DNA from: Mycoplasmatota bacterium
Lineage (GTDB): Bacteria > Bacillota_I > Bacilli_A > Izemoplasmatales > Hujiaoplasmataceae
Direction: 5' to 3'
Assembly: GCA_018622675.1 (NCBI GenBank)
Contig: CP076020.1
Location: forward strand, 1,550,001 to 1,614,000
DNA: 64,000 bases
Part shown: piece by piece, positions 1 to 64,000 of the stretch
How positions within the stretch are numbered: position 1 is the first letter of the stretch
Layout: the number at the start of each line of letters is the position of its first letter
The notes under the pieces: generated by a model
The model's database searches: none
The model's input: the letters and a program-made list of their open reading frames with translations, nothing else
What the model was told of the DNA's origin: nothing
Program-made: the position numbers and the translations under genes

Positions 1-383
1 TCTTCAACAATTGTTAAATCTTCTCTTTGAATATTCTCTAACAAGGCTAATTCTGCTAGATATTGATTATTATAATCTCTTACAATTGCTGGAATAGTTT
101 TAAATCCAGCCATTTCTGAAGCCCTTACTCTACGTTCACCTGCAACAAGCAAATAACCATTAGCTATCTTTTTTACAATAATAGGTTGTAAAACACCATT
201 CATTTGAATAGATTCAGATAACTCTTTTAAAGCTTTTTTATCGAAATGTTTTCTGGGTTGAAAAGGATTCGGTGTGATTAACGATAAGTCAATCTCAACG
301 ATTTCTTCATTATCTTTTACATCAATTTCATTTTCTTTTAATAAGTCTTGTAAACTACGTTTAATTAATTCATCTTTATTCAC
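1..383 (-). CDS. parB: Chromosome partitioning protein ParB, N-terminal part (cut by window edge)
   Basis: About 127 N-terminal codons are present; the C-terminus lies beyond base 1. ParB proteins bind parS sites near the origin, slide as CTP-dependent clamps and, with ParA, segregate the origin. The box NPFQPRKHF lies near residues 39-47, GERRVRAS near 82-89 and ENIQRED near 116, the usual ParB/Noc nuclease-like domain motifs. The start is a GTG whose upstream AGGTGG is well placed; it overlaps the end of the parA reading frame by 8 bases, so the two are translationally coupled. Whether this is ParB or the paralogue Noc cannot be settled from half a protein, but the adjacent parA favours ParB. 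Confidence 0.9.
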   Translation of the reverse strand, partial: MNKDELIKRSLQDLLKENEIDVKDNEEIVEIDLSLITPNPFQPRKHFDKKALKELSESIQMNGVLQPIIVKKIANGYLLVAGERRVRASEMAGFKTIPAIVRDYNNQYLAELALLENIQREDLTIVE

Positions 384-1148
384 GGCGACTCACCACCTCT
401 TTGGCTAATTTTTTATAACTGATTGATGATTTCGATCTAGGAGAGAATTGTGTGACTGGCATTCCATAAAAAGTTGCATTTGAACAAGTAATATTTCTAG
501 GTATGATTGTTTTAAAAACTTTTTCTTTAAAATATGTTTTAATTTCATTTACAATTTGAAAACCAGATGTAACACGTTTATCTAGCATAGTTAGTAAAAC
601 ACCATAGATAGTTAAATTTTCCTTGTTAACCTTCTTTTTATTCTGAACGGTCCTAATGTATTCAATAACTGGGTTAATCCATCCATGGCCAAAAATTCAC
701 ACTGTACAGGAACAATAACCCCATCAGATGCGACCAAAGCATTGGTTGTAATGTATCCTAATGAGGGTGGACAATCAATTAAAATATAATCGTATTTATT
801 TTTTATTTCTTCAATTAAATCATGCAAAATAAAATCTCTATTAGAATCAGCAATAATCACTTCTTCTACACCTTCAACCATTGTTTTTGCGGGTAATACA
901 TCAACATTTCTATGATTACTTTTAATCAGTATATCTTGAAAAGTTGCTTCTCTTTTAAATACATCAAAAATACTTTTGTGTACTGTACCTCTGTTAATGC
1001 CCATACAAGAGGTTGCGTTTGCTTGATAATCTAAATCAACCAATAAAATTTTATTTCTTAAGTTCGCTAAAGAACTCGCTAAATTAATCGCAGTTGTTGT
1101 TTTTCCAACTCCGCCTTTTTGATTTGCTATCGATATGACAATTCCCAT
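376..1148 (-). pseudogene. parA: ParA/Soj partition ATPase, interrupted by a single-base frameshift
   Basis: ParA/Soj is the Walker-type ATPase that works with ParB in origin segregation and replication control. The first 178 codons (612-1148) carry the deviant Walker A KGGVGKTT at residues 11-18, the A' region VDLDYQANAT and DCPPSLG. The last 70 codons (376-588) carry the normal ParA C-terminus. Both halves belong to one protein of about 257 residues: adding one base near 649-655 restores a continuous frame reading NTLRTVQNKKKVNK across the break. So either one base is missing from the assembly or the gene is really broken. Everything else about it, including coupling to parB, looks intact. 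Confidence 0.88.
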
Positions 1149-1160
1149 GTTTTATCCACC

Positions 1161-2324
1161 TTATTTCTTTAAATGTTTTTTTATGATATCTTGATTGTCT
1201 TGATAAAATGCGAGTATATGATCATCAAAAAATTCTTCAAAATCAAAGTCTTCAAGATTTTTCGCGTCATCTTTCCGCTCAATTTTATTCCAATCACTTA
1301 ATTGGTATAAATTATTTGCTATGTATACATAGATTAATGAAAATGCAATGACTTGTTCATCTTTGTATTCAGTTAAGTTTTCAACATTTAATACATTCAT
1401 ATCCACTGTTGATTGATAATCTCTTAAACAAAAATTAATGACCATTGAGAACAAATCAGAATTATCATTGATAATATATTTTCTTAAGCTATCTGTTGTT
1501 TTTTTCATATTGATACTGATTTCTTCATTATCAAGAATTGATTCAAAGCCTTTTTCATGTATGTAAATATATAAATCGACGATATTTTTAATTTCTGATC
1601 CATCTTTTAATATTTGTTTAGCTATAAACTCACTTGTTTCAAAAACTGCTTTTTGAAAATCTAAGTCTTGGTAAATAGGTGGCAAGCCATCAATCTTTCT
1701 TAAAGCTTCCATATAATTAAAAATATCTTCTTGGATACCATCATTGGTTTTTTTACTGTTGATCCATTCTACATTCATTTCAGCATATGATTTTTCATTC
1801 ACCAAAATATAAATAAAATTAACGATATAGTACAAAATCAAACCTACAACATATATATATATTGCCCCAGTAATATCTTCTGCTAAAAGGAGTCCATCAC
1901 CTTCTGTCAAAATGTAAAAAACACCTAACACTCCAACAACACTTCCATAAACAAAATATGAGTATACTTCTTGATATAAAGCAATTATAGTGATGACAAT
2001 GTAAAACAACAAATACGCATAAAAACTAGTAATCCCTTGTGTATAAAAAATCATAAACAAGACAGATTGAATAATCGTCACTTGCATTGCAAAAAATATT
2101 TTTTTTGTTAGCAAAAAGATCATAGTCAAAAATATTAATAAAACAAAACCAGATATAAAACTAAATTTAACCCAGAATGAATAATTTAACAAAGCAGATA
2201 AAGGTATTGATAAAGCTGTAAAGAGAATTAAAAATATCATAATCAAAACAACTTTTAATCTTCTTACTTCATTCATTGGCAAATATTCTGTATTTAATAT
2301 AATATTAAAAAAATTTTTAATCAT
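1161..2324 (-). CDS. Six-helix membrane protein with cytoplasmic helical domain, unknown function
   Basis: I do not recognise a named family. The 387 residues begin with about six hydrophobic helices (roughly residues 22-175) and continue with about 200 charged, helix-rich residues predicted to be cytoplasmic. The start overlaps the stop of the upstream gene by 4 bases, so the two are co-translated. Its layout and a weakly similar C-terminal stretch (EQVIAFSLIYVYI here, EVKIISFAIFFVI in the neighbour) suggest the two are old paralogues. It lies 12 bases upstream of parA, in the same direction, which hints at a role near the chromosome origin or membrane, but this is inference only. Confidence 0.7.
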   Translation of the reverse strand: MIKNFFNIILNTEYLPMNEVRRLKVVLIMIFLILFTALSIPLSALLNYSFWVKFSFISGFVLLIFLTMIFLLTKKIFFAMQVTIIQSVLFMIFYTQGITSFYAYLLFYIVITIIALYQEVYSYFVYGSVVGVLGVFYILTEGDGLLLAEDITGAIYIYVVGLILYYIVNFIYILVNEKSYAEMNVEWINSKKTNDGIQEDIFNYMEALRKIDGLPPIYQDLDFQKAVFETSEFIAKQILKDGSEIKNIVDLYIYIHEKGFESILDNEEISINMKKTTDSLRKYIINDNSDLFSMVINFCLRDYQSTVDMNVLNVENLTEYKDEQVIAFSLIYVYIANNLYQLSDWNKIERKDDAKNLEDFDFEEFFDDHILAFYQDNQDIIKKHLKK

Positions 2325-3514
2325 TTTGCCACCTCACTAAAAGCATCCGCAACTATGGCGTTAAAAACCTCAGGGTTTTCTTCATATATTTCACGAATTT
2401 CAGGGTGTATGTAATGATAAAAATCTGTTTTAATGATTGCTTCATATAAATCATCATTACTCATTGATTCAATACCAGGTAATCCTTTTTTTAAAATCAC
2501 AAAGAAGATAGCAAAACTAATAATTTTCACTTCTATCTCATCTGTAGATTTATTGAAACTTTCAAAATGGGTTTCTGAAAATATTTCCTTTTCATGAATT
2601 TTCTTTTGATTAAAATAATAAATTTTTAAAGCAATCTTTCTCAATATAGATTCTTTAGTTAAGGATAAATTTTCTAATCTAATTAAATCCTCAATTGTAT
2701 AGTTTGGATATTCCTTCAATAATTCATCTTTACTGATATCATTGCTGAGTTTTTCTATCACTTCTATTTTATCTTCAAACACATTATCTATTTTTAATTT
2801 ATGTGAAAATTCTTTAAATAAAGCTTTTATCTTAGAATAAAAAAGCGACTGATCAAATGATTCAATATCTATTTTTTCTTTTAATTCTATGAGTAAATCT
2901 AAATTTCTCATTTCTTTTTCTTTAGAAAATGAAATCTCATTATAAAAGAATTTACTTTCTTTAATAGTAATATAAGTTGAAATCATCAATAAAGTTAAAA
3001 AGAAGAAAACAAAGAAACCTATAACAATATAATTTGTAGAAGGATTGTTTTTAAAATCAAATAAATAGCTATAGTTCACTAACAACATAGTCATGGTCAA
3101 AACAAAATATAAACTAATCATCCCCAAAACTTTTAAATCTTTATAAATCGCAACAATTAAATAACCTAAAAATAACAAAGGAATGAATGATGGAGATTTA
3201 AAAAACAAAATCAATATAATAATGAGTGTAAAAAAACTGATACTTGTGATAAATTTATTAAATTTCAAAAACTCAATATTTGTCATTCCATAAGCTAAAG
3301 AAGCAATATTAAAAATAAGAATCACTATAAAAGCAGCACTTAAACCCATAATCATTCTTATTTCAGATTGAATAAAAATCAAGTAAGCGATACTTAATAT
3401 AGCTAATAAAGCAATCAAAGACAAAACAAAAACATTTTGTCTCACTAGATACTTGATTTCAATTTTTTCTTTGAATGTTTCAACTTCAGGAAATATTCTT
3501 TGTTTTGAACTCAA
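2321..3514 (-). CDS. Six-helix membrane protein with cytoplasmic helical domain, unknown function (paralogue)
   Basis: This 397-residue protein has about six membrane segments between residues 28 and 183, followed by a charged helical region of about 210 residues rich in Lys, Glu and Ile. It lies 12 bases downstream of rsmG and overlaps the next gene, a protein of the same architecture, by 4 bases. No catalytic motif is visible in the soluble part. A receptor-like or scaffold role is possible, since six-helix modules joined to cytosolic domains are common in sensors, but nothing here proves it. Codon use and base composition match the neighbours. Confidence 0.7.
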   Translation of the reverse strand: MSSKQRIFPEVETFKEKIEIKYLVRQNVFVLSLIALLAILSIAYLIFIQSEIRMIMGLSAAFIVILIFNIASLAYGMTNIEFLKFNKFITSISFFTLIIILILFFKSPSFIPLLFLGYLIVAIYKDLKVLGMISLYFVLTMTMLLVNYSYLFDFKNNPSTNYIVIGFFVFFFLTLLMISTYITIKESKFFYNEISFSKEKEMRNLDLLIELKEKIDIESFDQSLFYSKIKALFKEFSHKLKIDNVFEDKIEVIEKLSNDISKDELLKEYPNYTIEDLIRLENLSLTKESILRKIALKIYYFNQKKIHEKEIFSETHFESFNKSTDEIEVKIISFAIFFVILKKGLPGIESMSNDDLYEAIIKTDFYHYIHPEIREIYEENPEVFNAIVADAFSEVAK

Positions 3515-3526
3515 AACTTAAACCTC

Positions 3527-4201
3527 CTATAAAGGTGTTTTTTTAATTTTTGAAAAATGTCTAGGATACATTGAAGGCGTTTCTTTTACTTTTCTAATAA
3601 CAATATAAACATGCTTCAACTCATCATTTATAGCATATTCAACAATTTCTTCTACTTTACCACCTAAAACTTCTAAGGCATGTTTTGCCTCTTCAAGTTC
3701 TTCTTGGTAATGAATAGACTTAAAAGCAACAAAATATCCTTTATTTTTAAGCAAAGGCAAAGCCATTTCTAATAAAACATTTAGTTTAGCAACTGCTCTC
3801 GCTAAAATGATGTCAAAATGCTTTGATAAGTCTAAATTCTCAGCTCTCCCGTGAATTAAGTTTAACTTTAAATCAAGTTTTTCACTTAATTTTTCTAAAA
3901 AATGAATCCTTTTATTCAATCCATCTACAATTGTTAACTCCATATCTTTTTCAAGGATATGGATAGGCACAGAAGGAAATCCAGCACCTGCACCAATATC
4001 AAGAACTCTTTTTTGATTAAAATTAAGTACCTTACTTATCACAACTGAATCATAAAAGTGTTTTGAAAACACATCTTCTTTTTCAGTAATAGCCGTCAAA
4101 TTAATCAATTTATTTTGTTCTATTAAATACTGATAGTATGTTAAAAAATCTTTTTTATCTAATTTTCTTATTAAATCTTGATCGATATCAATGTATTTCA
4201 T
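3527..4201 (-). CDS. rsmG: 16S rRNA (guanine-527-N7)-methyltransferase RsmG (GidB)
   Basis: RsmG methylates G527 of 16S rRNA using S-adenosylmethionine. The 224-residue protein has the family's methyltransferase fold, with the SAM-binding motif LDIGAGAGFPSVP near residues 67-79 and the family stretch NLTAIT near 34-39. I chose the ATG at 4201 rather than the upstream ATG at 4222 because AGGGG sits about 7 bases before it and the N-terminus then matches the family. It follows mnmG and precedes the membrane gene pair and parA-parB, the classic gidA-gidB-soj-spo0J order near the origin with two extra genes inserted. Confidence 0.95.
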   Translation of the reverse strand: MKYIDIDQDLIRKLDKKDFLTYYQYLIEQNKLINLTAITEKEDVFSKHFYDSVVISKVLNFNQKRVLDIGAGAGFPSVPIHILEKDMELTIVDGLNKRIHFLEKLSEKLDLKLNLIHGRAENLDLSKHFDIILARAVAKLNVLLEMALPLLKNKGYFVAFKSIHYQEELEEAKHALEVLGGKVEEIVEYAINDELKHVYIVIRKVKETPSMYPRHFSKIKKTPL

Positions 4202-4262
4202 ATAAACCCCTATCATTGTCATTTTATCATATATTTATGAAAAAGTAATTAAAACGTGAAAC

Positions 4263-6125
4263 TTATGTTTCATATTTTTTTAAATGAATTAACAACATTT
4301 GAATATCAGATGGATTCACACCACTTATTCTTGATGCCTGTGATATTGTTAAAGGTCTTATTTTATCCAGTTTGTCTCTAGCTTCTAAAGCTAAATTATT
4401 GACATGATGATAATTAATATCTTTAGGTATGGTAATCTTATATTCTTTTTGCATTTTATTGGCTTGAGCTATAGCTTTCTTGATATATCCTTCATACTTG
4501 GCATTGATTTCAACTTGTTCTTTTTCTTCATCATTTAAATCAAAATGCATGTCTGCCAAAGTTTCAATAATATCAAACGATATATCTTGCCTCTTTAATA
4601 AATCAAATAAAGATGTCTTCCCTTTAATAGTCATTAACTCATTTTTGTCAAGATATGCTCTAATTTCTTGAGTTGGTGTAATATACATTGATTGTAATTT
4701 ATCTATACTTTCATCAATCTTTCTTCTTTTTGATGTAAAACGATCATATCTTTCTTTAGAAATTAATCCTAAATTATAACCATAATCTGTCAATCTCAAA
4801 TCCGCATTATCATGTCTTAATAATAACCTAAATTCTGCTCTTGAAGTTAACATCCTGTAAGGCTCTTTAGTGCCTTTGGTAACTAAATCATCAATAAGTA
4901 CACCAATATAAGCTTCATCTCTACGAAGGATAAAAGGTGGTAAATTATCTATCTTTAATGATGCATTGATACCAGCCATTAACCCTTGGGCAGCAGCTTC
5001 TTCATAACCACTTGTTCCATTGACTTGTCCAGCAAAAAATAGATTATCAATGACTTTTGATTCTAGTGTAGGCCATAGTGTCCTTGAATCTATGGCATCG
5101 TATTCTATAGCATAAGCGTATTTACTAATCACGGCATTTTCTAATCCTGGTAGTGAATGAATCATTTTTTCTTGAACATCATGAGGCATTGAAGTAGAAA
5201 ATCCCTGTAAATAAACCTCATCCAATGATCTAGATTCTGGTTCTATAAACAATTGATGTCTTTCTTTATCACTAAATCTCACTAATTTATCTTCAATAGA
5301 CGGACAATATCTAGGTCCTACTCCATCAACGGTTTGCCCACCGTACATTGCCGACTTATTTAAGTTAAACTTAATAATATCATGTGTTTTTGCTTGTGTA
5401 TGAATTAAATAACATGGCCACTCTTTATCTAATACTCTTAAATGATTTTTATCAAAACTAAAGTGATGAACAAAACCATCTCCAGGAGAGAGTTCCATCT
5501 TAGAAAAATCTATACTATTTTTTTTCACCCTAGCTGGTGTTCCTGTTTTCAATCTAAATGTATCATGACCAATATCCCTAAGATGATTACTTAGACCTAT
5601 TGAGGCTTTTTGTTTATCGGGACCTTCTGATTTAGATGTATCTCCAACAAGTATTTTTGCATTCATAAAAGTACCTGTTGTGATAATCACTATTTTAGAC
5701 TCTATCACTTGTCCAGATTCTAAAACAACACCATTTACTCGACCATCAACAATGGATAACTTTCTTACATAAGCTTCTTTTAAGTCTAAATTTTCAGTGT
5801 TTCTTAAAGTCTTTAACATCTCTTTTGGATACTCTAACTTATCTGATTGAGCACGCAAGGCTCTTACAGCAGGGCCTTTAGATTTATTCAACATTTTCAT
5901 TTGTAATGTTGTTTTATCTGTAATGATACCCATGACACCGCCTAAAGCATCTATTTCTCTTACAAGCGTACCTTTAGCAGGCCCTCCAATAGATGGGTTA
6001 CACGGCATAAAAGAAACCATGTTTAAGTTTCCTGTTACCAACAATGTTTTCTTATTTAATTTTGCTAGTGAAATTGCTGCTTCATTACCAGCATGTCCTC
6101 CACCAATGACTATTGCATCATACAT
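4263..6125 (-). CDS. mnmG: tRNA uridine-34 5-carboxymethylaminomethyl modification enzyme MnmG (GidA)
   Basis: MnmG is the FAD-dependent half of the MnmE-MnmG complex that installs the carboxymethylaminomethyl group on U34 of certain tRNAs. The 620 residues match the usual length of about 620-630. The FAD-binding GGGHAGNEAA is at residues 8-17, followed by the family segments PCNPSIGG, GPAVRALRAQ and GYEEAAAQGL. The SD AAGGA lies about 10 bases before the ATG. The partner gene mnmE is in this window at 48405-49754 on the other strand. A small inverted repeat (GTGAAAC / GTTTCAT) spans the stop codon and may be a weak terminator. Confidence 0.97.
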   Translation of the reverse strand: MYDAIVIGGGHAGNEAAISLAKLNKKTLLVTGNLNMVSFMPCNPSIGGPAKGTLVREIDALGGVMGIITDKTTLQMKMLNKSKGPAVRALRAQSDKLEYPKEMLKTLRNTENLDLKEAYVRKLSIVDGRVNGVVLESGQVIESKIVIITTGTFMNAKILVGDTSKSEGPDKQKASIGLSNHLRDIGHDTFRLKTGTPARVKKNSIDFSKMELSPGDGFVHHFSFDKNHLRVLDKEWPCYLIHTQAKTHDIIKFNLNKSAMYGGQTVDGVGPRYCPSIEDKLVRFSDKERHQLFIEPESRSLDEVYLQGFSTSMPHDVQEKMIHSLPGLENAVISKYAYAIEYDAIDSRTLWPTLESKVIDNLFFAGQVNGTSGYEEAAAQGLMAGINASLKIDNLPPFILRRDEAYIGVLIDDLVTKGTKEPYRMLTSRAEFRLLLRHDNADLRLTDYGYNLGLISKERYDRFTSKRRKIDESIDKLQSMYITPTQEIRAYLDKNELMTIKGKTSLFDLLKRQDISFDIIETLADMHFDLNDEEKEQVEINAKYEGYIKKAIAQANKMQKEYKITIPKDINYHHVNNLALEARDKLDKIRPLTISQASRISGVNPSDIQMLLIHLKKYET

Positions 6126-6138
6126 AAAATCACTATCC

Positions 6139-6900
6139 TTATATGAGTTTATAATGTTTTAAAGCTTTATAAATCCCTTGTTTATCAACATCATCCGTTA
6201 TAAATTCTGCAATCTCTTTTAATTCATCGACTGCATTCCCCATAGCAATACTATGGCCAACAGTCTTTAACATTTTCATATCATTATAATTATCACCTAT
6301 AGCATAAACTTCGTCCAAGTCCATATTAAAGTACTCAATCATTTTTCTTACTCCCTCAGCTTTTAAATCACCTCTTGGATTCACATCATATGCTATCCCG
6401 CCTGATTTATTAAACTGTAATTCAGGAAAATCCTCTTTAATATCCTCAACAACTTGATCTTCAAAAATAACCACCGCAAATACTTTTCTATCTGGATATA
6501 GTTTATGATCAACATTAGCCCTAGGCAAATTAAAATGATTAGAAAAACGATAAGTTGCTAATGTATCATCTCTATAAGCAACATATTCATCTATATATTC
6601 AATGGTTAAATCAAAGGGATATTCATCCGCTCTTTTCGTTAACCTTTTAATGGTATCAAAACTAATATAATTTTCATGAATAACCTTTCCATCACTTAAA
6701 ACATAACCACCATTTGCTAAAACTAAGTGATCAATACTTAAATCTTTATCAAGCCCTCTTAATAAGTTGGGGTTTCTTCCTGTAGCTATTACCGGAATAT
6801 GACCTTTTTCTTTTAACTCTTCTATTATCTTAGGAATACCTTGTACAATTTTCCCACCATTTAACAAAGTTCCATCTAAATCAAAAAATACTAATGCCAT
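6139..6900 (-). CDS. Cof-type HAD-superfamily phosphatase
   Basis: The 253-residue protein has HAD motif I FFDLDGTLL near residues 5-13, with the nucleophile Asp7 and acid/base Asp9. Motif II is VIATGRN near 37-43, and motif IV is GDNYNDMKM near 207-215. The length and the large C2-type cap between motifs II and III place it in the Cof/YidA subfamily, which hydrolyses sugar phosphates, FMN or other small phosphomonoesters; the substrate cannot be told from sequence. It lies between the SRP RNA gene upstream and mnmG downstream, 13 bases from the mnmG start, so it may share the mnmG transcript. The SD is GAGGTG. Confidence 0.88.
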   Translation of the reverse strand: MALVFFDLDGTLLNGGKIVQGIPKIIEELKEKGHIPVIATGRNPNLLRGLDKDLSIDHLVLANGGYVLSDGKVIHENYISFDTIKRLTKRADEYPFDLTIEYIDEYVAYRDDTLATYRFSNHFNLPRANVDHKLYPDRKVFAVVIFEDQVVEDIKEDFPELQFNKSGGIAYDVNPRGDLKAEGVRKMIEYFNMDLDEVYAIGDNYNDMKMLKTVGHSIAMGNAVDELKEIAEFITDDVDKQGIYKALKHYKLI

Positions 6901-6922
6901 TGCTTCACCTCTTCAATTAAAA

Positions 6923-7042
6923 AAAGAATCTCACCTGAAGCATCTCCACCCACATAAACACCTCACTTAAGGCTGCTTCCGTCAAGACCTGACCTGATTC
7001 GTGGGCATCTATTGAGTGAAGATGCTTCATTTGAGATTCTTT
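6923..7042 (-). ncRNA. ffs: Signal recognition particle RNA, short (4.5S) type
   Basis: The minus strand carries the conserved SRP domain IV core CAGGTCAGGT followed by GGAAGCAGCC. Flanking arms pair as one long hairpin: AAAGAATCTCA at the 5' end with TGAGATTCTTT at the 3' end, and ATGAAGCATCT with GGAGATGCTTC. The 3' arm runs into a T-rich stretch that can end transcription. At about 120 nt it is the short form without the Alu domain found in the roughly 270-nt Bacillus RNA. The position next to tadA is the same as scr in Bacillus. The RNA binds Ffh and targets membrane proteins to the translocon. Confidence 0.95.
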
Positions 7043-7046
7043 ATAT

Positions 7047-7074
7047 ATTATAACATAAGAATCAATAATTTCAA
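7047..7074 (-). promoter_or_regulatory. Sigma-A promoter of the SRP RNA gene
   Basis: On the minus strand TTGAAA (7069-7074) and TATAAT (7047-7052) are separated by 16 bases, and the SRP RNA 5' end begins a few bases downstream. This is one of the best consensus promoters in the window. Confidence 0.8.
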
Positions 7075-7093
7075 TTTATTTTACATAGTAATT

Positions 7094-7555
7094 TTAATCA
7101 ACATCTTTATTTCTCAGTTTTTTGAAAAATGATTGTAACAATTCCTTAGAAGATTCACATAGTACATCTGTGGTTACAAGTAGTTGATGATTATAATTAC
7201 TCAAGTATTTTTCTAATATACTATCTAAAGAATCATATTTTTTATCTCTTATTCCATATATTAATCTATCAAACCTAGCAGAAACAATTGCGCCTAAACA
7301 CATTAGACAAGGTTCAAGGTTTACGTAAATCTCACAACCATCTAAACGCCAACTAGATAATTTTTTTGATGCTATTTTAATTGCATTAATTTCAGCATGA
7401 GACGTAACATCTTGATTGCTTTCTTTTTGATTATGAGCCCTAGCAATAATTTGACCATCTTTGACAATCACACAACCTACTGGCACTTCATCTTTTTCTA
7501 AAGCTATACGCGCCTCAAGTAGAGCTTCTTCCATGAAATGAATATCTTTATTCAT
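7094..7555 (-). CDS. tadA: tRNA-specific adenosine-34 deaminase
   Basis: TadA converts A34 of tRNA-Arg(ACG) to inosine. The 153-residue protein has the zinc deaminase signature: HAE at residues 53-55 (proton shuttle Glu54-Glu55 region) and PCLMCLGAI from residue 82 with Cys83 and Cys86 as zinc ligands. Its ATG lies inside the end of the tdk gene (8-base overlap) and has only a weak SD, so translation is probably coupled to tdk. The SRP RNA gene lies just downstream, as in Bacillus. Confidence 0.94.
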   Translation of the reverse strand: MNKDIHFMEEALLEARIALEKDEVPVGCVIVKDGQIIARAHNQKESNQDVTSHAEINAIKIASKKLSSWRLDGCEIYVNLEPCLMCLGAIVSARFDRLIYGIRDKKYDSLDSILEKYLSNYNHQLLVTTDVLCESSKELLQSFFKKLRNKDVD

Positions 7556-8153
7556 CTAAAAAACCATATTTTTTTGGTTTATTTGGCACTTCATGACAAT
7601 CTCTACATCTAGCTTCATAAGAATCTTTTTCGCCTACTAATATAATGGGATCATCATACTTAGCTGGTTTACCATTAATAATTCTTTGCGTTCTTGAAGC
7701 AGGTGTTTGACATTTAACACATATGGCTGTCAATTTTGTTACATATTCAGCGAGTGATAATAAGCTAGGCATAAAAGAAAATTCTTCACCTCTAAAATTT
7801 CTATCTAAACCAGAGACAATAACGCGAATACCTTTATCCGCTAGGTACTCACATATCTCTACTGCTTCTTCATCTAAAAATTGAATTTCATCTATAGCAA
7901 CGACTTGTGTATCTTTATTAACATACTTTAATATTTCTTTGGCTTTACTTATATTAATTGATTGCGTCTTATTATGGTCATGAGAAACTACATGGCCTTC
8001 ACCATATCTATTATCAATAGTTGGCTTAAAAACAATAATATTCTGTTTAGCATACTCTAATCTTTTGATTCTTCTTAATAATTCTTCTGTTTTTCCCGCA
8101 AACATTGGACCGGTAATAACTTCTATCCAACCTTCTTTTTGATTTAAATACAT
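7548..8153 (-). CDS. tdk: Thymidine kinase
   Basis: Phosphorylates thymidine to dTMP in the salvage pathway. In the 201-residue protein the P-loop GPMFAGKT is at residues 15-22, the Walker B DEIQFLD at 88-94, and a zinc site is formed by Cys145, Cys148, Cys183 and Cys186. The start was set at 8153 because GGAGGGG lies 5 bases upstream of that ATG and the family begins there; an ATG at 8171 lies before the SD. It is the first gene of a tdk-tadA unit. Thymidine salvage would fit an organism that feeds on external DNA. Confidence 0.95.
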   Translation of the reverse strand: MYLNQKEGWIEVITGPMFAGKTEELLRRIKRLEYAKQNIIVFKPTIDNRYGEGHVVSHDHNKTQSINISKAKEILKYVNKDTQVVAIDEIQFLDEEAVEICEYLADKGIRVIVSGLDRNFRGEEFSFMPSLLSLAEYVTKLTAICVKCQTPASRTQRIINGKPAKYDDPIILVGEKDSYEARCRDCHEVPNKPKKYGFLDE

Positions 8154-8211
8154 AGTCACCCCTCCATACAAAAAATATTATATCACTCAAGGCAAAAACT
8201 TTAAACTAAAA

Positions 8212-8241
8212 AAAATAAAAAAGCCAAAATGAATTGGCTTT
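8212..8241 (-). terminator. Rho-independent terminator of rpmE
   Basis: On the minus strand AAAGCCAA and TTGGCTTT pair around a six-base loop and are followed by a run of T, just past the rpmE stop codon. Confidence 0.85.
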
Positions 8242-8248
8242 ATTTATC

Positions 8249-8467
8249 TTATTCTTCGTCTTCGTCTTGAATACCATATTTTTTGTTAAACTTGTCGATT
8301 CTACCAGCAACATTTTTATATTTTTGTTTACCAGTATAGAATGGATGACAATTTGAACAAGTATCAACTTTAATATTTTTATCAGTTGAACCAGTTTCAA
8401 AAGTGTTTCCACACGTTGAGCAAGTCACAGTGATTGTATGATATTCAGGATGCAAATCTTTTTTCAT
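8249..8467 (-). CDS. rpmE: 50S ribosomal protein L31
   Basis: The 72-residue protein is a zinc-binding (C+) type L31: Cys16 and Cys19 in TCSTCGN and Cys37 and Cys40 in [10 protein letters not shown] form the zinc knuckle. It ends in an acidic tail (DEDEE). The gene is monocistronic, with its own promoter, a leader hairpin just before the SD AGAAGGAG, and a terminator. The C+ form can release zinc when replaced by a C- paralogue under starvation; no C- copy is seen in this window. Confidence 0.95.
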
Positions 8468-8486
8468 ATTATCCCGTCTCCTTCTG

Positions 8487-8506
8487 CCATGGAACTGAAT
8501 CCATAG
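8487..8506 (-). promoter_or_regulatory. Hairpin in rpmE leader, possible L31 autoregulatory element
   Basis: On the minus strand CTATGGA and TCCATGG pair (7 bp with one G-U) around a six-base loop, ending about six bases before the SD of rpmE. Firmicutes have known L31 leader structures at this position. I cannot confirm a match to that family by eye. Confidence 0.4.
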
Positions 8507-8529
8507 TAAGTTTATTTATTAGCAAAGGT

Positions 8530-8558
8530 ATTATATCAAATGCTATGATAAAAATCAA
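8530..8558 (-). promoter_or_regulatory. Promoter of rpmE
   Basis: On the minus strand TTGATT (8553-8558) and TATAAT (8530-8535) are separated by exactly 17 bases, giving a leader of about 55 bases ahead of rpmE. Confidence 0.75.
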
Positions 8559-8667
8559 GAATTAATATGCAAATGACTGATATCATCATCATAACATCAA
8601 TATTCCTATATTTAAAAGTTACATAAAAAATGATATAATAAAATAAATGAGTTTAATGGAGGCTTCT

Positions 8668-9837
8668 ATGACAGATTTTAAAGAAAAAGTCTTAGACTTA
8701 CATAAAAGAAACACTGGTAAATTAGACATTTTACCAAACGTCTCTTTAGCTTCGCAAGATGATTTAAGTATGGCCTACACTCCTGGTGTTGCTCTACCAT
8801 GTTTAGAAATCAAGAAGGATATAAATAAAGCCTATGAATATACGATAAAGGGTAAAACTGTCGCTATTGTTACTGATGGTTCTGCAGTCTTAGGCTTAGG
8901 CAATATTGGACCTGAAGCATCTCTGCCGGTTATGGAAGGTAAAGCTGCTTTATTACATCAATTTTCAGGTATACAAGCATATCCGATTGCATTAAAAACC
9001 CAAGACCCTGACACCATTATTCAAACCATTAAATTACTTGAACCTAATTTTAGCGCAATCATGTTAGAAGATATCAGTGCGCCAAATTGTGTGTACATAG
9101 AATCTAGATTACAAAAAGAAATTGACATCCCTGTTTTTCATGATGATCAACATGGAACAGCTATTGTTGTTCTAGCAGCTTTAATAAATTCATTAAAAAT
9201 AGTTGATAAAAAAATAGAAGATATTAAAGTCGTTGTTACTGGACTAGGCGCTGCTGGTTCAGCTATCATTAAATTATTGCATAAATTAGGTGTTAAGCAT
9301 ATTTATGGATATGATTTAATGGGCGTTGTAAAAAAAAGCAATTATAATAACTATAATTTTGTTATCAAACAATTAATAGACGATTCAATTTTATCCTATG
9401 ATGATGTTTCTAATGACCTTGAAGAACTATTACATAAAAAAGATGTCTTTATTGGTGTATCAGCTAAAGATATTCTTAAACCTTCTATGATTCAACATAT
9501 GAATGATGACCCTATTGTATTTGCCATGGCAAATCCTGATCCGGAAATTCTTCCAGATTTAGCAAAAAAAGCTGGTGTTAAAATCATTGGAACTGGAAGA
9601 AGTGATTTTCCAAATCAAATCAATAATGTTTTAGTTTTTCCTGGATTAATGAAAGGTGTTCTAAAATCAAAAGTTAAGACCATTCATGATGATATTAAAA
9701 TTGCAGCAGCCAAAGCAATCGCGCAAATGGTTCCTAGTGAATCCCTTAGTGAAGAAAATATCCTTCCTAATATATTTAATAAAGCTGTAGTTAAAGAAAT
9801 CGAAAATGCAATTTTAAGCACAATAAAAAAAGACTGA
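8668..9837 (+). CDS. NAD(P)-dependent malic enzyme (oxaloacetate-decarboxylating malate dehydrogenase)
   Basis: Converts malate to pyruvate and CO2 with reduction of NAD(P). The 389-residue protein is the short bacterial form. It has YTPGVA near residue 38, [20 protein letters not shown] in the malate/metal-binding region, [11 protein letters not shown] near 153-163 with the metal ligands, and the Rossmann motif [10 protein letters not shown] near 191-200. I chose the ATG at 8668 because GGAGG lies 5 bases upstream. An in-frame ATG at 8647 sits almost at the predicted transcription start (TATAAT at 8634-8639) and has no SD. The stop is TGA, showing that UGA is not read as tryptophan. Confidence 0.94.
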
Positions 9838-9852
9838 AAACAGTCTTTAAAT
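9826..9852 (+). terminator. Bidirectional terminator between malic enzyme and maf
   Basis: AAAGACTG (9829-9836) and CAGTCTTT (9841-9848) form a stem with an AAAA loop. A-rich and T-rich flanks let it work on both strands between the convergent genes; it overlaps the stop codons of both. Confidence 0.75.
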
Positions 9853-10401
9853 AACTTCTTTTAATTCACGATATATTTTAGATACAGGAAATCCAACAAT
9901 AGCATAATAATCTCCATAAATAGATTGAATGTATTTTGAACCATAACCTTGAATTCCATAAGCACCTGCTTTATCAAAGGGTTCTTTAGTGTCGATATAT
10001 TCTTCAATTTCATGGTCTGTCATTGGATAGAAAGTCACATCAGCACTTGAATAAAAACTTGAGGAATGACCTTTTTTTATAAAAGCACATCCTGTAATAA
10101 CTCTATGAGTTCTTCCAGATAATTCTTTTAAATACATCCTCGCTTCTTGTTTATCTTTAGGTTTACCCATAATTTTATCGCCTAAAATGACTAATGTATC
10201 AAAACCTAAAACAAGATCGTCTTTATGGTCTCTAAAAATATCACTTGCTTTTTGATAAGCTAAATCCATGACCATTTCTTCATGTGATAGGGTCTCGTCG
10301 ATAACTTCTTCAATTCTACTTGGCATAGTGATTGCCTCAATATTTAACATCTTTATTAATTCTTTTCTTCTTGGAGATTGACTCGCTAAAATAACTCTCA
10401 T
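9847..10401 (-). CDS. maf: Maf-family nucleotide pyrophosphatase
   Basis: Maf proteins hydrolyse (d)TTP, UTP or modified nucleotides to the monophosphate and may act as house-cleaning enzymes. The 184-residue protein begins with the family signature LASQSPRRKELI (residues 4-15) and has GFDTLV near 66, GKPKDKQEA near 79 and GAYGIQGYGS near 147. It is monocistronic; an extended -10 (TGTTATAAT) lies about 20 bases upstream of its ATG on the minus strand. Confidence 0.93.
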   Translation of the reverse strand: MRVILASQSPRRKELIKMLNIEAITMPSRIEEVIDETLSHEEMVMDLAYQKASDIFRDHKDDLVLGFDTLVILGDKIMGKPKDKQEARMYLKELSGRTHRVITGCAFIKKGHSSSFYSSADVTFYPMTDHEIEEYIDTKEPFDKAGAYGIQGYGSKYIQSIYGDYYAIVGFPVSKIYRELKEVI

Positions 10402-10539
10402 ATATACACCTCATTCATATAATTATAACAAATAAAAATAAAATTTGAAAATATTAAAAACAACATAATTCTATCACAATTGCTTGTTAGAATACTTATG
10501 CAATTTATTTTTCTCTTTTATTATATATTATTATATATT

Positions 10540-10568
10540 GAGCATAGGTGTGTGAGAAACCTATGCTC
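10540..10568 (+). promoter_or_regulatory. Strong hairpin in the tilS leader
   Basis: GAGCATAGG (10540-10548) and CCTATGCTC (10560-10568) form a perfect 9-bp stem, extended to 10 bp by the next T-A pair, 24 bases before the tilS ATG. There is no T run after it, so it is not an ordinary terminator. It follows a very AT-rich stretch with TATATT, and probably forms at or near the 5' end of the tilS mRNA. It may stabilise the mRNA or bind a regulator. Confidence 0.6.
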
Positions 10569-10591
10569 TATATTAATTTAAGGACGGAAAA

Positions 10592-11917
10592 ATGATTAAA
10601 AACTTTAACAACAACTTAATCGAAAAAGGTGACCATTTGGTACTTTCAGTGAGTGGAGGACTAGATTCAATGGTTCTTTTAGACTATATTTACAAGCTTA
10701 AAAAAGACGATCAGTTAACCCTTCATGTTGCCCATATAGATCATAAAAAAAGACAGACAAGTCATAAGGATGCGGACTTTGTCAAGATCATATGTGAATC
10801 CTTAAAGGTCCCTTTTTATTTATACGAAATTGATGATGAAGATTATGATAATTTTCATGACTTTGCCCATAAAAAAAGATATAACTTTTTATATCATGTC
10901 GCCAAACAAGTGAGAGCTAGTAAAATTGTTTTAGCTCATCACCAAGATGATTTAGCAGAAACCATCTTAATGCGATTAGTAAGAGGTTCTTCTTTCGAAG
11001 GTTATAGGGGTATTTTAGACAGAACATTTTATAAAGATATGGAAATTATTAGACCTTTTTTAAATGTTCCAAAAAGCGTTTTAAAAGCATATCAAATGGA
11101 TAGTCAAGTTAAATATAGAGAAGATGAATCTAATCAAGAAAATTTATATACAAGAAATCGCTTTAGACATAAGATAATGCCTTTATTAGAAAATGAAAAC
11201 CCCAAATACTTAGACAAGTTCTCGCAGTTTTCTGATTATCAAGATAAAGCCTATGCATTCATTTATCAACATGCTCAAAGTTATTTCCATACATTGAATC
11301 TATCTAAAGATAAAATTATGTTCAATACAGAGTCTTTCAAAAAAGAATATGATATTATACAAATGGAAGTTTTAAAACTTATCATTAATCATCTTACAGA
11401 TAACTCTTTAGAATTATCTTATCAAAATATATTAGACATCATTGAACTTATAAACAATACAAAATCACATGTTCAATTTGAAATTAAAGACCACTTATAT
11501 GTATATAAAAACTATCAAAAAATATCGGTTCAGACTTATGAAGAAAGCGCAAATGACTATGAGTATTTAATTGATGATTTTGGTAATTATACTATAAACA
11601 AGGATTTAGTTGTCAATTTATCAAAAAAACCAAACAAAAACTATGATTATATCTATGAATTATGTTATAATAATCTAGATTTAGTCTTTCCTATTATCAT
11701 TAGGAATAGACGACCTGGAGATCGATTAAACATCAAAATAGGCACTAAAAAACTAAAAGATTTCTTTATTGATAAAAAGGTACCTATGATTGAGAGAAAT
11801 CGATTACCATTAATCATAAATAAAAATAGTGAGATACTATACATTCCTGGATTATTTAAATTAAATACCTCAGGAACTAATTCAATCTATATTCAAATTA
11901 AAAAAACAAAGACTTAG
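10592..11917 (+). CDS. tilS: tRNA(Ile)-lysidine synthetase
   Basis: TilS joins lysine to C34 of the CAU-anticodon tRNA-Ile so that it reads AUA; it is essential in bacteria that use AUA, which is frequent here. The 441-residue protein has the PP-loop SVSGGLDSM near residues 20-28, LAHHQDD near 111-117, and the C-terminal substrate-binding region beginning near 375 with RNRRPGDR. SD AAGGACGG precedes the ATG. The next gene, ftsH, starts 9 bases after the stop. In Bacillus hprT lies between tilS and ftsH; it is missing here. Confidence 0.95.
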   Translation: MIKNFNNNLIEKGDHLVLSVSGGLDSMVLLDYIYKLKKDDQLTLHVAHIDHKKRQTSHKDADFVKIICESLKVPFYLYEIDDEDYDNFHDFAHKKRYNFLYHVAKQVRASKIVLAHHQDDLAETILMRLVRGSSFEGYRGILDRTFYKDMEIIRPFLNVPKSVLKAYQMDSQVKYREDESNQENLYTRNRFRHKIMPLLENENPKYLDKFSQFSDYQDKAYAFIYQHAQSYFHTLNLSKDKIMFNTESFKKEYDIIQMEVLKLIINHLTDNSLELSYQNILDIIELINNTKSHVQFEIKDHLYVYKNYQKISVQTYEESANDYEYLIDDFGNYTINKDLVVNLSKKPNKNYDYIYELCYNNLDLVFPIIIRNRRPGDRLNIKIGTKKLKDFFIDKKVPMIERNRLPLIINKNSEILYIPGLFKLNTSGTNSIYIQIKKTKT

Positions 11918-11926
11918 GAGGCATAT

Positions 11927-13912
11927 ATGGCTGTTGCAAGAAAAAAACCAAGTGGCCCGATGAATAATCGTACAAGTCATTTTATCATGATTGCGATTCT
12001 ATTGGTTATTGTGATTTCAATCATTACTTTATGGGGCAACGTAAATTCACCAACAGAGTTTAGTAATTCAGAGTTTATGGATAAACTTGAAAATGGTGAG
12101 ATTATTAGTATTGAGGTTTCACCGATTGCTGGAGAAACCAATGAAGGTGTTAAAGAAGTTTCAGGAGAATACGACGGTGGGAATTACATCACTTATTTCG
12201 CTAATGACGATGAATTAAATGAAGTAAGAACCATTGCTCTAGCAGACGACGATATTACCTATCGTGTTGTCCCTGGACCAACGACAAACATCATGAACAT
12301 TATTTTCCCAATCCTACTGGTAGTAGGTGTGGTTATCATGATTATCGCAATGATGCGTGGTGGAACAAATGCGAATAAGCAAGCTTTTGATTTTGGAAAA
12401 AGTAAGGCTGTTCAATCGAAAAACGAAAAAACAACCTTTGAAGATGTCGCTGGTGCTGATGAGGAAAAAGAAGAACTGACAGAAATTATTGATTTCTTAA
12501 AGAAACCAAAGAAATATATGAATTTAGGCGCAAGAATACCAAAAGGTGTATTACTTGTTGGTCCTCCAGGAACTGGTAAAACCTTAATCGCAAGAGCCGT
12601 TGCTGGTGAAGCCGGAGTTCCATTCTTCTTCGTTTCTGGATCTGATTTCCTAGAAATGTTTGTTGGTGTAGGTGCTTCTCGTGTTAGAGATATGTTTAAA
12701 CAAGCTAAAACACAATCACCTTGTATCCTTTTCATTGATGAAATTGATGCTGTTGGTAGACAAAGAGGAACTGGTTTAGGTGGCGGACATGATGAACGCG
12801 AACAAACCTTAAACCAATTATTGGTTGAAATGGATGGCTTTGGTGCTAACTCAGGTGTTATTGTTATGGCGGCTACTAACCGTGTGGATATTTTAGACCC
12901 TGCATTAATGAGACCTGGCCGTTTCGACAGACAAATTTTTGTAGGACGTCCTGACATTAAAGGTCGTGCACAAATTTTAAAAGTTCATTCAAGAAATAAA
13001 AAAATTAATCCAGATATTACCTTTAAAGAAATTGCTAGAAGAACACCTGGATTTACAGGTGCTGACTTAGAAAACTTAATGAATGAAGCTGCTTTATTAG
13101 CGGCTCGCGAAAATAAAACACAAGTGGAATTATCACATATCGATGAAGCTGTTGATAGAGTGATGATGGGACCTGCTAAAAAATCAAGAGTCTTTACGAA
13201 AAAAGAAAAAGAAATTATTGCTTTTCATGAAGCAGGACACGCTGTCATTGGTTTAAAATTAGAAAATGCTAACATTGTCCATAAAGTGACTATTATCCCT
13301 CGTGGACAAGCTGGTGGATATAACTTAATGTTACCTAAAGAGGAACAAGCATTTCTTCAAACCAAACAAAATCTTACTGAAACGATTATCGGTTTACTAG
13401 GTGGTCGTGTAGCTGAACAAGTAATCTTTAAAGAAATATCAACCGGTGCTCATAATGATTTACAACGCTCTACTGCTATTGCGCGTTCAATGATCACTGA
13501 ATACGGTATGAGTGAAAACCTAGGACCAATTACTTACGAAAAAGATTCTGACAAAGTATTCTTGGGTAGAGATTATGGTAAATCTAATAACTTCTCTGAA
13601 GCAATCGCAACTGAGATTGATAAAGAAGTTCGTGGTATCATTCATGATTCATATGATAAAGCCAAAGAAATCATCGAGAAAAATCTTGATTTATTAAAAA
13701 CCATCGCTCATTACCTATTAGAAGTTGAAACGCTTACTAAAGAAGACATTGACGAAATTGTTGAAAGTGGAAAATTAAGCCGTTGGGACGACATCATTGA
13801 AGATGATGAAAAAGATATTGTTGAAACGGATGATATTAAAAAAGATGAAATTGAAGACAAAGAAAAAAAAGTAAGAGAAGATGAAGTAAAACAACCAAAC
13901 AAAGATGAATAA
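11927..13912 (+). CDS. ftsH: ATP-dependent membrane metalloprotease FtsH
   Basis: FtsH degrades misfolded membrane proteins and regulatory proteins. The 661-residue protein has two membrane segments (about 18-37 and 121-143) around an external domain. The AAA Walker A GPPGTGKT is at 212-219, Walker [10 protein letters not shown] near 267-275, and the second-region-of-homology arginines lie in RPGRFDRQ near 329. The zinc-binding HEAGH is at 434-438. The tail of about 40 residues is very acidic and lysine-rich. Its SD AGGAGG lies 10 bases after tilS. A hairpin after the stop separates it from rqcP. Confidence 0.98.
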
Positions 13913-13918
13913 ATATTA

Positions 13919-13942
13919 GGGATACTTAGGTATCCCTTTGTT
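13919..13942 (+). terminator. Terminator between ftsH and rqcP
   Basis: GGGATAC (13919-13925) and GTATCCC (13930-13936) pair around TTAG, followed by TTTGTTT. It probably reduces read-through from ftsH into rqcP. Confidence 0.75.
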
Positions 13943-13959
13943 TAAAAAAAGGAGAATTT

Positions 13960-14208
13960 ATGAGACTTGATAAATTTTTAAAAGTATCTAGAATATTTAA
14001 AAGACGAACCGTTGCTAAAGAAGTTAGTAAAAACGGACGCGTTATCATTAATGATCGGACGGCTAAACCTGGAACTGAATTAAAGCCTGGGGATATACTT
14101 GAAATATCTTATGGTCAGAAAACAATTAAAATTAAAGTTCTTAAATTAAACTCATATATTAAAAAGGAAGACGCTGATTCAATGTATGAGATCATTGAAC
14201 AATCATAA
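13960..14208 (+). CDS. rqcP: S4-domain RNA-binding protein RqcP (YabO family)
   Basis: The 82-residue protein is almost entirely an S4 RNA-binding domain (MRLDKFLKVSRIFKRR at the N-terminus, GDILEI near 46). It has the size and sequence type of Bacillus YabO/RqcP, which binds stalled 50S subunits with RqcH during alanine tailing of nascent chains. The position between ftsH and lysS matches the same chromosome neighbourhood in Bacillus. The related heat-shock protein Hsp15 is the alternative, but it is normally longer. SD AAAGGAG precedes the ATG. Confidence 0.85.
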   Translation: MRLDKFLKVSRIFKRRTVAKEVSKNGRVIINDRTAKPGTELKPGDILEISYGQKTIKIKVLKLNSYIKKEDADSMYEIIEQS

Positions 14209-14212
14209 TTGT

Positions 14213-14241
14213 TTGATTATTCTATTAAATTTAGATATAAT
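14213..14241 (+). promoter_or_regulatory. Promoter of the zinc-binding lipoprotein gene
   Basis: TTGATT (14213-14218) and TATAAT (14236-14241) are 17 bases apart, immediately after the rqcP stop. Transcription would start about 10 bases before the ATG, giving a very short leader. No clear Zur-type palindrome is visible over it. Confidence 0.7.
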
Positions 14242-14256
14242 ACTAGAAGTGATTTA

Positions 14257-16732
<2,476 letters not shown>

Positions 16733-16739
16733 TGATAAA

Positions 16740-16755
16740 GAGGCTGTAAAGAAAT
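16740..16755 (+). repeat. Left terminal inverted repeat of the IS
   Basis: GAGGCTGTAAAGAAAT; matches the reverse complement of 18216-18231 at 15 of 16 positions. Confidence 0.85.
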
Positions 16756-16806
16756 GAAATCTTAATTGATTTTATATCTATACAGCTTTTCTTTTGTATA
16801 AATATG

Positions 16807-16832
16807 AAAAAGGACAAATTTGTCCTTTTTTT
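16807..16832. terminator. Bidirectional terminator inside the IS left end
   Basis: AAAAGGACAAA pairs with TTTGTCCTTTT and has T runs on both strands. It would end both lysS transcripts and the leftward transposase transcript. Confidence 0.85.
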
Positions 16833-16887
16833 AGTCTATTTAAAAGCATTTCTCTTAGAAATGAAGGTTTTAGTGATTTAATTGTAA

Positions 16888-18143
16888 TTATCTATAATTT
16901 TTATTGTAGTATTTTTTTAGATTATAGCCAATCGCAATCATGTTTAGTTCTAATTTAATCCCTGAAAACATGGTTCTTGTAAAACGACGGAATTTCATAT
17001 CTTCCTTGATAATTCCAAAGGCGCCTTCAACTTGTATGGAACATTGCGTTCTAACTCCCAGGTGTTGTATTTTTGATACAGTTCCATCCCGTGTTCAATA
17101 CAATAGATATAATTATCATAGCCACCATATCCTGCATCTGCGACAGGATATTTTGGATATTTTCCATATAGTAAATTATATTTTTCTAAGAATGGTTCAA
17201 ACGTTAATTGGTCTGACCCATTTTGAAAAGCTTCAATAGTCATGATATATTCATTCGATACGCCTATTTGTACATTATAGCCTGGCTTTAATTGTGCATT
17301 TCGCATATGATCTTCTTTCATATGCATAAATGTCGCATCTAAATCCGTTTTCGCATAAGAGTTTCTATTAGGCCCTATAATTTCTAAATCTTTTTCATAT
17401 ATTTTCAATTTCTCTGCATAGGTTTTAAATCTATCATAAACCCTTTGTATAGGCGTTTTACGCTTTCCCTTGCCATAGACGAATTCAATTTTTAAATGAT
17501 TCAATATACCCAATAAACGTTGTGTCGCTTTTTCTATTTCTACCCCAGTATATTGATCTTTATTTTGGATTGTTTTATAACCATACTCTTTGAATATATC
17601 GTTTAATATTGATAGTTCTTTATTAATCTTTTCATACAATTTTGCTTGATACTTAATAATACTTTTTCTCCACACAAAACTATACTTATTCGCATCTGCC
17701 TCAATTTTTGTGCCATCGATATACAAATATTCAAGTTCTAAATCTTCTCGTTTCATAATTTCTTGATTAATTTCTAGTAATAAATAATCCAGTTTTTCTT
17801 TGATTTCATTCATTACTTCGTTGATTAATGTATGTGATGGTGGATTCATCTCTCCTAGTAGATACATAAATCGAATATCATTCTTACAGGCACTTTCTAT
17901 TTTGCGTGTGCTTCTTACATCAGCCATAAACCCAAATAGAATTGCATTTATTATCTGAACTCTATTTTTTCGATTTCTTCCTTTCACTTCTGGACTATCG
18001 AAATATTTTTTTAAATCTATCCCTTTCATGAGTTCTAGATAGGTATATACCTCAGAATTTTTATCTAATTTAATTCCAATATCCAATGGTAATACCAGTT
18101 GATTTGTAGTATAATTTACTGTGTAATTAGTTGTACTTATCAT
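16888..18143 (-). pseudogene. IS1182-family transposase, internally deleted and frameshifted
   Basis: The first ~363 codons are recognisable: YIDGTKIEADANKYSF near residues 141-156, an IS1182 hallmark with a catalytic Asp, and VADAGYGGYDN near 337-347. The frame then runs into a stop at 16995 after YNTWELERN. The true C-terminus is found in another frame (16888 to about 17060): it reads VEGAFGIIKEDMKFRRFTR with the last catalytic Glu, then a normal end. The family's Cys-rich and basic segment between these two parts is missing, so an internal deletion of roughly 70-100 codons also shifted the frame. Confidence 0.88.
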
Positions 18144-18157
18144 ACTCTAATTATAAA

Positions 18158-18187
18158 AAAAAACCGGACCCTTGTGGGCCCGGTTTT
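18158..18187. terminator. Bidirectional terminator upstream of the transposase gene
   Basis: AAACCGGACCC pairs with GGGCCCGGTTT around TTGT, with A/T runs on both sides. It lies between the right end of the IS and the transposase start, and would stop read-through from outside, a known way for IS elements to avoid external activation. Confidence 0.8.
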
Positions 18188-18215
18188 GAGTTTTTATAGG
18201 CTGTTTTTTCTTTTT

Positions 18216-18231
18216 ATTTCTTTACAGCCCC
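18216..18231 (-). repeat. Right terminal inverted repeat of the IS
   Basis: On the minus strand GGGGCTGTAAAGAAAT; pairs with 16740-16755 with one mismatch. Together with GGCTGT at 18199-18204 it can also fold as a local hairpin. Confidence 0.85.
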
Positions 18232-18240
18232 TTATTATTT

Positions 18241-19164
18241 TTATTTATTATCTTTGTTTTCTATATTGTCTGGTGTCACATCAAATACATCCATCTCTTT
18301 AGCATCTTCTATTTGATCTTGAACAGGCATTTCTTCATCATCTGAAGGAACTTCCATTTCAAAGTCATCCTCTGTAAATACATAATCTTCAACCTTAACT
18401 GAATTTTGGAACATCTTTTCAGCTTCTTTAGCGGTAAAATGACCTTTACCATTAGCTAAAACTTTTGCAAGTTCAATATCCATTTTTTCAGTTTCATTCA
18501 CTACTTTATAGTAATGCGCCATACGATAATGATAAACTAATTTTTGTGAGATAAAGCCATGATGTTGAGATAAGTTAGCCTCTATAACCGCTTTATAATC
18601 TTCTGGATCATCTTCTATATTTTTAATAACAGTTAACAAGCGTTCATAAGAGTTAGCGTAACCAACAAATTTACGATGAATTTGTGGTTTAATATTCTTT
18701 ATTCTCTCTAATGCCAAATCAAATTTATCTTGGTTACCTAGTTCGTAATGTGAATAAGCTTGATGAGCAAAAATCAAAACATGGTAGACTGTATTCAACT
18801 TATTTAATTCTATCTCATCGAATGTCTGAATTGCACGTTCATATTCTCCGTTATTATAATAGGCCATTCCTAAATGCACTTGAAATAATGCTTTCATCGA
18901 TCTTGTTGGTGCATTATCAATATGTTCTTGTGCTAATTGAATAGCAGCTTCCATATCTAGATCATAGTCCATAAGCATGTTGAATTTGTTAGAAAACTTT
19001 TGCATAGGTGTCGTTAATCTATATCTAAAATACATATAACCTATTAAAACAATTGCAAAAAGCAATAACCAATCCATGTATTTCATGATGTAGTTGGTAA
19101 CAATTAAAGCCGTTGCGACTAAAGCAAATACAATAATTGTCGAATAAAATTCTTTTTTCTTCAT
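18241..19164 (-). CDS. Membrane-anchored tetratricopeptide-repeat protein
   Basis: The 307 residues start with two closely spaced membrane helices (about 8-27 and 31-48). A helical-repeat domain follows; the clearest TPR-like unit is LFQVHLGMAYYNNGEYERAIQTFDEIE near 93-119. The protein ends in a long acidic tail (about 245-307). The domain probably faces the cytoplasm and mediates protein contacts; I cannot name a partner. It directly follows (0-base gap) the 192-residue gene, so the two form a unit, possibly with fba upstream. Confidence 0.75.
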   Translation of the reverse strand: MKKKEFYSTIIVFALVATALIVTNYIMKYMDWLLLFAIVLIGYMYFRYRLTTPMQKFSNKFNMLMDYDLDMEAAIQLAQEHIDNAPTRSMKALFQVHLGMAYYNNGEYERAIQTFDEIELNKLNTVYHVLIFAHQAYSHYELGNQDKFDLALERIKNIKPQIHRKFVGYANSYERLLTVIKNIEDDPEDYKAVIEANLSQHHGFISQKLVYHYRMAHYYKVVNETEKMDIELAKVLANGKGHFTAKEAEKMFQNSVKVEDYVFTEDDFEMEVPSDDEEMPVQDQIEDAKEMDVFDVTPDNIENKDNK

Positions 19165-19743
19165 TTAAATATCCTCTCCGATGACTAAATCTTCTTCGTC
19201 ATCAAAATTAATTCCTAATGTATCCCCAATTTCAACAAATATATCGATAATTGAATGGAATTCATAATGATCTAATTGAATAATATTAGATACTCTACTA
19301 TCAATGTAAACATTTAAGTTATCAAGAACTTCTTTTTTTTCTGATATCATTGATTCAAGATAATCAATGATATCCTCTAAACCTTCTGTATCATAATCTA
19401 TTTTCTTTTCATTGAGTTCATATTTTAAATCTTCCAAAAACAATAAGTAGTTAACAACACGGTCATATTCTAAAAAAGCGTGAAAATTTTTATTGAAAAA
19501 CTTCTCATAATAGAGCTTACATGTGAAAAGTTGTCCATGAAGATATTCTAAACCTACTTGTATGATTTTATCAATATCTTCATCTAGTGAATCTTCATTT
19601 TTATTTTCTTTATATAAGAAATATAAAACATCATACACAGGATATAATCTTGTGTATAAAACAGATTCATGAGATTTTAATCCTTCAAAAAATTCTTTAT
19701 TCTCAATGTACCAACTTTGATATTCTTTTAAAAGTTCTATCAT
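19165..19743 (-). CDS. Acidic helical protein of unknown function
   Basis: A soluble, strongly acidic 192-residue protein, rich in Leu, Glu, Asp and Tyr, with no signal peptide or membrane segment and no motif I recognise. It is probably all-helical. The ATG sits in the palindromic context ATCATATGAT and has only a weak SD. The stop abuts the start of the TPR membrane protein, so the two products may act together. fba lies 13 bases upstream of its start in the coding direction. Confidence 0.6.
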   Translation of the reverse strand: MIELLKEYQSWYIENKEFFEGLKSHESVLYTRLYPVYDVLYFLYKENKNEDSLDEDIDKIIQVGLEYLHGQLFTCKLYYEKFFNKNFHAFLEYDRVVNYLLFLEDLKYELNEKKIDYDTEGLEDIIDYLESMISEKKEVLDNLNVYIDSRVSNIIQLDHYEFHSIIDIFVEIGDTLGINFDDEEDLVIGEDI

Positions 19744-19756
19744 ATGATATCTTTAA

Positions 19757-20626
19757 TTATTGGGCCTTATTAATTGAGCCAAATAATTCCATTTTTTCTT
19801 TAACAGTCGCTTTAATAGCATCCACACCAGGTGCTAATAATTTTCTAGGATCAAAACCTTTACCTATTTTATCTTTACCTTCTTCAATATATTTTCTGGT
19901 TGCTTCTGCGAACGACCATTGACATTCAGTGTTAACATTAATTTTCGAAACTCCCATAGAGATTGCTTTTTTTACCATATCTTCTGGAATACCAGTTCCT
20001 CCATGTAATACGAGTGGTGTTTGACCAGTAATTTCATTGACTTTATTTAATACGTCAAAGTCTAAACCTTTCCAATTTTCAGGATATTTTCCATGTATAT
20101 TACCAATACCAGCAGCTAGAAAATCTACGCCTAAATCCGCAATCATCTTACATTCATTTGGATCAGCTACTTCACCAGCACCAACAACGCCATCTTCTTC
20201 GCCGCCAATTGAACCCACTTCAGCTTCAACTGAAATACCTAATGAGTGTGCTAATTCAACAATTTCTTTTGTTTTTTCAATGTTTTCATCAATATCATAA
20301 TGAGAACCATCAAACATCACTGATGAATAGCCAGCTTCAATTGCTTGTTTAGCACCTTCATAAGAACCGTGATCTAAATGTAAAGCAACAGGCACTGTAA
20401 TATTAAGTGTTTCAATCATTGCTTTCACCATATCAGCAACCACTTTAAATCCTGTCATGTATTTATTCGCGCCTTCTGAAACCCCTAAGATAACTGGCGA
20501 TTTGTTTTCTTCAGCTGTTAATAAAATTGCTTTTGTCCATTCTAAATTATTAATATTGAAATGCCCTACAGCATAACCATTTTTGTATGCTTCATCAAGC
20601 ATTTTTTTTGCAGATACTAAACCCAT
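19757..20626 (-). CDS. fba: Fructose-bisphosphate aldolase, class II
   Basis: Cleaves fructose 1,6-bisphosphate in glycolysis. The 289-residue protein has the zinc and catalytic motif ALHLDHGSYE near residues 81-90 (Asp85 and His86), the second metal ligand region VEAEVGSIGGEED near 133-145 and the phosphate-binding VLHGGTGIP near 206-214 with a zinc His. It has its own strong promoter and SD AGGAGG. Nearby rpoE and fba are also neighbours in Bacillus, though there they are separated by other genes. Confidence 0.96.
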   Translation of the reverse strand: MGLVSAKKMLDEAYKNGYAVGHFNINNLEWTKAILLTAEENKSPVILGVSEGANKYMTGFKVVADMVKAMIETLNITVPVALHLDHGSYEGAKQAIEAGYSSVMFDGSHYDIDENIEKTKEIVELAHSLGISVEAEVGSIGGEEDGVVGAGEVADPNECKMIADLGVDFLAAGIGNIHGKYPENWKGLDFDVLNKVNEITGQTPLVLHGGTGIPEDMVKKAISMGVSKINVNTECQWSFAEATRKYIEEGKDKIGKGFDPRKLLAPGVDAIKATVKEKMELFGSINKAQ

Positions 20627-20661
20627 TTTTAATTCCTCCTATTTATTTATTTAACACTATA

Positions 20662-20690
20662 ATTATACCTTTATATCGCCTTTTTGTAAA
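20662..20690 (-). promoter_or_regulatory. Promoter of fba
   Basis: On the minus strand TTTACA (20685-20690) and TATAAT (20662-20667) with a 17-base spacer; transcription would start about 30 bases before the fba ATG. Confidence 0.75.
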
Positions 20691-20717
20691 GTTAATCACT
20701 ATAATAATCACTAAATG

Positions 20718-20743
20718 AAAAGAGATGCCTCAAGGCATCTCTT
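20718..20743 (-). terminator. Terminator of the tldD-tldE unit
   Basis: On the minus strand AAGAGATGCC and GGCATCTCTT pair around TTGA, followed by TTCATTT, 9 bases past the tldE stop. Confidence 0.85.
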
Positions 20744-20751
20744 AGTTTATA

Positions 20752-22065
20752 TTAGCTACCAGAAACTGGCATTGATTTGATTTTTACTGATGGGGTAGTT
20801 ACACCATAATAACTTAATTTACCATCGTTACCAACCATTGTAATATCTTTTAACATGTCTATAAAGTTTCCTGCGACAGTAATCAAAGCAACAGGTCTAA
20901 CTTTTTTTCCATTCTTTACATAATATCCCATGGCTTGTAATGAAAAATCACCACTTACTGCATTGGCTCCAGCATGAGCACCTTGAACATCTGTAATAAA
21001 AATGCCTTCTTCCATTGATTGAATCATATCATCTAATTTAGAACTCCCTGATTCCATCTTTAAGTTCACCGCTGAAACTGAACCTCCAAAGCCATTACCC
21101 GTTGAAGAAACACCATCTTTCTTTGCAGTCACTAAATTGTGCAAGTAAGTCTTTAATACACCATCTTTAATCAACTCTTTATAAGCAGTCGCTACACCTT
21201 CATCATCAAAAGATCTTGATCGAGCACTTTTTTTCATAAAAGGATCATCAACGATGGTTACTAAATCAGAACCGATCTTTTGGTCAAGTTTTCCTTTTAG
21301 TAATGAAGTGTTTTTTTGAACAGCATCTGCAGAAAAAATATTTTGAAATGCTGAGAATAATGTTGCTAAAGCACCATTAGAGAAGACGATTTCATATGCA
21401 TCAGAAGGAACTGGTTTAGCTCCTAATGCAGCCAAAGCATCATCTGCTATACCTTGAGCGATTTTTTTAATATCAAAATCATTAAAGTCATTAGAAATCA
21501 ATACATCAAAACCAACACGTTGGTCAGTTTCGTCCTTAACTATAACAGAACCACCCATATAAGCAGAGTTAGCTACATTTTCTAAATCAAGTCCTTTTGA
21601 ATTTTTTAAGACTACTTTATTGGTATTTTCAGAATACATCGTTTCAACCACAGACATTCTTTCATCATATTCATGTAAGAATTTATCCATATCTTTTAAT
21701 GTTTGGATTTTCTTTTTAACATCTAATTTTTCTAAATCTTCGTTAAAAATGTCATCTAATTTTTTATATTCTTTATCACCTTCATAGATGATTGCATCGT
21801 CTAAAGAATCAATTTCTTTAGCACTAGCGATGATTGTATCAATGACTTCATCAATAATCTCATCATCTAAAACTTCAGTAACAAAAGTCCCCATTTTGTT
21901 ATTATATATTCCTCTAATAATTAATGATGAAGTATCAGAGATTTCATACTTATCAATATCCCCTTCAAATATTTCAATACTTAAATGTGTTTTATCCGAT
22001 AAATATATTTGAATATCAGTAATTCCTTTTTCAGAAGCTTTATTAAATAATTTTTCAATATTCAT
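20752..22065 (-). CDS. tldE: TldE/PmbA subunit of the TldD-TldE metalloprotease
   Basis: TldE is the non-catalytic partner that forms a heterodimeric zinc protease with TldD; in other bacteria the pair trims peptides such as microcin precursors or unfolded peptides. The 437-residue protein lacks the HExxxH of TldD and has family motifs such as SARSRSFDDEGVAT and a glycine-rich C-terminus (ALITVAGNFIDML). I set the start at 22065: AAGGAG lies 9 bases upstream, within the end of tldD; upstream in-frame ATGs lie deep inside tldD. The two genes are a single base apart and surely co-translated. Confidence 0.92.
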   Translation of the reverse strand: MNIEKLFNKASEKGITDIQIYLSDKTHLSIEIFEGDIDKYEISDTSSLIIRGIYNNKMGTFVTEVLDDEIIDEVIDTIIASAKEIDSLDDAIIYEGDKEYKKLDDIFNEDLEKLDVKKKIQTLKDMDKFLHEYDERMSVVETMYSENTNKVVLKNSKGLDLENVANSAYMGGSVIVKDETDQRVGFDVLISNDFNDFDIKKIAQGIADDALAALGAKPVPSDAYEIVFSNGALATLFSAFQNIFSADAVQKNTSLLKGKLDQKIGSDLVTIVDDPFMKKSARSRSFDDEGVATAYKELIKDGVLKTYLHNLVTAKKDGVSSTGNGFGGSVSAVNLKMESGSSKLDDMIQSMEEGIFITDVQGAHAGANAVSGDFSLQAMGYYVKNGKKVRPVALITVAGNFIDMLKDITMVGNDGKLSYYGVTTPSVKIKSMPVSGS

Positions 22066-22066
22066 C

Positions 22067-23464
22067 TTATTTAGCTCCTTTCTTTTTTCCACCAACAGTG
22101 ATTGCTTGAACCCTGATAGAAGGTTGTCCAACATCAGCAGGAATTGATCCAGAAGCTGATCCACACATTCCACGTTGTCTTTCTAAGTTATTGGCAATCA
22201 TATCAATTTTATGAAGAATGTCTCCACCATTACCAACTAAAGCAGCGCCCTTCACTGGTTCTGCAATTTTCCCATCTCTGATCATATATCCTTCCATCAC
22301 AGAGAAGTTAAAATCACCATTACCAGGATTAACACTACCTCCACCTAGTTTTTTGGCGAATAATCCATATTCAGTGTTTTTAATGATTTCTTCTAATGTA
22401 GAGTCGCCATTATCAATAAAAGTATTGCTCATTCTAGAAGTTGGACTAAATTTATAATTTTGTCGACGACTTGAACCAGTAGGTTCCTCGTTCATTCTTC
22501 TAGCATTAATTTTATCAATCATGTAAGAATTTAAAACCCCATCTTTAATCAGTATGCGACGTTGTTGAGGATAACCTTCATCATCATAGTTAGCTGATCC
22601 CCAACCATTTTCAATGGTTCCGTCATCGATAGCTGTTACAATATCTGCAGCAATCTTAGTTCCTTTTTTTCCAGAAAAAACAGATGCATTTTTAGCAACA
22701 GAAGTTGCTTCTAATGAATGTCCGCAAGCTTCATGGAAAATAACACCACCAAAGGCATTATTAATGATTACCGGCATAACACCACTTGGGCAATCATCTG
22801 CATAAAGCATAGTTTTTGCAATTCTAGCCGCTTCTTCTCCGTGTCCATCAATATCCATCTCATCAAAGAATTCATATCCTTTTCCTGATCCATCACCTGA
22901 TGATCCTGTTTGCATCATACCATTGTCTGAAGCAATAGCTGAAGTCATCATTCTCACACGAACTCTTGTTTCCGTAACAAATCTACCTTCTGAGTTAGCG
23001 ATTAAAACAACTTGCTCGTCATCCATAAGATAAACCATCACTTGTTTAATAACTTCATCATATGAAGACGCTGCTTTATAAGATTGTTTTAAAAGCTTAA
23101 CTTTATCTTTTAAAGCAACTTCACTAGGTTTAATCTTCACTTGATGTTTCTTCCCAACCTCAAGTTCCATGAGTGGTGTCCTTTTAGTTTTCACTTCATC
23201 ACTAAATGATTTAGATAAATCTCTGGCTAATTTAATCAAATCATCAGGGTTTTTACTATTTGTATAAGCATAAACACTTTGTGTTTTTTTAGCAATACGC
23301 ACACCAACACCAAATGATTTTGAATTATTAGACTTTTCTAATCTACCTGATACAGATTGTAATACAGAAGCATTTCTATTTTCAATAAAAACTTCAGAAA
23401 AATCTGCGCCTGTTTCTAGAGCCGTATCTAAGATTTTTTCAATTAATTTTTTCTCTAATAACAT
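22067..23464 (-). CDS. tldD: TldD catalytic subunit of the TldD-TldE metalloprotease
   Basis: The 465-residue protein has the HEACGH zinc site (His244, Glu245, His249) and the C-terminal GGSVNPGNGDFNFSV segment of the TldD family. The start at 23464 follows AGGAGG by 7 bases; the in-frame upstream ATG at 23497 precedes the SD. It is the first gene of the two-gene unit. No microcin-like precursor gene is recognisable nearby, so the substrate is unknown. The pair sits next to an M32 carboxypeptidase, so three peptidase genes lie together. Confidence 0.95.
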   Translation of the reverse strand: MLLEKKLIEKILDTALETGADFSEVFIENRNASVLQSVSGRLEKSNNSKSFGVGVRIAKKTQSVYAYTNSKNPDDLIKLARDLSKSFSDEVKTKRTPLMELEVGKKHQVKIKPSEVALKDKVKLLKQSYKAASSYDEVIKQVMVYLMDDEQVVLIANSEGRFVTETRVRVRMMTSAIASDNGMMQTGSSGDGSGKGYEFFDEMDIDGHGEEAARIAKTMLYADDCPSGVMPVIINNAFGGVIFHEACGHSLEATSVAKNASVFSGKKGTKIAADIVTAIDDGTIENGWGSANYDDEGYPQQRRILIKDGVLNSYMIDKINARRMNEEPTGSSRRQNYKFSPTSRMSNTFIDNGDSTLEEIIKNTEYGLFAKKLGGGSVNPGNGDFNFSVMEGYMIRDGKIAEPVKGAALVGNGGDILHKIDMIANNLERQRGMCGSASGSIPADVGQPSIRVQAITVGGKKKGAK

Positions 23465-23538
23465 ATATTCCTCCTTATTTTCACTCTCAACAACCATTTT
23501 ATCATATCCCTAGTCATTTGAAAAGGTTGACAATGCAA

Positions 23539-25029
23539 CTAATTGTATATTTTAGAATATTTTTCTTTTAAATACCTTACATAATAGCTTGGATTAAACT
23601 TTTGGCCACTAACCATTTCCATGAGTTCTTTAGGGGTTTTACTTGATCCGTATTTATGTATTTTATCTTTTAACCACAGATTAATTTTCTGAATGTTATG
23701 ATCTTTGATTAATTGATCAATATCCAATTCTTTTTTCATCGCATAATAAATTTGCGCTGAATACGCACTACCCAATGCATAGGTCGGAAAATAACCCAAC
23801 ATGCCGCCACTCCAATGGACATCTTGTAATACACCTTCACTGTCATTTTTAGGTCTAACACCTAAATATTCCTCAATTAAATCATTCCAAACCTTAGGAA
23901 GTTCGTCTACATCGACACTTCCATCCATCAACATGTGTTCTATATCATATCTAAGCATAATATGCATAGGATAAGTTAATTCATCAGCTTCAATTCTAAT
24001 TAAAGAAGCTTCCACATGGTTAGACGCTTTAAACATGTCTAGAGCGGTATATCCTTGACTTTGTTCCGGAAATAACTCCTGAAACTTTTTGAAATGTGTT
24101 TGCCAAAAAGCCAAAGACCGTCCAATATTATTCTCATAGAATCGAGATTGTGATTCGTGAATACCCATTGATGTCCCTCCGTTTAAGAGAGTATCATCAA
24201 AATCAGTAGACACTTGTTGTTCATAAGTCGCATGACCTAATTCATGAATTGTTGAATAGATACTTGAAAATATATAGTTTTCCATATATTTAGTTGTTAA
24301 ACGTACATCTTCTGGTGAAGTATTCCATGTAAATGGATGAACAGATTCTTTTAATAAGCCGCTTTTTTTATCAAAAGCAAATTCATCCAACAAATACTGA
24401 GAAAATTCTCTTTGTTTTTCTTTTGGATAAGATTGACTTCTTAATTCATCATATTGATGGTTAGATTTCCTAACAATGTCTTTAACAAAAGGTACTAAAT
24501 CTCTTTTTAAGGTATTGAAAAAGTGATCGTATTCTTTACTTGTCATGCCTTCCTCATAATCATCTAACATCGTGTCGTAAGGATTAGAATCAGAATCATA
24601 ATATAAGGCAAACTTCTTATTATATTCAACAATTTTTTTTAGATTGCCTTTAAATGCTTGATAATCATTATTCTCTTTTGCATCTTCCCATACGATTTGT
24701 GAATGAGTGATTAATTTCATATAATCAACATATTCATCTTCTGGTATATTGACAATTTTATCTAACTCTTTTTTTGCTTTTTTAACTTCTCTTTGTAGTA
24801 AATCATCTAAGTCTTCAAGATTTGCATATAAGACCTTAACAGTCTCTTGGTATTTTTCAGATGTTCTTAAAGCGAACAATTCTTTACTTAAATACCCAGA
24901 CATTTCAGAACGTCTTTCAAAACTATTCCTAGGTGCTTCAGTATTTGAGTCCCAACCAATGATAGTTAAAGCATACTGATAAGCCTTCATTTTTTTAATC
25001 ATTTCTCTAAATTTTTTTATAGCTTCCAT
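23539..25029 (-). CDS. M32-family metallocarboxypeptidase
   Basis: A cytoplasmic zinc carboxypeptidase of the Thermus Taq type, removing C-terminal residues from peptides. At 496 residues it is full length. HELGHATYEQ (His262, Glu263, His266) is the zinc site; the family blocks GTSMGIHESQSRFYEN near 286-301 and VRPKNDSEGVLQDVHWS near 400 follow. The start at 25029 is preceded by AAAGGAG; the upstream in-frame ATG at 25068 has no SD. It lies directly downstream of rpoE beyond that gene's terminator and upstream of tldD. Confidence 0.93.
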   Translation of the reverse strand: MEAIKKFREMIKKMKAYQYALTIIGWDSNTEAPRNSFERRSEMSGYLSKELFALRTSEKYQETVKVLYANLEDLDDLLQREVKKAKKELDKIVNIPEDEYVDYMKLITHSQIVWEDAKENNDYQAFKGNLKKIVEYNKKFALYYDSDSNPYDTMLDDYEEGMTSKEYDHFFNTLKRDLVPFVKDIVRKSNHQYDELRSQSYPKEKQREFSQYLLDEFAFDKKSGLLKESVHPFTWNTSPEDVRLTTKYMENYIFSSIYSTIHELGHATYEQQVSTDFDDTLLNGGTSMGIHESQSRFYENNIGRSLAFWQTHFKKFQELFPEQSQGYTALDMFKASNHVEASLIRIEADELTYPMHIMLRYDIEHMLMDGSVDVDELPKVWNDLIEEYLGVRPKNDSEGVLQDVHWSGGMLGYFPTYALGSAYSAQIYYAMKKELDIDQLIKDHNIQKINLWLKDKIHKYGSSKTPKELMEMVSGQKFNPSYYVRYLKEKYSKIYN

Positions 25030-25097
25030 ACATTTCTTCTCCTTTAATAGATTTAATCCAATTTTCATTATACAATAAAGAAAATTTTTTTAAAATA

Positions 25098-25128
25098 AAA
25101 AAGGAACTTTCCTTTGAAAGTTCCTTTA
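25098..25128 (-). terminator. Terminator of rpoE
   Basis: On the minus strand AAAGGAACTTTC and GAAAGTTCCTTT pair around AAAG, followed by TTTATTTTA, right after the rpoE stop. Confidence 0.9.
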
Positions 25129-25136
25129 AGTATTCA

Positions 25137-25712
25137 CTAGTCTTCATACATTTCTTCGTAGTCATCCATGTATTCATTATATTCTTCATCATCAAAGTCA
25201 TCTGATTCTTCTTCAAATTCTTCGAACTCTTCATCTTCATCATCAAAATCTTCATTCTCAAATTCGTTGTAAAGTTCTTCTTCCTCTTCAGTTAATTCAT
25301 CATCAAAGTCATCTTCGAATTCATCTTCATCATCTTCGACATCTTCTTCATCATAATCTTTTTCATATTCGCTATCATCATCTTCGTCTTCATCATCAAG
25401 TAATTCGTCTTCATATAAAGATAGCTCTTCTTCATAGTCAGGATACTCATCATAATAAGCGCCGTCTTTATCCCATAAATCAATAATTTGACGTCCTTTA
25501 ATATCCCATTCATCATCTCCAGTATAAATGAATTTACCAGAACTAACAAAATCAGCATATGCTTGAGAGATAATTTCTGCTCTCTCTTCATCTGATAAAT
25601 CTTTTTCGTCAGCGATTGCTGAAAACAAATCAACAAAAGTCATTGATTTCTCATTTTCTTTTAAGATTACATAAGCTAATTCCATGATTGACATGTTTTT
25701 TCTATCTGACAT
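25137..25712 (-). CDS. rpoE: DNA-directed RNA polymerase delta subunit
   Basis: Delta is a Firmicutes-type RNA polymerase subunit that helps recycle polymerase and alters initiation at weak promoters. The ~191-residue protein has a folded N-terminal domain (about 1-90, with MSIMELAYVILKE and DEWDIKGRQIIDLWDKDG) and a very acidic disordered tail of Asp and Glu. The start is uncertain between ATG at 25712 and 25721; the first is better conserved in position. Its presence supports descent from the Bacillota. It appears to be monocistronic. Confidence 0.92.
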   Translation of the reverse strand: MSDRKNMSIMELAYVILKENEKSMTFVDLFSAIADEKDLSDEERAEIISQAYADFVSSGKFIYTGDDEWDIKGRQIIDLWDKDGAYYDEYPDYEEELSLYEDELLDDEDEDDDSEYEKDYDEEDVEDDEDEFEDDFDDELTEEEEELYNEFENEDFDDEDEEFEEFEEESDDFDDEEYNEYMDDYEEMYED

Positions 25713-25811
25713 TATTACCATCCATTTCTATCAATATATGCTTAAAAACATATTTATTCTAATGCTTTACATATTATATAGCAAAGTTAAAAATATTACA
25801 AGTATATTTGT

Positions 25812-27500
25812 TTAATCTTTTATAAGATTATTTTTGTGATATGCAAAGCTCTCATTAATCGTATTTAACGCGATATTTTCAAGGTGATCAGCAATTCTTT
25901 CTAGGTTAGAAAGAATATCAACATAATAACCTGAAGAACTATCTTTAATTTTTGGATCATTGATTCTATTAATATGATTTATTCTAAATTCTTTAACAAG
26001 TCTATCGACTTCTTTTTCTCTTTTAATCACTTGGTTAGCTAAATCTTTATCATTATTAAAGTAAGCGCGATAAGCTTCTTCAAAAGATTCTCTTATTAAT
26101 TTAAACAATTGATTCATTTCTTGGCATTCAAAATCATTGAAGATTAATTTTTTCTCTTTTCTTTCAAAGAATAACTCAAATAAATTATCGATATGATCAC
26201 CTATGCGTTCGTAATCACTGATTGTATCAATATTTTTCGCAACCATCTGCATTTGACTTGAACTTAAATCATTAGATCCAATTTCAACCAAATAGTTATG
26301 TATTTTATCTTCCATAGAATCAATAAGTTCTTCACATTGCAAACCTATTTCATAAGACTTATCATCATTTTCCATGGCATAGCTATAAATAAACTCATAC
26401 ATACCAAAAGCGCAATTACTCATATTTTTAATAGCAACCAATGAGTTTTCTATGGCTAAATCAGGTGATTCCTTTAATAATAATTTATCTAAAACAACCT
26501 CTTCAATATCAAGTTCTCCTTTAGAAGGAATCAACTTAGTCACCAACCATACAATATGCTTAATAAAGAAGAATAAAATAAAGATGGTCATTAAGTTAAA
26601 TAATACATGGGATATTGAAATGGTTAATTTATTAGTTAAGTATCCATCGCCTATGACTGAACTTGCCATCCAAGCAACTAAGTTTGAATATGGTTTCAAT
26701 AATATTAAGAATAAGACTGTACCAAAAAGATTAAACATCACATGTACAAGGGCAGTTCTTTTAGCACTACTTGTCCCACCTACTGACGCAAAGATGGATG
26801 TTACCGTTGTTCCTATATTGTCACCTAATACAATGGCAATTGCCCCAATTAAAGGCACAGCTCCTGTTGAGAATAATTGTTGTAAAATACCAATTGTAGC
26901 AGATGAAGATTGAATAATAGCTGTGGTTACAGCACCCACTAAGACACCAATGATTGGCCTATCTTCAACACTTAATAACATAGTTCTAAAAGCATCTAAT
27001 TCAACGAGTTTTTTTAGTGCATCACCCATAGTTTCTAATCCGAAAAACAAAAGACCAAAACCTAAAATCACACGACCAAGGGTTTGTATCTTTCTTTTCT
27101 TAATAAAGAAAATCATAAAAGAACCAATAAAAATGATAGGGAAAATATATTTGTCTATATTTAAAGAAATAATCACCGATGTAAACGTTGTCCCTAAATT
27201 GGCTCCAAAAATGACACCAACAGCTTGTGGTAGTGTCATCAGTCCTGCTCTAACTAATCCAACAACTAAGGCTGAAGTTGCTGAAGAAGATTGAATTAAT
27301 GCGGTTAGTAAAATCCCAACAAATATACCTTTTAATGGTGTATTTGTTGTTTTTTCTAAAAATAATTTAAGTTTATTCCCGGCTAACTTCTTAAGAGAAT
27401 CACTCATTAAGCTCATTCCATAGAGGAATATACCTAAACCTCCAACAACAGCAAATGTAATATCTACCCAGTCAATCGCCAAAAAAAATAAAACCGACAT
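25812..27500 (-). CDS. Na+/phosphate cotransporter with C-terminal PhoU-like domain
   Basis: The 562-residue protein belongs to the NptA/YjbB Na/Pi cotransporter family, which moves phosphate with sodium, in some cases outward. The two inverted halves each carry the signature QSSSAT (near residues 66 and 197) in about 8-9 membrane helices (residues 15-320). A helical PhoU-like domain follows (about 350-550). The SD AAGGAG precedes the ATG. A 10-bp inverted repeat surrounds the leader and start codon. Phosphate export or uptake would fit an organism that consumes nucleic acids, but direction cannot be read from sequence. Confidence 0.92.
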   Translation of the reverse strand: MSVLFFLAIDWVDITFAVVGGLGIFLYGMSLMSDSLKKLAGNKLKLFLEKTTNTPLKGIFVGILLTALIQSSSATSALVVGLVRAGLMTLPQAVGVIFGANLGTTFTSVIISLNIDKYIFPIIFIGSFMIFFIKKRKIQTLGRVILGFGLLFFGLETMGDALKKLVELDAFRTMLLSVEDRPIIGVLVGAVTTAIIQSSSATIGILQQLFSTGAVPLIGAIAIVLGDNIGTTVTSIFASVGGTSSAKRTALVHVMFNLFGTVLFLILLKPYSNLVAWMASSVIGDGYLTNKLTISISHVLFNLMTIFILFFFIKHIVWLVTKLIPSKGELDIEEVVLDKLLLKESPDLAIENSLVAIKNMSNCAFGMYEFIYSYAMENDDKSYEIGLQCEELIDSMEDKIHNYLVEIGSNDLSSSQMQMVAKNIDTISDYERIGDHIDNLFELFFERKEKKLIFNDFECQEMNQLFKLIRESFEEAYRAYFNNDKDLANQVIKREKEVDRLVKEFRINHINRINDPKIKDSSSGYYVDILSNLERIADHLENIALNTINESFAYHKNNLIKD

Positions 27501-27541
27501 AATATCTCCTTAGAAAGAATATTTAAATCGGTTTTATTATA
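27488..27541 (-). promoter_or_regulatory. Promoter and inverted repeat flanking the Na/Pi cotransporter start
   Basis: On the minus strand TATAAT lies at 27536-27541. ATAAAACCGA (reading forward at 27488-27497) is perfectly repeated in inverse at 27528-27537, enclosing the SD and ATG. The downstream arm falls in the first codons and runs into a T tract, so in RNA it could act as an attenuator or block translation; as DNA it could bind a repressor twice. The predicted transcription start cuts into the upstream arm, which weakens the RNA model. Confidence 0.45.
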
Positions 27542-27571
27542 TCAAATGAATTAAAAAACACAAGAGAAAAA

Positions 27572-28531
27572 TTATTTATCTAATCCTTCTTTATATTCTT
27601 TAACTAATTTATCAGCATCTTTTAATAAATCTTCAGTTTTATCCCATGTCCCTAAATTAGCACCACAAGCTAAAGCATGTCCACCACCATCATATTGATT
27701 CGCTAATTTATCAATAGCAGGTCCTTTAGAACGCATTCTAGCTCTTACAAATCCTTCTTCATATTCAGCAAATAACATCCAAACAGGACAATCTTCTAAT
27801 TGTGATAACTCATTAACAAGAGATGTTGCTTCTTCTAATGAAACGTCAAATTCTTCCACCAAGTCGTTTGTCATATTAATATATGCAACCCCGTTCTCAG
27901 TTTTCTTAAAGTTTAATAAAACATACCCTTGTAGTTTTAATAAATTCTCAGACTTAACACTTAATTTATTTAAAACTTCTACAAAATCTAATCCATAATC
28001 TAGTAAATATGCAACCGATCTAAATGTATCAGAATTGACAGATCTAAATCTAAATCTTCCTGTATCGGTTACAATTCCAGTATATAAAGCTATCGCTGCA
28101 TCCATATTCATTTTAAGTTCATCTTGATATTTCAAAAAGAACTCTAAAATAATTTGTGCAGAAGCTGGTCTAGATGTATCAACAAACATTAAATCGCCAT
28201 AATCATTAACTGGGATATGATGATCTATTTTAATCACATAATCACTTAATTTATATCTTTGATCCGATACCCTATCTTCTGAAGCTGTATCAACAACAAT
28301 TGATAAAGCACCTTCAAAGTCTTTATCCTCTAAAAGATCAGGCTTACCTACATATGAAACATAATCAGCTTCTTCACCCACTAAGTAAACTTCTTTTTCA
28401 GGATAAGTTTCTTTAATAATATTCTTTAAACCAAATCCCGCTCCATAACAATCTCCATCAGGTCTTTTATGAATATGCATAATAATTTTTTTATATTCTT
28501 TAATTTTTTCTAATATTTTATCTTGTACCAT
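27572..28531 (-). CDS. DHH-family oligoribonuclease/phosphatase (NrnA-like), copy 1
   Basis: DHH/DHHA1 proteins of this size degrade very short RNA or DNA oligomers and pAp, and can clear pApA or pGpG from cyclic dinucleotides. The 319-residue protein has HKRPDGDCYG near residues 20-29, the VDTAS metal motif near 90, DHHIP at about 107, and the C-terminal DHHA1 motif GGGHALACGA near 285. All manganese ligands are in place. Its start lies within the end of the upstream paralogue (14-base overlap), so the pair is coupled. No membrane or PAS/GGDEF part, so it is not GdpP. Confidence 0.93.
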   Translation of the reverse strand: MVQDKILEKIKEYKKIIMHIHKRPDGDCYGAGFGLKNIIKETYPEKEVYLVGEEADYVSYVGKPDLLEDKDFEGALSIVVDTASEDRVSDQRYKLSDYVIKIDHHIPVNDYGDLMFVDTSRPASAQIILEFFLKYQDELKMNMDAAIALYTGIVTDTGRFRFRSVNSDTFRSVAYLLDYGLDFVEVLNKLSVKSENLLKLQGYVLLNFKKTENGVAYINMTNDLVEEFDVSLEEATSLVNELSQLEDCPVWMLFAEYEEGFVRARMRSKGPAIDKLANQYDGGGHALACGANLGTWDKTEDLLKDADKLVKEYKEGLDK

Positions 28532-29471
28532 TATTTTCCTCCTCTAATAGTAAATCTAAGTCTTTTAAAATCATATCAGTTTCTTCCCAAGTATTGACCG
28601 AACATCCACAAGCTCTTAAGTGGCCCCCGCCGCCATATTTTTTAGCAACTTTTAGTACCTCATAATCTCTTGAACGTAATTCGCACTTGATATTATCTTC
28701 TTCTGAATCATAAGTAAAGTTAGCCCAAATAGGTATTTCTTTAATACCAGCCATTTGTCCAACTAAAGCTCTGCTTACAAAATGTGTATCTAAATGATAT
28801 TGTTTTATAAAGTCTTCTGTATTCTTTCGATAAGCGACATTCTTATCAGTCAATTCAACTGATTCAAAGAATATTGATTTAATCTTTTTATCTTCAAAGG
28901 TCTCTAAATAGATTAAATCATGAATTTCTTGCAAGTTAATTCCCGCTTCCATTAACTTAGAAGTCACATAAAAAGTTCTAGCAGTTGTTGAATTAAACCT
29001 AAACCTTCCTGTATCGCCTATAATCCCCATATATAATGCTTTAGCACTCTCTAGACTTATAGTCATATTCTTTTCTAAAAGCATATGAGCGACCATTTCA
29101 GCCGTTGATGATGCATTTATATCCCTTATATATAAATCATGGTCAATATCAGGATCATTTCTATGATGATCAACTAAAACGAGTTCTTTATAATACCTAT
29201 AATCTACTTCTCTTAACATTTGTTTAGCAACCGTATCCAAGATGATGACTAAAGATTTATTTCTTGTTTCAATAGAAACTTCATCAAAATCACCAAAGTA
29301 ATTTAAATTATTTGTATCCCCCACAATGTAAATATTTTTTTCTTTATATCTTTCTTTCAAAGCATAATACAATCCAAATTGAGATCCATAAGCATCTAAA
29401 TCAGGGTTTTTATGTCTAGCGACAACAATAGAATCATACTTATTAATTAATTCAAAAAATTTTTCCGTCAT
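28518..29471 (-). CDS. DHH-family oligoribonuclease/phosphatase (NrnA-like), copy 2
   Basis: A 317-residue paralogue of its downstream neighbour with the same layout: RHKNPDLDAYGSQFGL near 18-33, LDTVAK near 89, DHHRND near 107, GGGHLRACGC near 285. It is the first gene of the pair and has its own promoter (extended -10 TGGTATACT at 29498-29503 on the minus strand) and SD GGAGGG. Tandem NrnA-type genes with intact active sites suggest different substrates, for example linear dinucleotides and pAp. The endonuclease I lipoprotein gene is divergent, 143 bases away. Confidence 0.92.
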   Translation of the reverse strand: MTEKFFELINKYDSIVVARHKNPDLDAYGSQFGLYYALKERYKEKNIYIVGDTNNLNYFGDFDEVSIETRNKSLVIILDTVAKQMLREVDYRYYKELVLVDHHRNDPDIDHDLYIRDINASSTAEMVAHMLLEKNMTISLESAKALYMGIIGDTGRFRFNSTTARTFYVTSKLMEAGINLQEIHDLIYLETFEDKKIKSIFFESVELTDKNVAYRKNTEDFIKQYHLDTHFVSRALVGQMAGIKEIPIWANFTYDSEEDNIKCELRSRDYEVLKVAKKYGGGGHLRACGCSVNTWEETDMILKDLDLLLEEENNGTR

Positions 29472-29614
29472 TTATACCCTCCAAACGATAGTAAAATAGT
29501 ATACCATAAATGATTGTTATTTTCTATTAATTAACACTAAATCATTGTGTTTTTATATATGAAAATCAATATATATGATATAATAATTTGAAAATAAAAT
29601 TAAGGAGACCCATC

Positions 29615-30661
29615 ATGAATAAAAAAGTATTATCCTTCATCATCGTTGTATTATCATCATTTGTTTTTATTGCATGTAATAATACTGATGTTACCACAAC
29701 AGAAATACCTACCACTGAACAACCAACAACAGAAAACACCATTGCTAATATTGAAGTCACTGACTACCAAAAGTTCTATGAACTAAATGAAGATTTTAAC
29801 ATCGCATCTTTAGAAATCAAAGTCACACTTGCAAATAATGATGAATTTATAGTAGATCATTCAGACATTTCTATCAGAAACTTTAACTCTCAAACACCAG
29901 GAAAAAAAGTTATTTCTATTATTTACCAAGGAAACTTAATCAATATAGATTACGTTGTTCTTGAAGAATACGCCTTTGAAATTCATATGGAATACTATGA
30001 AGACGCTATCAACCTAAGAGGTGAACTATTAAAAGTAGCTTTAAACAACATTATTTCAGAAGACTTTGTTGATTTATTATATGGTGATGCCATATGGGTA
30101 CTAGAAGAATCAGATATTGATCCAGATAATCCAGATAATGTCATCTTAGTTTATCCTGGACAATATGGAGAATCAGTCCCTACAGGTTATTCCTCTGATA
30201 TAGAAGGTTACTATTGGAATAGAGAACATGTATGGCCACAATCTAGATTAGGAGAAAATGTTAGTTACACCGATGATTTTCCTAGTGTCGCTACAGATGT
30301 TCATAACCTTAAACCTTCTGATCCAGACGAGAATTCAAGACGATCTAACGACTATTTCGATTACTTTGATACCAACGATACTTTCGAACCAAGAGATGAA
30401 GTCAAAGGCGATATTGCACGTATATTATTTTATATGAGTACTAAGTACTTTCAACTTACATTAAACGAAGATCCTCTAACTGCATCAAATCAAAAAACAA
30501 TGGGCATTTTATCAGTCTTACTAGAATGGAACCAATTAGATCCAGTCGATGAATTTGAAATGAATAGAAACAATGTCATTTATAAACATCAAGGAAATAG
30601 AAACCCATTCATTGATTATCCTAACTTCGCGGAACTTATTTGGGGAGACCTAGCAGAATAA
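29615..30661 (+). CDS. Secreted endonuclease I-family lipoprotein
   Basis: A surface DNA endonuclease. The signal peptide ends in lipobox FIAC (Cys21); a Thr-rich linker follows (about 26-42), then a small Ig-like domain (about 45-117). The endonuclease I domain is from about 120 to 348, with WNREHVWPQS at 201-210, DVHNLKPSDP at 228-237 and NSRRS at 240-244, the His-metal catalytic elements of the family. I chose the ATG at 29615 because AAGGAG lies 7 bases before it. An extended -10 promoter (TGATATAAT) is at 29576-29584. Anchored outside the cell, it would cut environmental DNA. Confidence 0.92.
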   Translation: MNKKVLSFIIVVLSSFVFIACNNTDVTTTEIPTTEQPTTENTIANIEVTDYQKFYELNEDFNIASLEIKVTLANNDEFIVDHSDISIRNFNSQTPGKKVISIIYQGNLINIDYVVLEEYAFEIHMEYYEDAINLRGELLKVALNNIISEDFVDLLYGDAIWVLEESDIDPDNPDNVILVYPGQYGESVPTGYSSDIEGYYWNREHVWPQSRLGENVSYTDDFPSVATDVHNLKPSDPDENSRRSNDYFDYFDTNDTFEPRDEVKGDIARILFYMSTKYFQLTLNEDPLTASNQKTMGILSVLLEWNQLDPVDEFEMNRNNVIYKHQGNRNPFIDYPNFAELIWGDLAE

Positions 30662-30671
30662 ATATAATAAT

Positions 30672-30706
30672 TAAAGTGATTACTTAATTGCAGTCACTTT
30701 TTTTTA
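30672..30706 (+). terminator. Terminator of the endonuclease I gene
   Basis: AAAGTGA (30673-30679) and TCACTTT (30694-30700) form the stem, followed by a run of T. Confidence 0.8.
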
Positions 30707-30728
30707 TAATCATTCTTGATAAATATAA

Positions 30729-30761
30729 TAAAAAGGCACTACATTAAGTAGCGCCTTTTAT
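30729..30761 (-). terminator. Terminator of the ABC importer/surface lipoprotein operon
   Basis: On the minus strand AAAAGGCGCTAC pairs with GTAGTGCCTTTT around a short loop, with T runs after it; 31 bases past the stop of the 1608-residue lipoprotein gene. Confidence 0.85.
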
Positions 30762-30791
30762 TAAACTTTCTCAAGTTATCTTGTAAAAAAA

Positions 30792-33700
30792 TTAGTATAA
30801 TATTATGTCGTCTAAATTAACTCTTTGTTTATCTGGTGTTAATGTATGTTTCACTGTAAATCTAACATAAGTTGCGTCAGTTACATCGGAAGTAATCTCA
30901 TATACACTATCAGTTTCTGTTAAAGTAATAGTTGTTCCAGTACTCCATGTAGTTCCATCAGTAGAAAATTGAACAACTAACTCCATTCCTGAAGACTGAT
31001 TAGTAAATGAATAAAACTGAACATTGTTGAAAGCTACAGTAGATACATATTCTGCATATGGGAATCCTGAGACTGAATCATAATCTCTCATTTGCAAATG
31101 CATATCATCAGTAGAACCATTAGTTGTTGTAACAGTACCTTCTCCAACTGTCCACCCATTTACATCTGTTAATCCACCAGTATAGCCAGTACTTGAAGTA
31201 AATCCTTCAGATGTTTCGAAACCAGTTGAATAAACAGAATTAATTACTTCAACATCTAAGGTTTTAGTAACTACAGTCTCGCTATTTAGAGATATTTCAA
31301 TAGTGATTTGACCAGTGACTTTTCCCGTTGGTGCAGTAAATAGAATTGAGCCATCAGTTGTTGTGTAATCAAGATATGTAGCAGCATCTCCTGTAATTCC
31401 TGTAACAGTATATGTTGATCCATATTTTGCAGTTGGAATAACATAATCTTCTGTAATTGTAAGCATATCAGGGAAACTGTATGTATCAGCTTGAAGTTTT
31501 AAACTATCAGTAAACTCAATCTCAAAGGTATCTATTTGGTTATCATCATCTCTATAATTGTAGAAGATAAATGAAGTTTCTGGTAATAAATCACCAGCAA
31601 CAAATGCATCATTTAACCAGTCAGCATAATTTCCATGAAATCTTAAAGTAAGTTGAATAGTTTTGCTTGTCCCTTCTACTTCAAATATTGCAGGATAAGG
31701 GTAACTTGTTGAAATAGAAACTACTTTCAAACCGGTATATGTAATTAGTCTACCTGAGTCCGAAGCATCTAAGGCAATAATTTCATCAGCAGTTAAGGTT
31801 GTATAAACTAAGTCGTTTGCTGTAGAAACAACAGTTTCTTGTACACCATTAAGCAACACTCTTACGCCATAATCAACACCTAATGTTCCAGAAAACATCA
31901 CTTCTTCTCCAACAGTTCCATCTTTATCATCTATAAAGAATCCATTACCATTTTCATCTTGAATAAATAAACCATCGAATGTATCTTGAGTAATAACACC
32001 AACAACATAAACTTCAGTTCCTGTTGCGATGTCATATTCATCATCAGTCATTGAATGTAGTGATGATAAATCAGTTATTTCAGCCATCATATTATATGTG
32101 ATAACTAATGTTTCTGAAACACCACCTTTAGTGATTGTAGCCGTTAATACAACTACAGAATCAGTACCTTCTGCTCTCGCAATTGTTAAATCAGTTCCTG
32201 ATAATGTTGTTAATGAATCAACATCTGCTATGTCCCAAGCAATTGTTGAACCGTTTGTACCAGTAGCTGGAAGAGAAACGCTTACTTCTGTGTAAGCATC
32301 TCCACCAGTAATATTAGTCTTTAACTCTTCAATATCAGCAGCTACTCTATCAACATCTGTAACACCTTCAATTTTATAAACAAATGTTCCAGTTAATTCT
32401 TCGTCATTTAATGTAACTACTGCTTGTAATGTTACTTCCTCTACAGTGTCAGCAGGTACTTCAGTAAATGTAATTTCACTATCTGTAGCATCAAATGTAG
32501 CATTTGAATCTTCATCCGCTTCTTTTGTCCATACTATAGTACTTCCATTAGCGCCTGTTGTTGGTAATGTAACTGTTTGAGCAGTTTTAATTATTCCACC
32601 AAAATCTAAAGCAGCTAAGTCAGCATTAACTTTAGTAGCATCATCCATATCAATTGTTTCAACATCATGTGATCCTACATAATCAAATGTATCTGCTGCA
32701 TATTCATCCCATTCTGCAGCTGTAAAAGTTGTGTTTGGTGATAATACAGATTCTTTTCTAACCCAAGTAAGTTCACCAGCAACTTTATCGTCTTTTGTAT
32801 GTCCAACTTCTAAAATAATGTCAATAATAGTACCATCTTTAACTAAGGCAACAGCGTCATCACCATTAAAATAAGTTGCTGTTGAAGCTACATCGCCTTC
32901 AGCTGTAACAGCTGCGTTAGCATCAGCATTATAGATTACAAATACTTCTCCATCTGCTAATGTACCAGTTAATTCTTCAGTATTACCTGCTTCAGTTGAA
33001 CCATTTGAATATACAACTATTTTATAATCTGATAAGTCAACTTCAGCACCAGTACCATTATAAATTTCAATCCATTTATTGTTTGAAGAACCTTCACCAT
33101 ATTCTGAAATAATTAACTCAGTTGTTGGTGCTATTAATGATGAACTAGGAATAGTTACTTCAACTTCTACTTCTTCTTCAACTGTTCCGCTAACGACTTT
33201 AAAAGTAATGATTGCGCTAACTTCGGTACCGTAAGCTTTAGAAACTTCTAAAGTTCCAGTAGTTGAAGTTGAATCGATAAAGTTAGAAGCAGTACCAAAA
33301 ATTTCTAATACAGAAATTTTACTTCCAAAATCTCCAGTTGCATAAGCATAGTCAGCTGTTAATTCTAATTCGTCTCCCATGTTTCTAACATCTAAAGTTA
33401 CTTTATCTTGATCAGTTAATTCTTGAACTGTGAATTCAGTAGTTGTTACTAAAGCTAATTGTGGTCCATTGTACCATGAAAGAATAGTGACAACATCAAC
33501 TTTATCTCCTTCTTCAAGTGCTTCTAATTCAGCAAATAAAGCAGCAGGTAAGTCATATCTTGAATCCCATTTCATAAATATAGTTTCGCCGTCTGAAATT
33601 CTTTCGAAAGTGATTTCATAGTTTCCATATTTGTCAGTTTCGATTGTATCAATAATCATTCCAGTTAACTCAATTAATTGAGATTGATAAGTTAATAATC

Positions 33701-35618
33701 CATCTTCATCAAGTGTGTAAGCATCAACATTTGTAGGTGTAGGTATTGATGGATTTTCTTTGAATGCTAGTGTATCAACTTTCATTTGGATTAAACCATT
33801 ATAGATTGATCTTTCTCCAGATACAGTAATGATATTACCAACATTTCTTTCTAGTAGATCAACATAATCATCATCATATACATTTAATGCGATATTTCCG
33901 CTATCATCTGCAATGAAGAATGATCCATAATATCCACCAGCAATAACAGTTCCTTCAACTTTTCCTAAATCTCCAATTGTTAAATCGATGAAATCAGAAA
34001 TAGTCATGACAGGAAGTGGTCCAACTTTAATGTCGAATTCTTTTGATGTTGTAACATCATTTAATGTTCCTGTAACTGTAACTGTTATAACCTCTTGAGC
34101 ATCTAAGTCATCTACTGTAATTTCTCCAGTAGTTGCGTCGAATATAGTATCATCAGTTGATGCAAACGATAAGTCTACACCATAAGCTGAGTCAAATAAT
34201 TCTAATGTTGTATCTTCGATAATTGTTTTAGGGAAATCGAAGATTCCTAACGCTGTATCAACAGCATCTTGATCAGTATCAAATTCTAATCCAACATCTA
34301 AAGCAGTTCCAAAGAAGTTTGCATAGAAAACTGTTTTATCTGTTCTATAACCTTGCATGATAATGTCAATAGTGATTTCTTCACCATGGAATGCTTTTAG
34401 AACATCCATATCTGAGTGATAATAAATCATAATTGCATCACCATTTGGTTGTGTAGCTCCATCTGCTAAATCAGCATCAAAGTCATAATCAGTTGGAACT
34501 AAGAATACTGAATAGTTACCCCATGATTCTTCATAATATACACTTGCTGTTACATTAAATTGAACATATTCATGTGGTTTTTCTGCTGATGGAACTGAAG
34601 TTGCATCAATAATATCTTTAATTCCATCTTTATCAACTGTAGGAATATCAGATTTCGCTTCTGTTGACGCTTCAACTCTTAAAGGTTTTGCAGCTGTTCC
34701 AGCTAATTGTGGTGCATTGTAATAAAAATCAATATTACCAGTAATGTCATAGACACTACCTACTTCAGAATCAAATGTTGGTGAATATACATATAGAATA
34801 TCTGTTCCATCTGTAAAGAATACATCACCATTGTCATATTTTGCAATCACTGTAATACCAGTAATTTCAACATATGCATCTTGACCTTCAGCAATTGCAT
34901 CAGCGATTGAATCTACTTCAGTACCCACTGCCATTTTTGCTACAGTGAAAGTTCTATCTTGTGAGAACTCAGTACCATCAACTGTAAACTTAGCAGTTAA
35001 AGTAACATCTACATCTGCATCTTCAGGTTGAGTGATTTCACCATCAGTTGCAATAATATCAGGATGTGAACTAGTCCAAGTGATTGGATATTCGTTCCCA
35101 TTATCATCTTTACCAGTTGTTGTTAAGTTAAGATCATCTGCTGATGTCCAAAACTCATTGTCTGGAATTGCAAAAACGAATAAGAAAACTTCATCGCGAA
35201 TTTCTTCAACTGTTTTTTCTTCTAGTGCTTTAATTGTTACGAAGAAGCTGTAAGTTTCTGTTTCATCTCCAGAAGCAATCGTTACTGTTAATGTAACAGT
35301 TTGCGTTTGCTCTGTGACAGTTGGACGAGTTACCGTACCGTCATTTGCAAGATAATCAGTGTTACTACTACTCCATGTAAAAGTGTAATCACCAAAAGAA
35401 TCAATTAATGTAATATCATCAGTCGCTTCGAAAGTTTCTTTTTCTATTGTGTCAACATAAACTGTTTGTAAGAAATCGATAGCAGGCTGAAAATCTACAG
35501 ACGTCGGCGTTTCACTTGTAGGCGCTTCGGTCGTTTCGTCGTCTCCATTACATCCCACTAAAACAATAGCGAATAATGCAATGAAAAGAAGACTGAATAA
35601 CTTTTTGTTAAACTTCAT
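30792..35618 (-). CDS. Giant multidomain surface lipoprotein with lamin-tail and OB-like domains
   Basis: A 1608-residue lipoprotein (lipobox VGC, Cys23) with a Thr/Pro linker. Repeated beta-sandwich modules of the atrophied bacterial Ig type are seen near 45-130, 155-230, 450-535, 990-1085 and 1088-1178. OB-like modules near 245-315, 545-620 and 1200-1260 recall the nucleic-acid-binding OB domains attached to YhcR-type nucleases. A lamin-tail domain spans about 830-985 (IISEYGEGSSNNKWIEIYN), and a jelly-roll-like end domain about 1460-1608. I see no nuclease or other catalytic motif, so it is more likely a binding or scaffold protein. It is the last gene of the ABC importer operon, 56 bases after the binding-protein gene. 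Confidence 0.8.
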   Translation of the reverse strand: MKFNKKLFSLLFIALFAIVLVGCNGDDETTEAPTSETPTSVDFQPAIDFLQTVYVDTIEKETFEATDDITLIDSFGDYTFTWSSSNTDYLANDGTVTRPTVTEQTQTVTLTVTIASGDETETYSFFVTIKALEEKTVEEIRDEVFLFVFAIPDNEFWTSADDLNLTTTGKDDNGNEYPITWTSSHPDIIATDGEITQPEDADVDVTLTAKFTVDGTEFSQDRTFTVAKMAVGTEVDSIADAIAEGQDAYVEITGITVIAKYDNGDVFFTDGTDILYVYSPTFDSEVGSVYDITGNIDFYYNAPQLAGTAAKPLRVEASTEAKSDIPTVDKDGIKDIIDATSVPSAEKPHEYVQFNVTASVYYEESWGNYSVFLVPTDYDFDADLADGATQPNGDAIMIYYHSDMDVLKAFHGEEITIDIIMQGYRTDKTVFYANFFGTALDVGLEFDTDQDAVDTALGIFDFPKTIIEDTTLELFDSAYGVDLSFASTDDTIFDATTGEITVDDLDAQEVITVTVTGTLNDVTTSKEFDIKVGPLPVMTISDFIDLTIGDLGKVEGTVIAGGYYGSFFIADDSGNIALNVYDDDYVDLLERNVGNIITVSGERSIYNGLIQMKVDTLAFKENPSIPTPTNVDAYTLDEDGLLTYQSQLIELTGMIIDTIETDKYGNYEITFERISDGETIFMKWDSRYDLPAALFAELEALEEGDKVDVVTILSWYNGPQLALVTTTEFTVQELTDQDKVTLDVRNMGDELELTADYAYATGDFGSKISVLEIFGTASNFIDSTSTTGTLEVSKAYGTEVSAIITFKVVSGTVEEEVEVEVTIPSSSLIAPTTELIISEYGEGSSNNKWIEIYNGTGAEVDLSDYKIVVYSNGSTEAGNTEELTGTLADGEVFVIYNADANAAVTAEGDVASTATYFNGDDAVALVKDGTIIDIILEVGHTKDDKVAGELTWVRKESVLSPNTTFTAAEWDEYAADTFDYVGSHDVETIDMDDATKVNADLAALDFGGIIKTAQTVTLPTTGANGSTIVWTKEADEDSNATFDATDSEITFTEVPADTVEEVTLQAVVTLNDEELTGTFVYKIEGVTDVDRVAADIEELKTNITGGDAYTEVSVSLPATGTNGSTIAWDIADVDSLTTLSGTDLTIARAEGTDSVVVLTATITKGGVSETLVITYNMMAEITDLSSLHSMTDDEYDIATGTEVYVVGVITQDTFDGLFIQDENGNGFFIDDKDGTVGEEVMFSGTLGVDYGVRVLLNGVQETVVSTANDLVYTTLTADEIIALDASDSGRLITYTGLKVVSISTSYPYPAIFEVEGTSKTIQLTLRFHGNYADWLNDAFVAGDLLPETSFIFYNYRDDDNQIDTFEIEFTDSLKLQADTYSFPDMLTITEDYVIPTAKYGSTYTVTGITGDAATYLDYTTTDGSILFTAPTGKVTGQITIEISLNSETVVTKTLDVEVINSVYSTGFETSEGFTSSTGYTGGLTDVNGWTVGEGTVTTTNGSTDDMHLQMRDYDSVSGFPYAEYVSTVAFNNVQFYSFTNQSSGMELVVQFSTDGTTWSTGTTITLTETDSVYEITSDVTDATYVRFTVKHTLTPDKQRVNLDDIILY

Positions 35619-35674
35619 TTTATTCCTCCTTTTAGAAATAAGTATTATTATATATTTAAATTAATTTTAAATAA

Positions 35675-37528
35675 TTAATTTAAGACTGCTTCAGAGGCTG
35701 ATTTAGCCGCAGCGATTGCACTATCAATAATTGATTGTTTGTCGCCATCTGTTCCTAATATAATACGTTCAAATGCAGCTTCAACTTCAGCTCTTGCTTT
35801 TGAAGAACCTACAAATGCTTGGTCATAGAATAATATATCAGCTTGTAACATTGCCGCATTTGCAGCTTTAGATTTCATTAACATTTCTCCAGCAAGAGGA
35901 CTTCCATCTGTATCTAAACCATTTGTGAAATCAATATATGTTGGTTGAGAATAAACAGAAGTTCTAACAGGTGAATATCCTGTTTCTAATGCGAAATCTA
36001 ATTGTACTTCTTGACTTGTTAAGAATTTTAAGAATAACCATGATGCCAATTTTTCTTGGTCAGTTCCAGCTGTTGTAATTGACATGTTAGTACCTTGTTG
36101 GATTGCTGTTCTGTTTTGTGGCATATTAGCATTATATGGCATTGGTGCTACACCAAATTCAAATGAGAATTCATCATCTACAACAGTAGGCGTATTATAT
36201 CTTGCTCCACCAGTTGAACCAAATGTAATTGCTGTTTGACCAGTTTTGAATGCATCTGAACCATATTCAGTTCCCCATCTATTTGGTACAGTGAATGCTC
36301 CAGGATTGTCATCTTCATCTCTGTTATCATAGAAATAAGACATTGCTGATCTTGTTTGAGCATTATCAAATAAAATAACCCCTTGTCTTTCAGCATTGAT
36401 TGTCGTATATTCTCCGCCCCATTGTCTAGTTAAAGTAATGAATGCGTTTGAAGGTGAATCATATGTAATTGGAACAAAGTTGTCTTTAATATTTTGTCTT
36501 TCTTCTGCAGTTTTATGTACAGAACTAGATTCAGCTTGATTTAAAGTATCAACGATTTGATCAATAACACCATTGTCTTCAGTTGCTATTCTTCTTAAAT
36601 CTTCATTTAATGCCATTAATCCTTGCCATGTAGTAGGGATTTCTGCAATGACACCTTCTTCAATTAATGCATCCATCATCGTTTTATTATAAATCATAAC
36701 CTCTGTTGATTTATTAAATGGAATAGAATAATATTCACCATCTGGTGTATATTGTGAATTTTCTTGTCTATAACTTAATACGATATCTAAGAATGATTCT
36801 CCTTCTACATCTGGGTTATATCCATGATTAACATCATATATATAAGGTGTGATCGGAATAACTGCATTTTTATCAATATATTCCATCACGTGGTCAGGGT
36901 AATTTTGAACAATATTTGGAAGTTCCCCACCTTGAATCGCGTTAACTACATTTGATCTTAATTCATCATAGTTAGCACCATTTGCTGTAATAGTCACAGA
37001 AATATTTGGATATAACGCTTCAAAATCTTCAGCATATCCAATTAAAGCACTTTCTACAGTGGCTCCATTTGAATGCCATAATTCAATTTCGATATTATCT
37101 GACGTTAGCTCTTCAGGAATTGTATAAGCAGTTAAGTCTTTTACAGTAATTGAAACTTGTCTATTAATTAAGTTTCCGTCGCTATCTTCAACTGTCACAT
37201 ATACAGTATAAGAACCTGTTCTTGAAAGTGTATAAGAACCAACAATATTAATGTCTTCAGTGATATCTCCATCTTGGTCATCAATTGCTTGAACACCATC
37301 TAAAATATCATAGTCTTGTGAACCACGATAATATGTTTGATTTGCGAATAAGCCAACGAATCTAGGCTCTTCTTGCTCTGTTTCCTCCGTTATTGGCGGA
37401 TTTGTAACAGGAGCGTTTGTTGTAGGCGCTTCTGTAGTCGCATCAGTCCCGTCACCATTACAACCTATTAATGCAATTGCGAATAATGCGAAAACAAAGA
37501 TACTTAATATTTTTTTACTAATCTTCAT
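35675..37528 (-). CDS. CUT1-type ABC importer solute-binding lipoprotein with N-terminal Ig-like domain
   Basis: The 617-residue lipoprotein (lipobox IGC, Cys23) carries an unusual extra domain of the DUF5011 Ig-like type at about 52-131, ahead of an extracellular binding protein of the UgpB/MalE family (about 140-610). That family binds sugars, oligosaccharides or glycerol phosphates. Markers include IELWHSNG near 146 and TRQWGGEY near 364. The signal peptide and the following CNGD...TTEAPT linker closely resemble those of the next gene's product. A promoter with a palindrome lies just upstream, so it can be transcribed apart from the permease genes. Substrate unknown. Confidence 0.9.
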   Translation of the reverse strand: MKISKKILSIFVFALFAIALIGCNGDGTDATTEAPTTNAPVTNPPITEETEQEEPRFVGLFANQTYYRGSQDYDILDGVQAIDDQDGDITEDINIVGSYTLSRTGSYTVYVTVEDSDGNLINRQVSITVKDLTAYTIPEELTSDNIEIELWHSNGATVESALIGYAEDFEALYPNISVTITANGANYDELRSNVVNAIQGGELPNIVQNYPDHVMEYIDKNAVIPITPYIYDVNHGYNPDVEGESFLDIVLSYRQENSQYTPDGEYYSIPFNKSTEVMIYNKTMMDALIEEGVIAEIPTTWQGLMALNEDLRRIATEDNGVIDQIVDTLNQAESSSVHKTAEERQNIKDNFVPITYDSPSNAFITLTRQWGGEYTTINAERQGVILFDNAQTRSAMSYFYDNRDEDDNPGAFTVPNRWGTEYGSDAFKTGQTAITFGSTGGARYNTPTVVDDEFSFEFGVAPMPYNANMPQNRTAIQQGTNMSITTAGTDQEKLASWLFLKFLTSQEVQLDFALETGYSPVRTSVYSQPTYIDFTNGLDTDGSPLAGEMLMKSKAANAAMLQADILFYDQAFVGSSKARAEVEAAFERIILGTDGDKQSIIDSAIAAAKSASEAVLN

Positions 37529-37574
37529 TTTTTCCTCCTCGAATATAATTCTTATAATTATTTATATTTAGTTT

Positions 37575-37605
37575 CATTATACAACATTGTATAATGTATT
37601 TCCAA
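37575..37605 (-). promoter_or_regulatory. Internal promoter with overlapping palindromic operator before the binding-protein gene
   Basis: On the minus strand TTGGAA (37600-37605), an 18-base spacer and TATAAT (37576-37581) form a promoter. The near-perfect palindrome ATTATACAACATTGTATAAT at 37576-37595, extended by one further pair on each side, covers the -10 and most of the spacer. Arms of 10 bp around a 2-base centre are typical of a dimeric repressor site. No matching regulator gene is seen nearby. Confidence 0.6.
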
Positions 37606-37617
37606 TATTAATTGTTC

Positions 37618-38256
37618 TTAGTCAACGATAATGATTAACCCACTAATCGTTGATTCAGCTCCATCTTCATCAGCGACTAATAATGAAAATTCCATAACTT
37701 CACCAGTAGCAAAAATTTGAGGTAAAATCATTTTATCCGGATCATAAATATAGTCACCATTTGAGTCAGTTTTTACTTGTCCTAATAATTCTTCTTCCTC
37801 TGGTGTTAAGTCTTCACCAAAATCATCTTCACTCCAGATATCAAAGAATGAAGTTACGAGAATATTTTCTGAAATTTCAACATAATCTCTATCTGCTCCA
37901 ACCTCAACATAATCTTGGATAAAGTCAACCGCGATTAAGTTTTGATTATTAATTAAATCATCAAGCATGTCATCAGGATGAAAAGCAGTGCCTTTTTTAT
38001 GTTCATAGATAATATATTGATCACCATAAACATCTTTATAATCGAAAGTTTCCCCAGCATTTTCAGGATTTCTATTAAATGCGTTTTTATCTCTTTGATA
38101 GGTATCAGAAGTTAAAGATTGTAAATTGATTAATTCTTCTTCTCCATTCACTTCAACCAAACGGTTGAAACTAGGTCCACGATTTATTTTAGAAGGACAT
38201 CCCATCATTGCAACAATTAAGAATAATGTTGCTGAAAATAGTAATATTTTTTTCAT
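37618..38256 (-). CDS. Small lipoprotein of unknown function in the ABC importer operon
   Basis: A 212-residue predicted lipoprotein with lipobox MGC (Cys19); no family recognised. The mature part is acidic and ends in a short beta-rich stretch. The start at 38256 was chosen because AGGAGGAG lies upstream and the signal peptide then begins MKKILLFS; the longer reading frame starts within the permease gene. It sits between the second permease and the binding protein, 13 bases after the permease stop, so it is probably an accessory component of the importer. Confidence 0.72.
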   Translation of the reverse strand: MKKILLFSATLFLIVAMMGCPSKINRGPSFNRLVEVNGEEELINLQSLTSDTYQRDKNAFNRNPENAGETFDYKDVYGDQYIIYEHKKGTAFHPDDMLDDLINNQNLIAVDFIQDYVEVGADRDYVEISENILVTSFFDIWSEDDFGEDLTPEEEELLGQVKTDSNGDYIYDPDKMILPQIFATGEVMEFSLLVADEDGAESTISGLIIIVD

Positions 38257-38269
38257 CTTTTTCTCCTCC

Positions 38270-39724
38270 TTATCCTTTCGTACCGCTTCGTCCAATACCA
38301 TTCATAATGTATTTTCTAAATGCAAAGAATACAATTAATAGTGGCACTGTAACCAAGGTACTTGCTGCGATTTGAAGGTTATACATTACACGTCCATTAT
38401 CTTGGACAAAAGCTGTATCTCTTAAGGCGTTTGAAATCAACCAGTATTGTTTACCTTCTTCTCCACCAACACCAGTAATGATTCTTGGCCAAATATATGC
38501 ATTCCATGAACTAAACACATTTAAAATAGTAATTGTAAAAATAGTTGGACTTGCGATTGGTACCATCACTCTTGTTAAATATTTAAAGTCACTACATCCA
38601 TCAATACGAGCAGCTTTATATAATGATTCTGGAATCTGCTTAAAGTTTTGTCTTAAGAAGAAGATGAATGAAATACTTGTGATAAATGGAATGATCATAG
38701 CTAGGAAATATGAGTTATTCTCAGTTCCTACCCATCCTAAACCATTTTTACTAACTGTAATGAAGTTAGTGATAATGTATAATTCACCAGGAATCATCAT
38801 GGTCATGATTAAGATTGTAAATAATAATTCTCTACCTTTAAATTCAATTCTAGCAAAAGCATATGCAGAAAGAATGGTAGTAATAATTGTACCGATAGTA
38901 GAGAAAATAGCTACTGTAATCGTATTTCTAATATATAAACCAAAATTCAATTCCTCTAATACAACTTTAAAGTTAATCCAATTCATTCTTGATAATCCAA
39001 TAAAGAATTCAGGTGATGTTGATGTTGCTCCTGTAAAATCTTTTAATGAAGTTAAGATCATCCAATAGAATGGAATAACAATGATCAAAGCCATAAAGAC
39101 TAAGAATAAGTAAGTCAATAATAATCTCAGTACATGAGCGATGTTTTGACGTCTAATATTTTTCTTTAAAGTATAAGTTGCATCATCATATTCTGATTCA
39201 TCAATTTTTTCTTTTTTTGTTGTTAATTTGCTGAATTTAGCTTTAATTGCAGGAATAATACTTTTAAAGAAGTCTTTAGGTTTATAACCCTTTACAAACT
39301 CTACTAGAATAAACATATTCCATATTCTTAAGACAAATCCACCGATATTAAATGATAGTAAATTAATGATTGCATTCGTAAATTTTGAACCTGCAACATA
39401 TGAATCTACTTCATAAATAGTTCTTGATTTTAGTTTCTTAACATTAATCACAAACATTGGTACTGAAATAATCATGAAGATTACTAAAATCGAGATGATT
39501 AAGTTCATTTGTGCATAACCAATATTAGCTCCAATAAACTCATAAGTTGGGAAGAAAAACTCTAATTCTTCTAAAATAACTTCATTTGTTGTTGGATCAA
39601 TTGGATATATTAACATTCCAAAGAAAACTAAGAAAAGAGTAATATAAGCTATAATTGCAAAAGCATCAAAAATAAATGTAATTTTTTCTAAATTATTAGA
39701 TTTTTTAAATAAGTCTCTATTCAT
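38270..39724 (-). CDS. ABC importer permease, MalG/UgpE type, with long N-terminal extension
   Basis: The C-terminal ~280 residues (about 200-484) are a normal CUT1 permease with six helices and the EAA loop SLYKAARIDGCSDFKYLTRV near 369-388, which contacts the ATPase. The first ~200 residues are an addition with about three more membrane helices (near 17-39, 70-95, 118-142) and a charged cytoplasmic stretch. Family members usually have 270-300 residues. The start has a good SD (GGGAGG). The gap to the first permease is 15 bases. Confidence 0.92.
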   Translation of the reverse strand: MNRDLFKKSNNLEKITFIFDAFAIIAYITLFLVFFGMLIYPIDPTTNEVILEELEFFFPTYEFIGANIGYAQMNLIISILVIFMIISVPMFVINVKKLKSRTIYEVDSYVAGSKFTNAIINLLSFNIGGFVLRIWNMFILVEFVKGYKPKDFFKSIIPAIKAKFSKLTTKKEKIDESEYDDATYTLKKNIRRQNIAHVLRLLLTYLFLVFMALIIVIPFYWMILTSLKDFTGATSTSPEFFIGLSRMNWINFKVVLEELNFGLYIRNTITVAIFSTIGTIITTILSAYAFARIEFKGRELLFTILIMTMMIPGELYIITNFITVSKNGLGWVGTENNSYFLAMIIPFITSISFIFFLRQNFKQIPESLYKAARIDGCSDFKYLTRVMVPIASPTIFTITILNVFSSWNAYIWPRIITGVGGEEGKQYWLISNALRDTAFVQDNGRVMYNLQIAASTLVTVPLLIVFFAFRKYIMNGIGRSGTKG

Positions 39725-39739
39725 TTTATAGCTCCTCCC

Positions 39740-40804
39740 TTAGTAGTGAACGCGTTTTTTGCTGGCTTGCATTTGGACTAAAGTAAGAACCAAAATAATA
39801 CCAAACAAAATTAACGATCCCGCTGCTGCAATCGACAAGTTATTTCCGCCACCATCAATGTATTGGTAGATGTACATAACAATAGATTGCATTGTATAGT
39901 TAGCTCCAGCCGGACGACCAGTAACACCAAATAACGCAACGATTTGATTATAGATTTTAAATGCCCCAATAACTGATGTCACCAAAATATAGAAAATCAT
40001 TGGTGAAATTAATGGCACAGTAATTCTTGAAAAGATTCTTCTTCTAGGTGTCGCATCAATAGCTGCTGCTTGATAATATTGTTTATCAATACCTTGGATA
40101 CTTGTTAAGAAAACCATAATTTTAAAAGCCAATGTACCCCAAGTTGCATAAAAGATTAACACGAACATTGAACGCCAATACTCAGCGCCTTGTTCCACCC
40201 AAGAAAATTTACCTAAACCAAATAATTCATTGACTAACCCGCCATCAGCTTTAAACATATAGGCAATAACTAACCCAATCGCGATTGTGTTAGTTACATA
40301 TGGTAAGAAATAAATGGTTTGGAAAAAACCTTTTAATGGTTTAATACCGTTTAATGCTACAGAAATAAATAATGATAAGAAAATTGAAACTGGCACTGAA
40401 ATAAATACAATAATCAATGTATTCATAACTGCAGTCCCTTCAGTATGTGATGCAGCAAAAAGGAAACTTTCGTCATTAATAACTTTAATAAAGTTACCAA
40501 ATATTGTGTATCCAGTAATTGTATTATTACTCATGTTGTAACCTTCATAAAGCATTAATCTAAATGAGTTTATAATTGGCCAAAAAGTAAATACCGATAA
40601 TACAATAAGTGCAGGAGATAAATATATTAGCGCTCTAGCCCATCCCGGAAATTTTGTTGCAAGATTTAAATTTTTCTTATCTAAATATGCTCCAATTTTT
40701 TTCTTTCTCGCATTAAAGGCTCTTCTCATATCCCAGAAAAACGTTTTAATTGAAGTCGTCATCTTTCTGAAAGAACTTTTAATGTTTTTTATTAAACTAG
40801 CCAT
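39740..40804 (-). CDS. ABC importer permease, MalF/UgpA type
   Basis: The 354-residue permease has about six membrane helices between residue 57 and the C-terminus. The EAA loop YYQAAAIDATPRRRIFSRIT lies near 246-265. The first ~50 residues are basic and cytoplasmic, longer than in typical UgpA proteins. The gene overlaps the end of the ATPase gene by 8 bases. It forms the transmembrane channel with the next permease. The substrate is not determined by sequence; most relatives carry sugars or glycerol derivatives. Confidence 0.94.
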   Translation of the reverse strand: MASLIKNIKSSFRKMTTSIKTFFWDMRRAFNARKKKIGAYLDKKNLNLATKFPGWARALIYLSPALIVLSVFTFWPIINSFRLMLYEGYNMSNNTITGYTIFGNFIKVINDESFLFAASHTEGTAVMNTLIIVFISVPVSIFLSLFISVALNGIKPLKGFFQTIYFLPYVTNTIAIGLVIAYMFKADGGLVNELFGLGKFSWVEQGAEYWRSMFVLIFYATWGTLAFKIMVFLTSIQGIDKQYYQAAAIDATPRRRIFSRITVPLISPMIFYILVTSVIGAFKIYNQIVALFGVTGRPAGANYTMQSIVMYIYQYIDGGGNNLSIAAAGSLILFGIILVLTLVQMQASKKRVHY

Positions 40805-41870
40805 GATTGATTACCTTTCCAGTATCTTTATCAAAGACATATAATCTCTTACGTTTACAAGTAAGTTCTACAGATTTGTCATTGTCTCCCACTGAATCGG
40901 AATCAACTAATGCACGAATGTTTTGTCCATTTAATTCAAAGTGAATCATAGTATCTCTACCCACGTGGAAGATTTCTTTGATATCAACTTTAATTTTATC
41001 TTTTGAATCTTTTTCTGCAACTCTAAAATGTTCAGGTCTAATACCGATGATATATGAACCATCTTTAACTTCTTTAAATTGCATGAATTTTTGATCATTA
41101 AAAATTACAGCGCCATCTTTAACGTCAGCTTCAAAAGAATTGATTGGAGGATTACCTAAGAATTTAGCTACAAATAAGTTTGCTGGTGTATTATACATTT
41201 CTTGTGGTGCAGAATATTGTTGCTCAACACCAAAGTTTAATACAACCATTTTGTCAGAAATACTCATTGCTTCTTCTTGGTCATGGGTTACAAACACTGT
41301 TGTAATTCCAGTTTCTCTTTGAATTCTTTTAATTTCTTCACGCATTTGTAATCTTAAACGAGCATCTAAGTTAGATAGTGGCTCATCTAATAATAAAACT
41401 CTTGGTTTCTTTACAAGCGCTCTTGCAATAGCAACACGTTGTTGCTGTCCACCAGATAATTGAGCAGGCTTTCTGTCTAACATTGTTCCAATACCAACTA
41501 AGTCAGCCATTTCTTTAACACGTTGAATTGCTTCATCTCTTGGAACATCCATGTTTTCTAATGGAAACATGATGTTTTTGTAAACAGTCATGTGAGGATA
41601 TAATGCATAGTTTTGGAAAACTAAACCAATACCTCTTTTTTCAGGCGCTAATTTTGTTACATCATCTTCACCGAAGAAGATTTTACCTCTTGTAGGTTTT
41701 AATAAACCTGCAATCATGAAAAGTGTTGTCGATTTACCACATCCAGATGGCCCTAACAAACCAACAAGTGTTCCTGAGTCAATTGTTATACTTAAATCAT
41801 CAACAGCTGTTGTATCTGTACCAGTCTTATTTGTGAAAATCTTTGTTAAATTCTCTAATCTTAATTCCAT
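40797..41870 (-). CDS. ABC importer ATPase, MalK/MsmK/UgpC type
   Basis: The 357-residue ATPase has Walker A GPSGCGKST near residues 39-47, signature LSGGQQQR near 142, Walker B VLLLDEP near 163, the switch His in VTHDQEE near 199, and a C-terminal TOBE/OB regulatory domain (about 240-357) as in MalK. It is the first gene of the importer operon, which then runs through two permeases, a small lipoprotein, the binding protein and the giant lipoprotein. MsmK-type ATPases can serve more than one importer. Confidence 0.95.
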   Translation of the reverse strand: MELRLENLTKIFTNKTGTDTTAVDDLSITIDSGTLVGLLGPSGCGKSTTLFMIAGLLKPTRGKIFFGEDDVTKLAPEKRGIGLVFQNYALYPHMTVYKNIMFPLENMDVPRDEAIQRVKEMADLVGIGTMLDRKPAQLSGGQQQRVAIARALVKKPRVLLLDEPLSNLDARLRLQMREEIKRIQRETGITTVFVTHDQEEAMSISDKMVVLNFGVEQQYSAPQEMYNTPANLFVAKFLGNPPINSFEADVKDGAVIFNDQKFMQFKEVKDGSYIIGIRPEHFRVAEKDSKDKIKVDIKEIFHVGRDTMIHFELNGQNIRALVDSDSVGDNDKSVELTCKRKRLYVFDKDTGKVINHG

Positions 41871-41912
41871 TTAATATGTCCCCCTAAATAATTAGTTTAT
41901 TAGATTTAATTC

Positions 41913-41943
41913 GGATCTTAGAGATGATCCATATATTATTATA
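41913..41943 (-). promoter_or_regulatory. Probable promoter and 5' hairpin of the ABC importer operon
   Basis: On the minus strand TATAAT lies at 41938-41943, without a convincing -35. GGATC (41926-41930 on the minus strand) and GATCC (41913-41917) can pair right at the predicted 5' end of the mRNA, about 45 bases before the ATPase ATG. It may be an operator or a stabilising hairpin. Confidence 0.4.
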
Positions 41944-41961
41944 TTTTTCGTATTTACTTTC

Positions 41962-42780
41962 TTATTCATATGGTTTTCTTTTTTCTTTTCTTTTTTTAAA
42001 GAAAATAAAATACGTTGAAAATATTAATATCAAGAAATATGCACCCATAACAATCCCCATGATGTATATATATTCATCAACAAGGTAGTTATTGGTTGTT
42101 ACAACCTGTTCCTTAGGTTGTATACTTGAATCCTCTAACAAATGAATGTTTTCATATGTTGGAAATTCATTATACTCATTATAAAATACAGTTAATTTAT
42201 CCTTAATGGTAAAATCTTCTTCACTTAAATTTAAAGCGCTTTCAGTTATCGTATTGTTTTCTGTGTCTTTTAATTGAATTAGATTATAGTTGTTTTCTAA
42301 ATCTATTTCACCTTTTTCAACTAAAAACATAGAAGATTCCGCATTCACTGAGGATAAAATATCTAAACCTTGATATCTGATTAAATCAATATCAAAGCTT
42401 TCTCCTGAGTCATTGTTATGTAATTTGATTGTATTGACTTTATCAAGTTCTCCTACTTGCTCGTGATAAACTATAAAGAATAAATACTCTTCAATAGATG
42501 AAAATTCATCTTGATCATCTTTTATAATCCTTGCAATTTCATAAGCTCTTATCTGATAGCCAGATTGATCAATATTTACTACTGGTTCACTTTTATGATA
42601 ATCCGGAAAGGATGCATAGAAGTAATAAAATTCTGGAAGGTCAGATGCTTCATCAGTCAGTGACCCACCAAAGATATCTTCATAATACGCTTCTCTCATT
42701 TTGATTGTCGAGAAACTAAAAGCCAACAAAAATATCCCTACTGCAAATAAGGCATATAGAAACCTACCAAAAATTCTCAT
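41962..42780 (-). CDS. Bitopic membrane protein of unknown function
   Basis: The 272-residue protein has one N-terminal membrane helix (about 8-25) and one near the C-terminus (about 236-260), with an acidic external domain of about 200 residues between them and a basic cytoplasmic tail (KKRKEKRKPYE). No family recognised. It overlaps the end of the nuclease lipoprotein gene by 4 bases (ATGA), so it is co-translated and probably functions with it at the cell surface. A gap of 91 bases follows before the ABC importer operon. Confidence 0.72.
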   Translation of the reverse strand: MRIFGRFLYALFAVGIFLLAFSFSTIKMREAYYEDIFGGSLTDEASDLPEFYYFYASFPDYHKSEPVVNIDQSGYQIRAYEIARIIKDDQDEFSSIEEYLFFIVYHEQVGELDKVNTIKLHNNDSGESFDIDLIRYQGLDILSSVNAESSMFLVEKGEIDLENNYNLIQLKDTENNTITESALNLSEEDFTIKDKLTVFYNEYNEFPTYENIHLLEDSSIQPKEQVVTTNNYLVDEYIYIMGIVMGAYFLILIFSTYFIFFKKRKEKRKPYE

Positions 42781-44540
42781 TCGTGAATTCCCAAATTATT
42801 ATCTCTTGCGAATTTTTCAGCTTCTTGAAGCCATCTAATCATATAACGATTATTAATCACTAAATTAGATTCACTACCATAGTAGTTATAAGAAAATCCG
42901 TTTTTAACCACATGATAATTAACTAGAATAAGACCCGTTAATTCTTCTGTGAATAATACATTTTCTTCACTATCTAAAATATCGATTGATAGTACGTTAT
43001 CACCTAAATCAACCCACACTAAACCTAAATGTCTACCATAAGTTTCAGAATAGCCAAGATCAGGGTCGCTTTGAATATAGATAGGTAAATCATTTGTATC
43101 CGCATACTCTAAAATAGTCGTTGTATAAGCCTTAGCTTCTAACCCCCAAGGTTCAGGACCATCAGGCGCTACAGTTGGACTTGTTTCTGGAGTATTGATT
43201 CCTAAGAATCTAACACGTTCATCACCCATAAATCCTGGATAGAACGCTGCGGTATCTCCATCATGAATATCTCTTACTTCAACTTCAGCCATCCCACCTT
43301 CAGAATGATCAAAGCCTTTTATTAATAAAGCACTTACTTCTGCAGGAGTCAAAGTCAATAAATCATCTATATCTAAAGGATGCGTACCTATGATTTCATA
43401 ATAATCAGGAACAAAAGCGGTCCACTCGCTTAAAGAATAATCTCTATTACCTGAACTTACAGTATCACGGCGAACATAAATTTCATTATCCATGATAAAT
43501 CCTCTTTCACCTAAGTTATAAACTGTATCTATATAAGTATCATTTTTATATCTTAACTGAATGGTGTCATTACCATCAAAAACAAAATCTGCACTTCTTA
43601 AATCTGCAATTTTTTGTAATGAAGCATCTGTATTGGTTGAAGTAATCAAAAATGTATCTTTTGCAGCAATAACACTATCAGCTTCAAACTCTATTCTAGA
43701 TGTTACATCATATGAGCCATTAGCGTAAATCACTAAATGATAATCTTCAAGGTTAATATCATCATCCGTAGGGTTATATAATTCAATAGCAGAGTTATCT
43801 TCACTATCAATATACTTAGAAATAAATAAGCCTAAATCAGTATCTGTAAATGAGTTTTTATAAAGAACAACTTCTATTGTAGAATCTTCTTCATAATAGT
43901 CACCAATATCAAAACCTTGATAATAAGCAAAACTTCCTTCAGCATAATCATCATTCTCAACTTCGCTAAAAGTGAATTTAATTTGTTGTTCATCCAATAT
44001 ATCTTTAATTTCAGTTTCTAGCTTTCCTGTTAAGTCAGGTAAAGATTCTTGGTTATCAGCAATTAAAATAATGAATTCTTCTGAATCATCAATTTGATCG
44101 CCGATGTCATGATTTTTATATCCGTAAAATGTCATATCATCAACATCATTATTAACAATAATTTCAAAGTCGTAACTATTCATACTAAAACCTTTAGAAC
44201 TTAAAAAGTTAAAAATATCAAATTGTTCCATACCAGATAAATCTGGAAGATATAAATCTTCAGTTGATACGATCACTATAACGCTTTCATTTTCTAAAAC
44301 TACATCACCAACTTGGTGATCATTTCCATAAGATATAAAACTTCCTTCATCTAAATCAGGGTCTGTTACATACTGAATAGTATAATCTATTCCAAGATCA
44401 TCTAAAGTAGATTCGATATCAGAAAGAATTTCTCCTTCTAAATTGGGTAAACTTGCTTCCTGAGTCTCAGAACCACCGCAAGAAACAAGCAATATGGCAC
44501 TCATTGCCATGATAATTGTCATCAATATTCTTTTTGTCAT
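42777..44540 (-). CDS. Surface nuclease lipoprotein: PASTA-like repeats, lamin-tail domain, SNase domain
   Basis: The 587-residue lipoprotein (lipobox VSC, Cys21) has three PASTA-like repeats each starting LPxL (about 31-92, 98-162, 167-228), a lamin-tail domain (about 235-390, with ELYNP near 253), and a staphylococcal nuclease domain (about 418-580). In the nuclease the calcium motif DGDT is at 427-430; RVRFLGINTPE at 442-452 supplies Arg444 and Glu452; and YGRHL supplies Arg503, so the catalytic triad is complete. It should cut DNA or RNA outside the cell; the other domains probably hold substrate or partners. Overlaps the next gene by 4 bases. Confidence 0.9.
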   Translation of the reverse strand: MTKRILMTIIMAMSAILLVSCGGSETQEASLPNLEGEILSDIESTLDDLGIDYTIQYVTDPDLDEGSFISYGNDHQVGDVVLENESVIVIVSTEDLYLPDLSGMEQFDIFNFLSSKGFSMNSYDFEIIVNNDVDDMTFYGYKNHDIGDQIDDSEEFIILIADNQESLPDLTGKLETEIKDILDEQQIKFTFSEVENDDYAEGSFAYYQGFDIGDYYEEDSTIEVVLYKNSFTDTDLGLFISKYIDSEDNSAIELYNPTDDDINLEDYHLVIYANGSYDVTSRIEFEADSVIAAKDTFLITSTNTDASLQKIADLRSADFVFDGNDTIQLRYKNDTYIDTVYNLGERGFIMDNEIYVRRDTVSSGNRDYSLSEWTAFVPDYYEIIGTHPLDIDDLLTLTPAEVSALLIKGFDHSEGGMAEVEVRDIHDGDTAAFYPGFMGDERVRFLGINTPETSPTVAPDGPEPWGLEAKAYTTTILEYADTNDLPIYIQSDPDLGYSETYGRHLGLVWVDLGDNVLSIDILDSEENVLFTEELTGLILVNYHVVKNGFSYNYYGSESNLVINNRYMIRWLQEAEKFARDNNLGIHE

Positions 44541-44577
44541 AATAAAACCCTTTCTTTCATGCGAAAAATCTTGAAAA

Positions 44578-44859
44578 TTAATAAATAATCTTCAAGATGT
44601 TACTCAATATTTCTGTTTGTGTATAAATAATGTAAAATGCGCCACCTAGTATAGCAAGAATGATAAATGTTTTAACAAATTTCTTTAGAAAAACAAATAG
44701 CCCTACCAGTACAAAAATAGCAACTCCTATTAATATTAAACCTGCAGCCCATGGTTCGATATTTTCTAGATAGAACGTTACTTGGTCAATAATGCCTTTA
44801 AAAAAGTCATTAATCGTATCCATTATCGCTAATGTTTTAGTTAAACCAATTCGATGCAT
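44578..44859 (-). CDS. Small membrane protein of unknown function
   Basis: The 93-residue protein has two adjacent hydrophobic helices (about 37-60 and 67-86) after an amphipathic N-terminus. SD GGAGGTG lies just before the ATG at 44859, which supports this start. It stands 37 bases upstream of the nuclease lipoprotein gene in the same direction and is probably the first gene of that unit, since TATAAT lies on the minus strand in the gap to recR. Confidence 0.65.
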   Translation of the reverse strand: MHRIGLTKTLAIMDTINDFFKGIIDQVTFYLENIEPWAAGLILIGVAIFVLVGLFVFLKKFVKTFIILAILGGAFYIIYTQTEILSNILKIIY

Positions 44860-44960
44860 TCCGCACCTCCTATAAACTGTTTTTTAAATCATTAAACACA
44901 GAACATCATTATATAATATCACACAATAGATGTTTTTTTAAGTAATATTTTCAATAGTTA

Positions 44961-45560
44961 TTAAAATTTCTTTCTGTTTTCGATAGCTTTCGATAAAGTC
45001 AGTTGATCTGCATACTCTAAATTAAGTCCAACAGGCACCCCATAACCAATTCTACTCACTGTTAAATCAGTGTCTTGTAAGACTCTTTTAATATATAAAG
45101 CTGTTGTTTCTCCTTCTTGAGTCGATGACGTTGCAATGATGATTTCTTTCACTTTTTTTTCAGCTACCCTATCCCATAAAGTCTTCAAGTTTAACTCTTC
45201 TGGCCCAATACCATCTGCGGGTGATAAAACACCATTTAATACATGATATAAACCTTTATATTGTGATGTATCTTCTATTGAAAAAACATCTTTCGGGCTT
45301 TCAACAATCAATATGATTGATTGATCTCTTTTTTCGTTAGAACATATATGACAAACTTCTTTGTCTGTAAGATTATTACAAACTTTACAGTAATTGATAC
45401 GTTCTTTTAATTGGGTTAATGTTTCTGATAATTCTTTCACCGATTCCTTGTCCATTTTATTTATGGTATGGAAGACAAACCTTTCAGCTGTTTTTCTTCC
45501 AACACCCGGATATTTCATAAACTGAACAATTAAATCTTCAATTGATTTTGGAAAATTCAT
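44961..45560 (-). CDS. recR: Recombination mediator protein RecR
   Basis: RecR helps load RecA in the RecFOR pathway. The 199-residue protein has the helix-hairpin-helix GVGRKTAER near 19-27, a zinc finger with Cys58, Cys61, Cys70 and Cys73, and a Toprim domain (VESPKD near 85-90). Its ATG overlaps the ybaB stop by one base. The dnaX-ybaB-recR order is conserved in very many bacteria. Confidence 0.96.
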   Translation of the reverse strand: MNFPKSIEDLIVQFMKYPGVGRKTAERFVFHTINKMDKESVKELSETLTQLKERINYCKVCNNLTDKEVCHICSNEKRDQSIILIVESPKDVFSIEDTSQYKGLYHVLNGVLSPADGIGPEELNLKTLWDRVAEKKVKEIIIATSSTQEGETTALYIKRVLQDTDLTVSRIGYGVPVGLNLEYADQLTLSKAIENRKKF

Positions 45561-45868
45561 TAAAATAACCCTGGTATACTCATACCCTGAGTGACAGATT
45601 CAATGGCTGATTGTAATTCTGCATCCGCTTTTTTTATAGCGTCATTCATTGCGGCAACAACCATATCACCAATTAAATCAAAGTCTTCAACATCAACTTT
45701 ATTTTTATCTATGTCTACTGACAATACTTGTTTATTACCTTTTATAGATACCTTAACAACAGAACCACCAGATTGACCATAAAATATTGATTGATAAACT
45801 TGGTCTTGTACTGTTTTAAGGTCTTCTTTCATTTTATTAAAATTTTGCATCATTTGTGGGTTAAACAT
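45560..45868 (-). CDS. Nucleoid-associated protein, YbaB/EbfC family
   Basis: A 102-residue DNA-binding protein of the YbaB/EbfC family, a dimer that coats or bridges DNA. It has the family start (FNPQMMQNFNKMKEDLK) and the central VKVSIKGNKQVLSVDID strand region, and ends TQGMSIPGLF. It lies 11 bases after dnaX and touches recR, forming a three-gene unit for DNA replication and repair. Confidence 0.95.
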   Translation of the reverse strand: MFNPQMMQNFNKMKEDLKTVQDQVYQSIFYGQSGGSVVKVSIKGNKQVLSVDIDKNKVDVEDFDLIGDMVVAAMNDAIKKADAELQSAIESVTQGMSIPGLF

Positions 45869-45879
45869 ACAACTTCCTC

Positions 45880-47754
45880 CTATTCTTTAATCCTTACCAG
45901 GTCTCCAAAGATATTTTTAGCATCACTAACTATTTTAGCTTCTCTTTCTTCAGTTCCTGATTTCATATTCGATACATCTTTAAGGCCTTCGCAATAAATT
46001 CTTGATAACTTAATATCTTTTTCGCCTTTTAGATAATGTTCTTTAAATTCATTTGTGATATCTTCAAACACATTTGTCGGTAATGCCATATAATCCATAT
46101 CTCTATTAAACTTATTATATAAGGAGCGCTTAATCACATCTTTATTGTCAGGAACCATTAACTTATTACAAATGGTCGCACTAGAAAAAGTAACAATAAT
46201 CTTATTCTTCTTAGAAGCAACGACTTTTCCAGTTTCAAATAAAGAAGCAAGATATTTCTCATCTTTATCAACAAGCCCTCTTTCAAAGCCTTGCCATTCA
46301 TCATTTAAATACATGCGGTCTTTTACATCACCATTATTTAAAATTTCTTCAACAAAAGCAATATCATACGTATTTGATATATCTCCACACATATCTTCCT
46401 TAATTTTTTCTTTAGTGCTTGGTTTCTCAAACTCATCTTTTTTAGGATCAACTTTAGTAATTTCTTTTTCTTCTTTTTCTTCTATGGTTTGATCTTCTTG
46501 AACATCTTCTTTAACTTTAACAGCTGGTTTAATAATTTCTTTTTTATATTCATCAGCTTTAACTTCATTAGAAGATGGTATAAATTTAACAGATTCATTT
46601 CGGTTGTTTTCTAAATAAGCAATTCTGTTTTTAAGTTCATCAATTTTTTCAAACATCGCTTCTGAATCGCTTGTCTCTTGGTCTGTCATTTTCAAAAACG
46701 CCAATTCAAGATAAGTTTTAGCTTGCCCGCTCCAATTCATTTCATTTAATGTTTGGTTTAAGACATCCAAAATCATGAACAAACGATGACTAGATAATTC
46801 TTTAGCAAATGATTTAAACTCATCCAAAGAATCATAGATAGAGAATTCATTTAATTTATTTAAATTCTTATAAACTAAAACGTTCTTAAAAAAATCAATT
46901 AAATCTAAAGTGATTTTTTTAATCTCTTTCCCTTCGCTAATCAAATCACCTAATAGTTTAATTGCTCTAGCAGGTTCTTTTTTAACAATCGAATCCACCA
47001 TTTCAATAAGTTTAACAACAGAAACTGTCCCGCATATTTCATTTACATCATCTACATCAATACTTTTAGGACTATATGCATAAACTTGATCTAATAAACT
47101 AATAGCGTCTCTTAAGCCGCCTTCAGCGTAATTCGCCATTTGTTTAACTGCTTCTTCAGTGATTTCAATATTTTCTTCTTCAGCTATTTCAAATAATTTA
47201 TCAATAATATCTGCGTTGCTTATTGACTTAAAATCAAATCTTTGACAACGAGAATGTATAGTTGCTGGTATCTTTTGTGGCTCAGTTGTACAAAGAATAA
47301 AAATAACATGTTGAGGTGGTTCTTCCAAAGTTTTCAAAAGGGCATTAAAAGCACCGGTTGATAACATATGAACCTCATCAATAATATAAACTTTGTATTT
47401 CACATATCCTGGTAAGTATTTTACCTTATCTCTTAACTCGCGAATTTCATCAACACCATTATTACTAGCTGCATCAATTTCAATAACATCACTAATTGAG
47501 TTATCAGAAATACCAAGGCAGTTTTCACAAACGTTACAAGGGTTTTCGATTGGTGATTTTTCGCAATTAACAGCTTTAGCAAAAATTTTAGCAATAGATG
47601 TCTTACCAGTACCTCTAGGACCACTGAATAAATAGGCGTGAGCTACACGATCATTCTTTAAAGCATTTTTTAAAGTTTGGGTAATATGTTTTTGTCCAGC
47701 GACTTCATCAAAACTTGCTGGACGATAGATTCTGTACAATGCTTTATAGCTCAT
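45880..47754 (-). CDS. dnaX: DNA polymerase III subunits gamma and tau
   Basis: DnaX is the clamp-loader ATPase that organises the replisome. The 624-residue protein has Walker A GPRGTGKT at 45-52, a zinc module (Cys64, Cys73, Cys76, Cys79), Walker B IIDEVH near 125-130 and the sensor-1 region LCTTEPQKIPATI near 155. A Lys/Glu-rich tau-like region follows from about 390. No convincing AAAAAAG-type slippery site with a hairpin was found, so a separate gamma form made by frameshifting is not supported here. SD GGAGG precedes the ATG. Confidence 0.96.
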   Translation of the reverse strand: MSYKALYRIYRPASFDEVAGQKHITQTLKNALKNDRVAHAYLFSGPRGTGKTSIAKIFAKAVNCEKSPIENPCNVCENCLGISDNSISDVIEIDAASNNGVDEIRELRDKVKYLPGYVKYKVYIIDEVHMLSTGAFNALLKTLEEPPQHVIFILCTTEPQKIPATIHSRCQRFDFKSISNADIIDKLFEIAEEENIEITEEAVKQMANYAEGGLRDAISLLDQVYAYSPKSIDVDDVNEICGTVSVVKLIEMVDSIVKKEPARAIKLLGDLISEGKEIKKITLDLIDFFKNVLVYKNLNKLNEFSIYDSLDEFKSFAKELSSHRLFMILDVLNQTLNEMNWSGQAKTYLELAFLKMTDQETSDSEAMFEKIDELKNRIAYLENNRNESVKFIPSSNEVKADEYKKEIIKPAVKVKEDVQEDQTIEEKEEKEITKVDPKKDEFEKPSTKEKIKEDMCGDISNTYDIAFVEEILNNGDVKDRMYLNDEWQGFERGLVDKDEKYLASLFETGKVVASKKNKIIVTFSSATICNKLMVPDNKDVIKRSLYNKFNRDMDYMALPTNVFEDITNEFKEHYLKGEKDIKLSRIYCEGLKDVSNMKSGTEEREAKIVSDAKNIFGDLVRIKE

Positions 47755-47792
47755 TTTTTGCCTCCGATTTATTCTTTAATTTATCAAATTTA

Positions 47793-48290
47793 TTATACCG
47801 TATTTTTGTCTTTTTTTCCATCGATAACATCATTTTCTTTTATATAATTTATGACATAAGACATTGCCCGATATTCTACAGTTCCTTTATTGAATTTTCT
47901 TTCTAATTTTTCAATATTGAATACCTCATCTTCGCCATCTATGTATATTTTATAAGCCATTTTTAAAGACTCTTGAAATTTATAATTGATTTGTAATCTT
48001 CTGTAATCCTCTATAAGAAATTCATTAGATTTTCTCATTTCTTCTCCAATGGAATTCAAGAACTTACCTTCATAATCCACTTTCTTTTTCCTATTGAATA
48101 TTTTATCTAAAAGAAAATCGCTTCCATAATAAATAACAATAAAAAATAATGGCAAGAACCATAAAGTATAAAGTTCACTGATACCAATATCATCCGCAAC
48201 AATTCTATAAATTGTATAAGCAGCAATCACCAATGAAGATAATATAAATAAAGTTAGATAAAATCTTAAAGGTTTCCTAAATTTTTTCAT
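47793..48290 (-). CDS. Small two-helix membrane protein of unknown function
   Basis: The 165-residue protein has two N-terminal membrane helices (about 9-29 and 37-58) followed by about 105 basic, helix-rich cytoplasmic residues. No family recognised. It is 38 bases upstream of dnaX in the same direction and divergent from mnmE. The start is preceded by GGACGGTG, a fair SD. Confidence 0.65.
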   Translation of the reverse strand: MKKFRKPLRFYLTLFILSSLVIAAYTIYRIVADDIGISELYTLWFLPLFFIVIYYGSDFLLDKIFNRKKKVDYEGKFLNSIGEEMRKSNEFLIEDYRRLQINYKFQESLKMAYKIYIDGEDEVFNIEKLERKFNKGTVEYRAMSYVINYIKENDVIDGKKDKNTV

Positions 48291-48361
48291 TCAATCACCG
48301 TCCTCAATAGTATGTATATTATACAACAAAATCATAAAATATGTTAAAATAATATCAGCTA

Positions 48362-48404
48362 CCTTTTCGAAAGGAGGATATAAGTTTAAACTTATAAAGC
48401 AAAA
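48362..48404 (+). promoter_or_regulatory. mnmE leader with 18-nt palindrome between SD and start codon
   Basis: AAAGGAGG (48370-48377) is a perfect SD but lies 27 bases before the ATG. The perfect palindrome TATAAGTTTAAACTTATA (48379-48396) fills the space; if it folds, the SD-start distance becomes about 9 bases, the optimum. CCTTT (48362-48366) can also pair with AAAGG of the SD. An in-frame stop upstream and the conserved protein start rule out an earlier start. Confidence 0.7.
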
Positions 48405-49754
48405 ATGATATTTGATACAATTACAGCTAAAACCACAGCCGATGGTTCAAGCGCAATAAACGTGATTCGAGTCTCTGGAGAAGATAGTTTTTCAATTGTT
48501 AATAAAATCTTCAAAGGGCCAAATTTAAATAAACAAAAAACGCACACTATCCATTATGGTCATATCCATGATCATCAAAAGATTATTGATGAAGTTATGA
48601 TATCGATATTTAAAGCCCCAAGATCTTTCACAACAGAAGATGTTGTTGAAATATCTACTCATGGTGGCAATTTCATTGCCAATGAAATATTAAAACTATT
48701 AATATCACATGGTGCCAGAATGGCAGAAAACGGTGAGTTTACAAAAAGGGCCTATCTTAATGGTCGCTTGGACTTAACTGAAGCAGAAAGTATTATGGAT
48801 TTAGTAAATGCTAAATCACATAACCAATTACAATTAGCCAACAACCAACTCAAAGGTGATGTTAAAACACTTGTTGAAAACTTACAAGAAGAAATCCTTA
48901 ATATTGTCGCAAACATCGAAGTGAATATCGATTACCCTGAATATGATGATGTTGATCAATTAACAAATGATTTAGTCTTACCAAAAATAGAAATTTTAAT
49001 AAAGAAAATCGATGACATCATCAATGAATCTGAGACAGGAAAAATGATTAGAGACGGTATAAAAACCGTCATTGTTGGAAAACCTAATGTTGGAAAATCT
49101 TCATTATTAAATTCCTTACTAAAAGAAGATAAAGCCATCGTTACAGATATCTCCGGAACCACAAGAGATTTAATTGAAGCAGAACTTAATCTTGATGGTG
49201 TTATTTTAAAGTTAATAGATACAGCGGGTATAAGAACCACCAAAGATGTTATTGAACGTATTGGTATCAATAAATCTAAAAAAGCAATTGAAAGTGCAGA
49301 TTTAATTTTATTAGTTTTAAACCAATCAGAAAAACTTAATGACCTTGATATGGAATTACTAAACTTAACCAAAAACAAACAAAGAATCATCATCGCAAAC
49401 AAAATGGATTTAGGAAACAAACTAGATTTAAAAGATGAATCAGTGATTAACATATCTGCTAAAAATAACCAAGGCATTGACCAATTATCTAAAGCAGTCA
49501 AAAAATTATTTATTGACGAAAAAATACTTAACAGCGACAAAACACTTCTTTCAAATGTACGTCACATAGGTAAATTCAAAGAAGTAAAACGCGCTTTAGA
49601 AGATGCTAAGAAAGCGGCTATAGATCAAATACCTATTGATTTTGTAGAAATAGATTTAAGAAAAGCTTGGGCTAATTTAGGTGAAATAACCGGTCAGTCA
49701 AGTGGAGATGACTTATTAGATAATTTATTTTCTAAATTCTGCTTAGGTAAATAA
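48405..49754 (+). CDS. mnmE: tRNA modification GTPase MnmE (TrmE)
   Basis: MnmE works with MnmG on U34 of tRNA. The 449-residue protein has the N-terminal folate-binding domain (residues 1-118), a helical domain interrupted by the G domain (G1 GKPNVGKS at 225-232, G2 GTTRD at 251-255, G3 DTAG near 270, G4 NKMD near 333), and the C-terminal FCLGK, whose Cys is typical. The G domain stands between about 215 and 375 as in the family. Translation probably depends on the unusual leader hairpin. In many bacteria mnmE, mnmG and rsmG are adjacent; here mnmE is about 44 kb away from the other two. Confidence 0.97.
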   Translation: MIFDTITAKTTADGSSAINVIRVSGEDSFSIVNKIFKGPNLNKQKTHTIHYGHIHDHQKIIDEVMISIFKAPRSFTTEDVVEISTHGGNFIANEILKLLISHGARMAENGEFTKRAYLNGRLDLTEAESIMDLVNAKSHNQLQLANNQLKGDVKTLVENLQEEILNIVANIEVNIDYPEYDDVDQLTNDLVLPKIEILIKKIDDIINESETGKMIRDGIKTVIVGKPNVGKSSLLNSLLKEDKAIVTDISGTTRDLIEAELNLDGVILKLIDTAGIRTTKDVIERIGINKSKKAIESADLILLVLNQSEKLNDLDMELLNLTKNKQRIIIANKMDLGNKLDLKDESVINISAKNNQGIDQLSKAVKKLFIDEKILNSDKTLLSNVRHIGKFKEVKRALEDAKKAAIDQIPIDFVEIDLRKAWANLGEITGQSSGDDLLDNLFSKFCLGK

Positions 49755-49770
49755 TGTTTCATATGAAACC
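49755..49770. repeat. Palindrome resembling a degenerate parS site
   Basis: TGTTTCATATGAAACC directly after the mnmE stop matches the 16-base parS consensus TGTTTCACGTGAAACA at 13 positions; the central CG is replaced by TA. The centre matters for ParB binding, so it may instead be a chance palindrome. Confidence 0.25.
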
Positions 49771-49782
49771 TTTATATAAATT

Positions 49783-49817
49783 AAAAGGCATTCACCTAGT
49801 TAAAGTGGATGCCTTTT
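49783..49817. terminator. Terminator between convergent mnmE and the TtcA-like gene
   Basis: AAAAGGCATTCAC (49783-49795) pairs with GTGGATGCCTTTT (49805-49817) with one G-U pair, with T runs on both strands. Confidence 0.8.
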
Positions 49818-49823
49818 CTTACC

Positions 49824-50642
49824 TTATTCTTCGTCGTATGCTTCTAAATAATTGTGTTTTATATCATCTTTTATGTAACCAAGTGTGCTGTCTAAATTTA
49901 TATTTTCAGCCGATCTAAAAATATTGATATCAATATTTTCATACACGTTTCTTAAGTCACTGACTAGCTTTTTCATTTCATCTCTTTTAGTATTGATTTG
50001 TCTCTCTTGAAACAAGCAACCTTTATGGCTGACATGTAATTCATGGTAAGCCATCAGTTTTTTTACATCTTCTTCTTTAATCAAATACATTGGTCTAATT
50101 AATTCTAAACCCTCATAGTTTTTAGATTTGACTTTCGGCAACATGGTTTTAAATGTTCCTGTATAAAACATGTTCATCAAAGTGGTTTCTATCACATCAT
50201 CAAAGTGATGTCCCAAAGCCAATTTATTACAACCTAACTCTTGGGCTTTTGAATAAAGGAAACCTCTCCTCATTCTAGCGCATAAAAAACAAGGCGCCTT
50301 GGGATTCATTTCGTTGGCCACTTCATACACTTTAGAAGATATGGTTGTTTGATCAATACCTATCTTATCTAAAAGTTTAAAATGATTTTCGATAAACTCA
50401 TCTTTAAATCCTGAATTCATCATCAAATAAACTATTTCAATATCATTTTGATAATGACGTCTATACTCTTCAAAAAGCATAGCTAAAACTAAAGAATCTT
50501 TTCCCCCACTCATTGCTACACATATTTTATCATTGGGTTGAATAAGTTTATATTCATCAATAGCTTTTAAAAACTTAGCCAAAAGTTTGCTTTTAAATTT
50601 TTTATTAAGAGATCTTGATATTTCTACATTAAACTCTTTCAT
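49824..50642 (-). CDS. TtcA/TtuA-family tRNA thiolation protein
   Basis: PP-loop ATPases of this family add sulfur to tRNA bases (2-thiocytidine 32 or 2-thiouridine 54). The 272-residue protein has the PP-loop SGGKDSL at 45-51 and CFLCARMRRG near 118-127 with Cys118 and Cys121, which hold an iron-sulfur cluster in the family, plus a third Cys near 203 (HKGCLFQ). GHHFDD near 143-148 follows. The start at 50642 has AAAGGTG 6 bases upstream; the GTG at 50651 overlaps that SD. Which base it modifies cannot be decided here. Confidence 0.88.
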   Translation of the reverse strand: MKEFNVEISRSLNKKFKSKLLAKFLKAIDEYKLIQPNDKICVAMSGGKDSLVLAMLFEEYRRHYQNDIEIVYLMMNSGFKDEFIENHFKLLDKIGIDQTTISSKVYEVANEMNPKAPCFLCARMRRGFLYSKAQELGCNKLALGHHFDDVIETTLMNMFYTGTFKTMLPKVKSKNYEGLELIRPMYLIKEEDVKKLMAYHELHVSHKGCLFQERQINTKRDEMKKLVSDLRNVYENIDINIFRSAENINLDSTLGYIKDDIKHNYLEAYDEE

Positions 50643-50737
50643 TTTTATCACCTTTACATATAGTACATAAATTCTATATAAAACACAAATAAAACTTGAA
50701 ATAATTTAAAATAATTAAAAATAATTATCTGATTATA

Positions 50738-50766
50738 TTGAATAATCTAAAATATCGTGATATAAT
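50738..50766 (+). promoter_or_regulatory. Promoter of the NfeD-RDD-SPFH cluster
   Basis: TTGAAT (50738-50743) and TATAAT (50761-50766) with a 17-base spacer; the TG before the -10 (TGATATAAT without the single spacer base) may help. The transcript would start about 30 bases before the first gene. Confidence 0.75.
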
Positions 50767-50805
50767 TAGTAATATAAAAGCAATGTAATATAATGGGGGT
50801 GAACC

Positions 50806-51189
50806 ATGAAAAACTTTGAATGGATATCTAGAAAAAAAGTAGATGAGATTGCGACAATTTATGATTCAAATATAACACTAAATAAATCCGCAACCACTTA
50901 TCTAGAAAAGGCTTATATTGTTTTATTAGGCATAGACAAAGAAAGAAAACTAATTGCTATTAAGCCCATACGTAAAGGGGATACTGAATTAGAGTATACT
51001 CCAAAAGAACAAAGACATAATATAACGATCAAATCAAGTTATTCAAGAATCAGTAATAAGCGATTTATAGAAGAAATTGCGGAAATGATTGATTTAAATT
51101 TTGAAAATAATAATTACTATAAATTTAGTTGTTATTGGAGTGATTCTGATCAATCCTTAATTATCGATTTAAATAAAGGAGAAAAATAA
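50806..51189 (+). CDS. Small soluble protein of unknown function, first gene of membrane cluster
   Basis: A 127-residue protein without membrane segments or signal peptide; mixed alpha/beta composition, rich in Lys, Ile and Tyr. No family recognised. The SD GGGGGTG is strong. It ends one base before the NfeD gene, so it is co-transcribed with the NfeD, RDD and SPFH genes and may be part of the same membrane-microdomain function. Confidence 0.65.
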   Translation: MKNFEWISRKKVDEIATIYDSNITLNKSATTYLEKAYIVLLGIDKERKLIAIKPIRKGDTELEYTPKEQRHNITIKSSYSRISNKRFIEEIAEMIDLNFENNNYYKFSCYWSDSDQSLIIDLNKGEK

Positions 51190-51190
51190 T

Positions 51191-51640
51191 ATGATACTAG
51201 AAATTATTTTGAGCGACTACATGGTGTATTTGTGGTTCGCGATTATTATTGTAGCTGCTGTTATTGAAGGAATGACAATGGACTTCTCAAGTATTTGGTT
51301 TTCTGCAGGTGCTTTTGTGGCTCTAATTGTTTCAATTTTCTTCCCTGAAGCCATCTGGGCTCAGGTTATCGTATTCATGTTAGCGTCGATTGCCTTATTA
51401 ATCAGTTTAAGACCAATCTTCAAAAAATACATGAGCAGAAACGAAATAAGAACCAATGCATCTAGCCTTATAGGCCAAGAAGCTGTTTGTATCAAACCTA
51501 TCCTTGATAATGAACGCGGTGAAGTGAAAATTCAAGGTAAAATTTGGACAGCAATATCAAATGAAAACGTCTACTTAAACGAAAGAGTCATCGTCCTAGC
51601 AATCAACGGTGTTAAACTAGTTGTTAAGAGAAAGCAATGA
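51191..51640 (+). CDS. Short NfeD-family membrane protein
   Basis: The 149-residue protein has three to four membrane helices (about 10-33, 38-52, 56-75) and a C-terminal OB-fold domain (about 90-147: LIGQEAVCIKP...GEVKIQGKIWTAISN), the classic short NfeD layout without the serine protease part. NfeD proteins are usually encoded beside an SPFH protein and support membrane microdomains; that SPFH gene lies two genes downstream. The stop overlaps the next start in ATGA. Confidence 0.92.
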   Translation: MILEIILSDYMVYLWFAIIIVAAVIEGMTMDFSSIWFSAGAFVALIVSIFFPEAIWAQVIVFMLASIALLISLRPIFKKYMSRNEIRTNASSLIGQEAVCIKPILDNERGEVKIQGKIWTAISNENVYLNERVIVLAINGVKLVVKRKQ

Positions 51641-52323
51641 GAGCTGGATTTTTTAGAAGATTAATTTCTGCTTTGGTTGATATTTCAATAGCTCTAGCCT
51701 TTGTATATTTAACATTTATATTATTCGGACAAAATATTTTACAAAACAGAGTTGATAATTACCAAGAAATAGATGCTAATTACCAAGAAGTCATCAACCA
51801 ATACTACGAAGATCAAGAAGCCGTCGAAAACGAATATAATCTAGCTAAAGAAAGCGCAGGAGATGATGAAGATGCTAGGAATGAAGCTTATCTAGTATAT
51901 AGAGATAAACTTTCAATATTAAACCATCATTATGCTGCTGATTCAAGTGTTTATAATAGATTGTTGTTAGATTATAATGTAGGACTTATTTATTATTTCA
52001 CATTAGGAATGATTGTATTATTAGGTCTTATTATCATCGGCTTTAAAGGACTAACGCCCGGAAGAAGGTTATTAAGAATTGAGCTCGTTGGACAAGTATC
52101 AATGATAAATATCATTATTCATGATTTATTACTCAAATATATATTAGTAGTTGTTCTATTCTTAATCAGTCCATATTATGCTTTCATCATTCTTCCAGCA
52201 TATTTCTTATTAGATTTATTCCTTATTTTATTATCAAAAGATAAATCTACATTAAGAGATAATTTATCAAAAATTGTGTTAAACTATAAACCAAAGAAAA
52301 ATAAAAAAAATGAATATAATTAA
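51637..52323 (+). CDS. RDD-family membrane protein
   Basis: RDD proteins are small membrane proteins, some implicated in Na+/H+ exchange. The 228 residues have a first helix (about 10-32), a long external loop (about 35-110, rich in Glu, Gln and Tyr, likely coiled coil), a second helix (about 112-133), the family segment GLTPGRRLLRIELVG near 137-151, and further helices to about 205. A basic tail closes the protein. It overlaps nfeD by 4 bases and stands between NfeD and SPFH, an uncommon order. Confidence 0.88.
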   Translation: MRAGFFRRLISALVDISIALAFVYLTFILFGQNILQNRVDNYQEIDANYQEVINQYYEDQEAVENEYNLAKESAGDDEDARNEAYLVYRDKLSILNHHYAADSSVYNRLLLDYNVGLIYYFTLGMIVLLGLIIIGFKGLTPGRRLLRIELVGQVSMINIIIHDLLLKYILVVVLFLISPYYAFIILPAYFLLDLFLILLSKDKSTLRDNLSKIVLNYKPKKNKKNEYN

Positions 52324-52338
52324 TAGGAGGAGAAATTA

Positions 52339-53316
52339 ATGTTAAATGCAATGTTTTTAGAAGTTAACCCTGCGCCAATTATCGTATTGGTTGTACTATT
52401 ACTCATTATTGTTGTTTACCTAGGAACTAGAGTTAAAGTTGTTCCACAAGCAACAGAATACATCATTGAAAGATGGGGTAGATATCATACTACTTGGACA
52501 GCTGGTCTACATTTCTTGTTGCCATTTGTTGACAAAATCAAAAGAACTTATGATGCTAGAGGACAAATTAAAGACTATATTATTCTTAAAGAACAAGTCC
52601 TAGATTTCCAACCCCAAGCAGTAATTACAAAAGATAATGTTACTATGCAAATTGATACTGTTGTATTCTTACAAGTTACAGATGCTCACCAATATACCTA
52701 TGGTGCAGAAAATCCTGGTTTCTTAATAGAACAACTAACTGCTACAACACTTCGTAACATCATCGGTGAACTAGAATTAGACCAAACGTTAACATCTAGA
52801 GATTTGATTAATGAAAGAATGAGAATTATTTTAGATGAAGCAACTGACCCATGGGGTATTAAAATTAACCGTGTCGAAGTTAAAAATATTATTCCACCTA
52901 AAGAAATTCGTGAAGCGATGGAAAAACAAATGCGTGCAGAACGTGAACGTCGTGAATCAATTCTTATCGCTGAAGGTAAAAAACAAGCAGCAATCTTAAC
53001 TGCTCAAGGTGAAAAAGAAGCAAACATCTTAGATGCTGAAGGTAAAAAGGAAGCTGCAATTAGAGAAGCTGAAGGTCGCGCTGAAGCAATCCTTAAAGTC
53101 CAAGAAGCAACTGCTCGTGGTATTGAGATTGTTAAAAAAGCTGGTGCTGATAAAGCCGTACTTACACTTGAAGCTTACAAAGCAATGGCTGAAGTATCTA
53201 AAGGTCAAGCTACTAAGATCATCATCCCTTCTGAAATGCAAGGTGTTGTTGGTTTAGCAAGCGGATTAGTTGAATCACTAAAAGATACACCAAAAGAAGA
53301 AAAATCAAAAAAATAA
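52339..53316 (+). CDS. SPFH-domain (stomatin/prohibitin-like) membrane protein
   Basis: The 325-residue protein has one N-terminal membrane helix (about 12-30), an SPFH/Band 7 domain (about 35-200, with ERWGRYHTTW and VVFLQVTDAHQYTYG) and a coiled-coil segment (about 200-270) made of AEGKKEAAI-like repeats. Such proteins form large oligomeric rings or cages in the membrane and often control FtsH or partner with NfeD, as in slipin/QmcA pairs. It closes the operon and has a strong SD (AGGAGGAG). Confidence 0.94.
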   Translation: MLNAMFLEVNPAPIIVLVVLLLIIVVYLGTRVKVVPQATEYIIERWGRYHTTWTAGLHFLLPFVDKIKRTYDARGQIKDYIILKEQVLDFQPQAVITKDNVTMQIDTVVFLQVTDAHQYTYGAENPGFLIEQLTATTLRNIIGELELDQTLTSRDLINERMRIILDEATDPWGIKINRVEVKNIIPPKEIREAMEKQMRAERERRESILIAEGKKQAAILTAQGEKEANILDAEGKKEAAIREAEGRAEAILKVQEATARGIEIVKKAGADKAVLTLEAYKAMAEVSKGQATKIIIPSEMQGVVGLASGLVESLKDTPKEEKSKK

Positions 53317-53333
53317 TATATTCACTATATACT

Positions 53334-53365
53334 AAAAGCAAGGTTTAATTACCTTGCTTTTTTTA
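53334..53365 (+). terminator. Terminator of the NfeD-RDD-SPFH operon
   Basis: AAAAGCAAGG pairs with CCTTGCTTTT around a short loop and is followed by a T run. Confidence 0.88.
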
Positions 53366-53458
53366 ATGATCATTATTATGTATATATTTTATGATATAAT
53401 TTAATTGAATTTCGGGAATTTATTCAATTGTGTTGTATATATAAGCAAAGGGGGACTG

Positions 53459-53986
53459 ATGAATATAATTACAGATAAAGAATTTGAAGATATTATGAGA
53501 CAATACTATAATGAAATATTTCATTACATAAGAAAACAAACCAATAATACTGAAGATGCTAAAGATCTAACTCAAGATGTATTCATGAAAGTTTATAACA
53601 ATCTTAATTCTTATAATCCAAAAAAAGCGTCAATAAGAACCTGGATTTATCGTATTGCTCATAATCATACCATTAATCATTTCAAAACTAAGTATCATCA
53701 ATATAAGTTAGATTTTGATGATGAATATCTGAACTATATGAAACAATCAGATGATGCAATCTTAGAAAAGTTAATTCAAGGTGAAGATATTCAAAAAGTG
53801 ATTGTTTTAATGAATAAAACACTAAACAAAAAGCATTTAAAAATAATGAACTTATATTTTTTTAGTGAACTAAGTTACAAAGAAATAGCAAAGTTACTCA
53901 AATCCCCTATTAAAACCATATACAACACCATTAATGTATCCATTAATAAATTAAAAGAGAAAATGGAGGATATCCAAAATGAATAA
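53459..53986 (+). CDS. ECF-type RNA polymerase sigma factor
   Basis: The 175-residue protein has sigma region 2 (about 5-75: YYNEIFHYIRKQTNNTEDAKDLTQDVFMKVY, then RTWIYRIAHNH in 2.4) and region 4 (about 115-165, with the helix-turn-helix ELSYKEIAKLLKSPIKTIYN). Regions 1 and 3 are absent, as in ECF sigma factors. The ATG at 53459 has SD AAAGGGGG; an upstream frame extension to 53405 lies ahead of it. The promoter has TGATATAAT at 53391-53399. The downstream gene, overlapping by 8 bases, is a probable membrane regulator of this sigma factor. Confidence 0.92.
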   Translation: MNIITDKEFEDIMRQYYNEIFHYIRKQTNNTEDAKDLTQDVFMKVYNNLNSYNPKKASIRTWIYRIAHNHTINHFKTKYHQYKLDFDDEYLNYMKQSDDAILEKLIQGEDIQKVIVLMNKTLNKKHLKIMNLYFFSELSYKEIAKLLKSPIKTIYNTINVSINKLKEKMEDIQNE

Positions 53987-55274
53987 TTTCCGAAGAAACA
54001 AAAAAATAACTGATGCAGAAATTAATGCATTTAAAGAAGCAGAAATAAACAAACTACTTCAACAAACTAAAAAACCAACCCAAAACAATTACTTTAAAAG
54101 ACCGATGGTTCTAGCTAGTGCCTTTATACTTACAACTTTATTAATTGTTTTAAGTATTTTTATTTTTACCCTAAACGACGAAAAACTAGATTATAGAGTT
54201 ACACAACTCAGTTATAACGAGTATCTATTGGAATCAGAAGTTGATCAGCAAAATTTTACTTTATATTATAAGGCAAGTGTTATTCAACCCGGTCAAAGAA
54301 CATCTTATAATGATACTTTTGATTACTTCACACCCTATACTTATGCATCCAATAATATATCCAATCAATACCCAGTAGATTTTAATGTATTTAAAGTTGG
54401 TCAATATCGCTATTACTTAGAAATAAACTATAATAACGAGTCATCTTATATTAGAATCCATTCTAATAAACTCCCAATCAGGACTTGGGAATTGAAGGGG
54501 CTTGAAATAGACGATTTGGAAGAGGATATGTCTGATATTTATGAATTAATTGAATTATATCCACCGCAATTTTATAAGATGAATATAACTGTTCCTATGT
54601 ATTTGAGACATCCAGATATTAATCTTTTAGCCGACTCGAAAGCCAAGCGCAATTATATACAATATGTCGAAAATAACTTTTACGTACCTCAAGATTACGA
54701 AGTTGACGATATGGATATAGACGAAAGAGATAATCAAACATACACCGTTTTACTATCTCAAATGATAATCGTTAACCAACAAGGCGAATACATTGACTCA
54801 TATATCAGTCGTAACCAAGGTTTTGAAGATGATATTTCTTTTGTAGAATATTTCCCTGATTGGAAAGATGGATTCTTTTCTTTTTATCTGAACGGCGAGG
54901 ATGAGCCTTTTCAAAAAATGGTGGGTTCTTTAAACACTCGAGCAAATAATGAAGACGCTGACGTCTATGGTTATTATAAAATTGGCTCATACAATCAAAA
55001 ACTATATCTATATACATATGTTTCTCTTATATATTCCAATGTTGATTTAAGTGAAGCTCATCGCGGTGAAATCGATTATACACTATCTAATGAATTTGAT
55101 TATCTAGAAGGGTCTTTGCAATTTGAGTTCTTAGATTATGACCATGGCTTAATCATGCCCCCATTTATAATCTCAGATGATATAGATACTACCGATATTT
55201 TTGATATTTTTGATTCTCTTACTTACAGATTTTATGATATAAACGGCACATTAATCTGCGAATTTATCAAATAA
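53979..55274 (+). CDS. Bitopic membrane protein, probable anti-sigma partner
   Basis: The 431-residue protein has a short basic cytoplasmic N-terminus (about 1-45), one membrane helix (about 48-68) and a large extracellular beta-rich domain (about 70-431) rich in Tyr, Asp and Asn. Overlap with the sigma gene and this topology suggest it inhibits the sigma factor until an external signal arrives. The zinc anti-sigma motif HxxxCxxC is absent, so it would be an unusual type; the external domain is not one I recognise. Function is therefore an inference from context. Confidence 0.7.
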   Translation: MNNFRRNKKITDAEINAFKEAEINKLLQQTKKPTQNNYFKRPMVLASAFILTTLLIVLSIFIFTLNDEKLDYRVTQLSYNEYLLESEVDQQNFTLYYKASVIQPGQRTSYNDTFDYFTPYTYASNNISNQYPVDFNVFKVGQYRYYLEINYNNESSYIRIHSNKLPIRTWELKGLEIDDLEEDMSDIYELIELYPPQFYKMNITVPMYLRHPDINLLADSKAKRNYIQYVENNFYVPQDYEVDDMDIDERDNQTYTVLLSQMIIVNQQGEYIDSYISRNQGFEDDISFVEYFPDWKDGFFSFYLNGEDEPFQKMVGSLNTRANNEDADVYGYYKIGSYNQKLYLYTYVSLIYSNVDLSEAHRGEIDYTLSNEFDYLEGSLQFEFLDYDHGLIMPPFIISDDIDTTDIFDIFDSLTYRFYDINGTLICEFIK

Positions 55275-55280
55275 ATAAAA

Positions 55281-55310
55281 AAAGCTCAAATTAATATTAA
55301 TTTGAGCTTT
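55281..55310. terminator. Bidirectional terminator between convergent genes
   Basis: A perfect palindrome with arms AAAGCTCAAATTAAT and ATTAATTTGAGCTTT, followed by A/T runs on both sides, serving both the membrane partner gene and asnS. Confidence 0.9.
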
Positions 55311-55319
55311 ATTATTTAT

Positions 55320-56690
55320 CTAGAATTCGCAATTTTTAGGGGTTCTTGGAAAAGGTATTACATCTCTAATGTTGTCAACACCAGTGACATACATTATCAT
55401 CCTGTCCAAACCTAAACCATAGCCGGCATGTTTGTTTCCACCATATTTTCTTAGTTCTTTATACCACCATAGTTCTTCACCATCAACATGCATTTCTTCC
55501 ATTCTTTTTTCTAACATATCTAAGCGTTCTTCTCTTTGAGAACCACCAATTAATTCCCCTGCGCCAGGTACTAATAAATCCATTGCGGCAACAGTTTCTA
55601 AATCATCGTTCATTCTCATATAGAAAGCTTTAATACCTTTTGGCCAATCTGTAACAAATACAGGACCATTGAAATGTTTTGTTAGGAATTTTTCATGTTC
55701 AGTTGCTAGGTCTTCACCCTCGACTGCTTTAATAACAAATTGATCGTTGTTTTTAAGTAAAATGTCCGTTGCTTCTTTATGTGTGATTCTTTTAAAAGAA
55801 GAATCTAAAACATTCTTAAGTTTGTCAATTAAACCTTTTTCTACGAACTTGTTAAAGAACGCTAATTCAGAAGGGCATTGTTCAAACAAATCTTTAATAA
55901 TGTATTTGACCATATCTTCTGCGAGTTGCATGTCATCATTTAAATCAGCAAATGCAATCTCTGGTTCAATCATCCAAAACTCAGATGCATGTCTTGGTGT
56001 GTTTGATTTTTCTGCTCTGAATGTTGGTCCAAATGTATAAACATTTTTAAAAGCTAGAGCAAATGCTTCTGCTTGTAATTGCCCAGAAACAGACAAATTA
56101 GACTTTTTACCAAAGAAATCATTTTTATGTCCTTCTTCAACTTTAGTTTGTCCTAAAGTTGTGACTTGGAACATTTCTCCTGCACCTTCAGCATCACTTG
56201 CGGTGATGATTGGAGAGTGCAAATATATAAAGTTTCTTTCTTGGAAAAATTTATGTACTGCATATGATATTACAGATCTTACTCTAAAAACAGCATTGAA
56301 AAGGTTTGTTCTTGGACGAAAATGTGCGTTCTCTCTCAAAAATTCTCTTGTATGTCTTTTTGGTTGAATAGCATAGTCTTCTAAAGAACTTCCCTCTAAA
56401 ATAACTTGGTCTGCTTTAATTTCAAATGCTTGTTTCATCTTTGGTGTAAGTACAACTCTACCTTTAACAGAAACAGCTGAACCACTGTTATATTTCGCAA
56501 CGTCTTTAAAGTTTTCTAATTCTTTGTCTTCATAAACAACTTGAACTGATTCAAAAGCAGTTCCATCATTCAAATCAATAAATCCAAACTCTTTTTGAGC
56601 ACGGTTATTTCTAACCCAACCTTTAACGATGACTTCTTTGTCTGCATAAGCTTTAAAATCTAATAATATTTTTTTAATTTCTATATCCAT
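55320..56690 (-). CDS. asnS: Asparaginyl-tRNA synthetase
   Basis: Charges tRNA-Asn. The 456-residue class II enzyme has an N-terminal OB domain (about 15-105), motif 2 near 215-230 (FGPTFRAEKSNTPRHASEFW) and motif 3 near 420 (GYGLGLDRMIMYVTG). The TPRHASEFWMIEPE stretch separates it from aspartyl-tRNA synthetases. SD AGGAGG precedes the ATG, inside the end of the AlkD-like gene (10-base overlap). Both are behind a T-box leader, so expression should rise when tRNA-Asn is uncharged. Confidence 0.95.
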   Translation of the reverse strand: MDIEIKKILLDFKAYADKEVIVKGWVRNNRAQKEFGFIDLNDGTAFESVQVVYEDKELENFKDVAKYNSGSAVSVKGRVVLTPKMKQAFEIKADQVILEGSSLEDYAIQPKRHTREFLRENAHFRPRTNLFNAVFRVRSVISYAVHKFFQERNFIYLHSPIITASDAEGAGEMFQVTTLGQTKVEEGHKNDFFGKKSNLSVSGQLQAEAFALAFKNVYTFGPTFRAEKSNTPRHASEFWMIEPEIAFADLNDDMQLAEDMVKYIIKDLFEQCPSELAFFNKFVEKGLIDKLKNVLDSSFKRITHKEATDILLKNNDQFVIKAVEGEDLATEHEKFLTKHFNGPVFVTDWPKGIKAFYMRMNDDLETVAAMDLLVPGAGELIGGSQREERLDMLEKRMEEMHVDGEELWWYKELRKYGGNKHAGYGLGLDRMIMYVTGVDNIRDVIPFPRTPKNCEF

Positions 56691-57376
56691 TCTAAGTTTC
56701 CTCCTAAAATTTTCTTTCTTATATCTGAATCATGTCTTTCTATAGCATACCTTAAAGTTGTCCGTGGCATATAACTATAATTATCTTTGATAAATAAATT
56801 TAGTAATCTTCTATCTTTTTTCCCTATTTCTCTTAACATCCAACCATTGGCTTTATGCATGAGATCATGATCATGTGTTAATAATCTTTTTATGATGCTA
56901 ATCGGTAATTCTAATTTATTTTTTCTTATTAAATACAAACAAGATACTACCGCAATTCTATTCACCCACATATGATCATCTTCAGTATATTTTAATAATA
57001 CACTATCTTTATTGTATTTTTCAATAAATGGTCCCACAATATATGGGGCTGATACATCGACCAAATCCCAATTATTAACATATTGTCTATAATGGTGATA
57101 TTTTTCATAAATGTCTTTCAAATTCTCATCATTGATTTGATTGATTAAAATCAATAAAGCAACCATACGGAATTCATGATACTTATGTGTGATTAAATCA
57201 TGAAATTCTTTGTCTGTGATGGTTTTATAATGTTCTTTTGCTATATTCCTTAAAGTCTTCATGTCTAAATGAACAAAAGTATCTTTTTCACCATCTATGT
57301 ATTCTTCTTTGTGAAATCTTGTTTTTGTTGTTATGGAATGTCCTTTTATTAAATTGTTTAATTGATCAAAGATCAT
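56681..57376 (-). CDS. AlkD-like HEAT-repeat DNA glycosylase
   Basis: AlkD/AlkC proteins remove alkylated bases such as 3- and 7-methylpurines. The 231-residue protein is all-helical and carries the family features NNWDLVD near 105-111 (the catalytic Asp and base-contact Trp region) and MHKANGWMLREIGKKD near 180-195. The ATG at 57376 follows AGGGGG by about 9 bases; a GTG at 57385 overlaps the SD. It lies between the T-box leader and asnS and overlaps asnS, so a DNA repair gene is tied to asparagine supply, probably by chance of position. Confidence 0.85.
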   Translation of the reverse strand: MIFDQLNNLIKGHSITTKTRFHKEEYIDGEKDTFVHLDMKTLRNIAKEHYKTITDKEFHDLITHKYHEFRMVALLILINQINDENLKDIYEKYHHYRQYVNNWDLVDVSAPYIVGPFIEKYNKDSVLLKYTEDDHMWVNRIAVVSCLYLIRKNKLELPISIIKRLLTHDHDLMHKANGWMLREIGKKDRRLLNLFIKDNYSYMPRTTLRYAIERHDSDIRKKILGGNLEWI

Positions 57377-57394
57377 TATTACCACCCCCTAAAA

Positions 57395-57611
57395 AATAAA
57401 AAATCGTCCTTATAAAAAGGACGATTATTAACCGTGGTACCACCTTAGTTCTAGTTGCCTAGCACTCGTATCTTTAACGCAGATTCTACGGACAGTTCTA
57501 CTTAATTCTTCTGTCTCTCCTGGTGTTTTTCAAAATAAGTGTTTATAAGGTTTCACCGGCCCCTTACTCTCTATAAAAACTAGCTTATCTTTACTCTTCC
57601 AATCATTGATT
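57395..57611 (-). promoter_or_regulatory. T-box riboswitch upstream of alkD-asnS
   Basis: On the minus strand the T-box core AAGGTGGTACCACGG is at 57432-57446. It is followed by the terminator AATCGTCCTT/AAGGACGATT (57402-57426) with its T run, and preceded by a stem I region with the AGAGAG-type bulge and GGTGAAACC-like loop. An AAC triplet at 57525-57527, in the 3' side of stem I, is the best candidate asparagine specifier, but I could not fold stem I with certainty. A promoter with TGATATAAT lies at 57618-57626, inside the end of prs. Confidence 0.9.
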
Positions 57612-57633
57612 TATCTTATTATATCATATTTTA

Positions 57634-58599
57634 TTATTTTCGAAAGTCTTTTGTGAATAAAGAAGAAACACCTTTGTCATCAATAATATGAATAATACCT
57701 TCACCCACTAGTTCAGATATAGACAATTGAACTAATTTAGGAAATCTTTTGTTATCGGGTAATTGAATTGTATTTGTAGTAATGACTTCTTTAATTTGTG
57801 ATTCGTTTAAAATTTTAGGTGCATTTTTAGAAAACAAAGGATGTGTACAACAAGCATAAATATCATTGGCTCCAGCCTCTATCAAGGCTTCTGAAGCAGC
57901 AACCATTGATCCTGCTGTATCAATCATGTCATCAATTAATATACATGTTTTATTTTTTACCCTACCAATAATGTTCATCACTTCTGCGACATTAGGTTCC
58001 GGTCTCATTTTATCAATAATAGCAATAGGTGCTTGTAAAATATCAGCTAAATCTCTAGCTCTAGCTACTCCACCGTGATCTGGGGAAACAACACATACAT
58101 TTTCTAGGTTCTTGTTAATTAAATAATCAACTAATATAGGTAGGGCTCTAAAATTATCAATGGGTATATCAAAGAACCCTTGAATTTGAGGCGCATGTAA
58201 ATCCATTGATAAAACTCTAGTTGCTCCTGCAGTTTGTAATAAATCAGCCACTAATTTCGCAGATATAGGCTGTCTCGCTTTTGCTTTTCTATCTTGTCGC
58301 GAATAACCATAATAAGGCATCACAACATTCACTTCACCAGCTGATGCGCGCCTTAATGCATCAATCATAATTAATAACTCCATAAGGTGTTCGTTAACCG
58401 GCTCACTTGTAGATTGGATAACAAAAACTTTGTGACCTCTCACTGTTTCTGGGATATCAATACTGATTTCTCCATCCGCAAATCTAGTCACTAAACATTC
58501 ACTCATAGGTATACCTATATGTTCTGCTATACCTCTTGCTAATTCAACATTAGAACTTAATGAAAATAACTTAACTTTAGAACCATGAAATAAAGCCAT
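57634..58599 (-). CDS. prs: Ribose-phosphate pyrophosphokinase
   Basis: Makes PRPP for nucleotide, His and Trp synthesis from ribose 5-phosphate and ATP. The 321-residue protein has the family motifs RFADGEISIDI near 40, the catalytic flexible loop YSRQDRKAKARQPISAK near 99-115 and the PRPP loop LIDDMIDTAGS near 216-226. The start at 58599 lies 29 bases from its SD (AAAGGA, 58629-58634), with an 18-nt hairpin between. In Bacillus glmU separates spoVG and prs; here they are directly adjacent. Confidence 0.97.
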   Translation of the reverse strand: MALFHGSKVKLFSLSSNVELARGIAEHIGIPMSECLVTRFADGEISIDIPETVRGHKVFVIQSTSEPVNEHLMELLIMIDALRRASAGEVNVVMPYYGYSRQDRKAKARQPISAKLVADLLQTAGATRVLSMDLHAPQIQGFFDIPIDNFRALPILVDYLINKNLENVCVVSPDHGGVARARDLADILQAPIAIIDKMRPEPNVAEVMNIIGRVKNKTCILIDDMIDTAGSMVAASEALIEAGANDIYACCTHPLFSKNAPKILNESQIKEVITTNTIQLPDNKRFPKLVQLSISELVGEGIIHIIDDKGVSSLFTKDFRK

Positions 58600-58634
58600 A
58601 ATTTTTTCGCAATTTTAAAAAATCGCTATCCTTT
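58600..58634 (-). promoter_or_regulatory. prs leader with 18-nt hairpin between SD and start codon
   Basis: On the minus strand AAAGGA is followed by TA, then GCGATTTTTTAAAATTGC (58609-58626), which folds into a 7-bp stem (one G-U) with a four-base loop, then nine bases and the ATG. Linear distance is 29 bases; with the hairpin folded it is about 11. This repeats the mnmE arrangement. Confidence 0.65.
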
Positions 58635-58701
58635 CTTCTATAATATTTTCTCACATTTATTATACAACAAAACAAAGAATCAATAAAGGTTATTTTTGCA
58701 A

Positions 58702-58729
58702 AAGAAAAACACTAACTATTCGTTAGTGT
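58702..58729 (-). terminator. Terminator of spoVG overlapping its stop codon
   Basis: On the minus strand ACACTAAC and GTTAGTGT pair around five bases that include the stop, followed by TTTTC. Confidence 0.85.
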
Positions 58730-59039
58730 CTTCTGTTGCTTCTTCATTTTTCTCTTCATTTTCTTCTGTTTCGTCTTCTTCTAATTCTGGTAAAGCATTA
58801 AAAGCTTCCAAAACTTCTTGTTCTATCATACTTCTCGTTTCGGTGTTAATCGGATGTGCAACATCTTTATATTCACCATTTGGCATTCTGCGGCTTGGCA
58901 TAGCTACAAAAAGACCATTTTTACCATCAATAATCCTTAATTCATGAATCACGAAGCACTCATCAATAGTTATGGCTGCGATTCCTTTCAAACGGTTGTT
59001 GCCTTTAATTCTTTTTGCCCTAATTTCTGTAATCTTCAC
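58716..59039 (-). CDS. spoVG: SpoVG-family RNA/DNA-binding regulator
   Basis: SpoVG is a small nucleic-acid-binding regulator found also in non-sporulating Bacillota. The protein of 107 residues has the conserved MKITEIRAKRI start, VIHELRIIDG near 33 and GLFVAMPSRRMPNGEYKDVAHPIN near 43-66, and an acidic tail. The start is a GTG at 59039: AGAGGTGG lies before it, and the promoter -10 (59059-59064) lies between it and the upstream in-frame ATG at 59081, which cannot be translated from this promoter. It sits between ispE and prs as in Bacillus. Confidence 0.93.
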   Translation of the reverse strand: MKITEIRAKRIKGNNRLKGIAAITIDECFVIHELRIIDGKNGLFVAMPSRRMPNGEYKDVAHPINTETRSMIEQEVLEAFNALPELEEDETEENEEKNEEATEDTNE

Positions 59040-59058
59040 TTTACCACCTCTTGCGGTA

Positions 59059-59088
59059 ATTATAACACGTTTATTTTTCATTTTTCAA
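59059..59088 (-). promoter_or_regulatory. Promoter of spoVG
   Basis: On the minus strand TTGAAA (59083-59088), an 18-base spacer and TATAAT (59059-59064); transcription starts about 12 bases before the GTG. Confidence 0.75.
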
Positions 59089-59124
59089 TAGATTACTGAA
59101 AAATTTATAGCAATTTAACAAAAA

Positions 59125-59976
59125 TTATATTATTTTATGGATATTTACAAGAAATTTATCTTTATTTTCACTAACAAAGCGCTTAACCTCTTCATTAACT
59201 TCTTCTAATACTTTGATAAAAGTTGATCCTGACCCAGTCATTACTAATCCTTTTGCACCAACTTTTTCTATGAGATTCGTTTTAAAAGCCATCATGTCTT
59301 CGTCCATATTAACAACTATATGTTCAAGACTATTGTATAAATGTTGTTGAATAAGATGAATATCTTTATCCTTTATAGCATCTAATATTGGATTGATATC
59401 TTTAGACTGATATCCTTCTTTATCCGCAATTTTAAAAACTGAAGAAGTTAAAATATGTTTTTTAGGATGGGCTATTAAAATCGAAGTCCCCTTGATTTCA
59501 TTTTCTAAAACCCTTATTTCTTCTCCTGTTTTTGTTACATAAGCTAGTTCATCGTATAAACAATAAGGGATATCAGCGCCAAACATATTTCCAATCTCTT
59601 TCATTTCTTCTAAAGAAAGATTTAATTCAGCCAATTCATTTATACCTTTTATCACTGTTGCGGCATCTGTAGAGTTCCCACCCAACCCTGCACCGTAAGG
59701 AATTCTTTTATCTATGTTGATTTTTATTCCATAGTTAATATTATATTTATCTTGCATAAATCTTGCACATTGTAAAATGATATTGTCTTGGTTTGATAAA
59801 AATAAATCATTGGATTTAATGATAATTCCTGTGCTTGTTTCACACTTTTTTAAAGATATATCATCGCATAAATCTATTTTTGCATTAATCATCTCTAGAT
59901 TGTGGTAACCATCTTTTCTTTTATCTAACACATTCAAAAAAAGGTTTACTTTTGCATACGCTTTTTTATTAATCAT
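59125..59976 (-). CDS. ispE: 4-diphosphocytidyl-2-C-methyl-D-erythritol kinase
   Basis: A GHMP kinase of the MEP isoprenoid pathway. The 283-residue protein has AKVNLFLNVLDKRKDGYHN near residues 8-26 and the ATP-binding PYGAGLGGNSTDAA near 90-103, and TGSGSTFIKV near 247. Its presence shows that isoprenoids are made by the MEP route in this organism. SD AAGGGGG precedes the ATG. In Bacillus purR and yabJ lie between ispE and spoVG; here they are missing. Confidence 0.95.
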   Translation of the reverse strand: MINKKAYAKVNLFLNVLDKRKDGYHNLEMINAKIDLCDDISLKKCETSTGIIIKSNDLFLSNQDNIILQCARFMQDKYNINYGIKINIDKRIPYGAGLGGNSTDAATVIKGINELAELNLSLEEMKEIGNMFGADIPYCLYDELAYVTKTGEEIRVLENEIKGTSILIAHPKKHILTSSVFKIADKEGYQSKDINPILDAIKDKDIHLIQQHLYNSLEHIVVNMDEDMMAFKTNLIEKVGAKGLVMTGSGSTFIKVLEEVNEEVKRFVSENKDKFLVNIHKII

Positions 59977-60049
59977 TATAAACGCCCCCTTATCCCTATC
60001 TACCTATATTTTATCATAGAATAGGTATTTTTAATAATTGAGACAATGA

Positions 60050-60382
60050 TCATGCTGTAATATCTAGACTTATCACATCAATTGCTGGTATTTTCTCTTC
60101 TGTATTTAAAACCAATAATTTATACACAAAATCTAATTTTTTTATTTTACCATAACTCATCTTAATATAACCTTTATCAAAATAATAAACCTCAACTTCT
60201 AATTCATTGATTATAGCTGTTTGAATATTTTGATTTAATCTATCATACTCATCATCACTAAGAACGGGTTTTTCAGTTTTTCTTATTCGGTGTTTCATCT
60301 CATCTAACATTGAATTATAGCCATTCAAAGCACTAAAAGGCACCCATTTAATAATACCACGATCTATATAATGACTAGGCAT
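60050..60382 (-). CDS. YolD-like protein
   Basis: A 110-residue protein of the YolD-like family (MPSHYIDRGIIKWVPFSAL at the N-terminus, DEYDRLN near 43, KKLDFVYKLLVLN near 80). YolD genes nearly always accompany a UvrX/DinB Y-family polymerase, as here, and may modulate lesion bypass; their biochemical role is not known. I chose the ATG at 60382 because AGGTGG lies 5 bases before it. It overlaps the polymerase gene end by 8 bases. Confidence 0.88.
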   Translation of the reverse strand: MPSHYIDRGIIKWVPFSALNGYNSMLDEMKHRIRKTEKPVLSDDEYDRLNQNIQTAIINELEVEVYYFDKGYIKMSYGKIKKLDFVYKLLVLNTEEKIPAIDVISLDITA

Positions 60383-61640
60383 TGTGTCCACCTATCATCT
60401 TGTTTCTTTCTTTTAAGGTAGAAGCATCTAATTCACTGGACGCTCTAGTGACACTGTTCTTACCAAATTTATCTTTTATTTTATCAACTGTTGAAAATAA
60501 GTTATGTTCTTTTGTAACAGCTTCAATATCTTCAAACAAACTGACTTGATAGCCTTTTTCATCAACTAAGTTTGTTGCCGATACTCTAACAGATCTTATT
60601 GGAGAATTGTCATAAAATTTATCCATTAACTTAACGCAAACTTTATAAATATGACTCGCAATGTTAGATGGTTGGGCTAGTTTCATTTGTCTTCCAAATC
60701 CCCCGCCAACATCTTTGCTATAACCTAGTCCAAAGTGTATGGTTTTTGCTTGTTTTTTATGAATCCTTAACCTTCGGCAAACATCATCAACCATTTCTTG
60801 GATGATTTGATAGATTTCAGGTTTATAGTAGTCTTCAAATAGAGTTTGTCCAATTCCATAACTTTTATTCCCTGGTTTTATTTTCATTTTTTCTTGCAAT
60901 AAACTCATATCTATTCCATGAGAATGATAATAAAGTTCTTCACCAATCACACCAAATTTTTTCTTTAGTTTTTTAACATCATAATGTGCTAAATCTCCAA
61001 TTTTATAAATACCTAATTGATTAAAATTTTTTTCCATATTCCGCCCAATACCCCACATCTCTGATAATGGTTTAATTGGCCAAAGTTTGTTTGGTATATC
61101 TTCGTATTCCCATTTGGCAATAAAATCAGGGCTATGTTTAGATTCTATATCTAAAGCAAGTTTTGCAATGAGCATATTAGGCCCTATACCACAAGTTGAA
61201 TAAATTTTTGTGTCTTTATAAATACGATCAAGAATCATTCTCGCTATTTCATAATCAGTCTTTTTATAATAATTTAAATAAGGTGTAACATCTAAAAAAA
61301 CTTCATCAATAGAATAAACATACATATCTTCTTCAGATACATAGTCTAAATACGTTTCAATGATTTTTGTTGAATATTCTAAATATTTTTCCATTCTTGG
61401 TTTTCTATAAATAATTTTGATGTTTTTTGGTAGTTCATATATGCGACACCTATTCGGCACTCCCAGTGATTTTAAATAAGGTGTAACAGCTAAAACAATC
61501 GAACCTCCACCTCTTGATTTATCCGCAACTACTAATGGTGTTTTAAAAGGATCTAATCCAGAAAGAGCACATTCTACAGATGCATAAAAACTTTTTAAAT
61601 CAATACATAATATATTTTTATGTAGTTTATATTCTTCCAT
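60375..61640 (-). CDS. Y-family DNA polymerase, UvrX/UmuC-DinB type
   Basis: Error-prone polymerase for copying past DNA damage. The 421-residue protein has the palm motif ILCIDLKSFYASVEC near 11-25 (metal Asp and steric gate region), YSIDEVFLDVT near 115-125 with the catalytic Asp-Glu pair, a helix-hairpin-helix near 185-205 (MWGIGRNMEKNFNQLGI), and a little-finger domain to about 370. The ATG at 61640 has AAAGGAGG upstream; the frame extension to 61730 precedes it. An operator-like palindrome overlaps its promoter. Pairing with YolD is typical of UvrX-like polymerases. Confidence 0.94.
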   Translation of the reverse strand: MEEYKLHKNILCIDLKSFYASVECALSGLDPFKTPLVVADKSRGGGSIVLAVTPYLKSLGVPNRCRIYELPKNIKIIYRKPRMEKYLEYSTKIIETYLDYVSEEDMYVYSIDEVFLDVTPYLNYYKKTDYEIARMILDRIYKDTKIYSTCGIGPNMLIAKLALDIESKHSPDFIAKWEYEDIPNKLWPIKPLSEMWGIGRNMEKNFNQLGIYKIGDLAHYDVKKLKKKFGVIGEELYYHSHGIDMSLLQEKMKIKPGNKSYGIGQTLFEDYYKPEIYQIIQEMVDDVCRRLRIHKKQAKTIHFGLGYSKDVGGGFGRQMKLAQPSNIASHIYKVCVKLMDKFYDNSPIRSVRVSATNLVDEKGYQVSLFEDIEAVTKEHNLFSTVDKIKDKFGKNSVTRASSELDASTLKERNKMIGGHNA

Positions 61641-61665
61641 GGTTACCTCCTTTTTCTTTAAGTAT

Positions 61666-61695
61666 ATTATACATCTTTCAAGGTAAAATTTCACC
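61666..61695 (-). promoter_or_regulatory. Promoter with palindromic operator before the Y-family polymerase gene
   Basis: On the minus strand TATAAT is at 61666-61671, and the palindrome GGTGAAATTTTACC (61682-61695; one mismatch between its 7-base arms) covers the expected -35. No standard LexA box (CGAAC...GTTCG) is present. The site looks like a repressor target that could give damage-inducible expression. Confidence 0.5.
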
Positions 61696-61763
61696 ATTGA
61701 ATTTTTAATTTCTTGTATAAAAAAAAACAAAAAATATTTGTTAACTAATCACTGACAAAAAAT

Positions 61764-61790
61764 AAAAAAAGCCCTAAAAATAGGGCTTAA
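61764..61790 (-). terminator. Terminator of folD
   Basis: On the minus strand AAGCCCTA and TAGGGCTT pair around a short T-rich loop, followed by a long T run. Confidence 0.9.
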
Positions 61791-61806
61791 ATACAATAAA
61801 ATTAAA

Positions 61807-62658
61807 TTATTTATTCATGATGTTTTTAAAACAAGTTAAAGTGTTTTTTAAGAGCATTGCTATGGTCATCGGGCCAACTCCGCCAGGTACAGGAGTAATG
61901 TAAGATGCTTTATCTTTCACTGAATCAAAATCTATATCTCCATATAATTTTCCATCAATTCTAGAAATTCCTACATCTATTAAAATAGCATCTTTTTTGA
62001 TATAAGATTCGTCAATCATTTTAGCTTTACCAATCGCTACAACTAAAATATCAGCTTGTTTGGTAATAGCTTTCATGTCTTTAGTTCGTGAATGCGTTAT
62101 AGTCACAGTTGCATTTGCTTTTAGGAGTAAGCTAGCCATTGGTTTTCCAACAATTTGACTTCTACCTATAACAACAGCATGTTTACCTTCTAAATCAATA
62201 TTATATTCATTAAAAATTTCCATAATACCTAAAGGCGTACATGGAACCAAGGCATCTAAACCTTTGTTTAATCTAGCAACATGATGGTTAGAAAAACCAT
62301 CTACATCCTTCAATGGATCAATCATATTAATCACTTTTTCACTGTCTATATGTTTAGGAATAGGCAATTGCAATAAGATACCATGAACATCTTCATCATG
62401 ATTCAAGTCTTCGATGATGGCAATCAACTCTTTTTCAGAAATTGAATGATCTTTTTTAATGATTGTTGATTTTATACCCGCTTTTTTTGAAGAACGTTCT
62501 TTTGATTTTACATAGGTTTCACTAGCCGGATCATTTCCTATTAAAATCACCACCAAGTGAGGTGTTTTTCCATATTTTTCTATTAATTCACTAGTTTCAA
62601 TTTTAACCTCATTTTTAATTTTTTTCGATAACGCTTTTCCATCTAATATTTTTTCCAT
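61807..62658 (-). CDS. folD: Bifunctional methylenetetrahydrofolate dehydrogenase/cyclohydrolase FolD
   Basis: Interconverts methylene-, methenyl- and formyl-tetrahydrofolate. The 283-residue protein has the catalytic YVKSKERSSKKAGI near 51-64 with the Lys of the family, LLQLPIP near 93, DVDGF near 120, and the Rossmann segment VVIGRSQIVGKPMASLL near 158-174; it closes with TPVPGGVGPMTIAMLL near 256-271. The start at 62658 is preceded by AGGAGG; the frame extension to 62676 overlaps the SD. It is monocistronic and divergent from aroA. Confidence 0.97.
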   Translation of the reverse strand: MEKILDGKALSKKIKNEVKIETSELIEKYGKTPHLVVILIGNDPASETYVKSKERSSKKAGIKSTIIKKDHSISEKELIAIIEDLNHDEDVHGILLQLPIPKHIDSEKVINMIDPLKDVDGFSNHHVARLNKGLDALVPCTPLGIMEIFNEYNIDLEGKHAVVIGRSQIVGKPMASLLLKANATVTITHSRTKDMKAITKQADILVVAIGKAKMIDESYIKKDAILIDVGISRIDGKLYGDIDFDSVKDKASYITPVPGGVGPMTIAMLLKNTLTCFKNIMNK

Positions 62659-62807
62659 AATAACCTCCTGTGACAAATATCTACACCTATATTATATCAC
62701 AAGCTCATCTTCGGTTAAATCTGATCGCAATATTTAGTTTTCAAATTAACACTTTCATGGTGTTTTATGATAAAATAGGGTGTTAAGAAGATTATCGAGG
62801 TGAACGT

Positions 62808-64000
62808 ATGGACATCATATTATATCCAAATCAACTAAAGGGTGAAATGACCCCACCCCCATCAAAATCATATCTTCATAGGGCAATTATCTGCGCTTCT
62901 TTAGCTAAAGGTAAATCCATCATAAAAAATATATTAATCGGTGATGATATTCAAAAAACCATTGAAGCTTTTAGATCGTTAGGTGTCAACATTGAGTACT
63001 TAGACAATCAACTTATAATTGAATCATCTGGTAAACTAAAGTTTACAGATAACCATCCCATACATTGTGGTGAATCAGGATCAACAATGAGATTTTTAAT
63101 ACCTATTTTAACCAATAAAAAGGGTAGTGAATTTTATGGAGAAAAAACATTATTAAGTCGCCCCTTAGATTTATATGAAAGGATCTACGCTGAACAAAAA
63201 AATGAATTTGTTCGTTTTGAAGATTATATCTATACAGAAGGTGAGATAAAAGCTCAAGATTACATCATTAACGATGATGCTAGCTCTCAATTTGTAAGCG
63301 GCATATTATTTGCTCTTCCTTTGTTAAAGGAAACTTCATCAATTCAATTAAAAAAACATTTTCAATCTAAAAAATATATTAATATGACTATGATGATGTT
63401 GGAAAAGTTTGGTATCGAGGTTATCAAACATAGTGAATTACATTTTACAATTCCAGGTAATCAAACATATAAACCAACTGATGTTACAATAGAATCAGAC
63501 TTTTCTCAAGCTGCATTTTTTATTGTAGGGGCTGTTCTAAATGGAGATATAACCATAAACCATATCAACAAATTTAGTCTTCAGCCTGATAAAAATATAT
63601 TAAATATTATCGAAGATGCTGGCGGTGAAATAGAATACATTGATCAAAAAATACATGTTAAAAAATCCACTATAGAACTTAAAGAAATTGATTTAGCACA
63701 AATCATTGACCTTGGCCCTATCTTATTTTTATTGTCATCTCAAAGTAAAAAATCAACACTTATTAAAAACTTTGAAAGATTAGTGTATAAAGAGTCAGAT
63801 CGCTTAAATAATATGTTAAAAATATTGGATATAATGAAAGTAACTTATGAGTTAAATGACCATGAATTAATCATAGATTATAATCAAGATTTTTCTTTGT
63901 CTAGTGTTAACTCTTATAATGATCATAGAATCGCTATGTCTTTGGCTATCATTGCCACTCTTTCTAAAAAACCTACTACCATTAAAAACATGGAAGTCAT
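62808..64000 (+). CDS. aroA: 3-phosphoshikimate 1-carboxyvinyltransferase (EPSP synthase), C-terminus cut by window edge
   Basis: Makes EPSP from shikimate 3-phosphate and phosphoenolpyruvate in the aromatic pathway. 397 codons are present; the end lies beyond the window. Visible family sites include PPPSKSYLHRA near residues 17-27 (shikimate-phosphate binding), CGESGSTMRFL near 88-98 (PEP-binding region), ASSQFVSG near 162, and YKESDRL and NSYNDHRIAM near 327 and 368. SD GAGGTG lies just before the ATG. It is the only aromatic-pathway gene in view; others may follow it. Confidence 0.95.
   Translation, partial: MDIILYPNQLKGEMTPPPSKSYLHRAIICASLAKGKSIIKNILIGDDIQKTIEAFRSLGVNIEYLDNQLIIESSGKLKFTDNHPIHCGESGSTMRFLIPILTNKKGSEFYGEKTLLSRPLDLYERIYAEQKNEFVRFEDYIYTEGEIKAQDYIINDDASSQFVSGILFALPLLKETSSIQLKKHFQSKKYINMTMMMLEKFGIEVIKHSELHFTIPGNQTYKPTDVTIESDFSQAAFFIVGAVLNGDITINHINKFSLQPDKNILNIIEDAGGEIEYIDQKIHVKKSTIELKEIDLAQIIDLGPILFLLSSQSKKSTLIKNFERLVYKESDRLNNMLKILDIMKVTYELNDHELIIDYNQDFSLSSVNSYNDHRIAMSLAIIATLSKKPTTIKNMEV

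Follow-up and report, generated by a model that had tools for sequence, protein, structure and literature searches.

The large surface lipoprotein investigated here (BIG, 1608 aa) is probably a non-catalytic component of the cell surface, which captures or holds nucleic acid for separate nucleases and an importer. We infer the binding itself, and the probability of the whole reading is about 0.6. Three features of this protein are new: it lacks catalysis, has a triple OB pair and is conserved throughout the class.

Gene and domain architecture of BIG

The gene is located at 30792 to 35618 on the minus strand of the window, which is the whole analysed stretch of 64,000 nucleotides; the surrounding genome comprises 1.65 Mb in a single contig. 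Open frame, translation and Pfam matches define the gene, with the ATG at 35618 and the stop at 30792. An AGGAGG ribosome-binding site (35625 to 35630, minus strand) lies within the 56 bases which separate BIG from the importer binding-protein gene, and no terminator was found in this gap. The first terminator of the transcript is an intrinsic one (30731 to 30759, minus strand), which ends the BIG transcript ahead of the convergent endonuclease I gene. A promoter scan of the region gave as many matches as expected for shuffled sequence. Residues 1 to 23 (35550 to 35618, minus strand) form a signal peptide with the lipobox LVGC, as in bacterial lipoproteins. The lipobox cysteine C23 was invariant in an order-level alignment of 19 sequences and near-invariant across the class (21 sequences). 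Thus, the frame is real and the lipobox conserved, and the initial annotation of a 1608-residue surface lipoprotein, 56 bases downstream of the binding-protein gene and with no terminator between, was confirmed by frame, lipobox, spacing and terminator scan. A homologue from the same genus (G001:C1:20580-23545) contains many stop codons and is either a pseudogene or the result of a poor assembly.

Pfam detected aBig_2 in four stretches of BIG (E 2e-41) and one lamin tail domain (LTD, E 3.8e-17); the LTD region of ExeM was matched with NCBIfam (5e-35). The OB modules are below Pfam detection in BIG itself, and its homologues match the OB families tRNA_anti-codon, BOF and DUF5689. BIG was modelled with AlphaFold2 as residues 1 to 830 and 815 to 1608, followed by Foldseek against the PDB. 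Chains of Ig-like modules and tandem OB pairs were obtained for the first part (mean pLDDT 86). In the second part the LTD, OB pair 3 and the following Ig-like module were mostly above 90, and the aBig modules of residues 989 to 1176 were modelled poorly. Overall, BIG is composed of Ig-like modules, one LTD, six OB modules in three tandem pairs and a C-terminal jelly roll. The Ig-like, OB-like and lamin-tail modules recognized previously were hence recovered by Pfam and AlphaFold2/Foldseek, and the structure prediction per module, proposed as a check, went slightly beyond them with the three pairs and the jelly roll.

All modules are given with their positions on the minus strand. Two aBig_2 Ig-like modules (residues 51 to 230, 34929 to 35468; Pfam and model) are followed by OB pair 1 (residues 231 to 445, 34284 to 34928; model and alignment), a further aBig_2 module (residues 446 to 536, 34011 to 34283; Pfam and model), OB pair 2 (residues 537 to 738, 33405 to 34010) and an Ig-like module (residues 739 to 824, 33147 to 33404; model). 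The LTD, supported by Pfam, NCBIfam and the model, covers residues 825 to 988 (32655 to 33146). Behind the two aBig-like modules with the low-confidence model (32091 to 32654), OB pair 3 (residues 1177 to 1370, 31509 to 32090), a modelled Ig-like module (residues 1371 to 1461, 31236 to 31508) and the CBM-like jelly roll (residues 1462 to 1608, 30795 to 31235; model and Foldseek) complete the protein.

In the models two consecutive OB folds are packed as a pair. The top Foldseek match of OB pair 3 was Teb1 AB (E 2e-5, probability 1.0), followed by dsDNA binders of the HIN-200 type (about 3e-4 and beyond, probability 1.0). For the N-terminal half IFI16 HIN was matched (E 2e-6), and the ssDNA binders RADX and CST weakly. 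As modelled, two of the three OB pairs resemble the tandem-OB DNA binders Teb1 and IFI16/HIN-200. The TM scores relative to the target are only 0.34 to 0.42, which indicates a resemblance of fold and not homology.

Operon context and conservation

The operon on the minus strand begins with a PASTA-LTD-SNase lipoprotein (42777 to 44540), assigned by Pfam and by the intact motifs DGDT, RFLGINTPE and YGR. It is followed by a 272-aa membrane protein (41962 to 42780), the UgpC-like ATPase of an ABC importer (40797 to 41870), permease 1 (39740 to 40804) and permease 2 (38270 to 39724), a small lipoprotein (37618 to 38301), the UgpB-like solute-binding lipoprotein of the importer (617 aa, 35675 to 37528; weak match to lipo_P68, 4e-10) and BIG. 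The small lipoprotein and the membrane protein, both with no assigned function, occupy the same positions in the loci of close relatives. Past BIG, an endonuclease I lipoprotein is encoded on the opposite strand (29588 to 30661, plus strand; Pfam, with HVWPQS, DVHNLKP and NSRRSN intact). Two DHH-DHHA1 phosphoesterases of NrnA type (28518 to 29471 and 27572 to 28531, minus strand; Pfam and motifs) and a Na/Pi-cotransporter-like protein (25812 to 27500, minus strand), syntenic in relatives, are adjacent. The latter was named from its sequence, as was a RecR-like gene just upstream of the operon (44961 to 45560); in strain zrk29, recR reportedly ranks with the most strongly induced genes of the locus.

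With the N-terminal model of BIG, matches were obtained in 64 of the 90 genomes from the order and, at class level, in 91 of the 198 genomes sampled. A BIG-like frame was present at 54 loci, of which 42 also contain the binding-protein gene, 41 the importer ATPase, 40 an SNase and 33 DHH1; many of the loci without these genes are cut by contig ends or represent distant paralogues. Furthermore, 20 loci outside this order, but within the class, were picked by their match to BIG and not by context. Importer and binding protein were found in all of them, the SNase in 18, and in 15 the binding-protein gene lies 22 to 118 bases from the BIG homologue. The linkage of BIG with importer and binding protein is far beyond chance. 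In general, an operon of ABC importer, binding protein, BIG, SNase and two DHH genes of oligonuclease type is fixed across the class, and the membership of BIG in it is firm. The importer context described initially is therefore that of a nucleic-acid acquisition operon, kept throughout the class.

Proposed capture of nucleic acid at the cell surface

In the proposed mechanism the Ig-like modules would extend the chain away from the membrane. Long oligonucleotides, or nucleic acid that is frayed or single-stranded, would be held by the three tandem OB pairs, perhaps with help from lamin tail and jelly roll, and conserved aromatic residues would provide most of the grip by stacking. The held polymer could be cut by the separate SNase and endonuclease I lipoproteins. 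Uptake of the fragments, presumably oligonucleotides, would occur by the UgpB-like binding protein and the ABC importer, and short oligonucleotides would be finished in the cytoplasm by the two DHH-DHHA1 enzymes. We infer the hand-over from BIG to the nucleases and the form of the substrate.

BIG is linked to nucleases by fusions and shared modules. In the same genome one polypeptide (L044:8812-12768) combines SBP, aBig, OB region and SNase, and its OB region is 62% identical to residues 129 to 438 of BIG. In sister families the SNase adjoining the BIG gene carries a C-terminal OB pair (DUF5689), which is homologous to OB pair 2 of BIG (hhalign 98%, E 1.8e-14). Genes of this locus type rise when Izemoplasmatales grow on DNA (PMC8397711, PMC10470597).

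The same mosaic of Ig-like and OB modules might serve as a docking scaffold, whose modules bind and assemble SNase, binding protein and importer with no contact to nucleic acid. The fixed gene order, the strong negative charge of BIG and the aBig_2, OB and LTD modules common to BIG and the neighbouring SNases are consistent with such a role. Two points argue against it and make it rather unlikely: some SNases carry OB pairs homologous to those of BIG in direct fusion, and ExeM loses its nuclease activity when its OB-containing region, a comparable region of two putative OB folds, is deleted (PMC6085458).

The SNase fusion protein of this genome (G000:C1, about 1,004.8 to 1,008.8 kb) is apparently non-lipidated and also carries cohesin and dockerin, i.e. 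cellulosome-type attachment modules on a protein of DNA degradation. Giant surface proteins are encoded in this region (G000:C1:945000-1010000, comprising L119-L121 and L044). Dockerins are present in frames of 5939 aa and 2515 aa and three cohesins in a frame of 1293 aa, besides an RCC1-repeat, Ig-rich protein; this is unusual for a wall-less bacterium.

With a net charge of -217 and a pI of about 4, BIG is strongly acidic. In the examined modules only K553 and R1253 form conserved basic columns, and in the OB pairs aromatic residues are conserved, basic ones hardly. Hence, nucleic acid captured by BIG would more likely be held by base stacking or through bridging metal ions than at its backbone. 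D270, Y299 and Y400 of OB pair 1 were invariant in the class alignment of 21 sequences, and the conserved aromatics of BIG concentrate in the OB modules (29 vs 9, Fisher p 0.002), which likewise points to base stacking, provided that nucleic acid is bound. The locus also encodes secreted nucleases, which are as acidic as BIG. Thus, the acidity is not decisive and may be a trait of the surface of this organism.

OB folds also bind proteins and sugars. Alternatively, BIG could be a surface adhesin or glycan binder, which anchors the cell on biofilm or organic particles and merely travels with the DNA locus. Foldseek matched the N-terminal half to Ig chains of S-layer proteins and cadherins as well, and the jelly roll to CBMs. 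SusE/SusF and CBM matches were found in single homologues, and one class-level homologue carries matches to glycan modules. An LTD protein was also detected in a pullulanase/importer cluster of a genome of the same order (L078:7828-12285 with 12555-15794). We consider this explanation unlikely, as only about four of the compared homologues align with the jelly roll, but conservation across the class holds for OB pair 1 and for the operon context.

The LTD contributes little to the question of DNA binding. In this genome it occurs in three proteins, BIG and two nucleases. The pullulanase cluster indicates that accessory proteins with an LTD occur outside DNA loci as well, and in ExeM the LTD is largely dispensable (PMC6085458); for both reasons it is weak evidence for binding. 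Relatives encode LTD proteins of 2660 aa (L079:6741-14723, L080:7027-15009), and the one scanned showed no other recognised domain. An LTD-endonuclease I lipoprotein (L045:6530-13289) is located beside an ABC importer which resembles nucleoside importers of BmpA/PnrA type by sequence; this arrangement suggests a separate route for nucleosides.

Absence of catalysis

No nuclease family was matched (Pfam, NCBIfam) in BIG or in its 18 order-level and 20 class-level homologues, 39 proteins in total, and none of them matched the EEP catalytic domain of ExeM/NucH. In BIG no catalytic motif was detected by regular expression, Pfam or NCBIfam, no hydrolase fold was found, and the examined modules have no conserved histidine column. 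The matches of the BIG family to the ExeM/NucH models of NCBIfam are restricted to the LTD and OB parts, and those of NF033681 to the OB parts of homologues are weak. A sequence search of the PDB with BIG as single query gave chance matches only. The hydrolases AbnA, GH43 and VesC appeared among the Foldseek results with about 500 to 880 columns at a TM of about 0.1 and an rmsd of about 25, and were rejected; the sequence match to AbnA is confined to one Ig-like module (residues 564 to 639 of the AbnA chain). The absence of a catalytic motif noticed at first sight thus holds for BIG and for its 38 homologues, and we regard a BIG without catalysis as firm. The operon context and the OB homology to SNase-fused pairs agree with the accessory type of protein which the initial annotation had assumed.

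SNase itself is an OB fold; hence a diverged catalytic domain, e.g. a variant SNase, was considered. The OB-pair profile matched staphylococcal thermonuclease weakly (E 0.4 to 1), residues 651 to 661 (TGMIIDTIET) resemble RLLLVDTPET, and in PMC8289736 a comparable large protein is annotated with a nuclease domain. With regard to the catalytic residues of SNase (R35, E43, R87, D21/D40), the position of R35 is occupied by threonine in BIG, no counterpart of R87 was found, and homologues do not conserve the segment. As this segment was the sole lead from the search for a hidden active site, and in view of the 39 proteins with no nuclease family and the missing histidine column, a hidden nuclease is very improbable.

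That BIG is the relic of an ExeM-type nuclease which lost its EEP domain in this lineage, as the ExeM matches of its LTD might suggest, is hardly credible, because EEP in 61 relatives is confined to short frames with one exception and in no case fused to LTD or OB, intact frames of the form without EEP are conserved throughout the class, and no orthologue with EEP was seen at the corresponding position of the operon in deep branches. A 757-aa EEP frame, considered as an LTD/OB fusion, is a high-GC frame at a contig edge with neither LTD nor OB.

Comparison with known systems

Izemoplasmatales were proposed as specialist DNA degraders, and extracellular DNA provides a sizeable share of the phosphorus in marine sediments (PMC8289736). 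Their DNA-degradation locus has been published (PMC8289736, PMC8397711, PMC10470597), and its co-localised secreted nucleases, ABC importer, NrnA-type enzymes and phosphate transport are found likewise at the BIG locus. One genome of the same genus and one of the same order possess such a locus too. Wasmund 2021 described this locus together with a protein of 1049 aa that has nucleic-acid-binding, nuclease and LTD domains (PMC8289736). For Xianfuyuplasma coldseepsis zrk13 'EddB' was up about 20-fold on DNA (PMC8397711), and for Hujiaoplasma nucleasis zrk29 the increase was about 27-fold for several genes of the locus, one of them encoding a hypothetical protein (PMC10470597). In contrast to the reported large protein with nuclease domain and to the gene name EddB, the BIG orthologue in a genome of the same order has no nuclease domain; only aBig_2 and LTD were matched in it. 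By elimination, the published 'EddB' is presumably an orthologue of the BIG family. The restriction of the ExeM/NucH matches to LTD and OB parts could explain the naming as nuclease or EddB.

A comparable operon of surface lipoprotein, SNase lipoprotein and Ugp-like ABC importer is known for MslA/P80-P81 of mycoplasmas (M. gallisepticum; M. agalactiae MAG_5030-5070; M. bovis 0307-0311), with the operon structure described in PMC3585158. As cited in PMC4045577, both ssDNA and dsDNA are bound by MslA of Mycoplasma gallisepticum, and this lipoprotein was suggested to pass oligonucleotides on to a separate nuclease and ABC importer. The division of labour, which had seemed undescribed, is therefore a known idea, and the locus is published too; what stands is that BIG is a different, additional part. 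BIG shares neither the sequence family nor the SBP fold of MslA/P80, and no SBP domain was found in it. Since MslA is the predicted binding-protein component of its importer, its counterpart here is the 617-aa binding protein and not BIG. The multi-OB lipoprotein is absent from the descriptions of MslA systems in PMC3585158 and PMC4045577. Together, the class-wide operon and the similar nuclease/ABC operons of mycoplasmas suggest an old nucleic-acid import system.

It is a tentative view that this class-wide operon for nucleic-acid utilisation has a dedicated non-catalytic capture protein with multiple tandem OB pairs, comparable to SusD/E/F in the capture of glycans, which holds the polymer at a wall-less surface for separate nucleases, with oligonucleotides imported and finished by the DHH enzymes. 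Should BIG, the largest protein of the DNA locus, serve for capture and not as an enzyme, the nuclease counts and annotations of these genomes would change. The layout of capture, cut and import would then be common to the foraging for DNA and for glycans, and large locus proteins published as nucleases or EddB would be capture proteins.

The LTD and a YhcR/YcgR-like OB-fold region, with two putative OB folds in ExeM/NucH/Xds, are also present in BIG. In contrast to these nucleases, BIG has no EEP catalytic domain and contains three OB pairs among Ig modules. Paired OB modules as in its predicted fold are known from HIN-200 (IFI16) and Teb1/RPA, but BIG is extracellular, has few conserved basic residues and shows no convincing sequence homology to them. 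SaeP and Csa of S. aureus are, like BIG, membrane lipoproteins and retain DNA at the cell surface (PMC6593408). Whereas these eDNA-binding lipoproteins were sought by high pI and serve the biofilm (PMC6593408), BIG is acidic and belongs to an operon of nuclease and importer.

Follow-up and report, generated by a model that had tools for sequence, protein, structure and literature searches.

The window, as we call the whole stretch of 64,000 nucleotides analysed here, encodes a predicted lipoprotein in which three PASTA repeats, a lamin-tail domain (LTD) and a staphylococcal nuclease-like domain (SNase) succeed one another in a single chain. On balance it is best read as a nuclease that is anchored in the membrane and faces outward, in an Izemoplasmatales bacterium that has no wall and scavenges DNA; PASTA probably acts in it as a spacer module and not as a wall sensor. 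The lipid on Cys21 would hold the nuclease in the sole membrane, the three PASTA repeats would form an acidic linear stalk followed by the LTD, and the SNase at the tip would cut environmental DNA or RNA near the membrane; Endonuclease I, an ExeM-like LTD protein, DHH phosphoesterases, an ABC importer and a phosphate transporter would take over afterwards. In most descriptions PASTA repeats sense peptidoglycan, and their conserved use in wall-free cells is a natural test of the fold without its classical ligand. The architecture is a family trait and not a lone novelty. The features of the gene and its surroundings are collected in Table 1.

Table 1. Features of the nuclease gene and the surrounding locus (positions in the window)
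Feature	Positions	Strand	Remarks
PASTA x3-LTD-SNase predicted lipoprotein, 587 aa	42777-44540	-	whole gene, stop included
Shine-Dalgarno-like GAAAGAAAGGG	44548-44558	-	from sequence; before nuclease gene
Signal peptide, residues 1-20, and putative lipobox Cys21 (LVSC)	44478-44540	-	helix 3-18 in AlphaFold model
PASTA repeat 1, residues 31-94	44259-44450	-	Pfam, profile-profile, Foldseek, repeat model
PASTA repeat 2, residues 98-164, divergent	44049-44249	-	profile-profile, fold, repeat model, ortholog match
PASTA repeat 3, residues 167-230	43851-44042	-	Pfam, profile-profile, Foldseek, repeat model
Lamin-tail domain region, residues 236-390	43371-43835	-	Pfam 238-340; ExeM-like 238-387
SNase domain, residues 415-587	42780-43298	-	D429, R444, N449 (Asp40 position), T450, E452, R503
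Two-TM membrane partner, 272 aa, beta domain between helices	41962-42780	-	start overlaps nuclease stop by 4 bases
Single-TM protein, 93 aa	44578-44859	-	just upstream, 37-base gap; same place in family
ABC transporter ATPase, UgpC/MalK-like	40797-41870	-	
Two ABC permeases	38270-40804	-	38270-39724 and 39740-40804
Predicted lipoprotein, 227 aa	37618-38301	-	weak Ig-like match
ABC solute-binding protein	35675-37528	-	
1608-aa protein, 4 aBig_2 and LTD	30792-35618	-	ExeM-like over 829-991
Endonuclease I family protein	29588-30661	+	
Two tandem DHH/DHHA1 NrnA-like phosphoesterases	27572-29471	-	
Na+/Pi cotransporter with PhoU	25812-27500	-	

The nuclease frame opens with ATG and is read with translation table 11. 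A recoded or mis-called gene is ruled out, as table 4 merely extends the frame beyond its stop and the table 11 end coincides with the ends of the orthologs; so is a phage origin, with no match among 50,697 phage records. From the N- to the C-terminus the protein comprises a signal peptide, Cys21, the three PASTA repeats, the LTD and the SNase. The motif LVSC at residues 18-21, which we take to be a lipobox, includes a cysteine kept in at least 90% of the rows of the A2 alignment; the nuclease is a predicted lipoprotein, with Cys21 probably lipidated and the enzyme probably exposed on the cell surface. The initial annotation had proposed three PASTA-like repeats, a lamin-tail and an SNase in one lipoprotein, and profile searches bear this out. 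All three families exceed their Pfam cut-offs: PASTA (PF03793) at 8.3e-9 in two stretches, with 35.7 bits against a gathering score of 23.2, LTD (PF00932) at 7.5e-12, with 46 bits against 34.3, and SNase (PF00565) at 5.2e-5, with 24.1 bits against a cut-off of 21; repeat 2 is recognised by profile-profile comparison and fold. Below threshold, NCBIfam models match in three places: ExeM in the LTD, PASTA kinases at residues 6-226 and the thermonuclease NucI in the SNase. Pfam finds no Pkinase domain in the protein. A promoter scan remained at chance level (77 found, 82 expected) and a terminator scan was weak (8 against 4.3).

Comparison of the repeats with PASTA profiles, the check that had been suggested for them, identifies them as PASTA by Pfam, profile-profile comparison and Foldseek alike. 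Repeat 2 of the window protein is not reported by Pfam; its homology to repeats 1 and 3 emerges from profile-profile comparison (E 3.4e-22 and 1e-13), it scores 8.8e-21 with a repeat model that was made from these orthologs and is therefore not independent, and the G016 ortholog gives a Pfam PASTA match of 20.9 bits, below the cut-off, over its second repeat. The AlphaFold model of the protein (built from 20 sequences; mean pLDDT 87.7, pTM 0.68) finds as its top Foldseek matches S. aureus PrkC (3py9, 9.8e-13), the three-PASTA structure 3m9g (3.2e-10) and the PASTA region of M. tuberculosis PknB. Profile and fold agree, which rules out a chance likeness. The extracellular region of PrkC/PknB (Stk1) likewise has three PASTA repeats in a row, with this same fold; in contrast to these kinases, the window protein has no kinase domain, a predicted lipid anchor in place of the TM helix, a nuclease at its tip and a genome without detected peptidoglycan genes. 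A degenerate PrkC or penicillin-binding protein (PBP) is ruled out, as neither was found in the window genome.

The SNase part of the model matches staphylococcal nuclease with a Z of 17.2 over 135-136 residues (rmsd 2.2-2.4), in keeping with membership of the thermonuclease family. In what we take to be the staphylococcal numbering, the equivalents of Asp21, Arg35, Thr41, Glu43 and Arg87 are kept in all 20 rows of the A2 alignment. The equivalent of Asp40 is Asn449 in the window protein and Asp in the other 19 rows. The SNase had been described as intact, which holds for five of the six catalytic positions and fails at this metal-ligand position; the replacement of a metal-binding Asp means that activity may be reduced, and nuclease activity as such is plausible. 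A motif count over the fetched loci, near-copies included, gives 126 Asp and 9 Asn at the Asp40 position, and the SNase of a paralog in the same genome likewise has Asn there. Unlike staphylococcal nuclease, the window enzyme also sits behind PASTA and an LTD and has a predicted membrane tether. Elsewhere, outside the window at ~1,004.8-1,008.8 kb of genome G000 (L034:3815-7768, minus strand), a single 1318-aa chain carries cohesin, dockerin, Ig-like and ABC solute-binding domains and, at its C-terminus, an SNase that shares 66% identity with that of the window (query residues 380-587).

The window genome, a single contig of 1.65 Mb, has no match to the PBP transpeptidase (PF00905), mraY or Pkinase. 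Within the relatives set the PBP transpeptidase is matched in one of 61 genomes (G019), mraY in none and Pkinase in four, the window's not among them, and the control genomes were matched. The lineage had been called apparently wall-less, and this agrees with the missing PF00905 and mraY matches and with electron microscopy of a relative: genome G004, given as the same genus and putatively Hujiaoplasma nucleasis zrk29, carries an intact copy of the nuclease gene, and the account of that strain in PMC10470597 describes an already cultured organism that shows no wall by TEM and degrades nucleic acids. Without a detected PBP transpeptidase or mraY there would be no self-made peptidoglycan for the repeats to bind. 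The domain order occurs mainly, not exclusively, in wall-less cells, because G180 has both PBP and mraY; both were found in three of 24 chosen homolog-bearing genomes, namely G180, which has the full order, and two PASTA-SNase genomes, G117 and G125. These relatives, which have PBP and mraY and share the PASTA nuclease, with or without the LTD, are what speaks for the idea that PASTA joined the nuclease in a walled ancestor, bound the wall there and now persists by inertia without a present role. We regard such a carry-over as improbable, however, as the repeats stay open and folded over deep divergence and in some lineages have grown in number to 4 or 5.

The order had been presented as a new one, which as a description of a lone case does not stand: both the family and relatives named Acholeplasmataceae conserve it, with 2 to 5 PASTA copies. 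A gene with intact order and no inner stops is present in 14 of the 34 genomes of the window's family, its own included (in one of these copies, L015, the N-terminus is cut by a contig end), and PASTA, LTD and SNase are all matched by Pfam in 14 of 14 aligned orthologs, the window's among them. G002 holds an edge fragment of the gene. In G001 (C1:11744-13473), of the same genus, the ortholog has stops in the PASTA part and is either a pseudogene or an assembly error. The 27 other genomes of the order in the relatives set yield no full-length match, and none for the full PASTA-LTD-SNase protein was found in G041 (putatively Xianfuyuplasma coldseepsis zrk13). Close homologs occur in records named Candidatus Izimaplasma and Izemoplasmatales, further ones in Acholeplasmataceae and Tenericutes MO-XQ. 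Across the class the profile matches 239 of 395 genomes at E<=1e-10, most of them over the LTD or SNase only; among the best loci of these 239 genomes, a single frame holds PASTA, LTD and SNase in at least 15 genomes from outside the family. A one-genome oddity is ruled out by the intact copies in the family and its relatives.

Several properties of the repeats point to a stalk and not to a wall sensor. Their number varies: by the ortholog-derived repeat model, 40 LTD-SNase proteins have 0 (five proteins), 2, 3, 4 or 5 copies, and these five states need at least six changes on a tree of 37 rows, from which three near-copies or edge-cut sequences were left out and in which L174 and L175, each with two clear repeats and one weak one, count as having three. 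Sequence conservation climbs from the membrane end outward, with mean pairwise identities within the family of 0.39 for PASTA1, 0.48 for PASTA2, 0.56 for PASTA3, 0.61 for the LTD and 0.70 for the SNase. No PASTA column has Lys or Arg in at least 10 of 12 family rows (3 columns do so in the LTD and 6 in the SNase), which argues against an Arg site like that of PrkC; the mature protein is strongly acidic (pI 4.05), and the net charges of repeats 1 to 3 (-15, -13 and -13) argue against DNA binding by the stalk, a reading that we reject. The passages on PrkC and PknB in the review PMC3601408 state that their PASTA repeats are linear, that Arg500 of PrkC is needed for muropeptide binding, and that only one of the three PrkC repeats binds, such binding not being intrinsic to PASTA. 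Reuse of the repeats as a spacer or for another ligand, as first suggested, remains the best reading; the spacer role draws support from these several indirect lines.

Another reading turns to foreign walls: the peptidoglycan or lipid II bound by PASTA could come from other bacteria, and the repeats would recognise muropeptides or lipid II of lysing neighbours and bring the nuclease to them as food. The kept PASTA fold and the known binding of muropeptides by PASTA proteins lend this some credit, yet no repeat has a conserved Lys/Arg column, the outer repeats evolve fast, copy number ranges from 0 to 5, and the single binding repeat of PrkC weakens the general premise; we hold it to be very doubtful. 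Two observations are left unexplained by a pure spacer: PASTA3 is nearly as conserved as the LTD, and a specific membrane partner accompanies the gene.

This partner, encoded by the gene that overlaps the nuclease stop, is the basis of the main rival explanation, in which PASTA would dock onto the extracellular beta domain of the two-TM protein and the two would form a surface nuclease complex. A homologous two-TM ORF follows the nuclease gene in 21 of 21 loci (two rows show one TM in a crude scan), in nine of nine further PASTA-bearing loci (in one case the ORF has 209 aa and a single TM by the same crude scan) and in G004 locus L043, so that it lies directly downstream in every checked PASTA-bearing locus; the survey left out the PASTA-bearing L171, L177, L179 and L181, and L049 ends before the partner. 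Partner profiles of three lineages align with one another at E 4e-21 or better. The partner profile gives strong, near full-length matches in all eight chosen PASTA-LTD-SNase genomes, while in 37 other genomes, which include ones with PASTA-free LTD-SNase and ones with other PASTA enzymes, it gives six partial matches of at most 33.1 bits and none in the remaining 31, hence nothing above 34 bits. No partner-like ORF follows the PASTA-free gene in any of the four testable cases. Against docking stands the tree: PASTA-free LTD-SNase forms make up one clade and account for one change, so the link between PASTA and partner rests on a single event. These forms are also distinct in that their LTD begins at a distance of 7 to 12 residues from the Cys, compared with at least 143 in PASTA-bearing proteins where the LTD-start cut worked (in the tree input it failed for L051, L165 and L180, whose PASTA residues were kept, and sparse columns were dropped). 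The partner may instead bind the LTD, the SNase or the transporter, and its fold lacks a clear relative: Foldseek returns no match at E<=0.001, the best Z of 6.4, to FetP/P19-like proteins, lies below the tool's informative level, and Pfam on 18 members gives merely scattered weak matches to single members. Docking appears rather unlikely to us, and the spacer stalk is kept as the preferred reading.

The nuclease is embedded in a locus that spans 25.8-44.5 kb of the window and in which secreted nucleases, phosphoesterases and ABC and phosphate transporters are co-located, in a gene order kept in relatives. On the upstream side lie, besides the 93-aa protein, genes that are presumably recR, ybaB and dnaX. 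More than 600 C-terminal residues of the 1608-aa protein have no Pfam match at E<=0.01. Loci of Ca. Izemoplasmatales with like gene content, namely secreted nucleases, an LTD protein, 3'-5' nucleases/phosphohydrolases and ABC and phosphate transporters, are described together with DNA-degradation experiments in section 11 of PMC8289736 and section 21 of PMC8397711, and the word PASTA is absent from the main texts of both papers. The initial annotation had allowed that the architecture might already be common and annotated. Common it is, yet PASTA in it is undescribed in the literature found: our search returned no paper mentioning PASTA repeats in these nucleases, and nothing relevant on PASTA in wall-less bacteria. 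The DNA-degradation locus, the coupled membrane partner and the Asp-to-Asn change go beyond what had been noted at first. A further relative is ExeM of Shewanella (NF033680), which also has an LTD in an extracellular nuclease; the window protein matches it with 58.7 bits over residues 238-387 only, below the curated cut-off of 1300. As far as the account of ExeM in PMC6085458 goes, deletion of the LTD slows activity without abolishing it, and the protein has YhcR/YcgR-like and EEP domains, no PASTA or SNase being named there.

PASTA is not confined to this protein. It is matched in 32 of the 61 genomes of the relatives set at E<=0.01, in 17 of them above the cut-off. Of 40 PASTA places, assigned by position and by the frames read (37 read, leaving two in G055 and one in G028), 16 lie in PASTA-LTD-SNase genes, 14 in other SNase genes, three in GH5 and one in DUF4185 genes, one in the frame of a G007 solute-binding homolog and two in 127-aa proteins of unassigned kind; none of the 37 places read falls in a kinase or PBP. 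Pfam runs on ten PASTA frames and relatives show that PASTA also begins other predicted lipoproteins of the order, with the architectures PASTA-SNase-DUF5689, PASTA-GH5 and PASTA-DUF4185. The partner, and a possible broader role of PASTA in surface display in peptidoglycan-free cells, are the most interesting points of the analysis. Tentatively, and with less confidence than in the spacer reading itself, we suggest that after peptidoglycan loss Izemoplasmatales and Acholeplasma-like bacteria may have made PASTA an exchangeable part for surface display, either as a stalk or as a rod on which members of a new two-helix membrane protein family dock, with nucleases, glycosidases and transporter binding proteins as its cargo; in the window this would be a two-gene surface nuclease complex feeding DNA pieces to the importer. 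The analysis thereby names a concrete predicted surface nuclease, together with its uncharacterised membrane partner, in sediment bacteria for which extracellular DNA is the presumed food.

Some individual loci may be recorded here. The fusions of PASTA to GH5 or DUF4185 in predicted lipoproteins of the order are found at L129:1420-3000, L130:196-1755 and L133:1417-2742, and in G007 (L042, 10454-12703, minus strand) a homolog of the ABC solute-binding protein of the window has a PASTA match on its N-terminal side. The window further contains a T-box leader (57414-57615) and a small SRP RNA (6934-7028), both on the minus strand.
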